DNA from: Deltaproteobacteria bacterium
Lineage (GTDB): Bacteria > Myxococcota_A > UBA9160 > UBA4427
Direction of reading: 5' to 3'
Length of the DNA stretch: 64,000 nt
Assembly: GCA_029261855.1 (NCBI GenBank)
Contig: JAJDAN010000089.1
Coordinates: 248,001 to 312,000 of the forward strand
In this document: one piece after another, positions 1-64,000 of the stretch
How positions within the stretch are numbered: the first letter of the stretch is position 1
How the letters are laid out: the number at the start of each line of letters is the position of its first letter
The notes under the pieces: generated by a model
What the model was told of the DNA's origin: nothing
The model's database searches: none
Seen by the model: only the letters and a program-made list of their open reading frames with translations
Made by a program: the position numbers and the translations under genes

Positions 1-109
1 CAGAACGGTGAATTCGGGTCGAAGCCTTCCAAGTGCAGCCCACCTCGCGTCGAAGAGCGAGGAGAGTATCAGAGGGCAGGCCCTCGAGGTGCGCCGGTGG
101 TGCCCCCCG

Positions 110-129
110 GCCGGAACCAGAGTTCCGGC
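110..129 (-). terminator. hairpin downstream of norD
   Basis: An 8-bp perfect inverted repeat (GCCGGAAC at 110-117, GTTCCGGC at 122-129) encloses a CAGA loop. It begins 3 nt beyond the norD stop codon on the minus strand, where an operon terminator is expected. There is no T-tract, so it is either a GC-only terminator or an mRNA 3'-end stabiliser. Positions 1-109 show no gene I can support. Confidence 0.45.
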
Positions 130-131
130 TC

Positions 132-2060
132 CTAGCGCGCGGTCAACTTGCCGTAGACGGTGGTCAACACCGTGGGCAGGTGTCCGGGGTGGGGCAGTAC
201 GTGCCAGGCACCGGCGCCGAACATGGCGGGCAGGTAGTCGCGCGCCACGGCGTCGACGGCCAGCGCATGGGCGCACACCTCTCGGCGCTCGGCCTCGCGC
301 AGGGCCTGGCGGACGTCGGCCATGCCGTACGAGCCCTCGTAGCGGTCGTAATCCGTCGGCTTGCCGTCGCTGACGAGTAGCAGCAGCCGACGGTCCGCCG
401 GCTCGGCGGTGAGTCGATCCGTCGCGTACCGCAGAGCCGGTCCGATCCGCGTATAGCCCTGGGGTTCGAGGGCACCCAGTCGCGCCCTCGCGACGGCCCA
501 GGGGTCGCGCCAGTCCTTGACCTCCCAGACCCGGCAGCGGTTCCGGGTCTGGGACGCGAAGGCCAACACCTGGAGACGGTCCCCCAGCTGGTCGGCGACT
601 TCCCCCAGCACGAGCACCGCCTCGCGCGCGACGTCGAGCACGCGCCGGTTGTCGACCCAGGAATCCGTCGAGAGCGAGGTGTCGAGCAGCACCGTCGTCG
701 CGAAGTCGCGTCGTTGCTTCGCCTGTCTCACGTACAGTCGTGGATCGTCCGACCGACCGGCACGCGCCGCGGCGTGGGCGTCGACCAGCGCCGCCAGGTC
801 GATGTCCTCTCCGTCGAGCTGGCGGTCCTGGGGACGCAGACCGGCCCGGTGGATCTCGAGGCGCCGCCGCAGGTCGACGATCGAGCGACGATGGCGCGAG
901 CGCGCCTCGCTCGCCCAGGCCGGATCGCTCGCTCTCACTCGCGCCGGATAGACGGTGCACCAGTCCGGCCGGTAGCGGCGACGCCGACCGTCCCATTCGG
1001 GGTAGGGCAGACCGCGTTCTTCGGGCGCGACGCTTCCGATGTCGGGAATCGAGCTCCCCAGCTGGACGTCCGCCCGCAGCAACGCGTGCGCGGCGTCCTC
1101 GCCGCGCACGAGGTCGCCGAGATCGACCTCCTGCAACGCGTCGATCTGGGCGTCCAACTCGTCGGCGCCATCGAGATCGCGGGCGCCGCCGCGGTAGCTG
1201 TCGAGGGTCTCGACCTTCTCGAAGCTGTGAATGAGGACCGCGTCCTCCTTTTCCTTCTCGTCGATCACGACCCGGCGGAGCGCCTCCACATCGGGGGCCA
1301 GCGCTTCCGACTCGATCTCGTCGGCGCTGGCCGCCGGGTCGTCGGCGGCGTCGGCGGCGTCGGCGGCGTCGGCGGGCCCGATCTCGTCCTGGCCGCCGAG
1401 CTCCGGGATCCAGGCCCCCCAGATGGCGATCTCGGGGCTCGCGCCGCGACCCCGGCGCGGGCCGCGCAACGACGCCTGGACCGCTTCGCTTTCCCAGGGA
1501 CGTTCGCCTCGCAGCGCCGATCGGCGCGCCTCTTCGAGCGCGCGCTCGCGTCCGCGCAGTTCGCTCGGGTCGGGTCGCCAGGCGAGCTCGACTTCCACCG
1601 CTGCCTGGTGTTCATCCTCGAAGCGCGGCAGCGTCCTCGCCAGCCAGGACGTCGCCTCGCGAGCACGCCACAATGATTCGAGGGGTGCGAGATCGGCGCT
1701 GAAGCGAGCCGGCTGGTGGCGCGTACGCCGTCGCATCCCGGCGGCAACGAGTGCACGCACGCGATAAAGGCGTCGGTTCTGCTGCGAGTCCTCGCAGAGC
1801 GAGAATGTCCGCGGAAGCAGTAGATCGCGACCGCGGGCGCCGCCCGCGTCGCGCGCGGGAAGCACCCGGACCGGCTCGGCGGCGACGACCTGCGCGAGCA
1901 CCGCCAGCCCCCGCACGTTCTCCGCCAGGGACACGCTGCCCGGCGACATCGCCGGGCTCGCCGGCGCCAGGCGCCGCCACAGGGACAACAGCCCCCGGAA
2001 GACGCCTTCTTCCCAGTCGAGGCTGAGCTTCTCGACCGGGCCGCGATCCTCGGCCGGCAT
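132..2060 (-). CDS. norD: NorD-type nitric oxide reductase activation protein (VWA domain)
   Basis: A 642-residue cytoplasmic protein that pairs with the AAA+ ATPase NorQ to mature the NorBC reductase, probably by helping insert the non-haem iron. The C-terminal third (about residues 450-640) is a von Willebrand A domain. Its MIDAS motif is clear (LLDTSLSTDS near residue 460), followed by TRIGPALRYA and the SDGKPTD loop. The N-terminal part is a helical, charged region. An Ala/Asp-rich linker near residues 230-240 is encoded by a 9-bp tandem repeat. It is the last gene of norCBQD and starts 3 nt after the norQ stop, so translation is probably coupled. Length and order match the family; the identification is firm. 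Confidence 0.92.
   Translation of the reverse strand: MPAEDRGPVEKLSLDWEEGVFRGLLSLWRRLAPASPAMSPGSVSLAENVRGLAVLAQVVAAEPVRVLPARDAGGARGRDLLLPRTFSLCEDSQQNRRLYRVRALVAAGMRRRTRHQPARFSADLAPLESLWRAREATSWLARTLPRFEDEHQAAVEVELAWRPDPSELRGRERALEEARRSALRGERPWESEAVQASLRGPRRGRGASPEIAIWGAWIPELGGQDEIGPADAADAADAADDPAASADEIESEALAPDVEALRRVVIDEKEKEDAVLIHSFEKVETLDSYRGGARDLDGADELDAQIDALQEVDLGDLVRGEDAAHALLRADVQLGSSIPDIGSVAPEERGLPYPEWDGRRRRYRPDWCTVYPARVRASDPAWASEARSRHRRSIVDLRRRLEIHRAGLRPQDRQLDGEDIDLAALVDAHAAARAGRSDDPRLYVRQAKQRRDFATTVLLDTSLSTDSWVDNRRVLDVAREAVLVLGEVADQLGDRLQVLAFASQTRNRCRVWEVKDWRDPWAVARARLGALEPQGYTRIGPALRYATDRLTAEPADRRLLLLVSDGKPTDYDRYEGSYGMADVRQALREAERREVCAHALAVDAVARDYLPAMFGAGAWHVLPHPGHLPTVLTTVYGKLTAR
1341..1376. 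repeat. 9-bp tandem repeat inside norD
   Basis: Four consecutive GTCGGCGGC-type units (the last ends in G) occupy 1341-1376. On the minus strand they encode repeated Ala-Asp-Ala triplets in the acidic linker ahead of the VWA domain. The unit length is a multiple of three, so gain or loss of copies would change linker length without a frameshift. Confidence 0.85.
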
Positions 2061-2063
2061 GGG

Positions 2064-2867
2064 CTAGAAGACCAGTGCGACCAGGTCCCGAAGCCCGCCC
2101 GCAACGTCCAGATCGTCGGTCAGGGCCTCGACGATGGCGCCGTTGCATGCGGCCCGGGGACCGAGCCCCGCCTGGATCATGCGCGCGGCGTTCACGAGCA
2201 GTCGTGTCGAGGGCGCTTCGCTGATGCCGAGGGGTTCGGCTTCGCGCAGCTTTCCCGCCAGCGCCACCAGCTTGCGGCCCGTCGCCCGGTCGACACCCGT
2301 TTCGCCCTGGAGGATCTCCAGCTCGATCTCGGGCGCGGGGTAGTCCATCGCCACTGCCAGGAAGCGCTGCCGCGTCGAAGGCTTCAGCTCCTTGAGGCCG
2401 CGCTGGTACCCGGGGTTGAAGCTCACCACCAGCATGAAACCGGGCGCCGCCACGATCTCCTCGTCGTGACGCTCCACGTACAAGGTGCGGCGATGGTCGC
2501 TCAGCGGGTGCACGACCACGACGACGTCGCTGCGCGCCTCGGCGAACTCGTCCAGGTAGAGGATCGCGCCGTTGCGCACGGCGCGGGTCACAGGGCCGTC
2601 CTGCCAGAGGGTATCGCCGTCGCGCACGAGGTAGCGCCCGGTCAGGTCGACGGCACTCGTCTCGTCGTGGCACGCCACGGTGATCAGCTGGCGCTCGAGC
2701 CGGGCGGCCATGTGCTCCACCAGCCGGGACTTGCCGCAGCCCGTCGGCCCCTTGAGGAGCAGCGGCACTTCCTGCGCGAACGCCATCTCGAACAGGTCGC
2801 ACTCGTTCGCCACCGGGCGATACCACGGCAGCGCTGCGGCCGTCGGCGGCTGTGCGGGTTCCAGCAT
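2064..2867 (-). CDS. norQ: NorQ/CbbQ-family MoxR-type AAA+ ATPase
   Basis: A 267-residue ATPase, the motor partner of NorD in activating nitric oxide reductase. Walker A is GPTGCGKS at residues 40-47 and Walker B is LYLDE near 103-107. An arginine-rich C-terminal helical domain follows, as in CbbQ/NorQ proteins. The ATG at 2867 is chosen because its A is also the last base of the norB TGA (TGATG overlap). The frame stays open far upstream, but that stretch lies over norB and does not look like an ATPase. Length is normal for the family. Confidence 0.93.
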   Translation of the reverse strand: MLEPAQPPTAAALPWYRPVANECDLFEMAFAQEVPLLLKGPTGCGKSRLVEHMAARLERQLITVACHDETSAVDLTGRYLVRDGDTLWQDGPVTRAVRNGAILYLDEFAEARSDVVVVVHPLSDHRRTLYVERHDEEIVAAPGFMLVVSFNPGYQRGLKELKPSTRQRFLAVAMDYPAPEIELEILQGETGVDRATGRKLVALAGKLREAEPLGISEAPSTRLLVNAARMIQAGLGPRAACNGAIVEALTDDLDVAGGLRDLVALVF

Positions 2868-4201
2868 CAGGAGCCCGCCACCGCCTCGTCGTTCGGAAGC
2901 CCGTACTGGATGAAGTTGAAGACGAACATCAGGACGCCGACGGTCAGCAGACAGGCCGCCAGCACGACGCCGCCGAAGTGCACTTCGACGGCTTCCTGCA
3001 CCGCCAGGAAGTCCATCCCGATCTTGCGTTCCATGTAGACCTGCGCGATGCCCGCGACCGCGAAGGCGCCGGTCATCCCGAGCATTCCGATGTTGCAGAT
3101 CCAGAAGGCCCACTCGGGCATCCAGCCGTCGAAGAGCTTGCGACCGGTCATCTGCGGGAGCGCGTAGGTGATCATCGCGAGCACCACCATCACATAGGCG
3201 CCCCAGAAGGCCATGTGACCGTGCATCGCGGTGATGATCGTGCCGTGGGTCCACAGGTTTACCTGGGGCAGGGTGTGTGCGAAGCCGAGGAAGCCCGCAC
3301 CCACGAAGGACATCACGCCGCAACCGACCGTCCAGAAGAGCGCCACCCGATTCGGATGATTCATGCCACCGCGGCGCGCCATGGTGACGGCGTAGAGCGC
3401 CATCCCCAGAAACGCGAGGGGCTCGAGGGCCGAGAAGATCCCGCCGATCCACAGCCAGTACTCGGGGGTTCCGATGTAGTAGTAGTGGTGACCGGTCCCG
3501 AGGATGCCCGACAGGAACGTGAAGCCGACGATCACGTACAGCCACTTCTCGATCACTTCGCGGTCGATCCCGGTCAGCTTGATCAACAGGAAGGCCATGA
3601 TGGCCCCCATGATCAGTTCCCAGACCCCTTCTACCCACAGGTGCACGACCCACCAGCGGAAGTACGAATCGATCACCTGGCTGTCGAAGGTGATCATGCC
3701 GGGTAGATAGAGCAACGCTGCTGCCGTCAGGCCGAGCAGCAGGACGATGCTCGTCGTGGTGAAGCGCTTGCCGTTCCAGGCCGTCATTCCGACGTTGAAG
3801 ATGAACAGCAGCACGTCGATGACCACGAGGTAGTCGAGGGGCCGCGGAATCTCGAGAAACTTCCGTCCCTCCCACCATCCGAACTGGAAGCCGATGAGCG
3901 CGGTCACGGCGACGATCACGAGCGCCGCCCATTGGACCACGGCGAGCTTCTCGCTGTAGAGCTCCCGGTCGGCCTCTTCGGGCACGATGTAATAGGCGGC
4001 TCCCATGAAGCCGCAGAGCAGCCACACCACCAGCAGGTTCAGGTGACTGGTGCGCGCCGCGTTGAACGGGATGTAGTCGTGCAGCACGTCGAAGCCCATG
4101 TGAGCGAAGCCCATGATGAAGCCGAAGACGATCTGCAGCAGGAAGAGCAACATCGAGGTTGCGAAGAACAGATAGGCGACGCGTTGCGATCGAAACTTCA
4201 T
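2867..4201 (-). CDS. norB: nitric oxide reductase large subunit NorB (cNOR type)
   Basis: A 444-residue membrane protein of the haem-copper oxidase superfamily that reduces two NO to N2O at a haem b3/FeB site. About 12 membrane helices are visible. Ligand positions match the known cNOR pattern: His53 (low-spin haem b candidate), His187 with Glu191 and Glu195, His238-His239 (FeB), and His327/His329 (haems b3/b). There is no N-terminal quinol-oxidising extension, so this is the cytochrome-c-dependent form and fits with norC directly upstream. The start ATG lies 10 nt after the norC stop. The stop overlaps the norQ start by one base. Confidence 0.97.
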   Translation of the reverse strand: MKFRSQRVAYLFFATSMLLFLLQIVFGFIMGFAHMGFDVLHDYIPFNAARTSHLNLLVVWLLCGFMGAAYYIVPEEADRELYSEKLAVVQWAALVIVAVTALIGFQFGWWEGRKFLEIPRPLDYLVVIDVLLFIFNVGMTAWNGKRFTTTSIVLLLGLTAAALLYLPGMITFDSQVIDSYFRWWVVHLWVEGVWELIMGAIMAFLLIKLTGIDREVIEKWLYVIVGFTFLSGILGTGHHYYYIGTPEYWLWIGGIFSALEPLAFLGMALYAVTMARRGGMNHPNRVALFWTVGCGVMSFVGAGFLGFAHTLPQVNLWTHGTIITAMHGHMAFWGAYVMVVLAMITYALPQMTGRKLFDGWMPEWAFWICNIGMLGMTGAFAVAGIAQVYMERKIGMDFLAVQEAVEVHFGGVVLAACLLTVGVLMFVFNFIQYGLPNDEAVAGS

Positions 4202-4211
4202 GTCCCGGCCC

Positions 4212-4910
4212 CTACTTCAAGCCTGCGAGCCAGGCGACCAGCTCGGCACGGGTTGGCTCGGCGAGGCCGAGATTTGGCATGGCGGTCCCGGGCTTGACGG
4301 CTTGCGGGTCCGAGAGCCAACGATCGAGCTCGGCGGAGGTCATGCGATTGCCCACGCCGTCCAGCGCCGGCCCGACAGTGCCGCCGTTGTCGGCGACCGA
4401 GTGGCACGCGATGCACACCGTCGAGAAGTACTGGGGAGGAGCGACGGCGGCCTGTTCAGCGCGCAGGCTGACGAGGGTGGCCGGTGCGAGATCGGGTTCC
4501 GGTGGGAAGCCGTTGGTGTCGATCTTGCCGATCCAGTCGAGGAAGGCGATCACGTCCTGGATCTGCCCCTCGTCGAAGTCGTACTGCACCATGCGCCGCT
4601 TGCCCGGGAACATCGCCTGGGGGTCCTTCAGGAAGATCGCGATCCAGGCCGCGCCCCGGCGGTCGACGACCTTCGTGAGCTCGGGCGCGTAGTAGGCGCC
4701 TTCCCCGAGGATGGTGTGGCAGCCCATGCAGTTGCTCTCGTCCCAGATCATCTTGCCGCGCACCACGGACGCGGTCATCTGGTCGGAATTCTGCCGGGCG
4801 GGGATCTCGCGCAGCGTATCGATGGTCAGAAAGATGAAGATGGCCGAGAAGAACACGGTGCCTCCGATGAAGAACCACCGTGCCTGGGATTTCGAGAGCA
4901 TGTTCCTCAC
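4212..4910 (-). CDS. norC: NorC with an extra C-terminal cytochrome c domain (di-haem)
   Basis: A membrane-anchored c-type cytochrome that feeds electrons to NorB. Residues 12-30 form the N-terminal membrane anchor. The first haem site, CMGCH (61-65), lies in the usual NorC context with GEGAYYAPEL just after it and Met107 as a possible axial ligand. After about residue 140 a second cytochrome c domain follows, with CIACH at 166-170 and a late AMPNLG that could supply the Met ligand. At 232 residues it is about 80 longer than ordinary single-haem NorC. The GTG at 4910 is the longest start. The ATG at 4901 (MLSKSQ) is better supported, because GTGAGGA lies just upstream of it. Confidence 0.92.
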   Translation of the reverse strand: MRNMLSKSQARWFFIGGTVFFSAIFIFLTIDTLREIPARQNSDQMTASVVRGKMIWDESNCMGCHTILGEGAYYAPELTKVVDRRGAAWIAIFLKDPQAMFPGKRRMVQYDFDEGQIQDVIAFLDWIGKIDTNGFPPEPDLAPATLVSLRAEQAAVAPPQYFSTVCIACHSVADNGGTVGPALDGVGNRMTSAELDRWLSDPQAVKPGTAMPNLGLAEPTRAELVAWLAGLK

Positions 4911-4929
4911 TCCGGGCCGCGCGCCCTGT

Positions 4930-4956
4930 GTGCAGGTGCCTTGCGTTTACCTGCAC
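4930..4956. promoter_or_regulatory. dyad upstream of norCBQD, candidate operator
   Basis: A perfect 8-bp inverted repeat, GTGCAGGT (4930-4937) and ACCTGCAC (4949-4956) with an 11-nt spacer, lies 20-29 nt upstream of the norC start codons. A weaker second dyad (CTTGC at 4940-4944, GCAAG at 4966-4970) overlaps it. The layout suits a dimeric regulator. It is neither an FNR/DNR box (TTGAT-N4-ATCAA) nor the AAGA...TCTT type seen near nsrR, so the regulator is unknown. The rest of 4911-5099 shows no gene. Confidence 0.45.
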
Positions 4957-5099
4957 GGGGGCACTGCAAGTACGAAGCCAGCGCGGAAGCGGAGGAGAAC
5001 AGCTGTAGACAGGCGTGGAGGCCCGCCATACTGCCCCAGCAGCAGACGAGCGGGGCGGAATGGAACGGACCGATCTGGGACGTGGCGAAATGCCCCGAT

Positions 5100-6575
5100 C
5101 TACCCGCGCTTCAGCTTGAAGACACCGGGCTCCCCGGCGCGGGGCACGATCACCCGGACGAAGTGGGTGGTGTGCCGCTTCAGCCAGCGATCCGCCGGCT
5201 CTCCGGCCGTGTGGAGGAACACGATCCCCCGCGCCCCGGATCGGCGCTCGAAGTAGGCGATCTGCTTTCCGGGATCGGCAGCGGTGACGCTAAAGCTCAG
5301 CTCCCGACTCGCCGGGTCCGGGATCTGGTCGTACCAGCCGCCGGCTCGCATCATGTCGTAGCGGTCGATGTAGAAGCTGCGACGGTCCGGGTCGCGCCGG
5401 TGGGTATGCGTGGACGCGAGCACTTCGTCGTGAAAGAACACCGAAGCGCGATCCAGGTTGGCGCGCAGCGAAAAGAACTGCCGCTTCGGCTTCTTGACGA
5501 AGGTGACGAAGTAGTCCGGGATCGGCTCACCGAACTCGTCTTCCGCGCGAACGACGATCTGGAAGTGCTCGTGGTAGTAGGCGGCCTGGGTGTCGTTTCC
5601 GAAGAGGCGCTTGCGTTCGGCGTCGTCCCCGACGAGCCGACGGGTCGCATCGCAAACCGCCTGCCAGTCCGACCGCACCGCCTCGTAGCTTCCCGGGGTC
5701 GTGGCGAGAGCCTGCAAGATCAGCTGGCCCAGCTGCGCCTGCTGAGCGGCATCCCGCGAGCCTCCGGACTCCGCTGGCGAGATGACGTCGCCGTGGGTCC
5801 GGTCACAGAGAACCGCCAGGGGAAAGAGGTTGTCGTCGCCTCCGCGCACCTTCCACGGCCGCACCGCGGGCGCGCGCAGCCGTTCCGGCCCCCCCGAGAA
5901 GTCGACGGTCATGCCCCGGGAATTGAGGTTCGCGGCAGCGACCCGGACCGTACCGTCGGACCCGTCTTCGTTGGTGATCTTCGCGGCCAGCTCCTGGTAG
6001 GGATAGCTGCCGACGATGACGAAGGGCCGGACCTTGTCCTTCCCGTAGAGGGCCGGCGCCGCCGCGGGCGTTTCGCCCTCGGGCACGAACAGATCGGACT
6101 GGGCGAGATCCCACTGGAAGGCAGACCCCAGCTCGAGGGCGTAGAGCATCTCCTCACCGGTCTCGAAGCCCGTCTTCCAGCCCTTCGCGATGCGCCCCAC
6201 CATCGAGCGGCCGATGTGGGCGAGTCGCGAGCCGAAGTTCGCCGGCGCCAGCATGACCAGATTCTGGACCGGGCAGGGTCGGTTCGAGTAGTGGCTGGAG
6301 ATCCAGCGACGCGCCACCAGGCCACCGGTGCTGTGCACGATCAGGTCGAAGCGTGCATCGAGCTTGTTGGCTCCCGTGCGTGCCTGCTGCTGACGGACCA
6401 CCTCTTCCATCCGCTTCGCGACGTCCTCGATCCGCACATCGTCCCGGAGCGACACGTAGTCGCCGAGGAAGATGGGAACGACCCGGTAGCCGTTGCGCTT
6501 CAGGAAGCGGGCGAGGGGCTTGAACGACTTCGCGTCGTCGCTCCAGCCGTGGAGAATGGCGACCTGTCTCGGCAC
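5100..6575 (-). CDS. lipase-like alpha/beta hydrolase
   Basis: A 491-residue protein with an alpha/beta-hydrolase N-terminal half. An oxyanion-loop motif ILHGWSDD occurs at the very start, the nucleophile elbow is IVHSTGG, and DRTHGDVI near the middle could supply the catalytic His. The C-terminal third is beta-rich and of unknown function. The fold resembles PGAP1/triacylglycerol-lipase-type enzymes; the substrate is not evident. The frame is open to 6716, but I choose the GTG at 6575 because GGAGGG lies 7 nt upstream and the hydrolase core begins immediately. No signal peptide is seen from this start, so a cytoplasmic place is likely. Confidence 0.75.
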   Translation of the reverse strand: MPRQVAILHGWSDDAKSFKPLARFLKRNGYRVVPIFLGDYVSLRDDVRIEDVAKRMEEVVRQQQARTGANKLDARFDLIVHSTGGLVARRWISSHYSNRPCPVQNLVMLAPANFGSRLAHIGRSMVGRIAKGWKTGFETGEEMLYALELGSAFQWDLAQSDLFVPEGETPAAAPALYGKDKVRPFVIVGSYPYQELAAKITNEDGSDGTVRVAAANLNSRGMTVDFSGGPERLRAPAVRPWKVRGGDDNLFPLAVLCDRTHGDVISPAESGGSRDAAQQAQLGQLILQALATTPGSYEAVRSDWQAVCDATRRLVGDDAERKRLFGNDTQAAYYHEHFQIVVRAEDEFGEPIPDYFVTFVKKPKRQFFSLRANLDRASVFFHDEVLASTHTHRRDPDRRSFYIDRYDMMRAGGWYDQIPDPASRELSFSVTAADPGKQIAYFERRSGARGIVFLHTAGEPADRWLKRHTTHFVRVIVPRAGEPGVFKLKRG

Positions 6576-6663
6576 GAGCGTCCCTCCGTCCGGATGCCGT
6601 GGGATGCTCGCAGCCCATCCCCGACTCGCACAACCCCCGTATGGGGGGCCGCGGCGCGCGGTG

Positions 6664-7188
6664 TCACACTTCGGCGTCGGCGTTCGCGTGCGGCGAGAGC
6701 CCGGTGATCTCCGCATAGGAGGCTACCGGGCGATCGAGCGGGGTGTTCTCGAGGAAGCTCGCGAAGGACTCGCTGAAGACATCCCTACGCGCACGCCACC
6801 AGCTCTGGAACCCGGGCCGGGCGAAGTAGGTCAGCATGATCCGCTCCCATCCCTTCCAGAGCTCGTCCTCGACGTAGCCCCGTCGATGCTGGTAGTACAT
6901 GTTCTCGAAGTAGCGAAAGGTCATGTAGAAGACCTGCGATACCTGGGCCTTCTCGCCCGACGCGAGAGCATCGAAGTCTTCCATCCCCTGCACGTAGGTC
7001 TGGGTGAGCCCTTGGTTCGACGCCAAGGTCTCGTTCATGTGCCCGAAGTCGGAAACGATCGCCCGATAGGCCGAGACCCGCTCGGCTTCGGTGTTCTTCT
7101 TGATCTGGATCGCCAGATAGAGGAGCGACACGAGCACCCCGATCGATCCCACGAACTCACCGATATTGCCGAGCGCGTCCAACGACAT
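6664..7188 (-). CDS. small membrane-anchored protein of unknown function
   Basis: A 174-residue protein with one N-terminal hydrophobic helix (about residues 11-28, VGSIGVLVSLLYLAIQI) followed by a basic stretch and a soluble helical domain rich in aromatic residues (FYMTFRYFENMYYQH). The pattern is that of a widespread proteobacterial hypothetical family with one anchor and a cytoplasmic helical domain. I do not recognise a function. It lies 88 nt upstream of the lipase-like gene on the same strand and is divergent from the GST-like gene, with 53 nt between the two starts. Confidence 0.65.
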   Translation of the reverse strand: MSLDALGNIGEFVGSIGVLVSLLYLAIQIKKNTEAERVSAYRAIVSDFGHMNETLASNQGLTQTYVQGMEDFDALASGEKAQVSQVFYMTFRYFENMYYQHRRGYVEDELWKGWERIMLTYFARPGFQSWWRARRDVFSESFASFLENTPLDRPVASYAEITGLSPHANADAEV

Positions 7189-7241
7189 GGGGCGGCGCCT
7201 CCTCGACGGCTCAGGATAGCCCGGGAAGCTAGACTCGCGGC

Positions 7242-8357
7242 ATGACGAATCACCAGGGCCCGATCCCCTGCTTCCAGCTCTACGGCACCGAGCGCTCCTA
7301 CTTCTCTGCCAAGACGCGCGTCAACCTGCGGGCCAAACGCCTGTACTTCGAAGAGAGTCCCACCAGCGGAGAGGTGTATGCGGACATCCGCAAGCGCACG
7401 GGGCTCATCTTCATCCCGGTGGTGATCACGCCGGAAGACGAGACCTGGCAGGACACGAGCGACATCTTCGACGCCCTCGAGACGCGCTTTCCGGAACCGG
7501 CGTTGCTGCCGCCCACGCCGGTCCAGCGCATCGTCGCCTATCTCTTCGAGCTCTACGCGGATGAGTTCATGGTCCTGCCCGCGATGCACTATCGCTGGAC
7601 CGAACCCGCATGGGAACAGGACGCACGCGGCGCCTTTGCGGCGGTCACGGGAGACCGGAGCACCGCCGACCGCTTCGCCGACCGCATGAGCGGGATGCTC
7701 CCGCCCCTCGGAGTGAGTCCGGCATCCATCCCGGGCATCACGGCGCACTTCCACGAGCTTCTCGCGGCACTCGACGCGCTGTTCGCAGAGCAGTCCTTCC
7801 TGCTCGGCGACCAGCTATCACTTGCCGACTGCGCACTGATGGGACCGATGTACGCCCATCTCTATCTCGACCTCGGGCCCGGCCAGCTGCTGCGGGAATC
7901 GGCTCCCCATGTCGGCCGCTGGATCGAGCGCTGCAATCACCCCGCGCCCCAGCGCTTCACCGGCTTCGTCGCCGACGACGCACTGCACCCCAGAATGCGT
8001 GCAGTCCTCGAGCTGATCGGCGGCGACGCGGTGCCGCTCCTGCTCGCCGGGCTGCAGGCGTTCGAGCGCTGGGCGGACGAACGTCCCGCCGACCTCGTCG
8101 AGCCGCCGCGCGCCCTCGGCATGCACGACTGCACGCTGCGTGGCCGGGGCTTCGAGCGCTACACGAGCAGCTATCTCCCGTGGCTCGCCCAACGGACGCT
8201 CGACGCCTACGGGGCGCTCGACTCACTGGAGAGCGGCGGACGCGACCGGGTAGACGCCGCGTTGTCAGGAACGGGCTGCGAGGCCCTGTTTGCCCACCGG
8301 CCGCGCCACCGGCTGGGAAAGCGCGACTTCAAGCTCGTCTTCGAGACGAGCGCCTGA
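7242..8357 (+). CDS. glutathione S-transferase-like protein
   Basis: A 371-residue soluble protein. Residues 12-90 look like a thioredoxin-fold GST N-terminal domain (FQLYGTERSYFSAKTR, FIPVVITP, then SDIFDALE as the glutathione-binding loop). Residues 100-235 look like the all-helical GST C-terminal domain (QSFLLGDQLSLADCALMGPMY). About 130 further residues are not part of a standard GST and have no clear motif. Substrate and partner are unknown; GST families with such tails are common in environmental proteobacteria. The stop is 6 nt from the converging hemerythrin-type gene. Confidence 0.75.
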   Translation: MTNHQGPIPCFQLYGTERSYFSAKTRVNLRAKRLYFEESPTSGEVYADIRKRTGLIFIPVVITPEDETWQDTSDIFDALETRFPEPALLPPTPVQRIVAYLFELYADEFMVLPAMHYRWTEPAWEQDARGAFAAVTGDRSTADRFADRMSGMLPPLGVSPASIPGITAHFHELLAALDALFAEQSFLLGDQLSLADCALMGPMYAHLYLDLGPGQLLRESAPHVGRWIERCNHPAPQRFTGFVADDALHPRMRAVLELIGGDAVPLLLAGLQAFERWADERPADLVEPPRALGMHDCTLRGRGFERYTSSYLPWLAQRTLDAYGALDSLESGGRDRVDAALSGTGCEALFAHRPRHRLGKRDFKLVFETSA

Positions 8358-8363
8358 ACGAAG

Positions 8364-8786
8364 TCAGCTCGGGTTCGGTACGGCTCGCAGCAGCGTGGAC
8401 TCTTCGTGCGTCATGTCCGCCCGGATGTCCTCGCAGAAGCTGCGCAGCTCGCGCGCGATCAGGGTCGTGGGGCGATTCTCCTGCTCGAGACGACCGACCA
8501 GGAAATAGAGAAGCTCGCGCTGTTCGCAATGTTCGCGGGCCAGGCGGTCGGCGAGATCGGGGCCGCGCGTGGGGATCGCGTGCAGGATCGGACTGAGCTG
8601 CGCATCCTCGAAGCTGAGATGGGCGGCGAAGACTTCGCAGAAGGCGGTGCCGTGCTCGCGCAGCTCTTCTCCCACCTCTGTTCCACCCTTCTCGAAGCGA
8701 TCGGCGAGGGTTTCGATCTCGGCCAGCCGTTCGCGCAATCGGCCGTGGTCGTTCACGATGCGGTCCCGAACTTCCGTCTGATCCAT
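8364..8786 (-). CDS. hemerythrin-like HHE-domain protein
   Basis: A 140-residue four-helix protein with the His/Glu pattern of hemerythrin HHE domains: NDHGRLRERL in helix 1, AAHLSFEDAQL in helix 2, REHCEQRE in helix 3 and MTHEES in helix 4. It probably binds a di-iron centre and may sense or bind O2 or NO. Its presence a few kb from nitric oxide genes is suggestive only. The frame extends to 8837, but the ATG at 8786 has GGAGG 5 nt upstream and places the first ligand helix right at the N terminus, so I use it. Confidence 0.75.
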   Translation of the reverse strand: MDQTEVRDRIVNDHGRLRERLAEIETLADRFEKGGTEVGEELREHGTAFCEVFAAHLSFEDAQLSPILHAIPTRGPDLADRLAREHCEQRELLYFLVGRLEQENRPTTLIARELRSFCEDIRADMTHEESTLLRAVPNPS

Positions 8787-8942
8787 CGCAGCCTCCGGTG
8801 TCGCCAGAATGGGTTCCAGGCCATTCCATCGTCGCACCTCGGCCCAGGCTTGATGGGGGCGGCTCCTCGCTAGCTCGCGGTCATGGACGGGACGTCGGAA
8901 CGAACGAGGTAAGCTCCTGACTGCACCCCCTCGGAGTACCGA

Positions 8943-10025
8943 TTGGTCCCTTCACGTCGCCGCACCGCGCTGCTCTCGCTGCTTGCGAGCTTCCTGCTGG
9001 GTTTCGTGTCCCTTCCTGCCTCAGCCGAGGGGCCACCGGTGCTCGTCGCCGAGGCGAGACGGGTCTCCTTTCCCCTTTCGGTCGAGGCGCTCGGCACGGC
9101 GCGCGCGAACGAGTCCATCGATGTACGGCCCCAGGTGTCGGAGGTCATCACCAGGATCCACTTCGAGGAAGGCCAGCGCGTCGAGGCGGGTCAGGTGCTC
9201 GTCGACCTCGAGAACCGTGAAGCGCTCGCGGACGTCGCGGCAGGTCGCGCGAACCTCATCGACTTCGAGAACCAGCTGCGCCGCAGCCGAGAGCTGTTCG
9301 ACACCCGGGCGGTGGCCGCGTCCGAGGTAGACCAGCGCAAGGCGCAACGAGACGCCGCGCGTGCGGCGCTGGATGCCGCCGAGTCGCGCCTGTCGGAAAC
9401 TCGCGTGCGCGCACCGTTCGCCGGCCGGGTGGGGCTGCGCCGGGTGAGCCTCGGCAGTCTCGTCACTCCATCCACTGTGATCACCACCCTCGACGACACG
9501 GACACCATCAAGCTGGACTTCGACGTGCCCGAAACGGCGCTCTCGCGTCTCGAGGTGGGCCTGGACGTGAGCGCGCGCAGCGCGGCCTGGCGCGAGCAGG
9601 TCTTCGTCGGGCGCGTGGCGTCGATCGATACCCGGGTCGATCCGGTCAGTCGCAGCATCACCGTGCGCGCGCTCGTCCCCAACCCGGACGGTCTTCTGCG
9701 GCCCGGGATGTTCCTGACCGTAGCCGTCGTGCGGCAGGATGTGACGTCGCTGCTGGTGCCCGAGCAGTCTCTCGTCCCCGACCAGAGCCGACAGTTCGTC
9801 TACGTGGTGGCGGAGGACGGGCTCGTCGAGAAGCGGGAGATCCGGACCGGTCGCCGGCGACCCGGTGAGGTCGAGATCCTGACGGGACTCGAAGAAGGGG
9901 AACGTGTCGTCGCCGAGGGCACCCAGAAGGCCCGGCCGGGTTCGAAGGTGAACGTGGTTGGCGAGATCCCGGGGTCGTCGCAGGCGGCGGCTCCGGTCCC
10001 GGTCGCCCCGGCGACCGCGCCGTGA
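8943..10025 (+). CDS. RND efflux periplasmic adaptor (membrane fusion protein)
   Basis: A 360-residue adaptor that links an inner-membrane RND pump to an outer-membrane channel. A signal peptide is clear (basic start, hydrophobic core, SLPASA cleavage near residue 30). Barrel-sandwich halves flank a helical hairpin (about residues 95-150), followed by beta-barrel and membrane-proximal domains ending in GLEEGERVVAEG. The start is TTG with CGGAG about 6 nt upstream; no ATG precedes the signal peptide. The stop overlaps the permease start by 4 bp (GTGA). No outer-membrane factor gene is adjacent, so the pump probably borrows a TolC-type partner. Confidence 0.9.
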   Translation: MVPSRRRTALLSLLASFLLGFVSLPASAEGPPVLVAEARRVSFPLSVEALGTARANESIDVRPQVSEVITRIHFEEGQRVEAGQVLVDLENREALADVAAGRANLIDFENQLRRSRELFDTRAVAASEVDQRKAQRDAARAALDAAESRLSETRVRAPFAGRVGLRRVSLGSLVTPSTVITTLDDTDTIKLDFDVPETALSRLEVGLDVSARSAAWREQVFVGRVASIDTRVDPVSRSITVRALVPNPDGLLRPGMFLTVAVVRQDVTSLLVPEQSLVPDQSRQFVYVVAEDGLVEKREIRTGRRRPGEVEILTGLEEGERVVAEGTQKARPGSKVNVVGEIPGSSQAAAPVPVAPATAP

Positions 10026-13000
10026 TCCTGTCCGACTTCTCGGTGCGGCGACCCGTCTTCGCGACGGTGCTCTCGCTACTGCTCACTGTCCTGGGGCTCG
10101 CGGCCCTCTACGGCCTTCCGGTTCGCCAGTACCCGGACATCGACCCGCCCGTCGTTTCGATCTCGACCTCCTACCGCGGTGCGTCCGCCGACGTGATCGA
10201 GACGAAGATCACGCAAGTGATCGAGGACCGGATCTCCGGGCTCGAGGGGATCGAGAAGCTCACGTCCTCGAGCAGCGAAGAACGCTCGAACATTCGCGTC
10301 GAATTCGGACTCGACCGGGACGTGGACGACGCTGCGAACGACATCCGCGACCGCGTCGCCCGGGCCGCGGCCGAGCTGCCCGCCGAAGCCGATCCGCCCG
10401 AGATCGCGAAGGTCGACGACGACACACGCGCGGTGATGTACCTGAACCTCACCTCGGACCGCATGTCCAGTCTCGAGATCACCGACTACGCGGACCGCTT
10501 CCTGACCGACCGCTTCTCGACGGTGCCGGGGGTCGCGCGGGTTCGGATTTCGGGGGAGCGTCGCTACGCGATGCGGATCTGGCTGGACCGTGAGAACCTT
10601 GCTGCCCGCGGGCTCACCGTCGGGGACGTCGAGGCGGCACTGCGGTCCGAGAATGTCGAGCTTCCGGCCGGCCGCCTCGAGTCCACCGAACGGGAGTACA
10701 CGCTGCGGACCGACACGGGGTTCCGCGCCCCGGCCGAATTCGGACGCCTCGTGGTGGGGCGGGGCTCGGAAGGCCAGATGATCCACCTCGCCGAAGTCGC
10801 AGAGGTTCGCGTGGGCGCCGAGGACGACCGCAACCTCGCCCGCGCGAACGGCGTCCCCGCCGTGTCGCTCGGTATCGAGCAGCTCTCCAAAGCCAACACA
10901 CTGGACGTGTCTCGCGGCGTGCGGGATGAGATCACACGAGTCCAGGAAGCGCTCCCGGAAGGAATGACCCTCGAGGTCAACTACGACCGCGCGGACTTCA
11001 TCGGCGCCTCGATGCTGCAGGTCGTCTATGCCCTGGGCTTCGCCATCGTGCTCGTCCTGCTCGTCATCTATCTCTTCCTGGGAGACGTGCGCGCGACCCT
11101 GATCCCTGCTGTCGTCGTGCCGGTCTCGGTCATCGCGACCTTCGTCGTGATGGCGGCCTTCGACTACACGATCAATACCCTGACCCTGTTGGCCCTGGTG
11201 CTCGCCATCGGACTGGTGGTGGACGACGCCATCGTCGTCCTCGAGAACATCTACCGCCGCATCGAAGACGGACGTCCACCGCTACTCGCGGCACTCGAAG
11301 GTTCCAAGGAGATCGGCTTCGCAGTCATCGCGACGACTCTCGTGCTGGTCGCGGTGTTCGTCCCTCTTTCCTTCATCCAGGGTGACATCGGGCGGCTCTT
11401 CAACGAGTTTGGGATCACGCTGGCGACGGCGGTGATCTTCTCGAGCCTCGTCGCCCTGACCTTGTCCCCCATGATGGCTTCGAAGCTGCTTCGCCGGCAC
11501 CGCCAGGAAGGCGAGAGCAGCGAGACCGGCGCCGTGCGACGGGCCGGGCTCGCGACCCGGGTCGACGCCGCCTTCCAGCAGCTGACCCGGGGCTACCGCC
11601 AGGCGCTCGGGCCCGTGGTCGAACATCCGGGCTTCACGCTGGCACTCGCGGGTGGGGTGTCGGGCCTGGCCGTGGTGCTCTTTTCCGTGCTGCCCTCCGA
11701 ATATGCGCCCGAGGAGGATCGCGGCGTCTTCGCCGCCATGATCCGCGCGCCGGAAGGTGCGAGCCTCGAGTACACAGATCGCTATGCGCGCGAGGTCGAA
11801 GCGATCCTGGCCTCCGAGGTCGAGGACGGGCCGCTGATGCGCTTCCTGCTGCGTCTGCCCGGCAGCTTCGGGAGCGGCGGCGAGGTGAACTCCGCGCGGT
11901 TCATCGTGTTGCTCGATCCCTGGGACGAGCGTGACGAGAGCGCGCAGTCCCTGGCCAAGCGCCTGCGCGGGCGACTCGCCGAGCTGCCCGGGGTCCGCGG
12001 GATGGTCTTCCCTTCCCAGAGCCTGGGGATTCGCAGCGACGGCCGACCCGTCAAGCTCGTGATCGGCGGGCCCGACTACACACAGCTCGTCGCCTGGCGT
12101 GACGAGTTGTTGGCGGCCATCGAGGAGATGCCCGAGCTGAACAATCCCGACAGCAACTACCAGGAACGCAAGCCACGCATGACGGTGCGGGTGGACCGCG
12201 ATCGGGCATCGGCTCTCGGGGTCACGTTGGCGGACATCGGCCGCACCCTCGAGACGATGCTCGGGTCTCGCGTCGTGACGACCTACGAGGACCGGGGCCG
12301 CGAGTACGACGTCATCCTGCAGGGCCAGGCCAGCGACCGCAGCAGCCCGGACGACCTGACGAATCTGTACGTCCGGTCGGCGCAGACGGGCCTCTTGATT
12401 CCGCTGTCGAATCTCGTGACGCTGAGCGAGGAGGCGGGCCCCGAGCTCCTCAGCCGCTTCGACCGCATGCGCGCCATCACCGTGGAGGCCGCCCTGGCCG
12501 ACGGCGTGAGTCTGGGTGAGGCCGTCAGCGCCCTCGGCAAGAAGGCACAGGAGGTGCTGCCCAGCAGCGCGCGCGTGGGCTGGGACGGCGAATCGCGCGA
12601 GCTCCTCGCGTCCGGCGGCAGCCTCTACGCAACCTTCGGCCTGGCCCTGGTCATCGTCTTCCTCGTGCTCGCCGCGCAGTTCGAGAGCTTCACGCTGCCG
12701 GTGGTGATCCTGGTGACCGTGCCCCTCGCACTGACCGGAGCGCTCTTCGGTCTGTGGATCCTCGGTGGCAGCATCAACGTCTTCTCGCAGATCGGCGCGG
12801 TGCTGCTGATCGGGCTGGCCGCGAAGAACGGTGTCCTGATCGTCGAGTTCACGAACCAGCTGCGCGACCGGGGAAGCGACTTCCGGGACGCGGTCGTCGA
12901 TGGCGCCTGCATCCGTCTGCGTCCCATCGTGATGACGAGCGCCTCGACCACCTTCGGCGCTCTGCCGCTACTGCTGGCGTCCGGCCCCGGAGCCGAGACC

Positions 13001-13201
13001 CGGCAGCCGATCGGGATCGTCGTCGTCTTCGGCGTGGTGGTGTCCGCAGTTCTCACCCTCTTCGTCGTCCCCGCGCTGTACTCCCTGCTGGCACGCAATA
13101 CGAAGTCGCCGGAACACGTCGCCCGCGCCATTGCGACACTGCGGGGCGCAGAGGCCAGCCGGCCCGCTCCCGGGACCCCGGGGGTCGCCCCGAACGGCTA
13201 G
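10022..13201 (+). CDS. RND-family multidrug efflux permease (AcrB/MexF type)
   Basis: A 1059-residue proton-driven inner-membrane pump of the hydrophobe/amphiphile efflux family. Twelve membrane helices and two large periplasmic loops are visible. The helix-4 proton relay Asp pair is present (LAIGLVVDDAIVVLENIYR), and the second repeat has LIGLAAKNGVLIVEF. The GTG start overlaps the adaptor stop, so the two are co-translated. Length is typical. The drug or lipid substrate cannot be read from sequence, and no dedicated regulator is adjacent. A 149-bp gap with a palindrome separates it from the next gene. Confidence 0.95.
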   Translation: MILSDFSVRRPVFATVLSLLLTVLGLAALYGLPVRQYPDIDPPVVSISTSYRGASADVIETKITQVIEDRISGLEGIEKLTSSSSEERSNIRVEFGLDRDVDDAANDIRDRVARAAAELPAEADPPEIAKVDDDTRAVMYLNLTSDRMSSLEITDYADRFLTDRFSTVPGVARVRISGERRYAMRIWLDRENLAARGLTVGDVEAALRSENVELPAGRLESTEREYTLRTDTGFRAPAEFGRLVVGRGSEGQMIHLAEVAEVRVGAEDDRNLARANGVPAVSLGIEQLSKANTLDVSRGVRDEITRVQEALPEGMTLEVNYDRADFIGASMLQVVYALGFAIVLVLLVIYLFLGDVRATLIPAVVVPVSVIATFVVMAAFDYTINTLTLLALVLAIGLVVDDAIVVLENIYRRIEDGRPPLLAALEGSKEIGFAVIATTLVLVAVFVPLSFIQGDIGRLFNEFGITLATAVIFSSLVALTLSPMMASKLLRRHRQEGESSETGAVRRAGLATRVDAAFQQLTRGYRQALGPVVEHPGFTLALAGGVSGLAVVLFSVLPSEYAPEEDRGVFAAMIRAPEGASLEYTDRYAREVEAILASEVEDGPLMRFLLRLPGSFGSGGEVNSARFIVLLDPWDERDESAQSLAKRLRGRLAELPGVRGMVFPSQSLGIRSDGRPVKLVIGGPDYTQLVAWRDELLAAIEEMPELNNPDSNYQERKPRMTVRVDRDRASALGVTLADIGRTLETMLGSRVVTTYEDRGREYDVILQGQASDRSSPDDLTNLYVRSAQTGLLIPLSNLVTLSEEAGPELLSRFDRMRAITVEAALADGVSLGEAVSALGKKAQEVLPSSARVGWDGESRELLASGGSLYATFGLALVIVFLVLAAQFESFTLPVVILVTVPLALTGALFGLWILGGSINVFSQIGAVLLIGLAAKNGVLIVEFTNQLRDRGSDFRDAVVDGACIRLRPIVMTSASTTFGALPLLLASGPGAETRQPIGIVVVFGVVVSAVLTLFVVPALYSLLARNTKSPEHVARAIATLRGAEASRPAPGTPGVAPNG

Positions 13202-13222
13202 AATTGCACTTGCAGTGCAATT
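13202..13222. promoter_or_regulatory. perfect palindrome upstream of the Baeyer-Villiger monooxygenase
   Basis: AATTGCACT (13202-13210), a TGC centre and AGTGCAATT (13214-13222) form a perfect 9-bp inverted repeat. Both arms are AT-rich in an otherwise GC-rich gap, which looks more like a TetR-family operator than a terminator; no T-tract follows. It lies 128 nt upstream of the monooxygenase, whose operon encodes a TetR regulator, so autoregulation through this site is plausible. It starts directly after the RND permease stop codon. Confidence 0.55.
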
Positions 13223-13350
13223 GATCGGGGCGCTAGGGTACCAACCCGAGCCCGGAGCCCTGCAGGAGACCCTGTGGCGTGTTCCCGTTGCACCCCGGAT
13301 GAAGCCGAACGCCCGCGACCGGCGGCGCCGAGACGGAGGAAACGACTGAC

Positions 13351-15168
13351 ATGGCAACCGATCAGCCCGACGCGACCCAGGACCCGACGCCCTTCGATGC
13401 GGACGCCCTGCGCGCGAAGTACCGAGCGGAACGGGACAAGCGCCTCCGCGACGACGGCAACGAGCAGTACGTCGAGGTCAAGGGTCGCTTCGCCCACTAT
13501 CTCGACGACCCGTACGCCGAGCCCGGATTTTCCCGCGAGCCGCTGACGGACGAGGTCGAGGTGGTGGTCGTAGGCGGCGGCTTCGGGGGCCTGCTGGCAG
13601 GCGCGCGCCTGCGCCAGGCCGGCGTCGAGGACATCCGCATGATCGATCCGGCGGGCGACTTCGGCGGCACCTGGTACTGGAACCGCTACCCGGGCATCGC
13701 CTGCGACATCGAGTCGTACACCTACCTGCCGCTACTCGAAGAGCTCGGCTACATGCCCAAGGAGAAGTATTCCTTCGGCCCCGAGATCTTGTCCCACAGC
13801 CAGGCGATCGCGAAGAAGTTCGACCTGTATCGCGACGTCTGCTTCCAGACCCGCGTCGAAGAGCTGCGCTGGGACGACGACGACGCGCGCTGGATCATCA
13901 CGACCAACCGGGGCGACCGCATGAGGGCCCACTACGTGTGCCTCGCCACCGGTCCCCTCAATCGCCCCAAGCTGCCCGGAATCCCCGGCATCGAAGAATT
14001 CGAGGGACATTCCTTCCACGCCAGCCGCTGGGACTACGACTACACGGGCGGCGCCGCCGACGACCCGCGCCTGACGGGCCTCGCCGGCAAGCGGGTGGGC
14101 ATCATCGGTACCGGTGCAACCTCGGTGCAGTGTGTGCCTCACGTCGGTGAATGGGCCGAGCGGCTGCATGTCTTCCAGCGCACTCCGTCCTCGATCGACG
14201 TGAAGCACAACCCGCAAACGGACCCGGATTGGGCGTCCCAGCAGGGTCCCGGTTGGCACCAGGCCCGCATGGACAACTTTAACATGCTCGTGTCCGGCAT
14301 CCCCCAGCCCGAAGACCTGGTCAACGACGGCTGGACGGACCTCATCGCCAAGCTCATCGTCGGAATGACGTCCGGCCGCAACAAGGACATGTCACCCGAA
14401 GGCATCGCACAAGCCGTCGAACTCGCGGACTTCGAGAAGATGGAGGAGATCCGCGCCCGGGTAGAGGCAGTCGTCGAGGACCCCGACACCGCCGAATCCC
14501 TCAAGCCCTTCTACCGACAGTTCTGCAAGCGCCCCTGCTTCCACAACGAGTACCTCGACACCTTCAACCGACCCAACGTCGAACTCGTAGACACCAAGGG
14601 CAAGGGCGTCGAGCAGATCACCAAGAAGGGCGCCGTGGTCGACGGTGTGGAGTACGAGCTCGACTGCCTGATCTACGCCAGCGGCTTCGAGGTCGGGACC
14701 GACTATTCCCGTCGCGCCGGCTTCCAGCTGTACGGGCGCGAGGGCGAGAGTCTGAGCGACCGCTGGGACGGAGGCGTGCGAACGCTCCACGGCATGCACG
14801 TCCACGGCTTCCCGAACTGCTTCATCATGAGCAACCCCCAGGCAGGCTTCACCGCCAACTATCCCCATCTTCTCAACGAGCAGGCAAAGCACGTCGCCTA
14901 CATCATCCGCAAGGGGATCGACGACGGGATCGAAGCCGTCGAGGTCTCGACCGAAGGCGAGCAGGCCTGGATCGATCAGTGCATCGGCAAGGCCCGCAAC
15001 GCCGGCGACTTCTTCGAGAACTGCACGCCGGGCTACTACAACAACGAAGGAAAGACCGGCGAGCGCAGTGCCCAGGACGGCTTCTACGGCGGCGGGTCCA
15101 TCGAGTTCTTCCAGATCCTCGAGGCCTGGCGCAAGGCAGACGACCTCGACGGGATGGAGCGACGCTAG
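13351..15168 (+). CDS. Baeyer-Villiger flavin monooxygenase
   Basis: A 605-residue FAD/NADPH monooxygenase that inserts oxygen next to a ketone to give an ester or lactone. The FAD Rossmann motif is GGGFGG (75-80). The NADPH motif is GTGATS (253-258). The BVMO fingerprint FEGHSFHASRWD (217-228) matches F-x-G-x3-H-x3-W. FGGTWYWNRYPG and CDIESYTYLP are typical of the type I cyclohexanone/steroid monooxygenase group. About 60 N-terminal residues precede the first Rossmann fold, as in the longer BVMOs. A TetR regulator starts 4 nt after the stop. A ketone from fatty or steroid degradation is a reasonable substrate guess. Confidence 0.93.
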   Translation: MATDQPDATQDPTPFDADALRAKYRAERDKRLRDDGNEQYVEVKGRFAHYLDDPYAEPGFSREPLTDEVEVVVVGGGFGGLLAGARLRQAGVEDIRMIDPAGDFGGTWYWNRYPGIACDIESYTYLPLLEELGYMPKEKYSFGPEILSHSQAIAKKFDLYRDVCFQTRVEELRWDDDDARWIITTNRGDRMRAHYVCLATGPLNRPKLPGIPGIEEFEGHSFHASRWDYDYTGGAADDPRLTGLAGKRVGIIGTGATSVQCVPHVGEWAERLHVFQRTPSSIDVKHNPQTDPDWASQQGPGWHQARMDNFNMLVSGIPQPEDLVNDGWTDLIAKLIVGMTSGRNKDMSPEGIAQAVELADFEKMEEIRARVEAVVEDPDTAESLKPFYRQFCKRPCFHNEYLDTFNRPNVELVDTKGKGVEQITKKGAVVDGVEYELDCLIYASGFEVGTDYSRRAGFQLYGREGESLSDRWDGGVRTLHGMHVHGFPNCFIMSNPQAGFTANYPHLLNEQAKHVAYIIRKGIDDGIEAVEVSTEGEQAWIDQCIGKARNAGDFFENCTPGYYNNEGKTGERSAQDGFYGGGSIEFFQILEAWRKADDLDGMERR

Positions 15169-15172
15169 CGCC

Positions 15173-15817
15173 ATGGGACGGAGGGTTTCGGCAGCGGTCG
15201 ACGGCCGGGTGGACCGCGTCATGCGGTCGCGACTGGCCATCTGTGACGCCTGTCTGGACCTCGTCCAGGAAGGCGTCCTGCAACCCAGCGCAGACCAGAT
15301 CGCGGACCGCGCCGGGCTCTCCCGGCGCTCGATCTTCTATCACTTCAAGGACCTCGCCGAGCTCTACGACGCCGTCGCCGAGGCCGGCATCCACCGCTAT
15401 GCGCCGCTCCTGAAGGCAATCCCGAGCGAAGGGTCCGTCGCCGAGCGCGTCGAGCAGCTCGCCGAGGCCCGGTCGAAGTTCTTCGAAGCCACGGCTCCCG
15501 TCACCCGGGCCCTGACCGCCCAGGCCCTGGTGGGAGCCGCGAGCACCCAGGCGCGTCGCGTTTCGAAGGATGCACTCGACCGGCAGCGCGACGACGTCGA
15601 AAGCGTATTCGGCCCCGACCTCGCGCACCTCGACGCGAGCGCTCGCGCCGAGACCATCGAGGCGCTGTCCGCTGCCGTCAGCCCGCCGATGTGGGAGCAC
15701 CTGCGGCGCGGCCGGGGCCTGTCCATGGCCCGGGCGCGCGCGGTCCTCTCGCGCACGCTTTCCGCACTGCTGCGGGACGCAGGCGTGCGCTCGCACGGCC
15801 GAACCCCGACCGTGTGA
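15173..15817 (+). CDS. TetR-family transcriptional regulator
   Basis: A 214-residue regulator with an N-terminal helix-turn-helix (about residues 35-65: ADQIADRAGLSRRSIFYHF, then KDLAELYDAV) and a helical ligand-binding C terminus. It lies 4 nt downstream of the monooxygenase gene and is presumably co-transcribed with it. The palindrome at 13202-13222 is the natural operator candidate. ATG at 15173 is chosen; the Shine-Dalgarno is weak, in keeping with coupling to the upstream gene. A downstream ATG would leave the HTH intact, so the exact start is uncertain. Confidence 0.88.
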   Translation: MGRRVSAAVDGRVDRVMRSRLAICDACLDLVQEGVLQPSADQIADRAGLSRRSIFYHFKDLAELYDAVAEAGIHRYAPLLKAIPSEGSVAERVEQLAEARSKFFEATAPVTRALTAQALVGAASTQARRVSKDALDRQRDDVESVFGPDLAHLDASARAETIEALSAAVSPPMWEHLRRGRGLSMARARAVLSRTLSALLRDAGVRSHGRTPTV

Positions 15818-15926
15818 TCTACCACCTGGCGGCCCGAGGCTGATCCTCCCGGATCCCCGAGATGGGAACCCGACGTCCGCTTCCAGGCACTGACGATCGA
15901 CCGTCCCCAGAAACGGGAGATCCTCG

Positions 15927-16256
15927 ATGAAGACCGCCTTCCTTCTCGTCAGCGCGCTCATCGCCATCGTCGTCGTCCAGGCCTGGGCCCCGACCGCCCA
16001 CGCGGGCCGCAGCATCGTGGTGAATGGACAAGTCCTGACCGGCGAGCAGATTGCGGTGCTCGACCGCGCCACCTGCACCCACGTACCCTCGGGACGCTAT
16101 TGGCTGCTCCCGAGCGGCGCCCGGGGCTATGAGGGATACCCGGTCGTCGCCGGCTTCGTGGGCGACCAGTGCCGCGAGGTCGCGGCTACGCCCCCCCGGC
16201 GCAAGAGCCTCTCGGAGCGGGGGCTCCTCTACGGCCCGGGTGAGCTCCTCCGCTAG
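15927..16256 (+). CDS. small secreted protein of unknown function
   Basis: A 109-residue protein with a clear signal peptide (MKTAFLLVSALIAIVVVQAW, cleavage probably after AHA at about residue 26). The mature part has two cysteines (about residues 50 and 82) that could form one disulfide, a GRYWLLPSGARGYEG stretch and a basic tail. GGGAG-like sequence lies about 8 nt upstream of the ATG. I do not recognise the family. It stands alone between the TetR gene and an alpha/beta hydrolase gene on the same strand. Confidence 0.6.
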   Translation: MKTAFLLVSALIAIVVVQAWAPTAHAGRSIVVNGQVLTGEQIAVLDRATCTHVPSGRYWLLPSGARGYEGYPVVAGFVGDQCREVAATPPRRKSLSERGLLYGPGELLR

Positions 16257-16320
16257 TTCCGGGCGTTCGCGCGCGAGATTGGCCATGCTCCCGGTTCTCG
16301 AACGAGCTGGAGATGCGGGT

Positions 16321-17211
16321 ATGGAGCTGCGCGAGGTCCCGATCCACGGACACACGGTCACCTATCGGACCGCAGGAAGCGGCCCGGTCGTGTTGCTGAT
16401 CCACGGCATGGCGGGGAGCGCGACGACCTGGAAGCACGTGATGCCCGCGCTTGCCGAGAACTTCACCGTCGTCGCGCCCGACCTTCCAGGACACGGCCGC
16501 TCGGACAAGCTCGTCGGCGACCTGTCACTCGGTGCCTTCGCGAGCACGCTGCGCGACCTGCTCGTCGCGCTCGGACACGAGCGAGCCACGGTGATCGGCC
16601 AGTCCCTGGGCGGCGGCGTTGCGATGCAGCTCGCCTATCAATATCCCGAGCGCTGCGAACGTCTGGTTCTCGTGGGCAGCGGTGGGCTGGGGGCCGAGGT
16701 GAACAGTCTTCTCAAGGCGCTGTCCCTGCCGGGCAGCGCACTGGTCTTGCAGCTCGCCTGCGCGGCACCCATCCGCGATGCCATCGACGCCATCGGCCGA
16801 GCCGCTTCGGGGGTGGGGCTGCGGCCTGCTCCCGCGACCGAGGAGCTGTGGCGAAGCTACAGCTCGCTCTCCGACGAAGAGACCCGCCGAGCCTTCCTGC
16901 GAACCCTGCGGGCGGTCATCGACACCCGGGGCCAGGCGGTCAGCGCCGCCGATCGCCTGCATCTCGCCGCCGAGATGCCCACCCTGATCGTGTGGGGAGA
17001 CGCCGATCCGATCATCCCCGTCGAACACGCACACGCGGCTCACCGCGCCATCGCGGGAAGCCGACTCGAACTGTTCGAGGGAGACGGGCACTTTCCCCAC
17101 TGTGAATCCCCCGGCCGCTTCGCGGCGGTCGTGCGCGACTTCATCGAGGGCACGGTGCCAGCGCAGATCACGGTCTCGCAACACCACGTGCTGGCCCAGC
17201 AGTCCGCCTGA
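16321..17211 (+). CDS. alpha/beta hydrolase
   Basis: A 296-residue alpha/beta-fold hydrolase. The oxyanion strand LLIHGMAGS, the nucleophile elbow IGQSLGG, the acid region VWGDADPIIP and the catalytic His in GDGHFPH are all in order. This arrangement is shared by meta-cleavage product hydrolases, esterases and haloperoxidase-type enzymes, so the substrate is open; an ester released by the nearby Baeyer-Villiger enzyme would be a coherent one. The ATG at 16321 follows GGAG by 9 nt and begins just before the first strand. An in-frame ATG at 16285 is possible. Confidence 0.85.
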   Translation: MELREVPIHGHTVTYRTAGSGPVVLLIHGMAGSATTWKHVMPALAENFTVVAPDLPGHGRSDKLVGDLSLGAFASTLRDLLVALGHERATVIGQSLGGGVAMQLAYQYPERCERLVLVGSGGLGAEVNSLLKALSLPGSALVLQLACAAPIRDAIDAIGRAASGVGLRPAPATEELWRSYSSLSDEETRRAFLRTLRAVIDTRGQAVSAADRLHLAAEMPTLIVWGDADPIIPVEHAHAAHRAIAGSRLELFEGDGHFPHCESPGRFAAVVRDFIEGTVPAQITVSQHHVLAQQSA

Positions 17212-17235
17212 GGCGAACGGCACCCCAGGCCCGTC

Positions 17236-18750
17236 TCAGTTGACTCCCCGGTCGTGTCCCTCCCAGTAGGGCGCGCGCAGCTGGCGCTTGAGGAACTTCC
17301 CGGGTCCAGACTTCGGCAGGGGATCCGGGTAGATGTCGACGCCCTTCGGAACCTTGTAGCCGCCGACATGCTCGCGGCAGAAGGCGATCAATTCGTCCGC
17401 CTCGACCCCCTCGTGCCCCGCGCGATGCTGCACTGCCGCCCAGACGGCCTCGCCCCACTTGTCGTCCGGCACCGCGAAGACGGCGGCTTCGAGCACCGCG
17501 GGGTGCTTGTACAGGACCTCCTCGACTTCGGTCGAGTAGACGTTCTCGCCTCCCGAGACGATCATGTCCTTCGAGCGGTCCACGAGGAAGACGTAGCCCT
17601 CCTCGTCCATGTACCCGAGGTCCCCCGTCCAGTAGCAGCCTTGCTTCAACACGGCATCGGTCTGTTCGGGCTTGTTCCAGTAGCCCTTCATGACGTTCGG
17701 ACCGCGAACCGCCACCTCACCGATGCCACCGGGTTCGCACTCTCGCCCGGACTCGTCCAGGATTCGCAGGTCGACCCCGGGCAACGGCTGTCCGCACGAC
17801 TTCCCGCGATCGATGTCGAGCTTCTGTTCCTCGTTGCGATGCAAGGTCGCGAGGGGCGACAGCTCCGTCGCACCGTAGACCTCGATCAGCTCGGCAGTCG
17901 GGATCGCCTCGTGCAACCGGCGAAGGATCTGGGTGGCGATCGGGGAGCCGCCGTGAGCGATCCACTGCATGCTGTCCGTCTCGCGGGGCCGCACGAGCTG
18001 CTCCTCGGCGAGGGCCGACAGCATCGTGGGCACACCGAGGGTCGCGGTACAGCTCTCCCTCTCGATCAGGTCCAGGGTGGCCGCCGGATCGAAGGCCGGC
18101 AGGACCACCTGGGTCCCCGTCGTCCAGATGTTCGCGAGCACTCCGTTCGAGCCGGCCGCGTGAAAGAGCGGTGCGATCACGAGCATGACGTCGCTGGCGC
18201 GCTGTTCCACGCCCGACATCCAGTGGAAGGTGTTCGCGATGAGGTTCCGGTGCGTCAGCATCACGCCCTTGGACGCGCCCGTGGTCCCGCCGGTGTAGAA
18301 GAGGCCGGCAAGTGTGTCTTCATCGATGTCCACGCCGAGCTCCGCCTCGTCGGCCGCTGCCAGCAGCGCCTCGTACTCGTCGGGAATGCGGATCACCCGG
18401 TCGACGGCGTCGACCAGCTTGCCCGGGTCGCGGTCCGTGAGCAGCACGCGCGCCCCCGAATCCTGCAACGCATAGAGCAGCTCAGGCTCGGCGTGCCGGG
18501 TGTTCAGCGGGACGACGACGCGCCCGGACGCGGGGACACCCGCATAGACCTCGATGTATTGATGACTGTTGGCAGCCCAGATGGCCACGCGTTCGCCCGG
18601 GCCGATGCCGGCGGCCTGGAGCGCGCCTGCGAGCCGCCGGCAGCGGGACCAGAGATCGGCGTAACTCAGACGAACATCGCCGCAGACGATCGCGGTGCGG
18701 TCAGGCGCGACGCGACGCGCACGGGCGAGCGGATCGAGGAGTGTGTGCAT
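17236..18750 (-). CDS. acyl-CoA synthetase (AMP-forming)
   Basis: A 504-residue ANL-superfamily ligase that activates a carboxylic acid as an acyl-adenylate and then as a CoA thioester. The ATP loop is YTGGTTGASKGVMLTH (about residues 150-165), the adenine motif is YGATE, GYWNKPEQTD and TGDLGYMDEEGYV form the hinge region, and the catalytic lysine lies in PKSGPGKFLKR near the C terminus. The closest families are medium/long-chain fatty acyl-CoA ligases. It converges with the hydrolase gene (24 nt apart). With many acyl-CoA enzymes in the window, a role in fatty or steroid side-chain degradation is likely. Confidence 0.9.
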   Translation of the reverse strand: MHTLLDPLARARRVAPDRTAIVCGDVRLSYADLWSRCRRLAGALQAAGIGPGERVAIWAANSHQYIEVYAGVPASGRVVVPLNTRHAEPELLYALQDSGARVLLTDRDPGKLVDAVDRVIRIPDEYEALLAAADEAELGVDIDEDTLAGLFYTGGTTGASKGVMLTHRNLIANTFHWMSGVEQRASDVMLVIAPLFHAAGSNGVLANIWTTGTQVVLPAFDPAATLDLIERESCTATLGVPTMLSALAEEQLVRPRETDSMQWIAHGGSPIATQILRRLHEAIPTAELIEVYGATELSPLATLHRNEEQKLDIDRGKSCGQPLPGVDLRILDESGRECEPGGIGEVAVRGPNVMKGYWNKPEQTDAVLKQGCYWTGDLGYMDEEGYVFLVDRSKDMIVSGGENVYSTEVEEVLYKHPAVLEAAVFAVPDDKWGEAVWAAVQHRAGHEGVEADELIAFCREHVGGYKVPKGVDIYPDPLPKSGPGKFLKRQLRAPYWEGHDRGVN

Positions 18751-18808
18751 GACGTTGATTGCTCCCGCGCCGGTTTCGCGGAACGATACCCCGGGTCGGC
18801 GCGCCGCA

Positions 18809-19852
18809 TCACACCGTGTCGAAGGCGTACAGAGTCGTCTGCCGGTAGGTCTCGCCCGGCCGGAGCACCACCGAAGGGAACGCCGGCTGGTGGACCGCGT
18901 CCGGAAAGAGCTGGGTCTCGAGGCAGAGCCCCGCGTGCCGGCCGTAGAGGGAAGCGCGCTTGCCGGGCACGCGGTCGAGGAAATTCCCGCTGTAGAGCTG
19001 CACCCCGGGCTCGCTCGTGGACAGCGTCATCCGCCGCCCCGACACGGGATCGAGCAGCACGCCGGCGCGCGCGGGCTGCAACCGACGCGCATCGGCGAGC
19101 ACGAAGTTGTGGTCGTAGCCGGGCACGAGCGCCTGGATGTCCCGCCCCACGGGCTTTCGCGTCGTGAAGTCGAAGGGCGTCCCGGCGACGGGCAACACGC
19201 GACCGCTGGGCAGGAGATCGGCGCCCACCTCGCAGTAGCGGTCGGCATCCAGCTGCAGCTCGTGAGCGAGGATGTCTCCACTTCCCGCCAGGTTCCAGTA
19301 GCTGTGGTTCGTGAGATTCACGGGCGTCGCCGCGTCGCTCGTCGCCTCGTACTCGATACGCAGCGCGTCGTCGTGACCGAGCACCACGCTCACGCCGACG
19401 CGGACGGTCCCGGGATAGCCCTCGTCACCCGCCGGGCTCACGTGGTCGAAGCGCAGCGCGGGCCCCGCCTCGACGTCCAGCTCGCGCGCCGCCCAGAGCG
19501 CCTTGTCGAAGCCACGGATGCCCCCGTGAAGATGGTTGGCACCATCGTTCGCGGCCAGCGGATACACGACGCCGTCCAGCTCGAAGCGCGCGCCCGCGAT
19601 GCGATTGGCCACGCGTCCCACCGTGCAGCCAAAGAAGGGTTCGTTCTGCGCATAGGAGTCGAAGGTGTCGAAGCCGAGCACGACGTCTGCCAACGCGCCG
19701 GCGCGGTCCGGTATCCACAACGCGACCAGGGTCGCCCCCCAGTCGATCCAGCAGGCGCGGGACCCGCGCCGGTTCGTGAGCGTGTAGCGCGTGACTCGTT
19801 CGCCGGCGTCGGTCTTTCCGAAGGGGGCGCGTGCGACGCCTTGCGCGCTCAT
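18809..19852 (-). CDS. galM: aldose 1-epimerase (galactose mutarotase)
   Basis: A 347-residue mutarotase that interconverts alpha- and beta-anomers of galactose or glucose. Family signatures are present: GRVANRIAGARF, ANDGANHLHGG with the first catalytic His, TNHSYWNLAG with the second, and CLETQLFPDAVHQPAFPS with the catalytic Glu. No signal peptide, so cytoplasmic. It overlaps the end of galK by 4 bp (ATGA), so the two are translated together. The rest of a Leloir pathway (galT, galE) is not in the window. Confidence 0.93.
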   Translation of the reverse strand: MSAQGVARAPFGKTDAGERVTRYTLTNRRGSRACWIDWGATLVALWIPDRAGALADVVLGFDTFDSYAQNEPFFGCTVGRVANRIAGARFELDGVVYPLAANDGANHLHGGIRGFDKALWAARELDVEAGPALRFDHVSPAGDEGYPGTVRVGVSVVLGHDDALRIEYEATSDAATPVNLTNHSYWNLAGSGDILAHELQLDADRYCEVGADLLPSGRVLPVAGTPFDFTTRKPVGRDIQALVPGYDHNFVLADARRLQPARAGVLLDPVSGRRMTLSTSEPGVQLYSGNFLDRVPGKRASLYGRHAGLCLETQLFPDAVHQPAFPSVVLRPGETYRQTTLYAFDTV

Positions 19853-21018
19853 GCGGAAAGCAGGCCCGCGCCGACTGCGGATCGCACCGCGTGGATTCCG
19901 GGTACGGTCCCGGTCGCGTGCGCATAGGAGTCGGCAGTGGACGCGACGAAGTCATCCACTCGCTGGGCCTCGACGAGCGCCAACATGCAACCGCCGAAGC
20001 CCGCCCCCGCCTGGCGCCCGGAAACGACACCGGGAGCGGCGAGTATCGCTTCGAGCATGGCTTCCATGGCGGGGACGCTGATCTCGTACAGGTCCCGCGC
20101 ACCTGCGAAGGACTGCGCGCACAGGGCCCCGATGGCTCCGCGGTCGTCGGCGGCCAAGGCACGCGCGAGCCCGTGCACTCGCTCGTTCTCTTCGAGAACG
20201 AAGCGACAACGGCGCTCCACTGTCGGGTCGAGCTCACTGGCGTACTCGGCGAGCTGCGCCGATGTCACGTCGCGCAGCGCGGTCACGCCCGGGATCCGTC
20301 CCGCCAGCACGCGCACGCCGGCCTCGCAGCTCGCACGTCGCTCGCCGTACGCCGAGCCGCTGAGCTCCCGCGGCGCGCGCGTATCGCAGATCACGGGCTG
20401 CAGGTCATCCGGGATGGGTGCGTATGCGTGTGTGAGATGTCTGCAGTCGAGCAACAGCGCCGAGCCGGCTTCTCCGAGGATGGAGCTGTACTGGTCGAGG
20501 ATTCCGCACTGGACACCGACGACCTCGTTCTCGGCGCGCTGACACAGCTTCGCCGCCCGCACCGGCTCGAGCGCAAAACCCCCGAGTGAAGCGAATAGCA
20601 GGGCGGCCGCCGCCTCGAGCGAGGCGGATGAGCTGAGTCCACTCGCCAGCGGGAGCGTCCCGTGCACGAGCAGATCGCAGCCGGGGAACGCGAGCCCCTC
20701 CTGGCGGAGCACCTGCGCGACGGACTGGACGTAGATCGCCCAGCCCGAGACGCGTGTCTCCACGCCGCCGTCGATCTCGAACGCGTGACGCCCGGCGACA
20801 TTCATCGACTCCGCGCACACGCGCCCGTCCGTCCGTGGGGCGGCAGCGATCCAGCTGTCCCGATCGATCGAGAGCGTCAGCACGAAGCCCTCGTTGTAGT
20901 CCGTGTGACTCCCCATCGCGTCGACGCGGCCGGGCGCACGGACCCAATACTCCGGCTCTCGGCCGAAGCGCGTCCGAAACGCCTCGCGCATGAACGCGCG
21001 TCGCTCGTCGCTTTGCAT
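19849..21018 (-). CDS. galK: galactokinase
   Basis: A 389-residue GHMP kinase that phosphorylates galactose at C1. The substrate motif GRVDAMGSHTDYN (30-42) is near the N terminus; the usual Glu of GEHTDYN is Ser here, which could bear on sugar choice. The ATP loop LPLASGLSSSAS and the C-terminal GAGFGGCMLALVE are standard. The ATG at 21018 is chosen by homology to the family N terminus; a GTG at 21057 would add 13 residues. It forms a two-gene operon with galM. Upstream lies the repeat block described separately. Confidence 0.92.
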   Translation of the reverse strand: MQSDERRAFMREAFRTRFGREPEYWVRAPGRVDAMGSHTDYNEGFVLTLSIDRDSWIAAAPRTDGRVCAESMNVAGRHAFEIDGGVETRVSGWAIYVQSVAQVLRQEGLAFPGCDLLVHGTLPLASGLSSSASLEAAAALLFASLGGFALEPVRAAKLCQRAENEVVGVQCGILDQYSSILGEAGSALLLDCRHLTHAYAPIPDDLQPVICDTRAPRELSGSAYGERRASCEAGVRVLAGRIPGVTALRDVTSAQLAEYASELDPTVERRCRFVLEENERVHGLARALAADDRGAIGALCAQSFAGARDLYEISVPAMEAMLEAILAAPGVVSGRQAGAGFGGCMLALVEAQRVDDFVASTADSYAHATGTVPGIHAVRSAVGAGLLSA

Positions 21019-21068
21019 GCCGCGCAGTTTGGGACAGGCGAATCGACTTCGCAGCACCGTTCCCAGGA

Positions 21069-21099
21069 CTAGGAGCCTGACCCAAGACGTAGTCTTGGG
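21069..21099. repeat. intergenic repeat unit A: 20-bp motif ending in a hairpin
   Basis: Unit A (CTAGGAGCCTGACCCAAGAC at 21069-21088) runs into an 8-bp perfect hairpin: CCCAAGAC (21081-21088), loop GTA, GTCTTGGG (21092-21099). The same 20-base motif recurs at 21136 and, inverted, at 21284-21303. It lies 50 nt upstream of the galK start. Confidence 0.8.
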
Positions 21100-21135
21100 G
21101 AAACAGGCGACGACGCAAAGGTCGTCGGACCGCAG

Positions 21136-21303
21136 CTAGGAGCCTGACCCAAGACTCCCGCGGGCAGTACTGGCGTCGAGGCGCGCCGCCGCCAAGGCGC
21201 GCGAGGAGGCCGTACTTCTTGCTACGGCGACGCAGCGCAACGCCGGCGGCGGCGATGCATCGGCGTCAGGACGTCGCGAGCGAGTCTTGGGTCAGGCTCC
21301 TAG
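21136..21303. repeat. 168-bp element with perfect 22-bp terminal inverted repeats
   Basis: The ends 21136-21157 and 21282-21303 are exact reverse complements over 22 bp (starting CTAGGAGCCTGACCC). The 124-bp interior is GC-rich with several short repeats and no convincing reading frame. Size and structure resemble a non-autonomous REP/MITE-like element. No target-site duplication is obvious. The whole stretch 21019-21370 between galK and nnrS holds only this element, its flanking units and a 7-bp hairpin (GCGAAGC 21307-21313, GCTTCGC 21318-21324). Confidence 0.65.
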
Positions 21304-21343
21304 CTGGCGAAGCGTAGGCTTCGCTTGCGACGGAAGCCGAGAT

Positions 21344-21374
21344 CCCAAGACGGAGTCTTGGGTCGGCCTCCTAC
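21344..21374. repeat. intergenic repeat unit D: inverted hairpin copy at the end of nnrS
   Basis: CCCAAGAC (21344-21351), loop GGA and GTCTTGGG (21355-21362) form the same 8-bp hairpin as unit A, followed by TCGGCCTCCTAC, a degenerate inverted copy of the TAGGAGCC arm. It runs into the nnrS stop codon, so for nnrS on the minus strand it could act as a terminator hairpin, though without a T-tract. Confidence 0.65.
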
Positions 21375-22615
21375 CCGGGCAGACCGTCCGGTCGGGGCTC
21401 GCTCAGGATGCGCCAGTAGCGAGCAGCGAAGAGCGCGAAGCCGGCTGCCCAGAGTCCTGCACCCAGCATCAGCGCTACGGGCTGAACAGGAAACGACAGG
21501 AACGGCGAGACGACTCGCAAGAGCGCGCCGCCGTGCACGAGCGCGAAGCACCACACGACCGCGGTGGGCAGGACGAGCGGTCGGCCCGTGTGACCGAGCC
21601 CGACCCGGGTGATGACCGCCAGGATCGTGGCGCCCATCCCGCCCGCGGTCAGCGCGTGCAGTCCCGCACTGGCGGGGATCGGGGCGCCGAGATCTCCGAA
21701 CCCCGTCAGCAGCAATCCCACGACGATCCAGCCCGATCCGGCGTGCAGGGACCACAGCAGCGGGTCCTTGCCCGTGTGGATCGTCCGCCAACCCGCCAGG
21801 CGAACGACGCCGGCGAGGCCCGCCCCAGCGGCCAGCACGCCGGTCCATGGCGTGCGCGGTGCGAACAGGTCCGCGAGCACCAACGCCGCAGCGAGAGAGA
21901 TGACCCCGACGTCGACGGCGACCCAGGAGCGGACCTTCCAGGGCAGGCCGTCGCGCCGGAAGGCGTTCTCGGTGAACGCCGGCGTGATACGGCCGCCGAT
22001 CACGAGGATCAGCACGACGATCGCGTCGACGGCGAGACGCAGGGCCGGCGGCGCCGTCGCGGTCGTGATCCCGAGGGCCTCGGCGTGCATGCCAGCGTTG
22101 GCGGCAGCCAGGACGATGACGATGCCGAGCACCGCGTAGTTGCGAATCTGTCCGGACCCCCAGAGCGTGCGCAAGACGGCGAGAGCGACTGCCGGCAAGA
22201 ACGCCAGGTCCACCACCGCAACGAGCCACGACGGCAGGATGCCGACACACGCGAATGCCACCCGTCCCGCCACCCACAGCGACACGAGCGCCGCCAGCCA
22301 GCGACCCGTGAGCGCGGGGCCACCGGTCCAGACCGGAGAGGCCGTCAGCAGGAAGCCCGCGATGGCGGCGGCGACGAAGCCGAAGACCATCTCGTGACCG
22401 TGCCACCCGGTCGGCTGCAGCCAGACCGGAATGCCGAAGACACCCTGCCAGGCGGCCGCCCAGAACGGCACGGCTAGCGCCGCATACACCGCAAGGCACA
22501 GGAAGAAAGGACGGAAGGCACGCCCCCAGAGCCCGCGTGGTGTCCGGCCCGGAACCGCTTTCGGACGGATCTCGAGCACGGGGGCGGTGGGTTCAGGCGT
22601 CATCGGGACGGGCAT
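21371..22615 (-). CDS. nnrS: NnrS family haem-copper membrane protein
   Basis: A polytopic membrane protein (about 414 residues, some 12 helices) of the NnrS family, which contains haem and copper and relieves nitrosative stress in denitrifiers and pathogens. The first helices (RAFRPFFLCLAVYAALAVPFW, then GWHGHEMVFGFVAAAIAGFLL) carry the family His pair, and RVGLGHTGRPL in the C-terminal half is another signature. The start is uncertain: ATG 22615 or 22603, both inside the end of the sirohaem reductase gene, which argues for translational coupling. No strong ribosome site is seen for either. It is the last gene of the nsrR cluster. Confidence 0.9.
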   Translation of the reverse strand: MPVPMTPEPTAPVLEIRPKAVPGRTPRGLWGRAFRPFFLCLAVYAALAVPFWAAAWQGVFGIPVWLQPTGWHGHEMVFGFVAAAIAGFLLTASPVWTGGPALTGRWLAALVSLWVAGRVAFACVGILPSWLVAVVDLAFLPAVALAVLRTLWGSGQIRNYAVLGIVIVLAAANAGMHAEALGITTATAPPALRLAVDAIVVLILVIGGRITPAFTENAFRRDGLPWKVRSWVAVDVGVISLAAALVLADLFAPRTPWTGVLAAGAGLAGVVRLAGWRTIHTGKDPLLWSLHAGSGWIVVGLLLTGFGDLGAPIPASAGLHALTAGGMGATILAVITRVGLGHTGRPLVLPTAVVWCFALVHGGALLRVVSPFLSFPVQPVALMLGAGLWAAGFALFAARYWRILSEPRPDGLPG

Positions 22616-24371
22616 CCGAGGGTAGCCCGCTCGCTTCCGCCTTGGCTCCGGTGAGGATGTCTCGACGGAGCGCGCGCCGAAGACAGCGGTCATAGAAGTC
22701 GCCCAGCCCCTCTTTGGGCAGCCGCCGACGCTGCCAATCGTCCAGCAGTGGCTCGAGCCGCGCGACGAGCCGTTCCAGGGGCACGCTCTCGGCGTAGAGC
22801 TCGGCGAGACGTGCACCCTGCAGGCCTCCGCCGAGATACACGTCGTAGTGCCCCGCCTTGCGGCCGACGAGCGCCAGGTCCGCGCTGTACGGTCGCGTGC
22901 AACCGTTCGGGCACCCGGTCATCCGCAAGGTCAGCGGTACGTCGTCGAGTCCCCGCGCCGCAAACGCCCGCTCGAAGCTGTCGACGACTTCGCCGGCGAC
23001 TCGCTCCGACTCGGCCAGGGCCAGGCCACAGGTGGGGAGTGCGGGGCAAGCAAGTGCGTGTCGGCGCACGAAGCTGAGTCGGTCCGGTCTGGGAATGCGA
23101 TAGGCATCGAGAATCTGCTCGACCTTCGGCAGGTCTTCCTCCGACAGATCGGCGAGGAGCAGATTCTGCTGCGCGGTGAATGCGACACGGGGCCTCAGCG
23201 TCGTGACCAGCGTACGCAGCGCGCTCTTCCAACGTCGCCGCCCATCGTCGAGGATGCGGCCGTTCTCCACGTAGACCCCGTACAACCAGCGGCCATCTCC
23301 CTGCGGATGACAGCCGAGCCAGTCGCGGTGTTCCAGCGGACCGGTCTCCACCCATTCTTCCAGGGGGAAGGAGGCGCGGCTCTCGAACTCACGCCGAAAG
23401 GCTTCGATCCCCCACTCCTCGACGACATACTTCAGTCGCGAGTGACGGCGGTCCGTACGGTCGCCGTAGTCGCGGAACATGCCCGCGACCACCTTCACCG
23501 TCTCGACGAGGTACGGGCGGGCGACGAAGCCCAGGGGAGACGCCAGGCGCGCGTAGGTCTCCGGCCGACGATGCGTGAGGCCCGCACCCCCGCCCACGAG
23601 CACGTTCGCACCCGTCAACTCGCCGGCTTCGACCACCCCGATCAGCCCGACGTCCTGCGCATGGACGTCGACGGAGTTGTCCTCGGGAAGCGCCAGACCC
23701 GTCTTGAACTTGCGCGGGAGGTAGGCATCGCCGTAGAGAGGCTCTTCCTCGCCTGCGAGATCGGACGGCGTGTCACCCAGCCAGATCTCGCGGTAGGCCC
23801 CGGTCGCAGGCGCCAGCGCCTGGGCCAGGTCCGAAGCCAACGCCTGGAGCGCGCGATGCCCCGTGTCTCGAATCGGCGCGGGAGGAGCAACGACGTTGCG
23901 CTCGACATCGCCGCATCCGCCCAGCGTCGTGAGACCCACCTCGTTGATCCGGCGGATCGCTCGGGCGAGATCCGCCTTGCGAACTCCATGCAACTGCACG
24001 TCCTGCCGTGTCGTGACGCGGAACCCTCGGTTGTAGACCACGTCCTCGGCGAGTTCGTCGAGGGCGAGGTACTGATCGGCCGTGAGTTGGCCCGCGGGTA
24101 CGGCGACACGCACCATGAAGTTCGGCTCGCGGGCCGTTCCGGTGACTCTCGCCAGGGCGCGCCCGTCGCGATCCTCCTGCTGATAGATGCCGTGGAACTT
24201 TGCGACCCGCTGATCGAGATGGTCGAGACCCGGCGCCGAATCCAGCAGCGCCGCGGTCAGGCCCCCGCGGAGATGTCGGCTGTCGCCCTTGGTGCGCTCG
24301 ACGTCCGTAGGCTTGGACTTGCGGGCGAGGGCGCGCGGCCCGACGGAACTACCTGCTTTCGCTGCACCCAT
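22593..24371 (-). CDS. cysI: sulfite-reductase-type sirohaem/[4Fe-4S] hemoprotein
   Basis: A 592-residue sirohaem enzyme of the sulfite/nitrite reductase superfamily carrying out a six-electron reduction. KGDSRHLRG near the N terminus, FHGIYQQEDRD and the cluster motifs CPALPTC (C-x5-C) with CPNGC (C-x3-C) are all present, the pattern of assimilatory sulfite reductase. Two ferredoxin-like half domains flank the centre. ATG 24371 has GAGG 8 nt upstream and avoids a low-complexity extension. The gene overlaps nnrS by about 11-23 bp and follows the ABM gene by 70 nt. This context makes a role in nitrosative stress, or nitrite reduction, worth considering beside sulfur assimilation. Confidence 0.9.
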   Translation of the reverse strand: MGAAKAGSSVGPRALARKSKPTDVERTKGDSRHLRGGLTAALLDSAPGLDHLDQRVAKFHGIYQQEDRDGRALARVTGTAREPNFMVRVAVPAGQLTADQYLALDELAEDVVYNRGFRVTTRQDVQLHGVRKADLARAIRRINEVGLTTLGGCGDVERNVVAPPAPIRDTGHRALQALASDLAQALAPATGAYREIWLGDTPSDLAGEEEPLYGDAYLPRKFKTGLALPEDNSVDVHAQDVGLIGVVEAGELTGANVLVGGGAGLTHRRPETYARLASPLGFVARPYLVETVKVVAGMFRDYGDRTDRRHSRLKYVVEEWGIEAFRREFESRASFPLEEWVETGPLEHRDWLGCHPQGDGRWLYGVYVENGRILDDGRRRWKSALRTLVTTLRPRVAFTAQQNLLLADLSEEDLPKVEQILDAYRIPRPDRLSFVRRHALACPALPTCGLALAESERVAGEVVDSFERAFAARGLDDVPLTLRMTGCPNGCTRPYSADLALVGRKAGHYDVYLGGGLQGARLAELYAESVPLERLVARLEPLLDDWQRRRLPKEGLGDFYDRCLRRALRRDILTGAKAEASGLPSDARPDDA

Positions 24372-24441
24372 GGAAAGAGCCTCGCTTCCTGGCCCGCGCC
24401 AGTGTGATCGAACAGAACTACCGACGCCGCGTCCTGGGACC

Positions 24442-24879
24442 TCAGCCGGTGGCTGCCGGCAACACGCTTTCGCACTTCGCACACTGCGCCGGGCGTCGCT
24501 CGTCCCAACCCGGCTGCTCCTGCGTCCATCGCCCGCAGTCGGGACACTTGCGGGCGCGGGCGTGGTCGATCGTGAGCCGGTAGTCGCCGAAGCAACCCTC
24601 GACACACCACTTGCGGAAGCCGGGCATCAGGACGCGACGATGGAAGTCGTTCTCGACCCATCGGGTGACGGCCGCTCGCTCGCTCCAGAGCGTCGAGAAT
24701 TGATAGCGGCGCCCCGGTCGGGTCCAGAGGACGGCCTGCAAGCAGCCCTCTGTCGCCCTCGTCTCTTCCATCGTCTGGTCCAGATGGGGCAGAAACGCGG
24801 CTTCGCCCTCTTCGGTGAAGACGAACTCGGCCAGAACCAGCAGCGGCGCGTCGGCCTCCGGGACTTCGGGATCGGACAT
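24442..24879 (-). CDS. ABM-domain protein with C-terminal zinc ribbon
   Basis: A 145-residue protein. Residues 12-100 fit the dimeric ferredoxin-like antibiotic biosynthesis monooxygenase (ABM) fold: LLVLAEFVFTEEGEAAFLPHL, TEGCLQAVLW, then FSTLWSERAAVTRWV. Residues 111-137 carry two CxxC knuckles (CPDC and CAKC) that should bind zinc or iron. I do not know a characterised protein of this make-up. It lies between nsrR and the sirohaem reductase on the same strand. The ATG at 24879 has GGAGG about 9 nt upstream, and an NsrR-like dyad sits just above it, so nitric oxide control is likely. Confidence 0.75.
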   Translation of the reverse strand: MSDPEVPEADAPLLVLAEFVFTEEGEAAFLPHLDQTMEETRATEGCLQAVLWTRPGRRYQFSTLWSERAAVTRWVENDFHRRVLMPGFRKWCVEGCFGDYRLTIDHARARKCPDCGRWTQEQPGWDERRPAQCAKCESVLPAATG

Positions 24880-24907
24880 CGCGTCAGGCCTCCGGCATTC
24901 TTCTGTA

Positions 24908-24930
24908 AAGAACTATTACGTATGAATCTT
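24908..24930. promoter_or_regulatory. candidate NsrR operator upstream of the ABM/zinc-ribbon gene
   Basis: Two 11-nt arms with one central base: AAGAACTATTA (24908-24918), C, GTATGAATCTT (24920-24930; reverse complement AAGATTCATAC). The 11-1-11 layout and the AAGAT-CAT core match the known NsrR half-site AAGATGCATTT approximately. It lies 29 nt upstream of the ATG, in an AT-rich patch of this GC-rich genome. The stretch 24880-24979 holds no gene. Confidence 0.55.
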
Positions 24931-24979
24931 TTGAGATTACCGGACGACGAGGACACCGCAAGGTCGCTGCGGTCTCCCG

Positions 24980-25417
24980 TCAGGAGACGTCGAGCAGACG
25001 ATCCAGGGGTCTTCGCCGCCGTGCGACGAGGTCCTCGAGGGTGTGTCGATCGAGGCTGGCGAGAAATGCGTCGAGCGCCTCCTCGAGAACACCGCGAAGC
25101 CCACAAGCGGGAGCGATGCGGCATTCGTTGGTTTGGGGATCGAAGCACTCGACGAGATTCATCTCGCCCTCGCAGTACCTCACGACCTCGCCAACGGCGA
25201 TCTCGCCGGGCTCACGTGCGAGTTGAAAGCCGCCGCCACGCCCCCGAACGGTCTCGAGAAAGCCGCCGCGTCCCAGCTGATGGACCACCTTCATCAGGTG
25301 CGCGCGGGAAACGCCATAGGCGCTGGCGATCTCTTCGATGGTGGCGAGCGCGTCCGGGCGAACGGCGAGATAGATCAGGACGCGCAGGCTGAGATCGCTG
25401 TAGCGGGTGAGCTGCAT
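24980..25417 (-). CDS. nsrR: NsrR-type nitric oxide-sensing Rrf2 repressor
   Basis: A 145-residue Rrf2-family regulator. The winged helix covers residues 1-70 (MQLTRYSDLSLRVLIYLA, ASAYGVSRAHLMKVVHQL, then the wing VRGRGGGFQLA). Three cysteines, Cys91, Cys99 and Cys105, lie in LVECFDP...ECRIAPACGL, closely matching the cluster loop of NsrR (LVNC...C-ITPAC) rather than IscR. NO reacts with the iron-sulfur cluster and releases DNA. A GGAGGAGG ribosome site precedes the ATG. It heads the cluster leading to nnrS and has its own NsrR-like dyad upstream, so autoregulation is expected. Confidence 0.9.
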   Translation of the reverse strand: MQLTRYSDLSLRVLIYLAVRPDALATIEEIASAYGVSRAHLMKVVHQLGRGGFLETVRGRGGGFQLAREPGEIAVGEVVRYCEGEMNLVECFDPQTNECRIAPACGLRGVLEEALDAFLASLDRHTLEDLVARRRRPLDRLLDVS

Positions 25418-25422
25418 GAGGT

Positions 25423-25440
25423 TCGCCTCCTCCGAGGCGA
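25423..25440 (-). promoter_or_regulatory. hairpin enclosing the nsrR ribosome binding site
   Basis: On the transcript, a 7-bp perfect stem (genomic TCGCCTC 25423-25429 and GAGGCGA 25434-25440) closes a GGAG loop, ending 5 nt before the nsrR ATG. Part of the Shine-Dalgarno is in the loop and part in the stem, so folding could limit nsrR translation. Confidence 0.45.
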
Positions 25441-25463
25441 AAGATATACCCCAGATCCGTCTT
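25441..25463. promoter_or_regulatory. candidate NsrR operator upstream of nsrR
   Basis: Arms AAGATATACCC (25441-25451) and AGATCCGTCTT (25453-25463; reverse complement AAGACGGATCT) surround one central base, again the 11-1-11 NsrR layout with AAGA outer ends. It sits 24 nt upstream of the nsrR start, adjacent to the ribosome-site hairpin. The inner bases agree less well with consensus than the outer ones. Confidence 0.5.
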
Positions 25464-25481
25464 CGAATGCGGAAACGAGCA

Positions 25482-25512
25482 CGGCCCCGCCGTCCAGGGG
25501 ACGACGGGGCCG
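25482..25512 (-). terminator. strong hairpin terminator after the thiolase/SDR/hydratase operon
   Basis: A 14-bp stem with one mismatch (25482-25495 with 25499-25512) and a 3-nt loop, almost entirely G-C. It lies 50 nt downstream of the enoyl-CoA hydratase stop on the minus strand and upstream of nsrR. It would keep read-through out of nsrR. No clear T-tract follows, as is common at this base composition. Confidence 0.65.
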
Positions 25513-25561
25513 CTTCGGTCTTGGCCTTGGGCGTTGGGCCTTACAGATCGTGGACCTGGGC

Positions 25562-26314
25562 TCAGCGACCCGTCCACTTGGGCTCGCGCTTCTCCGCGAA
25601 GGCGCGCGGGCCTTCCTTGGCGTCCTGACTCGTGAAGACCTTGCCGAGCAGGGGACCCTGCATCGCCCAGGCGTCTTCTTCCGTCATGCCGCGCGACTGG
25701 CGGATGACCTGCTTGCTCGCCGCCACCGCCAGCGGTGCGTTCTTCGCGATGCGCTCGGCCAGCTCGAGGGCGACTTCCGCTGCCTTGCCGGGCTCGGCCA
25801 GGCGCGTCACGAGACCGATCTCGTATCCCGTCTCTGCGCTGATCGGGTCCGAGGTCAGCGCCATCTCCATGGCGACGCCGTACGGGATCCGATTCGGGAG
25901 CCGGAAGAGACCGCCTCCTGCCGCGAACAGCCCCTTGTTGACCTCGGGGATGCCGAGCCTCACGCCCTTCGCCGCGACGATGAGGTCGCAGCTCAGCGCA
26001 ATCTCGAGACCACCGGCCAGGGCGAAGCCCTCGACCGCCGCGATCAGCGGCTTCTGGCTTCCCTTCTGCAGGAAGTCGTTGAAGCCCTTGGGCGGACCCT
26101 CGGTCGCAAACGCCTTGAGGTCCATGCCCGCGCTGAAGCCGCCGTCGGCACCCGTCAGGACGCCGGCCGTGAGGCCGTCATCCGAATCGAGCTCTTCGAT
26201 CGCGGCCACCAGTGCCTGACCGAGCGCGCTATTGACCGAGTTCTTCGCCTCGGGCCGGTTCAAGGTAATGACACGGACGCGTCCGTGGGTTTCCGTCAGG
26301 ATTTCATTGGCCAT
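25562..26314 (-). CDS. enoyl-CoA hydratase (crotonase family)
   Basis: A 250-residue crotonase-fold protein, normal length for a hydratase that adds water across a 2-enoyl-CoA. The oxyanion-hole segments are GGFSAGMDLKAF and the VEGFALAGGLEIALSCD turn, followed by FGIPEVNKGLFAAGGG-type sequence (here LGIPEVNKGLFAAGGG), which places a Glu near the active site. Start ATG at 26314 has GGAGC upstream. It is the third gene of a thiolase-SDR-hydratase operon, 42 nt after the SDR stop. Confidence 0.9.
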   Translation of the reverse strand: MANEILTETHGRVRVITLNRPEAKNSVNSALGQALVAAIEELDSDDGLTAGVLTGADGGFSAGMDLKAFATEGPPKGFNDFLQKGSQKPLIAAVEGFALAGGLEIALSCDLIVAAKGVRLGIPEVNKGLFAAGGGLFRLPNRIPYGVAMEMALTSDPISAETGYEIGLVTRLAEPGKAAEVALELAERIAKNAPLAVAASKQVIRQSRGMTEEDAWAMQGPLLGKVFTSQDAKEGPRAFAEKREPKWTGR

Positions 26315-26356
26315 GACTCGAGCTCCTTTCGATCGTCTCGCGATCGCGCATGGGGG

Positions 26357-27127
26357 TCATTTCGGGGGCATGCGAATGCCGCCATCGACCCGCAGCGTCT
26401 CGCCGTTCATGTAGTCGTTGGTGATCAGCTCGGCGACCATCGAGGCCAGCTCGGTGGCGTCCCCCAGGCGCTTCGGGAAGAGCACGTTCCTTCCGAGGTT
26501 GGCCTTGAACGCTTCCGACCCTTCGCCCTTGCCGTAGATCGGAGTGTCGATCAGGCCCGGCGCGATGGTGTTGACCCGGATGCCCACCGCCGCCAGGTCG
26601 CGCGCGACCGGAAGCGTGAGCCCCACGACGCCGCCCTTCGATGCCGAGTAGGCGGCCTGGCCGATCTGACCGTCGAAGGCCGCGACCGACGCAATGTTGA
26701 CGATGGCACCGCGCTGGCCGTCGGCATCGACCGGGTCCTGCTTGGACATGGCCGCCGCCGCCAGGCGCAGACAGTTGAAGGTGCCGACCAGGTTCACCTT
26801 GATGACGAACTCGAACTGGTCCAGGGGGAAGGGCTTGCCTTCCCGATTGACCGTGCGGTTCGCGTTGCCGAGGCCTGCCGCGTTGACGAGCGCCCGCAAG
26901 GGACCGAGGCCGAGGGCCGCGTCGACCGCAGCCTGCGCCTGTCCCTCGTCGGAGACGTCCGTCTTCACGAACTCACCCTTCAGCTCCTGCGCCAGGGCCT
27001 TGCCCATTTCTTCGTTGAGGTCCGCGATGACCGGACGTGCGCCCAGCACCGCGAGGCGGCGCGCACTGGCCGCTCCGATGCCCGATGCACCACCCGTGAC
27101 GAGGACCGATGCTCCTTCGAGTTCCAT
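26357..27127 (-). CDS. SDR-family 3-hydroxyacyl-CoA dehydrogenase (HSD17B10-like)
   Basis: A 256-residue short-chain dehydrogenase. The NAD motif TGGASGIG is at residues 10-17, the catalytic Tyr-Lys lie in YSASKGG and Ser in VNIASVAAF. LVNAAGLGNANRTVNREG and NTIAPGLIDTPIYGKGEG are typical of type II 3-hydroxyacyl-CoA dehydrogenases, which oxidise 3-hydroxyacyl-CoA or 17-hydroxysteroids. ATG 27127 follows AAAGGAT by 8 nt; an extended frame to 27178 overlaps the thiolase and is not needed. It begins 2 nt after the thiolase stop, so the genes act together in beta-oxidation. Confidence 0.9.
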   Translation of the reverse strand: MELEGASVLVTGGASGIGAASARRLAVLGARPVIADLNEEMGKALAQELKGEFVKTDVSDEGQAQAAVDAALGLGPLRALVNAAGLGNANRTVNREGKPFPLDQFEFVIKVNLVGTFNCLRLAAAAMSKQDPVDADGQRGAIVNIASVAAFDGQIGQAAYSASKGGVVGLTLPVARDLAAVGIRVNTIAPGLIDTPIYGKGEGSEAFKANLGRNVLFPKRLGDATELASMVAELITNDYMNGETLRVDGGIRMPPK

Positions 27128-27129
27128 TG

Positions 27130-28296
27130 CTAGATCCTTTCGATGAGGGTCGCGTTGGCCATGCCACCGCCCTCGCACATGACCTGGAGACCGTACTTGC
27201 CACCGGTCCGCTCCAGCTCGTTCAACAGGGTCGCCATCAGCTTGGTACCCGAGGCGCCGAGCGGATGACCGAGCGCCACCGCGCCGCCGTTCACGTTGAC
27301 CTTCTCGAGGTTGGCGCCGGTCTCCTTCTGCCAGGCGAGCACCACCGACGCGAAGGCCTCGTTGACCTCGAACAGGTCGATGTCGTCGATGCCGAGACCA
27401 CTCCGCTTCAGGATCTTCTCCGTGGCGGGGATCGGGCCAGTCAGCATCGTGACCGGGTCCGCGCCTGCCAGGGCGAAGGAATGGAAGCGAGCCCGCGGCT
27501 TGAGACCCAGCTCCTTGGCCTTTTCGGCGCTCATGATGAGCACCGCCGAGGCGCCGTCGCAGATCTGCGAGCTGTTGCCCGCGGTGATCTTGCCGTCGGC
27601 GGCGAAGGCCGGATTCAGGGACCCCAGCTTCTCGGCCGTGGTACCCGGCCGGATGCCCTCGTCCTGGGTGACCAGACTCTCGTTCCCCTCGTCGTCCACC
27701 ACGGGCACCGGGATGATCTCGTTCTTGAAGCGCCCGTCGGCGGTCGCCTTTTCGGCGCGCTGCTGGGAGAGCGCTCCGAACGCGTCGAGATCTTCACGCG
27801 TGATGCCCCACTTGTCGGCGATCATGTCGGCGCCGATGCCCTGGGGCGGAAGCCCGGTGTCCTTGTAGCGGTCCTGCATGTCCTTCGGGAAGGGGAAGTC
27901 CATGCCGGAAACGACCGAGGCGCCCATGGGCACCTTGGTCATGACCTCGACACCGGCGGCAATCGCGATGTCGTACGAGCCCGCCATCACGCCCTGCGCG
28001 GCGAAGTGCATGGCCTGTTGCGAGCTGCCGCACTGGCGGTCGACGGTGGTACCGGGGACCGACTCGGGCCAGCCGGCGGCGAGGATCGCGTTCCGGGCGA
28101 TGTTGAGGCTCTGGGGGCCGACCTGCATCACGCAACCCATCACGACATCGTCCACCAGGGCCGGGTCGAGGTTGTTGCGTTCGGCGATGGCCTTGAGGAC
28201 GTGCGCGGCCAGGGCTGCCGGGTGCCAGTCCTTGAGCTTGCCATTGCGGCGGCCGCCCGGCGTGCGAACGGCGTCGATGATCACTGCTTCTTGCAT
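27130..28296 (-). CDS. acetyl-CoA acyltransferase (thiolase)
   Basis: A 388-residue thiolase that cleaves 3-ketoacyl-CoA with CoA. The acyl-enzyme Cys89 is in VDRQCGSSQQAMHFAA, the catalytic His in ALGHPLGASG and the second Cys in QVMCEGGGMANATLIERI at the C terminus. The start at 28296 (MQEAVIIDAVRTP) gives the canonical N terminus, with AAGGAG 10 nt upstream. The gene overlaps the end of a TetR regulator gene by 16 bp and is followed by the SDR gene. The set of thiolase, dehydrogenase and hydratase forms a near-complete beta-oxidation cycle. Confidence 0.93.
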   Translation of the reverse strand: MQEAVIIDAVRTPGGRRNGKLKDWHPAALAAHVLKAIAERNNLDPALVDDVVMGCVMQVGPQSLNIARNAILAAGWPESVPGTTVDRQCGSSQQAMHFAAQGVMAGSYDIAIAAGVEVMTKVPMGASVVSGMDFPFPKDMQDRYKDTGLPPQGIGADMIADKWGITREDLDAFGALSQQRAEKATADGRFKNEIIPVPVVDDEGNESLVTQDEGIRPGTTAEKLGSLNPAFAADGKITAGNSSQICDGASAVLIMSAEKAKELGLKPRARFHSFALAGADPVTMLTGPIPATEKILKRSGLGIDDIDLFEVNEAFASVVLAWQKETGANLEKVNVNGGAVALGHPLGASGTKLMATLLNELERTGGKYGLQVMCEGGGMANATLIERI

Positions 28297-28967
28297 GGGG
28301 TATTGGCTCCTTCGGTTGGACCCGCTGCGGGGCCCTTCACGGGTTGGGTTCGTACGGGACTGCGCAGGGCGCCGAGCACCTGCGAGCTCGCGAGCTCGAC
28401 GAGCGAATCGCGGTCCATGCGGTTGCGGTGCACGCAAAGGGCGACGACCGCGAAGATCGCCATCTGCACCATGGTCTGACCCTGTTCGCGGGAAAGCTCC
28501 GGTCGTTCGGCGAGCAGCCGGTCGCACCACGCGGTCCGCAAGCCGCGCTCACCGCGAATCAGGGGATCACGCACGTCTTCGCGCAGGCTTCGCGCTTCGA
28601 GCACGTAGCAGGCGTTCATGTCCGCGTTGTCGAGGACGACCTTCACGTAGGCGCGGACGAGGGCCTCGAGCGCAACGTCGGGCGAAAGCGAGTCGTCCTC
28701 GACCGCAGCGGAGACGCCGCCGCGGATACGGCGCGCGCCCTCCTGGATCGCTTCGGCCAGCAGGTCCTGCTTCGTCTCGAAGTGGGAGTAGACGGCGGTA
28801 CCCGCGACCCCGGCGTCCTCACCGATGTCGTTGATCGACGTGGCGTGGAAGCCGCGCTCGCGGAACAAGCGCAGCGCCGACGCGAAGATGTCGGCGCGTC
28901 GGGAGGGACGACCTCGCTTCGGGGACGACGACGGCGCCGCGTGCTGGGGGGTGTGGGGTGTTCGCAT
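28281..28967 (-). CDS. TetR-family transcriptional regulator
   Basis: A 228-residue regulator with an N-terminal helix-turn-helix (about residues 20-65: RADIFASALRLFRERGFHATSINDIGEDAGVAGTAVYSHFETKQDLL) preceded by a Pro/Ser-rich basic tail, and a helical effector domain. It overlaps the thiolase start by 16 bp and probably controls that operon in response to an acyl-CoA. It is divergent from the molybdopterin oxidoreductase. The 172-bp divergent gap (28968-29139) has a hairpin (GGACGG 28980-28985, CCGTCC 28994-28999) and an AT-richer patch near 29007-29032 likely to hold promoters; no perfect dyad stands out there. Confidence 0.9.
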   Translation of the reverse strand: MRTPHTPQHAAPSSSPKRGRPSRRADIFASALRLFRERGFHATSINDIGEDAGVAGTAVYSHFETKQDLLAEAIQEGARRIRGGVSAAVEDDSLSPDVALEALVRAYVKVVLDNADMNACYVLEARSLREDVRDPLIRGERGLRTAWCDRLLAERPELSREQGQTMVQMAIFAVVALCVHRNRMDRDSLVELASSQVLGALRSPVRTQPVKGPAAGPTEGANTPCKKQ

Positions 28968-29139
28968 GAAGACGTGGGCGGACGGGCCCTTGGCCGTCCG
29001 TCGGCGGATTAACTTAGTAGAGATTCAGAAAACGGGCAAGCCGCGCACGCGCCACGTTGACGGCCTCTAGAGCGAGTTCTATTGTCGAACTTACGCCCCA
29101 GCGCGGACGGACCACGGCGAATCAGGAGGCTCCCCCGAA

Positions 29140-31404
29140 ATGGCGACCGACACGGCGAACCAGGCGGACTGGAAGACCACGAGCTGCATCCTCTGCAGCA
29201 TCAATTGCGGGCTGAAAGTCCAGGTCGACGATGGCCACCTGGTCAAGATCCGCGGCGACAAACAGAACCCCCGGTCCAAGGGGTACACCTGCGAGAAGCC
29301 CGCCCAGCTCGACCACTACCAGAACCACGCCGACCGCCTGACGAGTCCACTCCGCCGGCGCGCGGATGGCAGCTACGAAGCCATCGACTGGGATACCGCC
29401 ATCACCGAGGTCGCTGCACGTCTGGCCGAGATCCGCGACGGCCACGGCGGCGACAAGATCATGTACTACGGCGGCGGCGGGCAGGGGAATCACCTGGGCG
29501 GCGCATACAGCGGGGCCACACGACGAACCCTCGGCATGCGCTACGCGTCGAACGCCCTCGCCCAGGAGAAGACCGGCGAGTTCTGGGTCGAACGCCAGAT
29601 GTTCGGTGCGCGTCCCGAGCCGGACTTCGAGCACGCCGAGGTCTCCGTCTTCGTCGGCAAGAACCCGTGGCATTCACATGGCTTCGAACGTGCCCGAGTC
29701 ATCCTGCGCGACATCGCCAAGGACCCGCAGCGTTCCATGATCGTGATCGATCCGCGCCGCACCGAGACTGCCGACCTCGCGGACTTCTTTCTTCAAGTGA
29801 GACCCGGGGCGGACGCCTTCGTGCTGTCCGCGATGCTGGCGGTGCTCGTCGAGGACGATCTCATCGATCGCAACTTCCTTGCCGAGCATGCGACAGACGG
29901 CCATGCGCTGTTCGCCGCCCTCGCCGAGGTCGACATCGCCGACTACTGCACGCGCGCCGGCGTCGACGAAGAGCTCATCCGGGCGGCCGCGCGACGCATC
30001 GGGCGCGCCGGTAGCGTCGCAGTCGTCGAAGATCTCGGCATCGAGATGGCGCCGCACAGCACCTTGAATTCCTACCTCGAGAAGCTCCTCTACGCGCTCA
30101 CCGGCAACTTCGGCCGTGCGGGCACGATGAATCTCGGCACCCATCTGGGGCAGTTGATCGGCACATCGAAGGACAACCGCGTCACGCCCGTCGGGGGGCA
30201 CCGCATCATCACCGGCCTGGTCCCGTGCAACGCGATTCCCGACGAGATCCTGACCGACCACCCCGATCGCTTCCGCGGGATGATCATCGAGAGCGGGAAC
30301 CCGGTGCATTCCCTGGCCGACAGCCCCCGCATGCGCGAGGCCCTGAACGCGCTCGACTTCCTGGTCGTGATCGACGTCGCCATGACCGAGACGACCCGCT
30401 TCGCCGACTACGTCCTGCCCGGAGCGTCCCAATACGAGAAGGCCGAGGCGACTTTCTTCGGCGGCGGCTTCCCGGACAACGTCTTCCAGCTGCGCCAGCG
30501 CGTCTTCGAGCCCCTCGAAGGGACGCTCCCCGAGCCCGAGATCCACAGCCGGCTGTGCCGGGCACTCGGCGCGTACACGGACGAGGACCTGGCCGACCTG
30601 CGCGCGGCGGCAGCCGCGGGACGCGAGGCATTCGGTCTCGCCTTCGGACAGACCCTGGCGGCGCGGCCGGATCTCGCGGGCATCATGCCCGTGGTCCTCT
30701 ACGAAAGCCTGGGACGCTCTCTCGACGAGGGTCTCGAATCCGCGGCATTGCTCTGGGGCGCCTGCCAGCAGCTCGCCGCCTCGAACGCGGCGTCGATCCG
30801 ACGGGCGGGCTTCGCGGGCGAAGGGCTCGCCCTCGGCGACGCTCTCTTCGACGCACTGCTGACCCGGCGCGAGGGGGTCGTCATCACCTCCGATCCCTAC
30901 GAGGTCAGCTTCGAGCGCATCGCCACCGACGACAAGCGCATCCAACTCGTGATCCCCGAACTCGTCGAAGAGCTGATCGAGCTGGCGAACGAGTCCGCAC
31001 CCGCGGCGACCGACGCGTTTCCGTTCGTGCTCGCCGCTGGCGAGCGCCGCGGCACGACGGCCAACACCATCTACCGCGACCCGTCCTGGCGCAAGAAAGA
31101 CCGGGACGGCGCCTTGCGCATCAGCCCCGGCGACGCGGACAGCCTGGGCATCGAAACCGGCGATCGCGTCCGGGTGACCACCAAGCGCGGCTCGGTGGAG
31201 ACGGTGGTCGAGGTGTCCGACACCCTGCGCGACGGCCACGTGACCCTGCCGAACGGCATGGGCCTCGAGTACCCCGACGAGCGGGGCGAGCGCCTCGTTC
31301 ACGGAACCCCGCCGAACGAGCTGACCTCGAGCGAGGACCGCGACTGGATCGCGGGTACGCCGTGGCACAAGCACGTTCGCGCCCGGGTCGAGGCGGTGGC
31401 CTGA
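29140..31404 (+). CDS. molybdopterin-dependent oxidoreductase with [4Fe-4S] cluster
   Basis: A 754-residue cytoplasmic enzyme of the DMSO reductase/formate dehydrogenase superfamily. An N-terminal [4Fe-4S] site has Cys16, Cys19, Cys23 and Cys51 (CILCSINC ... GYTCEKPAQLDHYQ). Molybdopterin-binding stretches follow (IVIDPRRTETADLAD, MIIESGNPVHSLADSP, YVLPGASQYEKAEATFF), and a C-terminal beta-barrel domain ends with GDRVRVTTKRGSV. No Tat signal. No Cys or stop-codon Sec sits where the Mo ligand is usually found (region 115-148, HLGGAYSGATRR ... ALAQEKTGEFW). The substrate is unknown. An HxlR regulator follows by one base. Confidence 0.9.
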   Translation: MATDTANQADWKTTSCILCSINCGLKVQVDDGHLVKIRGDKQNPRSKGYTCEKPAQLDHYQNHADRLTSPLRRRADGSYEAIDWDTAITEVAARLAEIRDGHGGDKIMYYGGGGQGNHLGGAYSGATRRTLGMRYASNALAQEKTGEFWVERQMFGARPEPDFEHAEVSVFVGKNPWHSHGFERARVILRDIAKDPQRSMIVIDPRRTETADLADFFLQVRPGADAFVLSAMLAVLVEDDLIDRNFLAEHATDGHALFAALAEVDIADYCTRAGVDEELIRAAARRIGRAGSVAVVEDLGIEMAPHSTLNSYLEKLLYALTGNFGRAGTMNLGTHLGQLIGTSKDNRVTPVGGHRIITGLVPCNAIPDEILTDHPDRFRGMIIESGNPVHSLADSPRMREALNALDFLVVIDVAMTETTRFADYVLPGASQYEKAEATFFGGGFPDNVFQLRQRVFEPLEGTLPEPEIHSRLCRALGAYTDEDLADLRAAAAAGREAFGLAFGQTLAARPDLAGIMPVVLYESLGRSLDEGLESAALLWGACQQLAASNAASIRRAGFAGEGLALGDALFDALLTRREGVVITSDPYEVSFERIATDDKRIQLVIPELVEELIELANESAPAATDAFPFVLAAGERRGTTANTIYRDPSWRKKDRDGALRISPGDADSLGIETGDRVRVTTKRGSVETVVEVSDTLRDGHVTLPNGMGLEYPDERGERLVHGTPPNELTSSEDRDWIAGTPWHKHVRARVEAVA

Positions 31405-31405
31405 G

Positions 31406-31864
31406 ATGAGGCGCACCCGCTTCGACGACGCGCCCTGCCCGATCGCGCGGACCACGGATCTGATCGGCGACTGGTGGACTCCGATCGTGTTGCGCGAGGC
31501 GTTCCTCGGCAGGCGTCGCTTCGACGACTTCCAGCGCGCGCTGTCGTTGTCGCGTGGGGTCCTCGCCCAGCGCCTGGGTCGCCTGGTCGACGAGGGTCTG
31601 CTCGACAAGCGCCTGTACGAAGAACGCCCGCCCCGCCACGAGTATCTGCTGACCGAAAAGGGTCTCGCCTTCTATCCCGTACTCGCGGCGATGTGGCGCT
31701 TCGGAAGCGACTGGTTGTGGCCGGACGGCCAGCAGCCGCCCGTCGAGCTCTTCGACCGGGAAAGTGGCCTACCGGTGCGGCCGCTGGTGGTCGACGAGAC
31801 GACCGGCGAGGCGATCGATGTGCGCAAGCTCCGCGTCGGCGCTCGCACGCCGAACGGCGGCTGA
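31406..31864 (+). CDS. HxlR-family transcriptional regulator
   Basis: A 152-residue winged-helix regulator of the HxlR/YodB type. The family N terminus APCPIARTTDLIGDWWTPIVLREAF includes Cys11, which in several family members senses electrophiles or oxidants. Then RRFDDFQRALSLSRGVLAQRLGRLVDEGLL makes the recognition helix and RPPRHEYLLTEKG the wing. It begins one base after the molybdopterin enzyme, so it is probably its cognate regulator. It converges with the deazaflavin-type reductase gene (13 nt apart). Confidence 0.9.
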   Translation: MRRTRFDDAPCPIARTTDLIGDWWTPIVLREAFLGRRRFDDFQRALSLSRGVLAQRLGRLVDEGLLDKRLYEERPPRHEYLLTEKGLAFYPVLAAMWRFGSDWLWPDGQQPPVELFDRESGLPVRPLVVDETTGEAIDVRKLRVGARTPNGG

Positions 31865-31877
31865 ACCCCGGCCCGAG

Positions 31878-32333
31878 TCAGTCGACCGGGTCCAGCACGA
31901 CCACGGGGATCGTCCGCTCCGTGTTCTTCTGGTAGTCGACGTAGGGCGGGTAGATCTCGATCATCCGCTTCCAGATCTCCTCGCGCTCGTCGCCCTCGGC
32001 GATACGCGCCCGCGCCGTGACCTGCTTCGCCCCGACCTGCAGCTCGCAGCTGGGGTCGGCCTCGAGGTTGCGGAACCAGAGCGGATGATTCGGCATGCCG
32101 CCCTTCGAGGCGATCACCACGTAGCTGTCGCCTGCCTTTCCGGCCACCGTGCCGTAGATGAGGGGCAGCGCCCGAGGCTCGCCGGACTTGCGACCGCGCG
32201 TCGTGAGCAGCAGCGTGGGCAGGACACCGGGACCCCCGAGCGCGGTCGAGTCCCACATGTGCGCCTTCTCGGGGTCGCTTCGGTAGAGTGCGATGTGCTC
32301 GCGGATCCAGGGAATCTCGCTGAAGTCGGCCAT
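31878..32333 (-). CDS. deazaflavin-dependent nitroreductase-family protein
   Basis: A 151-residue protein with the split-barrel fold of the F420-dependent Ddn/nitroreductase family, shown by LLTTRGRKSGEPRALPLIYG, VVIASKGGMPNHPLWFRNLEADP and CELQVGAKQVTARARIAEG in order. Members reduce enones, quinones or nitro compounds with F420H2 or flavin. The start at 32333 (MADFSEIPW) has AAGGAG 7 nt upstream. It is divergent from the acyl-CoA dehydrogenase. The family is rich in actinobacteria and in uncultivated proteobacterial relatives, which supports the lineage guess. Confidence 0.88.
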   Translation of the reverse strand: MADFSEIPWIREHIALYRSDPEKAHMWDSTALGGPGVLPTLLLTTRGRKSGEPRALPLIYGTVAGKAGDSYVVIASKGGMPNHPLWFRNLEADPSCELQVGAKQVTARARIAEGDEREEIWKRMIEIYPPYVDYQKNTERTIPVVVLDPVD

Positions 32334-32420
32334 GCTGTGCTCCTTTGTTCGTTCCGGCGCGGACCTCGGACTCTGGCACAGGGACGCCCGCCGGCAAGGC
32401 GGCCGCATCGGAGGTGGTGA

Positions 32421-33587
32421 GTGGACTTCAGCCTCGACGACGAGCTCCGCGCGATCCAGGAAGCGAGTGCGCGGATCGCAGCCGACTTCGACGACGATTA
32501 CTGGTCCCAGCGGGACGAGAAGCACGAGTTCCCCTGGGCGTTCTACGACGCGTTCGCGAAAGAGGGTTGGATCGGAGTACTCGTCCCGGAAGCCTACGGG
32601 GGAGCAGGGCTCGGGGTTCTCCACGCGGGCATCCTGCTGGGAGCAGTCGCCAACAGCGCGGGCGCACAGAACGCGGCGTCGACCCTCCACCTGTCGATCT
32701 TCGGGATGGGTCCGGTCATCCACCACGGGTCCGAAGAACTGAAGCGACGCACCCTGCCCCCCACGGCTTCGGGCGAGCTGCACGTGTCCTTCGGCGTCAC
32801 CGAAGACGACGCGGGCACGGACACCAGCCGCATTCGCACCTTCGCCCGCCGCGACGGCAAGGGCTTCGTGATCAACGGCAAGAAGGTGTGGAACACCAAG
32901 GCGCAGCAGGCCCAGAAGATCCTGCTGCTCGCGCGCACGACTCCGCGCGAGGACTGCGCGAAGCCGCTTCAGGGCATGACCTTGTTCCTCGCGGATCTCG
33001 ATCCCCGGCACTGCGAGATCCGGGAGATCCCCAAGCTGGGACGCAACGCCGTCAACTCGAACGAGGTCTACATCCAGGATCTGCCGGTATCCGCCGACGA
33101 CGTCGTCGGCGAGGTCGACCGCGGCTTCTACCACCTGCTCGACGGCCTCAACCCCGAGCGAATCGTGATCGCAGCCGAGGCCATCGGCATCGGACGCCGC
33201 GCCGTCGACGTTGCGACGCGCTACGCCCGGGAACGAATCGTGTTCGATCGGCCCATCGGACAGAATCAGGCCATCGCGCACCCGCTTGCAGAGTCACTTT
33301 CCGAACTCGAGGCGGCGGAGCTGCTGTGGCAGAAGGCAGCCTGGGCCTACGACAGCGGCGCGCCCGCGGGCCCGCTCGCCAACATGGCGAAGCTTCGCTG
33401 CAGCGAAGCCGCGTTCACCGCCTGTGACCGCGCCCTGCAGGTCTTCGGCGGCTTCGGCTACGCGCGGGAGTTCAACGTGGAGCGCTACTGGCGGGAGGCA
33501 CGACTCGCGCGCATCGCGCCGATCTCGAACGAAATGGTGCGCAACTTCATCGCCGAGCACGTCCTCGAGCTGCCGCGGAGCTACTAA
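32421..33587 (+). CDS. acyl-CoA dehydrogenase family protein
   Basis: A 388-residue FAD enzyme introducing a 2,3-double bond into an acyl-CoA. The helical N-terminal domain contains PEAYGGAGLGVLHAG; the FAD/substrate strand is FGVTEDDAGTDTSRIRT and FVINGKKVWNTKA. The C-terminal helical domain has QVFGGFGYAREFNVERYWREARLARIAPISNEM, where catalytic acid and FAD contacts reside. The GTG start has GGAGGTG about 5 nt upstream. It stands alone, divergent from the deazaflavin-type gene, so its partner electron-transfer flavoprotein is elsewhere. Confidence 0.92.
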   Translation: MDFSLDDELRAIQEASARIAADFDDDYWSQRDEKHEFPWAFYDAFAKEGWIGVLVPEAYGGAGLGVLHAGILLGAVANSAGAQNAASTLHLSIFGMGPVIHHGSEELKRRTLPPTASGELHVSFGVTEDDAGTDTSRIRTFARRDGKGFVINGKKVWNTKAQQAQKILLLARTTPREDCAKPLQGMTLFLADLDPRHCEIREIPKLGRNAVNSNEVYIQDLPVSADDVVGEVDRGFYHLLDGLNPERIVIAAEAIGIGRRAVDVATRYARERIVFDRPIGQNQAIAHPLAESLSELEAAELLWQKAAWAYDSGAPAGPLANMAKLRCSEAAFTACDRALQVFGGFGYAREFNVERYWREARLARIAPISNEMVRNFIAEHVLELPRSY

Positions 33588-33715
33588 AATCGTCCGCGCC
33601 CCCGGCCACGCGCGCGACCTGCCATGACGCCGGGGCCCGGCTGCAGACCGGGGTTTGCAACGCCGCGCGACGCCGCGATCATCTCCGGCGTGAACCCCGA
33701 ACGAACGAAGCGAAG

Positions 33716-34561
33716 ATGCTGAGCAGCGGGCTTCCGCGCCGGGCCGAGTACGCAGGGATCGAGACGCAACCCGGCTATGCAACGCTGCTCGCCCAATCGC
33801 GCGAATTCGGCGCGAAGTGCCGAGCCGCAGGGCTCTCTTCGAGGCTCTACGGCGCCAAGTGGGTCACGGATCCCTTCCTGCAGTGGAGCCGCCGCTGGGA
33901 ATACGTGTACGTCCTCCAACGCCTCGAGGCCTGGTGGCGAGAGCACCCCGACGCGCGGGACGTCGTCGACGCGGGCTCGGGCTTCACCTTCTTTCCCTTT
34001 CACCTGAAGCACGCAAATCCCGCGCTGCGCCTCACCTGCTTCGACGCCGACCCCACCGTCGGCCGGGCAATCGACGAAGCCCGCGCCATCGTCGGGTCGG
34101 CGCCGGACTTCCGTCTCGAGGATCTCGAAAAGCTCGACCAACCGTCCGAGTCGCTCGATGCCGTCTACAGCGTCTCGGTGATCGAGCACACGAGCCATCC
34201 CGCCCGCGTAGTGGACGAGATCCACCGAGTCCTGCGTCCCGGTGGCTTGTTCGTCTGCACCTTCGACATTTCCTTCGAGCCGAAGAGCCCCATGTCCGCG
34301 GAGCGGGTCGAGGCGTTGATCGACCGGCTCAACGAGCACTTCGACCCGGAGCTGGGCTGGAACGAGGTGCGGATCGGAGCGCAGCTCGCCTTGCACGAGC
34401 AGGATTGGGTCACCACCCAGTGGATCGCCGGGACAGCGGCGGAGACGCTGCCCTGGAAGCGGCCGGTCCTCGTATGGCTCTACGATGCCCTGCGCGGTCG
34501 CTTCCGCCGCCGACTGATCCGCCCCATCACCTTCTACTGCGGTGCCTTCGTTCGGAAGTAG
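33716..34561 (+). CDS. class I SAM-dependent methyltransferase
   Basis: A 281-residue methyltransferase. About 85 residues precede the SAM-binding fold, whose motif I is VVDAGSGFTFFPF, motif II LTCFDADP, and later motifs FRLEDLEKLD and YSVSVIEHTSHPARVVDEIHRVLRPGGLFVCTFD. This is the Methyltransf_11/ubiE-like layout. The substrate is unknown; the C-terminal basic aromatic tail could contact a lipid or membrane. ATG 33716 has only a weak purine-rich site upstream. No tight neighbours; the gap to the previous gene (33588-33715) shows nothing else. Confidence 0.85.
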   Translation: MLSSGLPRRAEYAGIETQPGYATLLAQSREFGAKCRAAGLSSRLYGAKWVTDPFLQWSRRWEYVYVLQRLEAWWREHPDARDVVDAGSGFTFFPFHLKHANPALRLTCFDADPTVGRAIDEARAIVGSAPDFRLEDLEKLDQPSESLDAVYSVSVIEHTSHPARVVDEIHRVLRPGGLFVCTFDISFEPKSPMSAERVEALIDRLNEHFDPELGWNEVRIGAQLALHEQDWVTTQWIAGTAAETLPWKRPVLVWLYDALRGRFRRRLIRPITFYCGAFVRK

Positions 34562-34594
34562 CGGGCTTGCGGATGCAGCAGGCCAGGAGCGTGA

Positions 34595-34645
34595 CGGAAC
34601 CTGCGGTTCCGGCCGCCTAGCCCGGATCCGTCATGCGGACCCGGG
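34595..34645 (+). terminator. pair of hairpins downstream of the methyltransferase
   Basis: CGGAACC (34595-34601), TGC loop, GGTTCCG (34605-34611) form a perfect 7-bp stem 34 nt after the methyltransferase stop. A second, imperfect 10-bp hairpin follows (34621-34630 with 34636-34645, one mismatch). GC-rich terminators without a T-tract are the simplest reading. The rest of 34562-34729 shows no gene. Confidence 0.4.
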
Positions 34646-34729
34646 CGCGACTCCAATGCGCGGCCGGGAGCCCTCGACAGGGCGGCCCGCGCGGCATCCC
34701 GAGACTGCCGACAGGATCTCACAACCGCG

Positions 34730-34829
34730 AGGTTCTCCCGTTCCAGCCGCATCCGCTGGCGCCGGTTCCGAAGGGTTCTACCCGAAACCCCGCGCGCTCG
34801 AAGCCAAGCCAATGACGCATTGGGGCTAG
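34730..34829. repeat. dispersed intergenic repeat, copy 1
   Basis: About 100 bp starting AGGTTCTCCCGTTCCAG, with GGTTCCGAAGGGTTCTACC in the middle and GCCAATGACGC(A/T)TTGGGGCTAG at the end. Copy 2 at 54698-54787 aligns across its full length at roughly 80% identity with one short gap. The final CTA is the reverse-complemented stop codon of the membrane protein gene on the minus strand. Short dyads in it may make it a bidirectional terminator. Confidence 0.75.
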
Positions 34830-36928
34830 GAGTCTCCGGGGCCGAGAACCATCACCTCGCCCAGCTCGAAGGACCCGCCGAAGAAGCGCGTCTCCGGGCT
34901 CTGCAGCCGCAGAAACCGCGCCGGCTGCGGGTCGAATCGCAGCTCGAAGTGCGAAAGCTCGCGCGGCCTCTCGACCAGCACGTCGAGATCGGCGGGCTCG
35001 AAGTACTCGCCGATTCGCGACCAACTCTGCCCGTCCCGGGACACCGAGACGCGAGCGGCAAAGACGTCCTGCTCCCGGCCGAAGCGCGCCCGGGCCCGAA
35101 CGCCGTCGACCAGCCGGACCTGTCCCAGGTCGACTTCGAGGTAGAGCTCGTCTCCGGCTGCGATCGTCGCGGCCCACGCGCTGTCCGCATCGCCGTCGAT
35201 CACCGCGGCAGGGTCGCCGCCGGCAGGCACGGCCGTCAGCCGCCAATCGCCATGCGGCAGGACCCGGCCCGGCATCGCTGCGGCCAGACGCTCTGGAACC
35301 GCCGCGACCTCGATGACCACGTCCGTTCCGAAGCGCGCGGCGACGCGAACGGCGTCGATCGAAAGCGACCCGACGAAGCGATCGGCATCGGTCGCTGCCG
35401 GGAAACGCAGTAACGCGTACTCGATCCCGAGCCGATCCATCAGCGCGAGAGAGCCGGGGTCGGGCAGGGTCTGCAGGCGCCTGAGCACGTATTCCGAACC
35501 GGGCGACACGAATCCGTTGTAGCCCGTGGCGAGTCGCTTGCCGTGAATGCCGGCGTAGTACTGCGCCAGCGCCCGGGCCTCGATCCCGCGCGCCCGCTCG
35601 TAAACGACAGGATCGCCGGGCAGCTCGCGCAACCATTCGTAAACGGCCGGGATCTGGTCGCCGACCGGGATGGCCTTTCGTTCGGCTGGCGGACCTCCCA
35701 TGTCGAGCACCAACGCCACGAGACAGGCGACCGCGAGGGCCCAAGCAGCGCGGGGAGAGCGAGCGCGCGCCAACAGCCACGCCACACCGTGCGACACGAA
35801 GAGCGCGATGAAGATCAGGCTCACGAAGAAGGCGCGGCTCGTCGCCCGCAGCATGTCGAAGCCCGGGACCGCAAGCGGGACGTCGGCGGGCAGAAGGGTG
35901 AGGCAGAGGCTCGCAGCCAGTCCGAGGATCGCAGACAACGCGAAGAAGCGCGGCCATGCCCCCGGCGCGCGCAGCGCCGCCCAGAACCCCAGGGCGCACA
36001 GGGCGACCACGACGAAGCCCGGGCCGAAGTGCACGCCATCGAACCCGAACAGCGCAGCCGACGCCGTGCCCGGACCCGGCAGCAGGAAGTCGAGGGGCGT
36101 ATCGAAACCCGCCTCTCGCAGGAAGGGCTGCGTGGCCCGCAGCCGGACATAGGGCAACAAGGTCGGCAGCAGCAGCAGCCCCGTCGCCAGCGGCGCCGCG
36201 AGCGTCCCGACTACGAGCCGACGACGGTCGTCCGTCGGGGCCGCGCAGAGGCCGAACGCACCGACGACACCCAGGATCAGCGTGAAGAAGACCGCGAGAT
36301 ACATGCCCATCAGGCAATGGCAGGCCCAGAGGAGCACCCAGCCAAGCCAGTCGCGGAATCTCCCCGACGCCACGAAGCGTCCCCAGAAGAGCAGCGCCAG
36401 CGGCATGAATGCAACGAACAGCACCTGCAGCCATTGGGGCGAATGGAAGCGCGACGGCGTGAAGGCGAAGACGACCCCGGCCGCGAGGGCCGCAGCGAGC
36501 GAGCCGACGTGTTCGCGTGCCAACACGAACATCGCAGTCGCCGAGAGCGGGTAGCTCGCGAGCGCGAGCAGGTTGAAGACCAGCACCGGACCGGCGCCGA
36601 GCAGCGCGAGGGGCAGCCCGAGAACGGCCTGACCGATCATGTGGTCGCCGTAGGCCAGGGAGTCAGTGGCGGGAAAGAACACGCGGCCATCGAACAGCCC
36701 CAGCGGGTCGTGCAGGAACGCGTCCACGAGATGATCGATCGCCCAGACGTAGATGAGCGCATCGGCGGCGAGGCCGCCGAAGCTCGGGAGCGTCGCCGTC
36801 AGCTCCGCGGCCGTCGGCCGAAATACGGCGAAGGTCAACAGCGAGTAGCCCGCCAGCGCGAGGGCGACACTCCCCCAGCTGCTGTACCGTCCACTCCCCG
36901 CTGATGAAAGTGCTCGCTCTACTCGCAT
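34826..36928 (-). CDS. polytopic membrane protein (GT-C/YfhO-like) with discoidin-like C-terminal domain
   Basis: A 700-residue protein with about 11-13 membrane helices in residues 15-430. An early periplasmic loop has the Asp of GLAADALIYVWAIDHLVDAF and DGRVFFPATDSLAYGDHMIG, typical of GT-C-type glycosyltransferase or YfhO-like folds. Residues 440-550 form a soluble linker domain, and 555-695 look like an F5/8 type C (discoidin) carbohydrate-binding domain (AVIDGDADSAWAA, LYLEVDLGQVRLVDGVRARARF, FLRLQSPET). A role in surface glycan transfer is inferred. Its ATG lies 25 bp inside the divergent sulfatase gene, so one start may be shorter; the stop lies in dispersed repeat copy 1. Confidence 0.75.
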   Translation of the reverse strand: MRVERALSSAGSGRYSSWGSVALALAGYSLLTFAVFRPTAAELTATLPSFGGLAADALIYVWAIDHLVDAFLHDPLGLFDGRVFFPATDSLAYGDHMIGQAVLGLPLALLGAGPVLVFNLLALASYPLSATAMFVLAREHVGSLAAALAAGVVFAFTPSRFHSPQWLQVLFVAFMPLALLFWGRFVASGRFRDWLGWVLLWACHCLMGMYLAVFFTLILGVVGAFGLCAAPTDDRRRLVVGTLAAPLATGLLLLPTLLPYVRLRATQPFLREAGFDTPLDFLLPGPGTASAALFGFDGVHFGPGFVVVALCALGFWAALRAPGAWPRFFALSAILGLAASLCLTLLPADVPLAVPGFDMLRATSRAFFVSLIFIALFVSHGVAWLLARARSPRAAWALAVACLVALVLDMGGPPAERKAIPVGDQIPAVYEWLRELPGDPVVYERARGIEARALAQYYAGIHGKRLATGYNGFVSPGSEYVLRRLQTLPDPGSLALMDRLGIEYALLRFPAATDADRFVGSLSIDAVRVAARFGTDVVIEVAAVPERLAAAMPGRVLPHGDWRLTAVPAGGDPAAVIDGDADSAWAATIAAGDELYLEVDLGQVRLVDGVRARARFGREQDVFAARVSVSRDGQSWSRIGEYFEPADLDVLVERPRELSHFELRFDPQPARFLRLQSPETRFFGGSFELGEVMVLGPGDS

Positions 36929-38283
36929 GCGGTCTGCTGCTCGGCACGGCCGGCTGCTCGCGCGACGCGCCCGAGCCGCCTCGCACCGTCGAGTCCGACG
37001 AGCCGGGCTCCGGCCGGCCCAACATCCTGCTCATCATCGGCGACGATCACGGCTACCGCGATTTCGGCTTCATGGGCCATCCGATCGTCCAGACCCCGAA
37101 TCTCGACTCGCTGGCTCGTAGCGGCACGGTCTTCACCCACGCCTTCAATACCTCGAGCGAGTGTCGCCGTTCCCTCGCGTCCCTGCTGACGGGTCTCCAC
37201 CCGCATCAATACAACGTCCGGAACGCTGCTCTCGCCGACGCGGGTCGCAACGTCATGCCCTTCGGAGAAATCGTGCACCACGAGACGCTGCCGCGTCTCC
37301 TCGGGCAGCAAGGCTACACCACGTTCCAGGCCGGCAAGCTGTGGGAGGGCACCTTCGCGATGGCTGGCTTCAGCCACGGCACGAAGGATCGACACGGTCG
37401 CAACTGGATGGAGATCGTCGGGGGAGAGGGACTGCGCATCGGTCGCGAGACCATGCAGCCCGTATGGGGTTTTCTGGATGAAGCCGAGACTCCCTTCTTC
37501 ATCTGGTTCGCGCCGCTGCTTCCGCACGAGCCCCACGACGCGCCGCAGCGCTTCGTCGACCTCTACGCCGACGACGCGCTGAGCCCCCCTGCCCTCGGCT
37601 ACTACGCGGCCATCTCGTGGTTCGACGCCGCGGTAGGGCAGCTGATGGAACGACTGCGTGCCGACGGGCTCCTCGACCAGACCCTCGTCGTGTACCTCTC
37701 GGACAACGGCTGGGATCAGACACCCCAAGGCGACCGGATACCCGCCGGCGACGTGCTCAAGCCGGAGCTCACGGCGCGCGGAAAGTTCTCCCTCTACGAG
37801 CAGGGCTTCCGGACTCCGCTGGTCTTCAGTTGGCCCGGGCGAATTCCGGCAGGCGTCGTTCGCGACGACCTCGTATCCAGCGTCGACCTGTTCCCGACCC
37901 TTCTCGACTTCGGTGGCGTCGCCGTCCCGCCGGGACGCACGGGCTTCGACCTCCGCCCCACCCTCGAAGAGGGAAGCGTGATTCCCCAGCGTCGCGTGGT
38001 CGGCACCCTCGACTACGCCCACGTGCACATGGACCACCGACCCGATGGGTACACGGCGCCCGACGGGCTGCCCGAGCGAGGCTTCTTCTTGCGCGACGAA
38101 GACTGGCACTACATCGCGTACGAGGGGACCGGGATCGAGGCGCTCTACGACGTCCGTCGCGACCCGGACCAGACCCGCGACGTCTCGTCCTTGCATCCCG
38201 AGGTCGTCGCCCGCTTGCGGAAGCAGGTCGAGGCCTGGCTCGACGAGCAGGCGGCGACGGTCGCCGACGTCGCCCCGCGCTGA
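36904..38283 (+). CDS. sulfatase-family lipoprotein with atypical active-site motif
   Basis: A 459-residue alkaline-phosphatase-fold sulfatase. The N terminus (LLACGLLLGTAGC) looks like a lipoprotein signal with Cys18. Metal residues are in NILLIIGDDHG (Asp47, Asp48) and VVYLSDNGWDQ. The catalytic-Cys site reads SSECRRSLASLLTG: Cys87 is present, but the formylglycine consensus C-x-P-x-R is not met (positions +2 and +4 are Arg and Leu). It may be matured by another route, use Cys directly, or be inactive. It overlaps the divergent membrane protein gene by 25 bp. Its substrate, perhaps a sulfated polysaccharide, is unknown. Confidence 0.85.
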   Translation: MKVLALLACGLLLGTAGCSRDAPEPPRTVESDEPGSGRPNILLIIGDDHGYRDFGFMGHPIVQTPNLDSLARSGTVFTHAFNTSSECRRSLASLLTGLHPHQYNVRNAALADAGRNVMPFGEIVHHETLPRLLGQQGYTTFQAGKLWEGTFAMAGFSHGTKDRHGRNWMEIVGGEGLRIGRETMQPVWGFLDEAETPFFIWFAPLLPHEPHDAPQRFVDLYADDALSPPALGYYAAISWFDAAVGQLMERLRADGLLDQTLVVYLSDNGWDQTPQGDRIPAGDVLKPELTARGKFSLYEQGFRTPLVFSWPGRIPAGVVRDDLVSSVDLFPTLLDFGGVAVPPGRTGFDLRPTLEEGSVIPQRRVVGTLDYAHVHMDHRPDGYTAPDGLPERGFFLRDEDWHYIAYEGTGIEALYDVRRDPDQTRDVSSLHPEVVARLRKQVEAWLDEQAATVADVAPR

Positions 38284-38368
38284 AGCGCGGCAATCCGCCA
38301 AGGCGGTCCCGGTTCGCCCCGCGAATTGGCTCTTGCCAGACGCTTCCCGGGACGCGATTCCTGTAGGG

Positions 38369-39376
38369 ATGGAAGCCGACGCGATCACGATCCGCCGGAT
38401 GGAGGCGCGCGATGCCACCTCGCTCGTGCATTGCTTCGAGCGTTGCTATCGCGGCAGCTATCCCGCCGACGCGTTCCACGATCCGGACCGGGTCGAGCGG
38501 GCGATCACCGAGGAGACGCTGCGTTCGGTCGTGGCCATCGCCCAGGATGTCGGCGTCGTCGGCCACATGGGGCTCAGCATGCGCCCCGGCAGTCTCACCG
38601 CCGAGGCGGGCAACACCGTGGTCGACCCCAACCATCGCGGTGCCCATCTCGCCGCGCGGCTGGCCCTCGAGCTGACCCGCCTGACGCGCGCATGTGGTCT
38701 CATCGGCTTCCACCACTACCCGACCACGGCACACCCCGTGATGCAGCAGCTCTCCGTTCAGGGCAACGGCATCGAGGAAGGACTGCTCTTCGACTACATC
38801 CCGGCCCAGACGGAGTACGTCGGCTTCGAGGCCCCCGCGACGAATGATCGCGTCGCCGTGCTCGCCGTCTTCGAGCCGGTCGCGGCTGCGCCGCGGCGCG
38901 CCGTCTGGCTACCGGACCGCCATCGCGAGTGGCTGCGCGACTTCTACGTGCGCGCAGGCTTCGCCCGAGACCCCATCGGGCCGGCCGGCGCGCTGCCGGG
39001 CGTCCCCTCGCGCTTGTCGACGGTCGTCGAGGATCGGCGTGGCCTGCTGCGCATTTCGCTGTCGGCCTGCGGAGCCGACCTCTGCGATCGCGTCCTCGAG
39101 GCCATCGCGGCCGCCCCGGGATTGCCCTGCCTCGTCGACCTTCCGATGTCCGAACCCACGGTCCACGCGGCGACCGAGGCCCTGGCCCGGCACGACTTCT
39201 GTTTCGCGGCGGTGCTGCCGGAGTACGGCGCGTCGGGCGACATCCTCCGCCTGCAGCGCCCCGCTGGCGAGCCGGCGAAGCCGCAGTTGGCGACGGCGGG
39301 TGGGCGGGCGCTATTCGACTACATCCTCGAAGACATCGAAGCGGGCAACGAATTCAGCAGCAGGAGCCAGAGATGA
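38369..39376 (+). CDS. GNAT-type N-acetyltransferase-like protein
   Basis: A 335-residue protein. The N-terminal 150 residues fit a GNAT fold (ITIRRMEARDATSLVHCFERCY, GHMGLSMRPGSLTAEAG, VVDPNHRGAHLAARLALELTR where the acetyl-CoA pyrophosphate loop would lie). The C-terminal half (HREWLRDFYVRAG onward) may be a second degenerate GNAT-like unit. I do not recognise a substrate. ATG 38369 gives the standard GNAT N terminus, though its ribosome site is weak. It overlaps the PPOX-fold gene by 4 bp (ATGA), so the two are coupled. Confidence 0.7.
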   Translation: MEADAITIRRMEARDATSLVHCFERCYRGSYPADAFHDPDRVERAITEETLRSVVAIAQDVGVVGHMGLSMRPGSLTAEAGNTVVDPNHRGAHLAARLALELTRLTRACGLIGFHHYPTTAHPVMQQLSVQGNGIEEGLLFDYIPAQTEYVGFEAPATNDRVAVLAVFEPVAAAPRRAVWLPDRHREWLRDFYVRAGFARDPIGPAGALPGVPSRLSTVVEDRRGLLRISLSACGADLCDRVLEAIAAAPGLPCLVDLPMSEPTVHAATEALARHDFCFAAVLPEYGASGDILRLQRPAGEPAKPQLATAGGRALFDYILEDIEAGNEFSSRSQR

Positions 39377-40029
39377 CCACCGACTCACTCGAAATCACAC
39401 CGCGGACGCGGCTGCGGCGACTCCATCCACGCGGCCACCACGACCGCGCGACGATCGATGCGATCCTCGACGCGACGCCCATGTGTCACGTCGGCTACGT
39501 GATCGACGGCAAGCCGGCCGTGACGCCGACCTTCCACTGGCGGCGCGGCGACCGGGTCTACTGGCATGGATCGAGCGCCAGCCGCGCCCTGCGAGCGGCC
39601 GAAGGTGCGGAGGTCTGTCTCACCGTGTCACTGCTCGACGGCCTCGTGCTGGCGCGCTCGGGCTTCCACCACTCTGCCAACTACCGCTCCGCCATGATCT
39701 TCGGACGTGCCGAGAAGGTCGACGACCCAGGCGAGAAGACCGCGAAGCTTCGCGATTTCATCGAAGGTCTGTATCCGGGACGCTGGGAAGAGCTGCGCCC
39801 GATGAACGCGCAGGAGCTCAAGGCCACCACCGTCCTGTCGCTTCCGATCGAGGAGGCATCGGCCAAGGTCCGGACCGGCCCACCCATCGACGATGAAGCC
39901 GACTACGCGCTACCGATCTGGGCGGGTGTCCTTCCCATCCGGCATGCCACCGACACGCCAGATTCGGACCCACGCAACCTCGCCGATCTCACCCCTCCTT
40001 CATCCCTGGGCACGCTCCAGATCGGCTGA
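39373..40029 (+). CDS. pyridoxamine 5'-phosphate oxidase-fold flavin-binding protein
   Basis: A 218-residue split-barrel protein of the flavin-nucleotide-binding/PPOX-like family. The RLHPRGHHDRATIDAILDATPMCHVGYVIDGKPAVTP start matches this group (usual form R-P-RGxYDR-ETI-IL-A-HVGYV-DGQP), followed by YWHGSSASRALRAA and VCLTVSLLDGLVLARS. It probably binds FMN, F420 or haem; the reaction is unknown. It overlaps the GNAT gene by 4 bp, a gene pairing that suggests a common role, perhaps detoxification. AGGAG lies 7 nt upstream of the ATG. Confidence 0.85.
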   Translation: MTTDSLEITPRTRLRRLHPRGHHDRATIDAILDATPMCHVGYVIDGKPAVTPTFHWRRGDRVYWHGSSASRALRAAEGAEVCLTVSLLDGLVLARSGFHHSANYRSAMIFGRAEKVDDPGEKTAKLRDFIEGLYPGRWEELRPMNAQELKATTVLSLPIEEASAKVRTGPPIDDEADYALPIWAGVLPIRHATDTPDSDPRNLADLTPPSSLGTLQIG

Positions 40030-40190
40030 GGCGGGCAGCAGCGAGCGCGGGCTGCGCACCCAGACGCGCACCCCCCAGATGGGCCACCTCTTGGTGTTGC
40101 CGCGCGGTGGACACGGGCACCGACACGCCTCACGGCTGTGGCCCGGCGCGACGCTTCATGAGAAGATCGGAGGCCGGGGAGACACGCTCG

Positions 40191-41735
40191 ATGAGGCCCC
40201 AGACAACCCCCACGCCACCCACCTGGCGCACCGCGCTCGCGATCGGTTCCGGCGGGCTCTACGCGCTCTTGTTTCCGCCCTTCGAGCAGTCGCTCCTGGC
40301 ATGGGTCGCGCTCGCCCCCTTGCTCGCCGCGCTGGCCACGAGTCCGCCCAAGCGCGCCTTTGGCCTCGGGCTCTTGTGGGCGCTCACGGCAACCATCGGT
40401 GTTGCCTGGTGGTTCCCAGCGATGCTCGAGCGCTACTTCGAGCTGTCGACGGGTCTCGCATGGCTGGGACTTCTCGGCCTGGGCGTGCTGGTCGACGGTC
40501 TGCCGTACGCGGGCTTCGGTCTCTTCGTCGGCTGGGGCGCCCGACGAGGGGCTCTCGGTCCCTTTCACGTGGCGGGCGCCTGGGGCGTCGCCGAGTGGAT
40601 CCGCGCCAACGGCGTAGTCGCCAACCCGTTCGCCCAGCTCGCGTACTCGCAAACCGGAACCACGATCTCACAGACCGTCGACATCGCGGGCCCCTATGGG
40701 CTCGGCATGTTGATCGTCGCCGCCAACGTGGCCCTCGCGGGCTTCTGGATCCCGCCGCTCGGGGGAGCGCATCCGCTGCGCCGGGCGCTCGCGGTCGCCG
40801 GCGTGGTGGCACTCGCATTCGGCTACGGGCAGTGGCGACTTCAGCACGACTTCGGCCACGGCGAAGCCCTGCGAGTCGCCGTCGTCCAGGGCGCCGTCGC
40901 GCGAGAGCTCGAATGGGATCTCTCGTCCCGAGACGCGAGCCTCGACCGCTACCTCGAGCTGACGCGGAGAACCGCCATCGCTTCGCCGGACATCGTCTTC
41001 TGGCCTGAGTTCGCGGTCGACTTCTATCTGCGCGAGGCGACGGTCCAGCGTGCGCGACTGCTCGACGAGGTGCGCAGCCTCGGCGCGGATCTGGTGCTCG
41101 GAGGGTCCCACTACCGCTATCGACCGGAGGACAGCGACGCGGGGCGCGGCACCGACTACCTCAACTCCGTGTTCGTGGTCGACGGACTCGGCCGCCTGCA
41201 CAGGGACCGCTACGACAAGCGCCGGCTCGTTCCCTTTGCGGAGTACGGGCCCTTCGGCGACACGCTCCGCGCGAAGACCGCCGTCTACGTCCCCGGCGCG
41301 GAGCCCGCCCTCCTTCGAACCCGCGGCCTGCGGCTCGGCGCGTTCATCTGCGGCGAAGCCCTGTACCCCGAGATCGCGCGCGAGCTCGCCGTGGCTGGCG
41401 CCGAGATCCTGACGAATCCGTCCAACGACTACTGGTTCGGCCACCCTCAGGCGGCCGCGCACCAGCTGCAGGTCGCGTCCTTCCGCGCCATCGAGAACCG
41501 ACGCTTCCTCGTGCGTCCGACGTCGACGGGAGTCAGCGCCGTCATCGACCCCCACGGCCGGACCCTGACGCGCAGTCGCGGGCAGGGTCCGGAGGTCCTG
41601 TTCGCGGAGCTGCGACCGTCGTCGGCCGTGACCCTCTATCAACGCATCGGAGAGCTGCCGATCCTCGCTGCATTCGTACTCGCGCTGTCGGCTCTCTGGC
41701 GGCGACCCCCACCCCTACCGGGAGGCAAGTCATGA
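40191..41735 (+). CDS. lnt: apolipoprotein N-acyltransferase
   Basis: A 514-residue inner-membrane enzyme that adds the third acyl chain to bacterial lipoproteins. Six or so membrane helices (residues 10-220) precede a nitrilase-type periplasmic domain. The catalytic triad is readable: Glu in FWPEFAVDF, Lys in KRRLVPFAEYGPF, Cys in AFICGEALYPE (E. coli has a VCYE-type site here). LTNPSNDYWFGHPQAAAHQLQVASFRAIENRRFLVRPTSTG is the family C-terminal signature. ATG 40191 has GGGGAG upstream; two earlier in-frame starts (40158, 40107) are possible. It overlaps the next gene by 4 bp, an unusual setting for a housekeeping lnt. Confidence 0.93.
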   Translation: MRPQTTPTPPTWRTALAIGSGGLYALLFPPFEQSLLAWVALAPLLAALATSPPKRAFGLGLLWALTATIGVAWWFPAMLERYFELSTGLAWLGLLGLGVLVDGLPYAGFGLFVGWGARRGALGPFHVAGAWGVAEWIRANGVVANPFAQLAYSQTGTTISQTVDIAGPYGLGMLIVAANVALAGFWIPPLGGAHPLRRALAVAGVVALAFGYGQWRLQHDFGHGEALRVAVVQGAVARELEWDLSSRDASLDRYLELTRRTAIASPDIVFWPEFAVDFYLREATVQRARLLDEVRSLGADLVLGGSHYRYRPEDSDAGRGTDYLNSVFVVDGLGRLHRDRYDKRRLVPFAEYGPFGDTLRAKTAVYVPGAEPALLRTRGLRLGAFICGEALYPEIARELAVAGAEILTNPSNDYWFGHPQAAAHQLQVASFRAIENRRFLVRPTSTGVSAVIDPHGRTLTRSRGQGPEVLFAELRPSSAVTLYQRIGELPILAAFVLALSALWRRPPPLPGGKS

Positions 41736-42547
41736 CCCAACTGAAGCGATGCGCGCTGGCCGGAGTCGCCGCGATCCTGCTCGTAGCCCCGGCACTCGCC
41801 TTCAATCCAGGCACGGAGAGCCGAACGGAGGCGACGGCCGACACCGCGGGCTCGACCACCGTCTGCGAGAACGGAAGCAACGACGGCACGCCCTGCGGCG
41901 ATTCCCTCGATTGCACCGGCGGCGGGACGTGCACCGACATCGCCGACGTCAACGTAGTGGCCCGAGGGCACCTGACGATCATTGCCGACACGCAACCGCC
42001 GAACAATGGTTGGGCCGACACGAGCTATCCCGCTGCCTGCAGCGAGCCCGCCGCCGGCACACCGTCGGACTGCGAGCACAAGGACAACAGTCTCCTGACG
42101 CTGATGCTCGAGTTCAGCTTGAACGGACAGCGCTACGTGTTCGCCGAGAGCTTCAAGCAGCTGCCAGACGGCGGTAGCTGCGGCTCCCCCCCTTGCGACT
42201 TCTCCATCCCGAACTGGTCGATCGGTGGCGGCACCCAGTCCGGCTGGACGCAACCCGCGGTGGAGAGCATCCTGGCGGAGACGGCGGCCAGCTTCCCCGG
42301 CGACATCGTCCGGATCCGCTGGGGCGGACTGCCGCCGGCGGTCGAGAACGCCGTGGGCGCGGTGGTTGGGAAGTCTCCCAGCCAGCGCATCGCCCTGGCG
42401 CGCAGCGACGAGGTCCCCACCTGCACCGACGCGACCCCGTGCAACCACGGACCGCGCAACGATCGTTTCTCGGACCACTCCGGCGGCACCGACGTGCTCG
42501 CGACCGTCCGGCGCTACAAGGTCGACGTTGCGGTCATCGGGCCTTGA
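41732..42547 (+). CDS. secreted cysteine-containing protein of unknown function
   Basis: A 271-residue exported protein. The signal peptide (residues 1-23, LAGVAAILLVAPALA) is clear. A short Cys-rich motif follows near residues 44-67 (VCENGSNDGTPC, GDSLDCTGGGTC), a pattern found repeated in secreted proteins of myxobacteria and relatives. Five or more later cysteines could form disulfides. No enzyme motif. Its ATG overlaps the lnt stop (ATGA), so it is co-translated with lnt. It lacks a lipobox, so it is not an obvious Lnt substrate. Confidence 0.75.
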   Translation: MTQLKRCALAGVAAILLVAPALAFNPGTESRTEATADTAGSTTVCENGSNDGTPCGDSLDCTGGGTCTDIADVNVVARGHLTIIADTQPPNNGWADTSYPAACSEPAAGTPSDCEHKDNSLLTLMLEFSLNGQRYVFAESFKQLPDGGSCGSPPCDFSIPNWSIGGGTQSGWTQPAVESILAETAASFPGDIVRIRWGGLPPAVENAVGAVVGKSPSQRIALARSDEVPTCTDATPCNHGPRNDRFSDHSGGTDVLATVRRYKVDVAVIGP

Positions 42548-42560
42548 GGAGGGGCGGGCC

Positions 42561-42581
42561 ATGAGAGCGGACGCTCCGTGA
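42561..42581 (+). CDS. six-codon leader minicistron before the cyclase
   Basis: ATG at 42561 is preceded by a strong GAGGAGGGG site and encodes only MRADAP before TGA at 42579-42581. The TGA overlaps the GTG start of the cyclase (GTGA). The cyclase itself has no good ribosome site at proper spacing, so ribosomes finishing this minicistron could reinitiate on it. This is inferred from sequence geometry only. Confidence 0.4.
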   Translation: MRADAP

Positions 42582-44944
42582 GTTCGCTGCGGAGGATCGA
42601 CGCGATCCTGCTGATCACGATCAGCGGGTTGTGGTGCGTCTGCTTCCTGCTTCACCTCAACCAGCTCGCGCGGGGCGGGTTCTCCTGGGTGCCGGTCTAC
42701 GTGGACGCGGCTCCGACCCCCGACCGGTATCCGACCGTCCGGGACTTCTGGCCCGGGACACCGACGATCCCGCCCGAGCTCGCCGTTGGCGACGCACTCG
42801 CCGTCGTCGGTGATCGCGACCTGCGCGGAGCGCGACGGCTCGATGTGATCGACGCCTTCTACCAGGCGCCCAAGAACCAGCCCGTTCCCATCGTGGCGGT
42901 GCGCGGTGTGAATCGGTTCGAAACGTCGCTGTCGCTACAGGAGATCCCGGCGGCCTGGCGGAAGACCCTGGTCGGAGCGGGCTTCGCGGTGCTCGGCACA
43001 CTCGGCTTCTGGCGTACGCGCGGATCGACCACCGGACGGGCCTTCTACCTGGCCATGATGGCGTACGCGTTTCACTGGACCGACTTCTTCGGCGGCGCCC
43101 CGACGCTGACACGGATCGCAATCGCGACCTTTGGCGTCTCGACGGCATTGACGGCGCCGCTCGCCCTGCGCGCCTTCCAGGTCTTCCCCGAGGAGTCGTC
43201 CCGGCCGGGCGGGCCCGCGCGGGCGTGGCCGTGGTTGTTCCTGGCGATCGGCCCCGTGTACACCAGCTGGGCCTTCGGCGTCCCCTTCGCGCTTCCCCAC
43301 ATCGGGAGCCTGGCCGTCGCCGCGAGCGCGGTCTACGTCGCCACCCTCGTCACCCTGCTCACCCTCGACTATCGCAGCTGCGGGCCCCGCGGCCGGCGTC
43401 AGCTCAAGTGGGTGGTCCTGGGTTTCTGGGTCGCGCTCGTGCCGGTGTTCCTGACGTCTGTGGTGGCGCTCGCGGCGCCGGACCTGTGGTGGCTCTACGA
43501 GGCGTCCCTGGTACTGACCCTGGCCATCCCGATCTGTCTATTCATCGCCCTGGTGCGTTTCAACCTCTTCGACGTCAACCGCTTGCTGACGGCCGCCGCG
43601 ACCTACTCGGTGATCGGGACCGTCGCGTTCGCCGGTGTCTTCCTCGTGGTACCGCGGGCGTCGGCGGCCGCCGCCGGCTGGATCGAGCCGCAGGTCAGTC
43701 AACCCGTTCTCGCGCTCTCGCTCGCCGGTCTCGCACTGGTGGGACTGCGGCGGGTCGACGCGCTCCTCCAGACGCGTCTCTACCCCGAGCGCCGGGCGCT
43801 GGAGGACGAGGCGGGTCGGCTTCGCCGCGAGCTCGCACAGTGCGAGAAGCCGACGGACGTGCTCACCGCCCTGGGCATCCGGCTCCGCGCGCTGCTTCGC
43901 CTCGAGACCGTCGCGGTCTACGCGATCAGCGATTCGGCCTTCGCACCCGTCTTCGCGCGGGGTCCCGGTGTCAGTCCCAGCTTCGATTCGGACGGCCCCC
44001 TCGCGTCGCAGCTCACCACATCGCACGAGCCGCTGGACCCGGCGCGGGTCCCCAACGACGGGGGGAAGCACGCCGACCGGGTCGCTCTCGTCTCGATGGG
44101 GGTCGAGCTGGTGGTTCCGATCTCGGTGCGCGGAGAACTGACGGCCTTCCTGTGTCTGGGTGGGAAGGGATCCGGAGACATCTTCACGCCGCCGGACATC
44201 GCGCTGCTCCTCGGCCTCGCCGACAAGGCGGGCGACGAGCTCCTGCGATTCGAGCACGCCGAGATCGAGAGACAGAACCGGGCACTCAGTCAGGAACTGC
44301 GACGCTTCGTGCCGGGCGCGGTGGCTCGCGAACTCGAAGAGGGCTTCCACCTCGACCCGGGCGAGCGTGACGTCTCGGTGTTGTTCGTCGACATCCGGGG
44401 CTACACCCCCTTCTCCGAGGGCCAGCAACCCGACGCCATCTTTGCGGCGATCAGTCAGTATACGGAGCTGGTCTCTCGCGTCGTGGACGAGCACGGCGGC
44501 TCGGTGGTCGAATTCCACGGCGATGGCCTGATGGCGGTCTTCGGGGCGCCGCGGCCTTTGGACCAGAAAGAGCCCTGCGCGGTGCGCGCGGCGCGTGAGA
44601 TCGCACGCGCGATCCCGAACCTCGACGTCCGCCGCGACGATGGCACGCCACACCGGCTGGACGTCGGGCTGGGCATCGCCACCGGCCCCGCCTACGTGGG
44701 GCCGCTGAACACGGCGGACCGGGCCATCTGGTCCGCTCTCGGCAACACGACGAACCTCGCGGCGCGACTCGAGAGCGCAACTCGCGAGCTCGACGTCGCG
44801 ATCGTCATCGACGGAACGACCTACGAGGCGGCAGGCGACGCCGCGCGTGGCTTCGTGTCCCGGCTGGGCTTGCGCGTGAAGGGTCGCAGCGCGCCCATCG
44901 ACGTATTTACCTGGTCTCGCGACGCGGAGGAGATCCGATCATGA
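42578..44944 (+). CDS. membrane-anchored GAF/class III adenylate or guanylate cyclase
   Basis: A 788-residue receptor-type nucleotide cyclase. An N-terminal helix (8-25) is followed by a periplasmic segment of about 90 residues (VGDALAVVGDRDLRGARR has a PDZ-like look) and then eight or so membrane helices to about residue 400. A GAF domain spans roughly 425-570, and the class III cyclase domain 600-780 has metal Asp residues in LFVDIRGYTPFSEG and EFHGDGLMAVFGAP, then LDVGLGIATGPAYVGPLNTADR and NTTNLAARLE. AMP/GMP specificity is not certain. GTG start; see the minicistron entry. It overlaps the next gene by 4 bp. Confidence 0.88.
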   Translation: MSSLRRIDAILLITISGLWCVCFLLHLNQLARGGFSWVPVYVDAAPTPDRYPTVRDFWPGTPTIPPELAVGDALAVVGDRDLRGARRLDVIDAFYQAPKNQPVPIVAVRGVNRFETSLSLQEIPAAWRKTLVGAGFAVLGTLGFWRTRGSTTGRAFYLAMMAYAFHWTDFFGGAPTLTRIAIATFGVSTALTAPLALRAFQVFPEESSRPGGPARAWPWLFLAIGPVYTSWAFGVPFALPHIGSLAVAASAVYVATLVTLLTLDYRSCGPRGRRQLKWVVLGFWVALVPVFLTSVVALAAPDLWWLYEASLVLTLAIPICLFIALVRFNLFDVNRLLTAAATYSVIGTVAFAGVFLVVPRASAAAAGWIEPQVSQPVLALSLAGLALVGLRRVDALLQTRLYPERRALEDEAGRLRRELAQCEKPTDVLTALGIRLRALLRLETVAVYAISDSAFAPVFARGPGVSPSFDSDGPLASQLTTSHEPLDPARVPNDGGKHADRVALVSMGVELVVPISVRGELTAFLCLGGKGSGDIFTPPDIALLLGLADKAGDELLRFEHAEIERQNRALSQELRRFVPGAVARELEEGFHLDPGERDVSVLFVDIRGYTPFSEGQQPDAIFAAISQYTELVSRVVDEHGGSVVEFHGDGLMAVFGAPRPLDQKEPCAVRAAREIARAIPNLDVRRDDGTPHRLDVGLGIATGPAYVGPLNTADRAIWSALGNTTNLAARLESATRELDVAIVIDGTTYEAAGDAARGFVSRLGLRVKGRSAPIDVFTWSRDAEEIRS

Positions 44945-46689
44945 GCCGAAGCCCCCATCGATCCCGTGCCCGCCGACGCGGTTCCCGTCTCTCGATCGTC
45001 GCGCTGCTTGCGTGCGGGATCTGCCTGAGCCTTGCCCCTGCCGCCGGCGCCGACTTCACCGAGTCCGAGGACAGTCCGTTCCAGGACCCGGACGCTTCCG
45101 AAGACGATCCGCTCGCCGGCGCCGAGCCTGTCCCCTGGGACGGCGCGACTTTCTCGTCGGCCTTTCCATCGGGCGTGAAGCTCGTCCGCGGCACTCTCGA
45201 CGTCGGCGACGTCGACGCCTACGCGTTCTCCCTCGAGGCTGGCCAGCTCGTGCTCGGCGCCTTGTTCGAGGGCGACGCTGGAGAACGGCACGACACCTCC
45301 CTCGGGATCTTCACTGGAGGCACGCTGCCTGCACACGCCGTCGACGACGACGGAGGCAGCGGCTTCCTTTCGCGCTTCACGTTCGCGACGACGAGCGCGA
45401 CCGTCCACCAGGTGGCCGTCACCGGTTTCGGCGACGAGGACTACGACGGCGACCATCTGGAGGCGCGAGACGGGCTGGTGCCCTACTGGCTGGTCGTGGC
45501 GGCCACCACGGACCCGCCGCCGAACGAGGAGATCGAAGACAACGACTCGTGGCTCAGCGCCACGCCGTTGCCGCCGGGCGGTGGCGTCGTCGGCGCGACC
45601 CTCGACGCCGGAGACGTGGACACCTTCTCGATCGCACTCGAAGCCGGCGATCGGCTGGCGATCTCGCTGTTCGACCTCGAGAATGCGGGCGAGCGCAACG
45701 ACGCCATCCTCGGCTTGTTCGATCCAGTCGGCTCCCCGGCGGCGGCTGGTCTCGACGACGACGGCGGCCCCGGACTCATGAGCAACCTGCTCTTCACGGC
45801 CGACACGGACGGTACCTGGACGATCGCAGTCAGTGGTTTCGGGGACGATGGATTCAGCGGCGACCACCAGGAAGTCCCCTTCGATTATCTCCTGGTGGTG
45901 GCCCGCGAGCGGGCCTGCCCCAACGTCACCCCGCTGATCTCGAACATCGTCGCTTCGACGGCAAACCCCTACCAGACCGCGGAGCTGAGGGGCGGGGACC
46001 ACTACTACACGGATCGCAACGAAGCTGGCCGCCACCTGCTCGTCGACATCCCGCCGGCCCATCTCTGCTCCGAGTGGATCAAGACCGCCAACAACGACAA
46101 GAACGTCGCGGACCCGAACCACCTCTCCTTCAATGTTTCGCAGGCCGCCTCGGTCTTCATCGGCTACGACTCCCGGGCCACGGGCGAGCCGGCCTGGTTG
46201 GCTTCGGCCTTTACACCACTCGCTGACGTTCTCGACGTCGCGGACCCGGACACGACCCAGGAGTTCGTCCTGCTCCGCCGGGACTTCGCCCCAGGGCCCG
46301 TGACCCTGGGCGGCAACCTCGCTCCGGGCGCCGGCTCGAACTACGTCGTGTTCGCGCGCCCCCTGCCCGTCGACGACCCGGGCCAGGCGTTCAGCGTCCC
46401 GGAGTACGCCAGCGCCGTGACCCTCACGGTCTCCGGCGTCGAGATCCAGGTCGTCCGCGCGCCCGGACAGAGCTCGGAAGGCTTCGCGCAGGCCATCGCG
46501 AATGCCGTCAACGCCGACCCGACCCTGGCCGCGGCGAGGATCTACGGCCTTGCGTCCGGTGCCGTGTTCGTGACGACCGGGACCATCGACGCCAGCAGCA
46601 CGACGGCGTCGCTGCCGCTCCTTCCCGTCTCGGGGCTCGTCCTGCTGGCGGGGCTGCTGCTCGGGGTCGGCTACCGCCGTTCGCGCTGA
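44941..46689 (+). CDS. secreted PPC-repeat protein with C-terminal CTERM-like sorting tail
   Basis: A 582-residue exported protein. A long basic signal peptide ends near residue 38. Two homologous beta domains (about 60-185 and 195-335) share the pattern GDVD(A/T)(Y/F)...LEAG...GER(H/N)D, as in bacterial pre-peptidase C-terminal (PPC) domains. A further beta-rich region follows. The C terminus is a proline-bearing strand, one hydrophobic helix and RRSR (LPVSGLVLLAGLLLGVGYRR), the architecture of PEP-CTERM/exosortase or related sorting tails, though VPEP itself is absent. It overlaps the cyclase stop by 4 bp. Function unknown. Confidence 0.75.
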   Translation: MSRSPHRSRARRRGSRLSIVALLACGICLSLAPAAGADFTESEDSPFQDPDASEDDPLAGAEPVPWDGATFSSAFPSGVKLVRGTLDVGDVDAYAFSLEAGQLVLGALFEGDAGERHDTSLGIFTGGTLPAHAVDDDGGSGFLSRFTFATTSATVHQVAVTGFGDEDYDGDHLEARDGLVPYWLVVAATTDPPPNEEIEDNDSWLSATPLPPGGGVVGATLDAGDVDTFSIALEAGDRLAISLFDLENAGERNDAILGLFDPVGSPAAAGLDDDGGPGLMSNLLFTADTDGTWTIAVSGFGDDGFSGDHQEVPFDYLLVVARERACPNVTPLISNIVASTANPYQTAELRGGDHYYTDRNEAGRHLLVDIPPAHLCSEWIKTANNDKNVADPNHLSFNVSQAASVFIGYDSRATGEPAWLASAFTPLADVLDVADPDTTQEFVLLRRDFAPGPVTLGGNLAPGAGSNYVVFARPLPVDDPGQAFSVPEYASAVTLTVSGVEIQVVRAPGQSSEGFAQAIANAVNADPTLAAARIYGLASGAVFVTTGTIDASSTTASLPLLPVSGLVLLAGLLLGVGYRRSR

Positions 46690-46759
46690 TCGTCGCGACT
46701 TTCAGTACCGTGTGCCTCCCTGGGTCGCAGCCTGCGAACCACGGAGGGAGAACCAACCC

Positions 46760-47068
46760 GTGTACATCGCCATGAACCGGTTCCAGATCGCGCTCGGAAG
46801 CGAGGAGACCTTCGAGGATCTCTGGCGCGCCCGCGAGTCCCACCTCGGCGACGTGCCGGGATTTCGCGAGTTCCAACTACTGAGAGGACCGGCGGCAGAG
46901 GATCACACCCTCTACGCGTCCCATACCGTGTGGGAATCCGAGGCGGCGTTCCGCACCTGGACCGAATCCGAGTCGTTCGTGAAGGCTCACGCACAGGCGC
47001 GCGCACCCAAGGGCACATACCTGGGTCACCCCCACTTCGAGGGCTTCGAAGTCATTCTCTCCGAGTAG
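46760..47068 (+). CDS. ABM-fold haem-degrading monooxygenase-like protein (IsdG/HmoA type)
   Basis: A 102-residue ferredoxin-like protein. The YIAMNRFQIALGSEETFEDLW start, VPGFREFQLLRG, and the YASHTVWESEAAFRTWTESE segment match IsdG/HmoA-type monooxygenases; Asn6 and a Trp in WESEAAFRTW sit where haem contacts are in that family. It might release iron from haem or act on another aromatic. GTG at 46760 is chosen because the conserved N terminus begins there, with GGAGG upstream at slightly long spacing. It precedes the GH3 gene by 6 nt. Confidence 0.82.
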   Translation: MYIAMNRFQIALGSEETFEDLWRARESHLGDVPGFREFQLLRGPAAEDHTLYASHTVWESEAAFRTWTESESFVKAHAQARAPKGTYLGHPHFEGFEVILSE

Positions 47069-47074
47069 CGGGCC

Positions 47075-49165
47075 GTGTCGATCGAGCCGCGCGCCACACC
47101 GCAGCAGCTGGAAGACCGGATCGACGAGCTTCTCGCTGAGCTCACCCTCGACGAGAAGCTGGCGATGCTCTCCGGCCAGGACTTCTTCGCGAAGATCAGC
47201 GCCGACAAGGGGCGCTATTGCGCCAGCCTGTATCACATCGGCGCCGGCAACGAGCGGCTGGGCGTACCCCCCCTGCTCTTCAACGACGGCCCGCGCGGCG
47301 TCGCCATGGGGAACTCGACCTGCTTCCCGGTTCCGATGGCGAGGGGCGCCAGCTTCGATGTCGATCTCGAACGTCGCATCGGCGACGCCATCGGTCGCGA
47401 GCTGCGCGCCCACGGTGGCAACCTCTTCGGCGGAGTCTGCATCAACCTGCTGCGACATCCCGCCTGGGGTCGCGCCCAGGAAAGCTATGGCGAGGACCCT
47501 TTCCTGCTCGGCGAAATGGGAGCCGCGCTCACGCGCGGTGTGCAGCACCACAACGTGGTCGCCACCCCCAAGCACTTCGCGGCCAACAGCATGGAGAACG
47601 CCCGCTTCACGGTGGACGTCCAGGTCGACGAGCGCGCCCTGCGCGAGGTGTACCTGCCTCACTTCAAGCGCTGCATCGATGCGGGTGCGGGCGCCGTGAT
47701 GAGCGCCTACAACCAGCTGAACGGCGCCTACTGCGGCCACAACGCCGCCCTGCTGACGAAGGTCCTGAAGCAGGACTGGGGCTTCGACGGCTTCGTCTAC
47801 TCGGACTTCATCAAGGGCTGCTATGGCGCCGACGCCTGCGAGGCCGGGCTCGACGTCGAGGCGCCAGCCACCATCCACTTCGGCGACAAGCTGCGCAGGG
47901 CCGTGGAAGACGGAGAGGTGAGCGAGGCCCGCATCGACGACGCCGTCCGCCGGGTGCTCCGCAGCCTGTTCCGCACCCTCGCCCGCCCCGACCCCGAGAC
48001 CTATTCCCTGGACGCGGTGGCCTGCGACGCGCACCTGGGCCTGGCACGCGAGGCGGCGGCAAAGAGCTTCGTGCTCCTGAAGAACGAGGGCGCCCTGCCC
48101 TGGGACCCGGCGAGCGCCCGCCGGGTGCTCGTTCTCGGCAAGCTCGCAGACACGGAGAACCTGGGGGATCACGGCTCGAGCCGCGTCTATCCGCCGCAGG
48201 TGATCACGCCGTTGGCCGGACTGCAGGCGGCCTGCCCGGAAGGCTGCGAGATCCAGAGCGACCCGGGTGACGACCTGGACCAGGTCCGGTCGCTGGCCGC
48301 GGACGCAGACGTCGTGCTCGTGGTCGCCGGCTACACCCACGCGGACGAGGGTGAGTACATCCCCGCCGAAATGGTCGGCCCCGGCGGTGGCGGTCCCGCC
48401 ATCGGCGGAGATCGACTCGACCTCGGCCTCGGCGAGCAGCAGGAAGCGCTGATCCGTGCTGCCGCCGAGGCGAACCCGAAGACCGTGGTCGCAGTCATGG
48501 CGGGCTCCGCGGTCACGATGGAAGCCTGGCGTGATCACGTCGCGGGGATCCTGATGATCTGGTACCCGGGCATGGTGGGCGGCGCGGCCCTCGCCGACGT
48601 GCTGTTCGGCCGCGTGAATCCCTCCGGGCACCTGCCCTTCACGATTCCGCGAAACGCCAAGGACCTGCCCTTCTTCGACCGCGACGCGACGGAGATCCGC
48701 TACGACCTCTGGCACGGCTACACGCGGCTCGAGCAAGCGGGCACCTCACCCGCATTTCCCTTCGGCTTCGGGCTCTCGTATACCCACTTCGACCTCGACG
48801 AGATCTCGGTCGAGGTCGACGGCGGCGGACAGACCTTGCGCGTCGAGGTCGAAGTCACGAACACCGGTGATCGCGACGGCGAAGCCGTCGTGCAGATCTA
48901 CGCCGGCCCGGCGGAACCCGATTCCCAGCACCCGCGGAAACGCCTCTGCGGCTTCGCCCGACTCCCCGTCGACGCGGGCAAGGAACGCGACATCGCCGTC
49001 GAGGTCAGCATCAAGGACCTCGCGTACTTCGATGCGAGTGGCCAGACCTGGCGTCTGGCCAGCCAGAACTGGCGCATCTTCGCCGGCACGAGCTGCGCCG
49101 AGTCGGACGGCATCCACACGACAGTGGAGCTGCCCGCGAACAGCTGGACGCTGCGCGAGCGCTAG
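47075..49165 (+). CDS. glycoside hydrolase family 3 beta-glucosidase
   Basis: A 696-residue GH3 enzyme. The TIM-barrel half has LLFNDGPRGVAM, ESYGEDPFLLGEMG, TPKHFAANS (164-171) and the nucleophile Asp244 in FVYSDF. The second alpha/beta-sandwich half has VLVVAGYTHADEGEY, with an acid/base Glu likely in that loop, followed by a C-terminal fibronectin-III-like domain (VTNTGDRDGEAVVQIY). No signal peptide, so it acts inside the cell, probably on a short beta-glucoside or a sterol/aryl glucoside. The GTG start follows the IsdG-like gene by 6 nt. Confidence 0.93.
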   Translation: MSIEPRATPQQLEDRIDELLAELTLDEKLAMLSGQDFFAKISADKGRYCASLYHIGAGNERLGVPPLLFNDGPRGVAMGNSTCFPVPMARGASFDVDLERRIGDAIGRELRAHGGNLFGGVCINLLRHPAWGRAQESYGEDPFLLGEMGAALTRGVQHHNVVATPKHFAANSMENARFTVDVQVDERALREVYLPHFKRCIDAGAGAVMSAYNQLNGAYCGHNAALLTKVLKQDWGFDGFVYSDFIKGCYGADACEAGLDVEAPATIHFGDKLRRAVEDGEVSEARIDDAVRRVLRSLFRTLARPDPETYSLDAVACDAHLGLAREAAAKSFVLLKNEGALPWDPASARRVLVLGKLADTENLGDHGSSRVYPPQVITPLAGLQAACPEGCEIQSDPGDDLDQVRSLAADADVVLVVAGYTHADEGEYIPAEMVGPGGGGPAIGGDRLDLGLGEQQEALIRAAAEANPKTVVAVMAGSAVTMEAWRDHVAGILMIWYPGMVGGAALADVLFGRVNPSGHLPFTIPRNAKDLPFFDRDATEIRYDLWHGYTRLEQAGTSPAFPFGFGLSYTHFDLDEISVEVDGGGQTLRVEVEVTNTGDRDGEAVVQIYAGPAEPDSQHPRKRLCGFARLPVDAGKERDIAVEVSIKDLAYFDASGQTWRLASQNWRIFAGTSCAESDGIHTTVELPANSWTLRER

Positions 49166-49193
49166 CGGCGATCGACTCGGGACCCGATCGGAC

Positions 49194-50861
49194 CTACTCG
49201 GGCCCCTCCTCCGGGATCTGGAAGAGCGCGCCCAGATTGATGCTGCCGTGATTCTCCGGCAGCTGCGGGTCGCCTCCCGCGTTGCCCGGGTTCAGGTTGG
49301 ACGCCGTGTCGTCGGGCGGGAACAGGACCAGGGTCTGCAGGAACTCCAGCACCTTTCGCTGATCATCCCCGCGCAGGCGGGCGTATGCGTTGCGCGACGC
49401 CTCGGCCTCGCCACCGTGACGAAGGATGACTTCCTCGAGATTGATGCTGCGCCCATCGTGGCCGTAGGGAGCCGTGCTTCCGACGCCCCACAACGCCTCG
49501 GTCAGGAACTCGGTCTGGAAGCTGCCATCGTACTCCCGCTCGTGAAAAGCCTCCCCGAGATCGTGGCGCTTGAAGTCGGTGAAGACGTTCCTTACGACGA
49601 AGCGCTCGCCTGTGGGCACGAGCTGCGGGTGAGCCTGACCGTCGTCGCGGATCTCGAAGCGGGTCGCCGCCGTCGCGAAGAGCCGATTGAAGATGCCGTT
49701 GACGGGGTCATGAACGGTCTCGACGTCCGCGACACGCCGGTCGTGATCGATCACCAGATCGGGAACGTGGCAACCGGTGCAAGCGATCTCGCCGAGCAGC
49801 CTGCGCCCTTCCCGGGTGCGGCGGGTCTGGCGCCCCTCGCCGGGCTTGAAGTAGTTGAGCAGGTAGAACTCCATGTGGTCGACGAGAGCCGTGTCGACCT
49901 CGTTCGTCACCCGGTCGCCGTCGGCGTCCGCGAGACGATCGCAGACGGGCGGACGCTCGAAGTCGTCCTGGGACGGATCGAAGACGAAGCCCGACGGACT
50001 GACCCGCCTCTGCGGCGCCACGGGATCTGTCGCGTCACAGAGGACGGCGTCGGGTGACTCGAGGCCCATCTCGGCCTTGAAGGCACCCACGACGAACTCC
50101 CGGATCGAGATGGTCCCGCCCTGATGGAAGAAGGGCCGGACCCGCAGGTCCGCATCGACTCCTTCGACCCGGGACAGATCGAGACTGCCATCTGCGTTGG
50201 CGGTGATGGTCCCGAAATCCAGGCCCTTGCTCACCAGTCGACGCGTGACGGTCCCGCCGCCCGCGCGCGTGCGTCGGCGGCACTCTTCCGGGCGATGTCG
50301 GCAGCGCCGCGAGCCGGCGTCCACGCTCGAGTCTGCCGAGGCCTCGGATAGGGCGGCGGCCCGGATCGCGCGCAGGTCATCCGTGATCTCCTGCGCCAAC
50401 ATCTCCTGAAGACCCAGCCCGAACAGATGCGGGGCATCCCGGCTGTCCGGCCGAGTCACCACGTCACCACCGAAACCAGCTGCGCCGCGGGGGCGACCGT
50501 GGCAACCGGCACAGCTGTCCATCAGTCCTGCGCCCAGGCCACGGTGCTCCCGGATGTCCCCGGTCGATGCGAAGTCGACGCGCGGCCCGACCCCCTGATC
50601 GGCGGTGAACTTCCGCTGGAAGAGCTGTCGACCACGGCGGATCGAGCGAGCAGGGTCTCGCTTGACCAGATAGACCGACGAACCGTACTCGAACGCATCC
50701 CCGTGACCGGCGCCGATCTGCTCCTCGAGAGACTTCGCGATGGCACCGCCCGGGACCTGAGGCTGGGTCTGGCTCTCGTCCGTGAGCTGCGCCTGGGCTC
50801 CCGTCGCGAGCAGAGCCAGACCCGCGAGCAGCGACGGAAGTGCAAGGTGTAGATTCCTCAT
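49194..50861 (-). CDS. secreted di-haem c-type oxidoreductase (DUF1111-like)
   Basis: A 555-residue periplasmic protein with a signal peptide (residues 1-25, ending TGAQAQ) and two haem c sites, DSCAGCHGRPRGAAGF and IACTGCHVPDLVI. The surrounding sequence (FGLGLQEMLAQEI, FFHQGG, APYGHDGRSINLEEVILRHGGEA) is that of di-haem peroxidase-like/DUF1111 thiol-oxidoreductase proteins. The region near residues 190-215 is oddly Arg/Cys-rich (SRRCRHRPEECRRRTRAGG). ATG 50861 has GGAGGA 7 nt upstream. It lies downstream of the DUF4212/symporter pair on the same strand; the functional link is unclear. Confidence 0.8.
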   Translation of the reverse strand: MRNLHLALPSLLAGLALLATGAQAQLTDESQTQPQVPGGAIAKSLEEQIGAGHGDAFEYGSSVYLVKRDPARSIRRGRQLFQRKFTADQGVGPRVDFASTGDIREHRGLGAGLMDSCAGCHGRPRGAAGFGGDVVTRPDSRDAPHLFGLGLQEMLAQEITDDLRAIRAAALSEASADSSVDAGSRRCRHRPEECRRRTRAGGGTVTRRLVSKGLDFGTITANADGSLDLSRVEGVDADLRVRPFFHQGGTISIREFVVGAFKAEMGLESPDAVLCDATDPVAPQRRVSPSGFVFDPSQDDFERPPVCDRLADADGDRVTNEVDTALVDHMEFYLLNYFKPGEGRQTRRTREGRRLLGEIACTGCHVPDLVIDHDRRVADVETVHDPVNGIFNRLFATAATRFEIRDDGQAHPQLVPTGERFVVRNVFTDFKRHDLGEAFHEREYDGSFQTEFLTEALWGVGSTAPYGHDGRSINLEEVILRHGGEAEASRNAYARLRGDDQRKVLEFLQTLVLFPPDDTASNLNPGNAGGDPQLPENHGSINLGALFQIPEEGPE

Positions 50862-50963
50862 TTCGAATCCTCCTCGCCCGCCTAACAGGACCTGGCAGGT
50901 AGAGGGAGGATCGGCCAGAGCCGGGAGCGACTCTGTATCGATCGTCACGCGAGCGCGACTTCA

Positions 50964-50982
50964 GACCGCGCATTCTGCGGTC
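50964..50982 (-). terminator. hairpin downstream of the symporter gene
   Basis: GACCGC (50964-50969) and GCGGTC (50977-50982) enclose a 7-nt loop, starting 7 nt beyond the symporter stop on the minus strand. A short terminator is likely, with the di-haem gene having its own promoter in the rest of 50862-50989. Confidence 0.4.
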
Positions 50983-50989
50983 GAGACGA

Positions 50990-52675
50990 TCAGCGGCTCG
51001 GCAGCCTGATCTCTTCGACGAGGTCCTGGACGGCCTGGGGAGGCGGCGGTGTGAAGCGGCTCACCGAAAGGGTGACGGCGAAGTTGAGAAGCATGCCGAC
51101 GGTGCCGATGCCCTCGGGGCTGATGCCGAACCACCAGTCATCGGGACCACCGCGGCCCATGATCTTGAACCAGATGATGTACGCGGCCGTGAAGACGATG
51201 CCGATGACCATGCCCGAAATGGCGCCTTCCCGGGTGACCCGCTTGCTGAAGACGCCGAGCACCAGGATCGGAAAGAAGCTCGCCGCCGCGAGCCCGAACG
51301 CGAAGGCCACGGTGGCGGCGACATAGTCGGGTGGGTGGATGCCGAAGTACCCCGCGACGATCACGGCGCCCCCGGCCGAGATCCGGGCGACCAGTAGCTC
51401 GCGTTCTTCCGTCATTCCCTGGCGGAATACCGATTTGACCAGGTCGTGTGAGACCGACGATGAGATCACGAGCAGCAGCCCGGCAGCGGTGGACAGCGCC
51501 GCGGCCAGGGCCCCCGCCGCGACGAGTGCGACCACCCAGGCGGGTAGCCGCGCGATCTCGGGATTCGCGAGCACCATGATGTCCCGGTCGATCACCAGCT
51601 CACTCGTCGCCGGGTCCTCGCCATACTGGATGATGCCGTCACCGTTCCGGTCGTTGAACTGGATGAGGCCCGTCGCCTCCCAGCTGCTGAACCAGTCGGG
51701 CACTTCCGCGTAGGGACGTTCGTGCAGGGTCTGGATGAGATTGATCCGCGCGAAGGCCGCCACCGCGGGCGCCGTGGTGTAGAGCAGCGCGATGAAGAGA
51801 ATTGCCCAGAACGCGCTCCAGCGAGCGAGCCGCGCCGTCTTCACGGTGTAGAAGCGGATGATCACGTGGGGCAGCCCGGCGGTGCCGACCATCAAGGCAA
51901 TGGCCACAGCGAGCACGTCGATCATCGAACGCTTGCCGGCGACGAACGCCCCCGTGTACTCGGGAAGACCGAAGTCCCGGTGGATCGCGTCGATCGCCTC
52001 GAGCAGGAAGACGCCCGCCTGTTGGCCCTCGACCAACGGCTGTCCGAAGCCCAGCTGGGGGATCGGTTGGCCCGTCATCTTCATGGAAATGGCTACCGCA
52101 GGGATCAGGTAGGCGACGATCAACACGCAGTACTGGGCGACCTGCGTGTAGGTGATGCCGCGCATGCCGCCGAGGGTGGCGTAGACGAACACCATGCCGA
52201 CACCGATGAAGACACCGGTCTCGATCTCGACTTCGAGGAAGCGCGAGAAAACGACCCCCACCCCGCGCATCTGGCCCGCCACGTAGGTGAAGGAAACGAA
52301 GATCGCGCACACGACCGCTACGACTCGTGCGACCTGCGAGTAGTAGCGGTCGCCGACGAACTCGGGGACGGTGAACTTGCCGTACTTTCGGAGATAGGGC
52401 GCCAGCAACAGGGCGAGCAACACATATCCACCCGTCCATCCGAGCAGGTAGATCACGCCGTCGTAGCCCATGAACGAGATCAGTCCCGCCATGGAGATGA
52501 ACGACGCGGCGCTCATCCAGTCGGCGCCCGTCGCCATGCCGTTGGCGAGCGCCGGCACGCCTTGCCCCGCTACGTAGAAGCCACGGGTGGTGGCGACCCG
52601 GCTCCAGATGGAGATGCCGATGTAGAGCGCGAAGGTGGCCGCGACGATCGTGTAGGTCCAGCCCTGGATGTCCAT
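50990..52675 (-). CDS. sodium:solute symporter, large subunit (VC_2705/ActP-like)
   Basis: A 561-residue SSS-family transporter with about 13 membrane helices. Family sequence includes FYVAGQGVPALANGMATGADWMSAASFISMAGL and the sodium-site helix VVALVAAGALAAALSTAAGLLLVISSSVSHDL. Pairing with a DUF4212 small subunit identifies the VC_2705-type group, thought to carry acetate or other small carboxylates. It starts where the small-subunit stop ends (TGATG, one base shared), so the two are coupled. Confidence 0.92.
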   Translation of the reverse strand: MDIQGWTYTIVAATFALYIGISIWSRVATTRGFYVAGQGVPALANGMATGADWMSAASFISMAGLISFMGYDGVIYLLGWTGGYVLLALLLAPYLRKYGKFTVPEFVGDRYYSQVARVVAVVCAIFVSFTYVAGQMRGVGVVFSRFLEVEIETGVFIGVGMVFVYATLGGMRGITYTQVAQYCVLIVAYLIPAVAISMKMTGQPIPQLGFGQPLVEGQQAGVFLLEAIDAIHRDFGLPEYTGAFVAGKRSMIDVLAVAIALMVGTAGLPHVIIRFYTVKTARLARWSAFWAILFIALLYTTAPAVAAFARINLIQTLHERPYAEVPDWFSSWEATGLIQFNDRNGDGIIQYGEDPATSELVIDRDIMVLANPEIARLPAWVVALVAAGALAAALSTAAGLLLVISSSVSHDLVKSVFRQGMTEERELLVARISAGGAVIVAGYFGIHPPDYVAATVAFAFGLAAASFFPILVLGVFSKRVTREGAISGMVIGIVFTAAYIIWFKIMGRGGPDDWWFGISPEGIGTVGMLLNFAVTLSVSRFTPPPPQAVQDLVEEIRLPSR

Positions 52676-52971
52676 CAGTCGCGGCTCGGCTCTTCGCTCT
52701 TGGAGGCGGGATGCGGGCCCGTGCCCAGGCGCCGCTCGACCCGGTCCATCCAGACGGCGTAGACGAGGACGATCCCCACGAAGATGACGATCGATCCCTG
52801 CTGGCCGAACCAGAAACCGAGGGGGAAGCCCCCGAACTGGAACTCGTTGAGCCAGGGCACCGCCACGATGCCCAGCCCGAAGCCGGCCACCGCCCAGATC
52901 GTGAGCAGCAGGGTGAGGATGCGCAGGTTGGTGCGCCAGTAGGCGCGCGAATCACCCTGCTCCCAGGCCAC
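52675..52971 (-). CDS. DUF4212 small subunit of the sodium:solute symporter
   Basis: A 98-residue membrane protein with two hydrophobic helices (NLRILTLLLTIWAVAGFGLGIV and GSIVIFVGIVLVYAVWM) separated by the WLNEFQFGGFPLGFWFGQQG loop, the DUF4212 signature. It shares one base with the symporter start and is always found beside such symporters. It probably acts as their accessory subunit. No N-terminal signal is cleaved. Confidence 0.92.
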   Translation of the reverse strand: MAWEQGDSRAYWRTNLRILTLLLTIWAVAGFGLGIVAVPWLNEFQFGGFPLGFWFGQQGSIVIFVGIVLVYAVWMDRVERRLGTGPHPASKSEEPSRD

Positions 52972-53068
52972 GAAATCCCCCCCAACGAGACGCCGAGTAG
53001 CCTATCACGGCGGACGACCTGTGCGAGAATCAGGAACCCGCGAAGCGTCCCGATCCGAGGAGCCTCTC

Positions 53069-54244
53069 ATGACGACCCTGAAGACCTACGCAGACGGTAG
53101 AAGGTGCAACGACGCGGACAGCCACCTGATGGAAACCATCGACTGGCTCAGTTCCCACGCGGACCCCGGAGTCCGCGAGGATCTACCGGGCTTCGCACCT
53201 CAGGGCGGCAGCGCGAGCAAGGCGGGCCGCGTGATCTTCGACATGATCGAGAAGGCCAGCCAGAGACGAGACGACGCTGAAGCCACGCGGCGACTCGAAG
53301 AGAACGTAGTCGGCGGACCCAAGGGCTGGCTCGCGCACGGCGCCACCGACGGAGCCGAGCGCAGACGCACTCTCGACCTGCTCGGTTTCGAGAAGCAGCT
53401 CGTCTTTGCGACCTTCTCCGTCGGGCAGTTCGCCTACTCGCGCGACCCGCGCATCGCCTACGGCGGAGCGCGGGCCCACAATCGCGGCATGCAAGAATTC
53501 TGCGGCGATGACCCCCGGCTGTTGCCCGTCTGCTTCCTGCCGCTCGGCGACCCCGCCCGTTCGGAAGCCGAGCTCGACGAGCTGCTGCAGGAAGGCCCCG
53601 GCGCGGTGTGGGTGCTCTCGGACTCCCTGGGCGACACGTCGCCGTCACACGTAGACCTCGAGCCCATCTGGGCGAGACTCGCCGAGGCCCGCGTCCCGAT
53701 CGCCCTGCACATCGGCGGCGGCAAGCTGCTCGATCGTCGCTACCACCAGAACGGACGACCGCTGCCCGAAGACTGGCTCGGCGGTGGCGAAAATCTGCGC
53801 GCCAAGGATTTCCCCGTCGTCCACCATTCGCCGGAACGCTTCCTCACCTGCCTCACGCTCGACGGCGTATTCGAACGGCACCCCGACCTGCGCTGCGGCG
53901 TCATCGAGCTCGGCGCCAGCTGGGTGCCTGGCATGCTGCGCAACCTCGACCATGCAGCCCGCGCCTTTGGCCGCAACGAGCCAATCGTCCGGGAACTCAG
54001 CCTCACGCCTTCGGACTACATCCGGCGCCAGGTGCGCTTCACGCCCTTCCCCTTCGAAGACGTGGGCTGGTTGATCGAGGATTCCGGCGACGAGCTGTTC
54101 TTGTTCTCGTCAGACTACCCGCATCCCGAGGGCAGCAAGGACCCGATCGGGAAGTTCGAGGCGAGCCTCGATGCGCGCGGCATCGATGACGCGGCGCGCG
54201 GGCGCTTCTACGCGGAGAACTTCGAAGTCCTGTTCGGCGCGTGA
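53069..54244 (+). CDS. amidohydrolase-family metal-dependent hydrolase
   Basis: A 391-residue TIM-barrel amidohydrolase of the ACMSD/amidohydrolase_2 group. Likely metal residues are in NDADSHLMET, ALHIGGGKLL, VHHSPERFLTC and FSSDYPHPEGSKD. These enzymes decarboxylate or hydrolyse aromatic or steroid-derived acids. ATG 53069 has GAGGAG 7 nt upstream; an earlier start at 53021 is less likely. It overlaps the SRPBCC gene by 4 bp, so the pair is one translational unit. Substrate unknown. Confidence 0.88.
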   Translation: MTTLKTYADGRRCNDADSHLMETIDWLSSHADPGVREDLPGFAPQGGSASKAGRVIFDMIEKASQRRDDAEATRRLEENVVGGPKGWLAHGATDGAERRRTLDLLGFEKQLVFATFSVGQFAYSRDPRIAYGGARAHNRGMQEFCGDDPRLLPVCFLPLGDPARSEAELDELLQEGPGAVWVLSDSLGDTSPSHVDLEPIWARLAEARVPIALHIGGGKLLDRRYHQNGRPLPEDWLGGGENLRAKDFPVVHHSPERFLTCLTLDGVFERHPDLRCGVIELGASWVPGMLRNLDHAARAFGRNEPIVRELSLTPSDYIRRQVRFTPFPFEDVGWLIEDSGDELFLFSSDYPHPEGSKDPIGKFEASLDARGIDDAARGRFYAENFEVLFGA

Positions 54245-54699
54245 CGGAAGATCCGCCGCTCTTCACCATCGTGCACGAAGTCGAAATCGCGTCGCCCGCG
54301 GAGGACGTCTGGGCCGTGCTGACGGACTTCGCTTCCTACGGCGACTGGAATCCCTACGTGCTGTCGATCTCGGGGGAAGCGACCCCGGGTGCCGTCCTCG
54401 ACGTCACCATCGCCCAGGACAACTGGGCTGCACCCCTGGCGATTCGCCCCGTCGTGGTTCGCGCCGAGGCCCCACGGGTCTTCCACTGGAGTGGCCGTGT
54501 CGGAGACGGCGGTGTGCTCGACACCGACCACTCGTTCCACGTCGAGACCACGGCGGGGAACGGCGTCCGCTTCGTCCAACGCGAGGAGTTTCGCGGCAGC
54601 CTCGCCGCGAGTCTCGAAGCCGACGCCCGCGAGTTCACCCACGCCGCGTTTCGCGCGATGAACGAAGCCCTGGCGCGCCGGGTCGAGGCGGGACGCTAG
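54241..54699 (+). CDS. SRPBCC-fold lipid/hydrophobic ligand-binding protein
   Basis: A 152-residue START/SRPBCC-like protein, shown by VHEVEIASPAEDVWAVLTDFASYGDWNPYVLSISGEATPGAVL and the closing helix EFTHAAFRAMNEALARRVEAG. The fold holds a hydrophobic ligand in a deep pocket. Its GTG overlaps the amidohydrolase stop (GTGA), suggesting it helps that enzyme or handles the same substrate. The stop codon TAG is the first part of dispersed repeat copy 2. Confidence 0.82.
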   Translation: MTEDPPLFTIVHEVEIASPAEDVWAVLTDFASYGDWNPYVLSISGEATPGAVLDVTIAQDNWAAPLAIRPVVVRAEAPRVFHWSGRVGDGGVLDTDHSFHVETTAGNGVRFVQREEFRGSLAASLEADAREFTHAAFRAMNEALARRVEAGR

Positions 54700-54787
54700 G
54701 TTCTCCCGTTCCAGGCGAAGCTGGTTCCGAAGGGTTCTACCGGAACTGCGCTCGCTCGCAGCCAGGCCAATGACGCTTTGGGGCTAG
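54698..54787. repeat. dispersed intergenic repeat, copy 2
   Basis: A 90-bp copy of the repeat at 34730-34829. It is bounded on both sides by stop codons of converging genes: the SRPBCC gene TAG at its left edge and the acyl-CoA dehydrogenase stop (CTA on the plus strand) at its right. GTTCCG and CGGAAC inside it pair over an 11-nt gap, and CCAA/TTGG pair near the end, so it could terminate both genes. Confidence 0.75.
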
Positions 54788-55929
54788 AAGCCGAGCTGCT
54801 TGGCGAGGTACTGCAGCATCGTCTCGTCACTACCGCCGCCGATGCCCCCGAGCCGTGTATCGACGAAGGCACGGCCCGCCATCGACTCCTTCATGTAGCC
54901 GTAGCCACCGTGCAGCTGCATGCACTCGCTCGCGACCCGCATGCAGACCCCCACCGTGAACACCTTCGCCGCGGTGATCAGGGTGGTGGCGTCCTTGCCG
55001 TCGACGAGCCTTCGCACGGCAGAAAGATTCAGCTCGCGGGCGGCCTGCATCTGCACCCACAGCTCGGCCATCTTGAACTGCGTGTTCTGCATCTTCGAGA
55101 GCGGCTTGCCGAAGAGGACGCGTTCGTCCGTCCATTTCTTGGTCTCGTCCCACAGCAGCTCCATCGCAGACAGCGCGGTGATGCAGGCGACGAGGCGCTC
55201 GTCCTGGAACTGCATCATCTGTTGCTGGAAGCCCCGGCCGACCTCGCCGATGGTGTTCGCGACGGGGACCCGGACGCCTTCGAAGTAGAACTGGCCCGTG
55301 TCCGAGCCCCAGTTCCCGATCTTGTCGAGCAGGTCGTAGCGAACGCCGGGTGTGTCCGTCGGCACGATGATCTGCGAGAAGCCGCCGTATCCGGCGTCGG
55401 GATCGGTCACCGCCAGCAGGCACAGCCAGTCTGCGTTGGCCGCGTTGGTGATGTAGATCTTCGAGCCGTCGATCACCCAGTCGGAGCCGTCGCGCACGGC
55501 CCGGGTCTTGATGCCCGCGACGTCCGACCCGGCGTCGGGCTCGGTCACCGCGATGGCCGAGACCGTATCTCCGGCGATGGCCGGGGCGAGATACGCGCGC
55601 TTGAGATCGTCGCTGCCGAACTGCGCGAGGGAAGGCGTCGCCATTTCGGTGTGGACGCTGATGGCGAGAGTGGCGCCGGCGTTGTCCGAGCGACCGAGCT
55701 CTTCGTGCATGACCGCCGAGAACGACCAGTCGAGACCAGACCCGCCGTAGGCCGGGTCGTAGCGCAGGCCCAGCATCCCCAGGTCGCCCATCTGCTTGAA
55801 GAGCGACTTGTCGATACGACCCGCCGCGTCGAAGTCTCGGGCACGTGGCCGCATCTGCTCTTCGGTGAACTTCCGGACTGTCTCGCGGAAGGCCTCGTGT
55901 TCCGGCGTGGCATAGAGGTCGCTGCTCAT
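54784..55929 (-). CDS. acyl-CoA dehydrogenase
   Basis: A 381-residue FAD enzyme of the standard acyl-CoA dehydrogenase family. DPAYGGSGLDWSFSAVMHEELGR and AVTEPDAGSDVAGIKTRAVRDGSDWVIDGSKIYITN make the FAD-binding middle domain. QLHGGYGYMKESMAGRAFVDTRLGGIGGGSDETMLQYLAKQLGF is a normal C terminus; the short-chain enzymes have the catalytic Glu further in this segment (here FQDERLVACITALSAMELLWDET region). It is the first of three dehydrogenases in this strand-consistent cluster and ends in dispersed repeat copy 2. Confidence 0.93.
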   Translation of the reverse strand: MSSDLYATPEHEAFRETVRKFTEEQMRPRARDFDAAGRIDKSLFKQMGDLGMLGLRYDPAYGGSGLDWSFSAVMHEELGRSDNAGATLAISVHTEMATPSLAQFGSDDLKRAYLAPAIAGDTVSAIAVTEPDAGSDVAGIKTRAVRDGSDWVIDGSKIYITNAANADWLCLLAVTDPDAGYGGFSQIIVPTDTPGVRYDLLDKIGNWGSDTGQFYFEGVRVPVANTIGEVGRGFQQQMMQFQDERLVACITALSAMELLWDETKKWTDERVLFGKPLSKMQNTQFKMAELWVQMQAARELNLSAVRRLVDGKDATTLITAAKVFTVGVCMRVASECMQLHGGYGYMKESMAGRAFVDTRLGGIGGGSDETMLQYLAKQLGF

Positions 55930-55951
55930 TCGGGACTCCGTTTCGGCGCGC

Positions 55952-57070
55952 TCAGCCGTTCGCGAGCGCGTCGAGGCGCTCCATGGTGTCGGCGTACTCG
56001 ACTGCGAACTCTTCCATCACGCTCCGCACCGACTTCACGTGATTCATCGACCCGACGATCTGGCCGACGAAGTAGTTCGCCAGCTGGGCCGCGCCGGCGT
56101 TGTTGTGGGATGTGCGCGCGATCCGGGCCCGGGCCTCGCGAACCAGTCGCGGCTGCAAGGGCATGGGAAGCGGCTGGGGGTTCGACGGGTCCTCCCAGGC
56201 GTCTGTCCAGGCGCTGCGCAGCTGACGCGCCGGCTTGCCGGTGAGCGAGCGGCTGCGAACGGTATCTCCGGACCCGGCCTTCAGGAACTTCTCCTTCACC
56301 ACCGGATCGGTCTCGGCCTCTTCCGTCGTCAGCCACACGGACCCGCACCACACGCCCTCTGCGCCGAGCGCGAGCGATGCGGTGAGCTGGCGACCGTTGC
56401 CGATGCCCCCGGCGGCGAGCACCGGGACCGGACTCACCGCGTCGACGACTTCCGGCACGAGCACCAGGGTCGAGATCGTGCCCGTGTGCCCGCCGGCCTC
56501 GTATCCCTGGGCGACGACGATGTCGACGCCGGCTTCCACGTGGCGCCGCGCGTGCTCTACCGTTCCGGCCAGGGCCGCCACCTTGACGCCCTTCTCGCGT
56601 CCCATCTCGATCATCCACGGGGGCGGCGGGCCGAGCGCCGAGGCGATCAGGCTGATCTTGTGCTGGAAGACCAGCTCGATCACTTCCCGTTGACTCTCGT
56701 AGCCGACCGAGAATGAAGGCGGCAGCTTCACGCCTTCGGGTAGCTCGGGCACGCCGTGCTGCTCGAGCAGGCGATCGAGGAAGGCGTAGTGTTCCTTCGG
56801 GATGCGCTCGTCGAGCTGGTTCTCGTCGAAGCCCCCGCGGTCACTCCCGACGAATTTCGAGGGCAGCAGCAGATCGACGCCGTAGGGCTTGTCGCCGATC
56901 TCCTTCTCGATCCACTCGAGTTCGGCCTTCAGCCCTTTCGGTGAATGGCCCGCCACACCGAGGACGCCAAGCCCGCCGGCCTTCGAGACCGCGGCCGCGA
57001 CGTCGCGGCAATGAGTGAAGGCGAAGATCGGAAACTCGAGACCGAGGTCCTTGGCGAGCTGGGTTTGCAT
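55952..57070 (-). CDS. nitronate monooxygenase/2-nitropropane dioxygenase-family flavoprotein
   Basis: A 372-residue FMN TIM-barrel protein. MQTQLAKDLGLEFPIFAFTHCRDVAAAVSKAGGLGVLGVAGHSP is the family N terminus; VVAQGYEAGGHTGTISTLVLVPEVVDAV and VLAAGGIGNGRQLTASLALGAEGVWCGSVWLTTEEAE carry the FMN-phosphate site. Such enzymes are nitronate monooxygenases or enoyl reductases. Its place between two acyl-CoA dehydrogenase genes makes an enoyl-CoA/CoA-ester reaction the better guess. The ATG at 57070 has GGAGAA 6 nt upstream. It starts 37 nt after the preceding dehydrogenase gene. Confidence 0.9.
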   Translation of the reverse strand: MQTQLAKDLGLEFPIFAFTHCRDVAAAVSKAGGLGVLGVAGHSPKGLKAELEWIEKEIGDKPYGVDLLLPSKFVGSDRGGFDENQLDERIPKEHYAFLDRLLEQHGVPELPEGVKLPPSFSVGYESQREVIELVFQHKISLIASALGPPPPWMIEMGREKGVKVAALAGTVEHARRHVEAGVDIVVAQGYEAGGHTGTISTLVLVPEVVDAVSPVPVLAAGGIGNGRQLTASLALGAEGVWCGSVWLTTEEAETDPVVKEKFLKAGSGDTVRSRSLTGKPARQLRSAWTDAWEDPSNPQPLPMPLQPRLVREARARIARTSHNNAGAAQLANYFVGQIVGSMNHVKSVRSVMEEFAVEYADTMERLDALANG

Positions 57071-57107
57071 GGCTTCTCCGGGAGGTCCTGGGGTGAGAGG
57101 TGGAGGG

Positions 57108-58220
57108 TCAGGCCGCGGGGACGAGGCCCTGGAGATCGGCTGCGCGGGCGCGCAGCAGCTCGGGGCCGCCCAGCAGGTGGCGTGCGTTGGCGATGCGTTT
57201 GAACCAGAAGTGGAGGTTCTGTTCGTCGGTCCAGCCGATGCCGCCGTGCACCTGGGTGGAGACGCTGGCGATCTCGCGACCGATCTCGGCGATGTGCGCG
57301 AGGGCATGGCAGGACATCCAGGGGGACTCGTCGGGCACGCCGTCGAAGGCATGGGCGGCGTACCACAGCAGCGAACGGGCCGGCTCGACCTCGGCGATCA
57401 TCTCGGCGCACATGTGCTTCACCGCCTGGAACGATCCAATCACGCGGTCGAACTGCTTGCGGTCCTTCGCGTAGGCGACCGCCTGCTCGACCATCGACTC
57501 GCAGGCGCCCAGGGTGTCTGCGGCGAGGGCGATACGCCCGGCTTCGAGCATGCGTGCGATGGCGGCGCCCGCGCCTTCGAAGACCGCCAGGGGATCGACG
57601 CCGTCGAAGGAAAGCTCTGCGGTGCAGCGCGTGGCGTCGACGGTCAGCAGGCGGGTCTTCTCGAGGCCCGGCGCGCTGGCGTCGACCAGCGCGAGGGTCG
57701 TCGCGTCGAGAGCGACGAGCAGCCGGTCGGCCCCGAACGCGTCGAGGGCCATGATCGCCTTGCCGTCCAACTTGCCGTCCTGCCTACCCGGCCGAAGGCG
57801 CACGCCGGCGTCTTCGCGGACGGAGAACAGCTCGGTGACGGCGACACCGACGACGAGCTCGCCGCTCGCGATGCCGGCCAGCCAGTCCTCGGCGAGCTTG
57901 CCGCCCACCGCCTCGAGCGCCGTCGGCGCCATCACCGCCGTGGCGAGGAACGGTGTCGGCGTCACGGCGTGACCGAGAGCCTGGGAGACGATCACCGCGT
58001 CCAGCAGGCCGAGCCCGCTGCCCCCCTGCTCCTCGGGCACGACGATTCCGGCGATGCCGAGCTCGGCAAGCTGGGACCAGATCGCCCGGTCATTCGGGCA
58101 GCTCTTGCTGCCCGCCTTCTGGCGCTGGTCGCGCACCCGCTCGATGGCAACCTGGTCCGCGAGGAAGCCTCGCACCGTCTGCTCGAGCAGAAGCTGGTCT
58201 TCCGAGAGTCCGAAGTCCAT
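57108..58220 (-). CDS. acyl-CoA dehydrogenase (steroid-type alpha/beta family)
   Basis: A 370-residue dehydrogenase. MDFGLSEDQLLLEQTVRGFLADQ is a typical N terminus and VPEEQGGSGLGLLDAVIVSQALGHAVTPTPFL leads to a divergent middle domain with no clear FAD-binding TEPxAGSD motif. HGGIGWTDEQNLHFWFKRIANARHLLGG ends it. This divergent form is common in heterotetrameric steroid acyl-CoA dehydrogenases (FadE-type pairs), where one subunit lacks the catalytic Glu. The partner is likely the next gene, 25 nt upstream on the same strand. Confidence 0.9.
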   Translation of the reverse strand: MDFGLSEDQLLLEQTVRGFLADQVAIERVRDQRQKAGSKSCPNDRAIWSQLAELGIAGIVVPEEQGGSGLGLLDAVIVSQALGHAVTPTPFLATAVMAPTALEAVGGKLAEDWLAGIASGELVVGVAVTELFSVREDAGVRLRPGRQDGKLDGKAIMALDAFGADRLLVALDATTLALVDASAPGLEKTRLLTVDATRCTAELSFDGVDPLAVFEGAGAAIARMLEAGRIALAADTLGACESMVEQAVAYAKDRKQFDRVIGSFQAVKHMCAEMIAEVEPARSLLWYAAHAFDGVPDESPWMSCHALAHIAEIGREIASVSTQVHGGIGWTDEQNLHFWFKRIANARHLLGGPELLRARAADLQGLVPAA

Positions 58221-58245
58221 GGCCCGGATCCTTTCCTTCGGCCCG

Positions 58246-59439
58246 TCAGGCCTTCGCCGGCTTGGGTTCCCGGGGTAGCCCCAGCCCGCGCTCGGCGATG
58301 ATGTTCTTCTGGATCTGCGCGGTGCCGCCCCCGATGATGAGCCCCAGCGAGAACATCGAGTGAGCCTGCCAGTAACCGCGTTCGCGCTCGTACTTGGTGT
58401 GGTCGTACAGGGCACCCAGCTCGCCCATGACATCGATGGCCAGAGCCGACATGTCGAAGCTGAGCTGGCAGTTCTGCAGCTTCACGATCAGTCCGGCAAC
58501 CCCCGACGACTCGCCCTTGAGGTTGCAGGTGAGCATGCGCATCCCGTGGTGCTTCATGGAAAGCGCGCGCGCCTGCAGCCGCATCAGCCGATCGCGGTAG
58601 ACGGGGCTCGCGATCGCAGGCACGCCGTTGATGGTTTCCTTCTTCATCAAGCGCGCGAGCCGCATCCAGGTGCCCTCGGCGTTCGCGTTGAGAGAACTGC
58701 GTTCGTGCTTGAGCGTCGTGTTCGCGATCTTCCAGCCTTCGCCACGGGCGCCCACGACGTTCGCCTTGGGGACTCGCACGTCGCTGAATAACACCTGGTT
58801 GAACGAGTTGTCACCGATGTCGCCGGACATGGTGCGCAGGGGCTGCACCTCGATCCCCGGCGTGTCCATCGGCAACAGGATGTAGCTGATGCCCTCGTGC
58901 TTCTTGGCGTCGGGCTCGGTGCGCACCAGGATGAAGCACATGTCGGACTGGTCCGCGCCGCTGGTCCAGATCTTCTGCCCGTTGATCAGGAAGTCGTCGC
59001 CGTCTTCACGTGCCGCGGTCTGCAGACTCGCGAGATCGCTGCCGGAGCCCGGCTCCGAGTAGCCCTGGCACCACATGACTTCGCCGCGCATGGTGGGCGC
59101 GATCCAGCGCTCGCGCTGCTCTTCACTGCCGTGGGTCAGCAGGGTCGGCACCAGCATCGAGGGACCCTGGGCCATCATGCCGCGCGGCACGCCCGCCTTG
59201 TTGAACTCCTCGTCCATGATGACCGTCTCGAGCAGGTCGGGCTCGGCCCCGTAGCCGCCGTACTCCTTCGGGATCGTGCGCGCCCAGTAGCCGTGCTCGA
59301 TCAAGAGGCTCAGCCACTGGATGCGGTGCTCCGCCCGGCCTTCGGCCATGCCGATGGCGCCTCCGGGCTTGTTGTGCGCGAGGAACTCCCGCACCTGCTC
59401 GCGGAAGGCGTCGTAGCGCGCGTCGAACTCGAGATCCAT
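58246..59439 (-). CDS. acyl-CoA dehydrogenase (probable partner of the neighbouring dehydrogenase)
   Basis: A 397-residue dehydrogenase with KEYGGYGAEPDLLETVIMDEEFNKAGVPRG, QGYSEPGSGSDLASLQTAAREDGDDFLINGQKIWTSGADQ and a C terminus ending in SLGLIIGGGTAQIQKNIIAERGLGLPREP, the FAD-binding contact shared by the FadE group. Large side-chain and ring-degrading steroid dehydrogenases have this type. It precedes the divergent dehydrogenase by 25 nt, consistent with a heterotetramer. The start ATG 59439 fits the family N terminus (DLEFDARYDAFREQVREFL). Confidence 0.93.
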   Translation of the reverse strand: MDLEFDARYDAFREQVREFLAHNKPGGAIGMAEGRAEHRIQWLSLLIEHGYWARTIPKEYGGYGAEPDLLETVIMDEEFNKAGVPRGMMAQGPSMLVPTLLTHGSEEQRERWIAPTMRGEVMWCQGYSEPGSGSDLASLQTAAREDGDDFLINGQKIWTSGADQSDMCFILVRTEPDAKKHEGISYILLPMDTPGIEVQPLRTMSGDIGDNSFNQVLFSDVRVPKANVVGARGEGWKIANTTLKHERSSLNANAEGTWMRLARLMKKETINGVPAIASPVYRDRLMRLQARALSMKHHGMRMLTCNLKGESSGVAGLIVKLQNCQLSFDMSALAIDVMGELGALYDHTKYERERGYWQAHSMFSLGLIIGGGTAQIQKNIIAERGLGLPREPKPAKA

Positions 59440-59480
59440 CGGTCGTTCCTCTCTGGCGGCGCAGTTCTAGCGACTCCGGG

Positions 59481-60281
59481 CTAGGCCTTGGGGCCCCGGG
59501 TACCGGGCGGCGGCGGGTCGGCCGGCCCTCCCGCGAAGCACTGGGCGATCGACATCCATTCCGTCGCGACCGGGCCGACGACCTCGAGGGCCGTGTCGGC
59601 GACGTTCCGGGTCTGGGTCACGACCTGGCAGAACTCGACGGCGTCGCCGCGCACGCAATCCGCGTCGCTCGGCTCGTGCCATTCCCAGATGGCGCCCGAC
59701 GGCGCGACGAGGCGCAGGTACGGCGGCGGCCCGGGAACCTCACGCTTCCGGTTGACGAAGGTCCAGCCGAAGGTCTTGACGCCGATGGTGGCGATGTTCT
59801 GGATGCGGTCGCTGTGGCTCCGGACGGCGCCCACGAGATCGTAGATCTCCTGGCCGTGGGCCCAGGTCTCCATGTAGCGCGCGGTGGTGAACATCTGGAC
59901 GCCCATGTCGGGACCGAACCAGGGCAGTCTTCGCTTCGGGTCCGAGCTTCCGAGGGTCTCCGAAAGCGCGTGCGCCGTCGTCTGCCACGCGTCGAGGAGA
60001 GCTTTCGCTTCGACGCCTGCGAAGCGTTCGCGTGCGACCTGCTTGTTGGTGCGACCAGCAGCGATGTTCGCGAACAACGAGGACCGCTCGGGAGCGAACA
60101 CGTCCTCCCCCTCGAGCGAGATCCGCGACACCAGGTCGAAGAAGTGTAGATGCGCCACCACGTCCCACGGCGTCCACTCCATGAAGCCGGTCTCGCGGTC
60201 CCAATCACCGGGCGCGAGGGTCGAGAGGAAGCCGTGAAGCTCGTCCACCTCGTCGCGGAAGTCCTGAGCGACCTGCAACAT
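59481..60281 (-). CDS. TIGR03084-family (mycothiol-dependent-enzyme-like) metal-binding protein
   Basis: A 266-residue protein of the DinB/mycothiol maleylpyruvate isomerase-like fold. The LGAPGDWDRETGFMEWTPWDVVAHLHFFD region (here LAPGDWDRE and WDVVAHLHFFD) contains the metal His, with a second in ARYMETWAHGQEIYDLVG. It matches the TIGR03084 group, found chiefly in actinobacteria and uncultivated proteobacteria. Its reaction is unknown. ATG 60281 has GGGGAG 8 nt upstream. It sits between an enoyl-CoA hydratase gene and the dehydrogenases, 5 nt after the former. Confidence 0.87.
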   Translation of the reverse strand: MLQVAQDFRDEVDELHGFLSTLAPGDWDRETGFMEWTPWDVVAHLHFFDLVSRISLEGEDVFAPERSSLFANIAAGRTNKQVARERFAGVEAKALLDAWQTTAHALSETLGSSDPKRRLPWFGPDMGVQMFTTARYMETWAHGQEIYDLVGAVRSHSDRIQNIATIGVKTFGWTFVNRKREVPGPPPYLRLVAPSGAIWEWHEPSDADCVRGDAVEFCQVVTQTRNVADTALEVVGPVATEWMSIAQCFAGGPADPPPPGTRGPKA

Positions 60282-60286
60282 GCCCG

Positions 60287-61075
60287 CTACTCCCCTCCCC
60301 CGCCGGATTCGTCGTCTCTCGCCCAGGGGGCCTTCTCGCGCGCGAGGAACGCCTTCATCCCGGCGGCTGCTTCTTCGCCCTGGAAGAGGCGCCCGGAAAG
60401 ATCGGCGGTCCACGCGAACGCATCCTTCGGGTCCATGGCGGGGACCTGGTAGACGAGGCTCTTCGCGAAGCCGAGGGCGTTGGGTCCCCCGAGCCGAAGG
60501 TCTGCCAGCACTTCGTCGACCGCGGCATCGAGCTCTGCCGCGGGCACCGCACGACTGATGAGCCCGTAGTCGGCGGCCTTCGCGGCCGAGAAACGGTTGC
60601 CGCGCAGGAAGGCCTCGAGGGCGTCTCCCCGGCGCATCTTGGGCAGGCATACGACGGAGATGATCGCCGGTGCCACGCCGAGTCGGACCTCGGTGAAGCC
60701 GAACTTCACGTCGTCCTGCGCGATCGCGATGTCGAGGGCGGCCGCGAGGCCGTTGCCGCCTCCGACCACGTGGCCGCGGATCTTGCCGAGGATGGGCGTG
60801 GGCGAGCGTTGGATCTGCTCGAGCAGCTGCTCGAAGCCGAGCTTCGGGCGCGCGGTCTTCTCCGCCCCCGACTGTTCCTTGAGATTCGCACCGGCGCAGA
60901 ACGTCGAGCCCTCGTTCGTGATGACCACCGCCCGCAACGTCGGGTCGTCGTCCGCGCGGGTGATCGCCTCGTGGATCCCGTTCACCACCGACGCGCCGAG
61001 GGCGTTGCGACTCTCGACCTCCGCCAGGGTGACGGTGAGGACCCCGCCTTCGGCTTCGACCCGGACTTCGCCCAT
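60287..61075 (-). CDS. enoyl-CoA hydratase/isomerase
   Basis: A 262-residue crotonase-fold enzyme. [12 protein letters not shown] and [49 protein letters not shown] form the oxyanion hole and catalytic-Glu turn. Methylglutaconyl-CoA hydratases have a similar [14 protein letters not shown] run, which fits the carboxylase genes next door (leucine/isoprenoid-type catabolism). ATG 61075 has GGGAGG 5 nt upstream. It is divergent from the carboxylase beta gene; two TTACC repeats 12 nt apart (61124-61128, 61136-61140) lie in the shared promoter gap. Confidence 0.92.
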
Positions 61076-61168
61076 GCGACCTCCCGAACAGCTGCGCGGC
61101 ACGAAAATTTCAGTTGCTTGATATTACCCTCTCTGTTACCCCCATCAAGACGTCAGAGGAGAAGGCCC

Positions 61169-62827
61169 ATGCAACAAGCCCTGCTCGCTCCGCCGCTGCG
61201 GTCGAACCTCGACCCGCGCAGCCCCGACTTCGCCGAGAATCGCGAGGCGATGCTGAAGAAGCTCGAGCAGCTCGAAGCGCTGCTCGACGAAGCCGAGCAA
61301 GGCGGCGGCGCGCATCACCACGAACGACTCGCCAAGCGCGGCAAGCTGCCCGTCCGCGAACGCATCGCGCTGGCCCTCGACCCCGACAGTCCCTTCCTCG
61401 AGATCAGCTCACTCGCCGCCTACAACTCGTCGTACACCATCGGCGGCGGTGCCGTCATGGGCATCGGCATCATCGCCGGGGTCGAGTGCGTGATCTTCGC
61501 CAACGACCCGACGGTGCTCGGCGGCGCGTTGACCCCCTACGTCAGCAAGAAGTGGATGCGTGCCCTCGAGATCGCGCGCGACAACCACATCCCCTACGTG
61601 AGCTTCGTCGAGTCGGCGGGCGCGGACCTGCGCATGCGGGGGGCTGGCGAGAAGAACGAGAGCAGCTCTCCGGCCAGCGCCCGCGTCGACCATTTCGCCG
61701 AAAGCGGACGCTTCTTCTACGAGATGACCGAGCTGTCGAAACTGGACATCCCCACGGTCTGCGTGGTCTTCGGTTCGTCGACGGCGGGCGGCGCCTATCA
61801 ACCCGGCCTCTCGGACTACAACGTCGTCATCAAGGAGCAATCGAAGATCTTCCTGGCGGGCCCGCCGCTGGTGAAGATGGCGACCGGCGAGGAATCCGAC
61901 GACGAGACCCTGGGCGGGGCCCAGATGCACGCCGACGTGTCCGGCCTGGGCGAGTACCTCGCCGAAGACGAGCCCGACGCCCTGCGCCTGTGCCGAGAGA
62001 TCGTCTCGCACCTGAACTGGCGCAAGGCAGGCCCGCCGCCCTCTCTGCGCGCGGACCCGCCGCTGCTCGACCCCGAAGAGCTGCTGGGCACCATGGACCC
62101 CGATCTGAAGCGACCCGTCGACATCCGGGACGTGATCGGGCGCGTGGTGGACGGCTCGCGCTTCGAGGAGTTCAAGCCGCGCTACGGCCCGACCCTGGTG
62201 TGCGGCTTCGCGTCCATCCACGGCTATCCCGTGGGCATCCTCGGGAACAACGGCGTCATCTACCCCGAGTCCGCCGAGAAGGGCGCGCACTTCGTCCAGC
62301 TCTGCAACCAGATCGACGTGCCTCTCGTCTTCCTGCAGAACCTGACGGGCTTCATCGTCGGACGCGACTACGAGCACGCGGGCATCATCAAGAAGGGCTC
62401 GCAGCTCATCAACGCGGTCACCAATTCTACGGTCCCGCACCTGACGGTGATCGTGGGCGCCTCCTACGGCGCCGGCACCTACGCGATGTCCGGACGCGCC
62501 TTCAACAATCGCTTCACCTTCATCTGGCCCAGCGCGAAGATCGCCGTCATGGGCGGAAAGCAGATCGCCGGCGTGATGTCGATCGTGCGCCGGGGCCAGG
62601 CCGCGCGGAAGGGCGAGGCCTTCGACGAAGAAGCCGACGCGCAGATCCGCGCCGCCGTCGAAGACATGCAGGAGAAGGGATCGATCGCACTCGAGGCGAG
62701 CGGGGCCATCAGCGACGACGGCATCATCGACCCGCGCGATACGCGCACGGTGCTCGGCATCTGTCTCTCGGTCGTGCGCAACACGCCGATCGAAGGAGCC
62801 GAAGGCTACGGAGTGTTCCGGCTGTGA
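61169..62827 (+). CDS. acyl-CoA carboxylase, carboxyltransferase (beta) subunit
   Basis: A 552-residue carboxyltransferase that moves CO2 from biotin to an acyl-Co[29 protein letters not shown] starts the domain; [52 protein letters not shown] and [27 protein letters not shown] are those of methylcrotonyl/geranyl-CoA carboxylase beta chains. ATG 61169 has GAGGAG 8 nt upstream. Overlap of 4 bp with the alpha subunit gene. Methylcrotonyl-CoA, geranyl-CoA or a similar branched enoyl-CoA is the likely substrate. Confidence 0.94.
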
Positions 62828-64000
62828 GCTTCGACACGCTACTGGTCGCCAACCGCGGAGAGATCGCTCGCCGCATCATCCGCAGCGCCCACGACATGGG
62901 CATCCGCTGTGTGGCCGTCTACGTGGACGCCGACGCGGACGCGCCCTTCGTCGGAGACGCCGACGAAGCCGTACGGCTCGAAGACGGCGGCTACCTCGAC
63001 GGGGACGCCATCCTGGCCGCCGCACGCGAGACCGGCACCGGCGCCATCCACCCCGGGTACGGCTTCCTGTCGGAGAACGCCGGCTTCGCAGCCCGGGTCC
63101 AGGACGCGGGCATCGCGTGGATCGGACCCTCGCCCGAGGCCATCACCCAGATGGGCGACAAGATCGCCGCCAAGGCACTCGCGGAAAAGGCCCAGGTCCC
63201 GACCCTGCCGGGCTCGGAAGACACCGGGGCCGCGAACGAGGTCGGCTTTCCGCTGCTCGTGAAGGCCGCGGCTGGTGGTGGCGGCAAGGGCATGCGCGTC
63301 GTCACCGCACCGGCCGACCTCGACGAAGCCGTGGCCGCGGCGAAGCGCGAAGCGCTCGGCGGCTTCGGGGACGACCGCGTCTTCCTCGAACGCTACGTAT
63401 CGCGAGCACGCCACATCGAGATCCAGATCCTCGGCGACGCCCACGGCAATCTCGTCCATCTCGGCGAACGCGAGTGCTCGATCCAACGGCGACACCAGAA
63501 GATCATCGAAGAGTCGCCGTCGCCGCGCGTCGACGCGAAGCTGCGGGAACGGATGGGCGATGCCGCCCTGCGTCTGGCCCGCGAGCTCGGCTACCAGTCG
63601 GCGGGCACTGTCGAGTTCCTGTTCGACGACGACTCGGGCGAGTTCTTCTTCCTCGAGGTGAATACCCGCCTGCAGGTCGAGCATCCGGTCACCGAGATGG
63701 TCACCGGCATCGATCTCGTGCGCGAGCAGCTGCGCATCGCCGCAGGGGAGACCCTCGGCTACGCACAGGACGACATCCGCTTCCGCGGCGCCGCCGTCGA
63801 AGCCCGGCTCTACGCCGAAGACCCGACCAACGACTTCCTGCCGGCCACCGGAACCCTGGCGGCCTTCTCGCCCGCGGCGAGTCCGGCGGTCCGCTGGGAT
63901 TCGGGCGTCGCCCAGGGCTCGGTGATCGGAACGGACTTCGACCCGATGCTCGCCAAGGTGATAGCGCATGCTTCGACGCGGGCCGAGGCGGCGGGTCGTC
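62824..64000 (+). CDS. acyl-CoA carboxylase, biotin carboxylase (alpha) subunit, 3' end outside window
   Basis: The first 392 codons of a biotin carboxylase, open to the window edge. Starts GTG ([18 protein letters not shown]), overlapping the beta stop (GTGA). ATP-grasp motifs are [44 protein letters not shown] and [26 protein letters not shown]. The C-terminal biotin-carrier domain should lie beyond 64000. It carboxylates biotin with ATP and bicarbonate, then hands it to the beta subunit. The sequence is typical of MccA/AtuF-type alpha chains. Confidence 0.95.

Follow-up and report, generated by a model that had tools for sequence, protein, structure and literature searches.

The window, i.e. 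the whole 64-kb stretch of DNA that was analysed, contains four genes in the order nsrR, ABM/zinc-ribbon gene, cysI and nnrS, all on the minus strand. The nsrR gene (24980..25417) encodes a 145 aa Rrf2-family NO-sensing repressor (Pfam Rrf2, 129.6 bits). It is followed by a gene (24442..24879) for a 145 aa protein with an ABM-fold domain (Pfam ABM, 30.1 bits) and a C-terminal four-cysteine zinc ribbon. The third gene, cysI (22593..24371), encodes a 592 aa sirohaem/4Fe-4S reductase (Pfam NIR_SIR, 151.4 bits; NIR_SIR_ferr, 86.4 bits), and its 3' end is overlapped by nnrS (21371..22615), which encodes a 414 aa membrane nitrosative-stress protein (Pfam NnrS, 342.5 bits). The NnrS match spans positions 2-371 of the 371 in the profile, lies over the cut-off, and belongs to the only NnrS of the genome. 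Gene coordinates and Pfam matches thus confirmed the preliminary description, in which the four genes had been placed in this order on one strand with the last two overlapping.

In this GC-rich DNA, genes were called with a home-made codon-usage caller instead of longest-ORF calling, and start sites are approximate. The cysI start was placed at the ATG at 24371, as a longer frame from 24605 would enter the ABM gene. For nnrS the start is the ATG at 22615 or at 22603, which gives an overlap with cysI of 23 nt or 11 nt, respectively. Gene-neighbourhood comparison revealed that further families of the class have nsrR-ABM pairs and that cysI is linked to nnrS or nsrR in other genomes too. Therefore the grouping of the four genes goes beyond chance.

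The first gene product was identified as NsrR-like from its residues and operators. Its best solved relative is Streptomyces coelicolor NsrR (5n07, E 1e-21), with which Asp8 and three cysteines (C-x7-C-x5-C) align, while IscR and CymR are far weaker matches. The NCBIfam NsrR model is the best NCBIfam model for this protein but scores below its cut-off (130.8 bits against 182), as does the RirA model (126.4 bits against 193). Since the curated NsrR cut-off suits enterobacterial-type members, the name was based on the Rrf2 domain, Asp8, the cluster cysteines and the NsrR-type inverted repeats present at both nsrR's own promoter and the target promoter.

Two such boxes were predicted. The box upstream of nsrR (25441..25463; AAGACGGATCTGGGGTATATCTT) agrees with 15/22 consensus positions, and the one upstream of ABM-cysI-nnrS (24908..24930; AAGATTCATACGTAATAGTTCTT) with 16/22. 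The latter is the best in the 64 kb and the former the second-best. None of 500 shuffles scored as high as either, and none of 2000 stretches as high as the box at 24908..24930. When a degenerate NsrR-box pattern was run across the 7 Mb genome, these two were the sole intergenic sites, and the box before nsrR was the top match. Four further matches were discounted, as they fell within coding sequence. The regulon in this genome looks narrow and local. In six relatives (G070, G072, G073, G078, G022 and G089) boxes were found before nsrR, ABM-nnrS, cysI-nnrS or nnrS-hemerythrin, or between cysI and nsrR. In genome L102 there was no clear box (the best, at 14/22, was matched by 13/500 shuffles), and in L091 none was found upstream of nsrR-ABM. 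Control of the unit by NsrR is well supported by these sequence features, and the gene set would very probably be switched on by NO. The earlier reading of an NsrR-headed NO-stress unit, in which a reductase of the sulfur-assimilation type is made together with NnrS, is supported.

The small second protein is predicted to share the N-terminal ferredoxin-like fold of ABM proteins (PF03992; e.g. Rv0793 and PA3566). Its AlphaFold model (pLDDT 71.6) retrieved ABM proteins in Foldseek, and at the sequence level its profile found no significant relative of solved structure. Unlike these proteins, it carries a zinc ribbon at its C-terminus, and its gene is often linked to nsrR. The ribbon has the form CxxC-x17-CxxC, and its four cysteines are invariant in an alignment of eight homologues. 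The gene occurs in 9 of 91 genomes of the class; among 379 genomes of the phylum, no other class has one.

The CysI protein passed the cut-off of the sulfite reductase model PRK13504 (618 bits against 457) and fell below those of TIGR02041 (478.7 against 756.6) and TIGR02042 (487.3 against 731.5). It matches E. coli SiR-HP with an E-value of 4e-108. Residue mapping placed the cluster ligands at Cys442, 448, 487 and 491 and the sulfite-binding residues at Arg88, Arg158, Lys221 and Lys223, and the Lys-Lys pair of sulfite reductases is found in the motif PRKFKT, giving a sulfite-reductase-like active site. The fold, cluster cysteines and sulfite-binding residues are thus those of assimilatory CysI and ferredoxin-type sulfite reductases (PRK13504, TIGR02041 and TIGR02042); unlike in those systems, cysI has NO-stress genes around it, neither cysH nor cysG adjoins it, and CysJ was not found in the genome. 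In the tree, the window CysI falls in a small clade from four genomes that is nested among assimilatory CysI, several of which adjoin cysH, cysG or cysK. All four clade members have nsrR near cysI, in three arrangements, and three have a box. Because of this nesting and the sulfite-type active site, a single recruitment probably brought an assimilatory sulfite reductase into an NsrR regulon.

The preliminary description had described the sirohaem enzyme as locked to NnrS. This held in part. The cysI-nnrS overlap recurs in G070, so that it is known in two genera, and related linkages exist in G072, where cysI is divergent from nsrR-ABM, and in L102, where cysI is followed by nsrR; the arrangement is not limited to one genome. 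However, locking was seen in only 2 of the 47 NnrS-bearing genomes of the class. As a general rule the adjacency was rejected, since in a class-wide NnrS search most nnrS genes were not beside such a cysI. The constant neighbour of CysI is nsrR, not nnrS.

The genome has cysH and, on another contig, a further NirA/SiR-type sirohaem reductase near cysK, whose best models (NirA/nitrite reductase) stay under their cut-offs and whose adjoining gene is rhodanese-like, not DUF934. From the nearby cysK alone, we infer that this second reductase acts in sulfite reduction. No match to the flavoprotein partner CysJ was found in the genome, which points to a ferredoxin-type donor for the window CysI; together with cysH and the second enzyme, this makes the window CysI an addition. 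A cNOR operon lies within the same window, and NO is therefore part of the organism's life; the region upstream of norC has no convincing NsrR or FNR/DNR-type box.

NsrR regulons are known to include genes for NO removal and Fe-S repair. In the NsrR regulon described by Rodionov et al. 2005 (PMC1274295), nsrR and nnrS likewise occur, possibly as an operon, with inverted-repeat boxes (gATGyAT-N5-ATrCATc); cysI and the ABM/zinc-ribbon gene are additions here, and that description does not mention a sulfite reductase. In Bacillus subtilis NsrR binds the nasD promoter in an NO-sensitive way (PMC4432287, PMC8139620), which places a sirohaem-dependent reductase (nasDEF) under NsrR as in the present locus. 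NasDE belongs to the NirBD-type NADH nitrite reductases, whereas here a single-subunit CysI-type sulfite reductase is tied to nnrS. NsrR over a sirohaem reductase is thus already known, and the sulfite-reductase version with nnrS is a variant. A literature search on NsrR or NnrS in connection with sirohaem, cysI or sulfite reductase found no description of the four-gene set, in agreement with the earlier remark that no such system was known, and nothing that tied the NsrR regulon to sulfur assimilation.

Judged from the sequence, the chances are slightly better than even that an NsrR-controlled nitrosative-stress operon captured a second, assimilatory-type sulfite reductase for sulfide supply in times of NO, serving Fe-S and thiol repair. 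Against this reading, both the sirohaem and the 4Fe-4S cluster carried by CysI are targets of NO, and the overlap of cysI with nnrS is limited to the two genera in which it is known. Given the boxes and the NsrR residues, NO would hit the NsrR Fe-S cluster, free the two boxes and allow transcription of nsrR and of ABM-cysI-nnrS. NnrS may then limit the loss of iron to dinitrosyl complexes, against which it guards iron in work on the family, including Vibrio (PMC9246220; PMC5710167). With ferredoxin as its probable electron donor, the extra CysI would reduce sulfite to sulfide, from which cysteine, thiols and Fe-S clusters could be rebuilt under NO. The ABM/zinc-ribbon protein is a small, conserved NsrR partner, and a redox or oxygenase accessory role for it is a guess. 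That NO switches on a dedicated sulfite reductase, within a repair set with NnrS, as an on-demand source of sulfide for Fe-S clusters and thiols is plausible, but put forward more tentatively.

The main rival is that CysI reduces nitrite (or NO or hydroxylamine), turning nitrite from NO oxidation or from outside into ammonia as NasDE may in B. subtilis. Sirohaem sulfite reductases reduce nitrite too, and therefore the residues do not settle the substrate. Besides the nasD precedent, NO resistance of Aspergillus fumigatus needs sirohaem, which was credited to nitrite reductase (PMC6240589), and no NirK/Cu-type nitrite reductase over the cut-off was found in the genome. However, CysI scored far below the nitrite reductase cut-offs (PRK09566, 157.5 against 594 bits; NirA, 139 against 523; NirB, 28.7 against 578), a NirA-like second enzyme is already present, and the Lys-Lys pair and the assimilatory descent of the clade point to sulfite. 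Nitrite reduction by CysI thus appears unlikely, and the nitrite/NO-handling role first proposed is disfavoured by active site and descent. Its companion proposal, replacement of NO-damaged sulfite reduction, was the better half of that reading and fits the other sirohaem reductase near cysK, whose substrate is likewise presumed.

A looser association, with nsrR-ABM as a small NO module that collects varied effectors and caught cysI for merely somewhat more sulfite reduction, is rather improbable: the nine genomes with nsrR-ABM or ABM do differ in their partner genes (nnrS, hemerythrin, cupin, YeiH, DUF488 and cysI) and the cysI-nnrS overlap is rare, but every CysI-clade member has kept its nsrR linkage, and overlaps in two genera indicate selected co-expression. 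Very improbable is an iron- or sulfur-responsive Rrf2 regulator (RirA, CymR or IscR-like) that answers Fe or cysteine limitation instead of NO, since the close, sub-threshold NsrR and RirA scores are set against the nearest solved relative with its aligned ligands, operators matching the NsrR palindrome, and boxes common to nnrS and hemerythrin in relatives.

A sulfite reductase under the control of NsrR would connect defence against NO with the supply of sulfide, and would make it testable whether cells survive NO by producing sulfide themselves when it is needed. The case also illustrates how an assimilatory enzyme, whether acquired or copied, can be rewired into a stress response.

The four genes under study are arranged in tandem on the minus strand of the window, in the order nsrR (encoding an Rrf2 protein; 24980-25417), the ABM/zinc-ribbon gene (24442-24879), cysI (22593-24371) and nnrS (21371-22615). 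Family scans bore out the gene names of the preliminary description, whose coordinates are also correct. The longest CysI frame (670 aa) proved too long, and translation most likely starts at 24371. The cysI stop codon is at 22593-22595 and nnrS starts at 22615 or alternatively at 22603, so that the two genes share 23 or 11 nt, respectively. The flanking enoyl-CoA hydratase (25562-26314) and galactokinase and aldose epimerase (18809-21057) genes were found by family scans to be unrelated to the cluster. Directly downstream of nnrS (21069-21373) is a cluster of palindromic repeats with arms of 20-50 nt, in which CTAGGAGCCTGACCCAAGAC occurs in three exact copies and both orientations. This 20-mer had no other copy in the window (≤2 mismatches) and none in the loci compared from elsewhere.

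The solved structure nearest to the Rrf2 protein is Streptomyces coelicolor NsrR (E 1e-21), with which the three cluster cysteines and Asp8, the fourth cluster ligand of NsrR, align. NCBIfam gave 130.8 bits for NsrR vs 126.4 for RirA, both below cut-off; as it cannot tell the two apart on its own, operators were tested. The E. coli-type NsrR consensus is 23 bp long (AAGATGYATTTNAAATRCATCTT), and candidate boxes were scored against it, out of 22, at all positions of the 64 kb. It is compatible with the NsrR motif gATGyAT-N5-ATrCATc (PMC1274295). The best candidate lies upstream of the ABM gene (24908, 16/22) and the second best upstream of nsrR (25441, 15/22), while the third-ranked scored 13/22. 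For both upstream regions, 0 of 500 shuffles matched the box score. A search of the entire 7 Mb genome with a degenerate box pattern gave six sites: the two above plus four located within called coding sequence. NsrR thus appears to act locally, as does S. coelicolor NsrR, a regulator of three genes (PMC4432287). The cluster would be induced by NO.

The organism meets and uses NO, since the window holds a complete cytochrome-c NO reductase operon, norC-norB-norQ-norD (132-4901, minus strand), approximately 16 kb from nnrS; its NorB matches P. aeruginosa cNOR (E 5e-115). No convincing NsrR or FNR-type box was found upstream of norCBQD. In Vibrio, NnrS shields iron from dinitrosyl complexes and does not remove NO (PMC9246220; PMC5710167). 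A hemerythrin HHE-domain protein (8364-8786, minus strand) is possibly another NO or oxygen protein.

CysI keeps E. coli Arg83, Arg153, Lys215, and Lys217 (as Arg88, Arg158, Lys221, and Lys223) and the four cluster cysteines (Cys442, 448, 487, and 491). Plant-type nitrite reductases have Asn where sulfite reductases have the last Lys. Since sulfite reductases also reduce nitrite, these residues favour sulfite as the probable substrate without proving it. The main rival explanation, that CysI serves nitrite removal, has precedents in Bacillus nasDEF (PMC8139620; PMC4432287) and in the sirohaem-dependent NO resistance of Aspergillus (PMC6240589). With sulfite as substrate, the role of CysI would be sulfide supply, and ferredoxin would be the electron donor.

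Scanning 84,980 species genomes with two exact peptides, a query that distant members may escape, found 31 CysI relatives. In a maximum-likelihood tree the window CysI forms one clade (100/99) with those of G070 and G072, genomes of the same class, and of the relative L102; nearest kin are Planctomycetota and one unplaced genome. Linkage to nsrR runs through this clade by gene order, and in L102 cysI is followed by an overlapping nsrR. There (7630-13824), the run DUF6306-cysI-nsrR lies <4 kb from a two-domain, nitrite-reductase-like copper oxidase (181 bits, below cut-off). Among the kin, cysH adjoins cysI in L101 and L104, and L126 carries the run cysH-cysG-cobA-cysI-cysK; no cysH/cysG/cysK-type neighbour was detected in L103 or L105. 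An NsrR regulon probably acquired an assimilatory CysI in a single event. In other members of the class, the ordinary CysI shares just ~40% identity with the window CysI. The window genome encodes a further NirA/SiR-like enzyme close to cysK, adjoined by a rhodanese-like gene; its counterparts in G070 and G072 have DUF934 and cysK downstream. cysH is present in the window genome and cysJ was not found there.

Within the class, 9 of 91 genomes encode the ABM/zinc-ribbon protein, and a survey of 379 genomes across the phylum found it in no other class. Eight aligned homologues share four invariant cysteines and, in the ABM half, residues such as Trp52, Tyr59, Trp74, His80, and Trp91. An AlphaFold model (two-sequence input, pLDDT 71.6) matches ABM-fold proteins, e.g., Rv0793 and PA3566. 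A plain ABM-domain protein lacking the zinc ribbon is encoded at 46760-47068 (plus strand).

NnrS is present in 47 of the 91 genomes, most of the relatives compared being incomplete. Among the 40 neighbourhoods read (the other seven being only fragments or left out), cysI-nnrS recurs solely in G070. There the two genes overlap by 4 nt, ABM and nsrR lie immediately upstream, and an FTCD_C gene on the opposite strand separates ABM from cysI. In G072, which has no NnrS match, nsrR-ABM is divergent from cysI. Further class members carry nsrR-ABM adjoined by nnrS-hemerythrin (G073), the order nsrR-ABM-nnrS (G078), or the nsrR-ABM pair (G022 and G023); in G022 the opposite strand carries cupin, hemerythrin, and YeiH-like genes. 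In L093, a YeiH-like (Cons_hypoth698) transporter gene (4800-6047, minus strand) is divergent from nsrR-ABM and adjoins genes for hemerythrin and cupin proteins. A strong NsrR-type box (16/22) at 9758-9780 of L091 precedes a DUF488-AlkA fusion gene, and a DUF488 gene adjoins the ABM gene in L092; DUF488 is a possible further regulon member. Candidate boxes in relatives lie upstream of nsrR, ABM-nnrS, nnrS-hemerythrin, and cysI-nnrS, and between cysI and nsrR. The core is thus nsrR-ABM, with nnrS, hemerythrin, and cysI acting as effectors.
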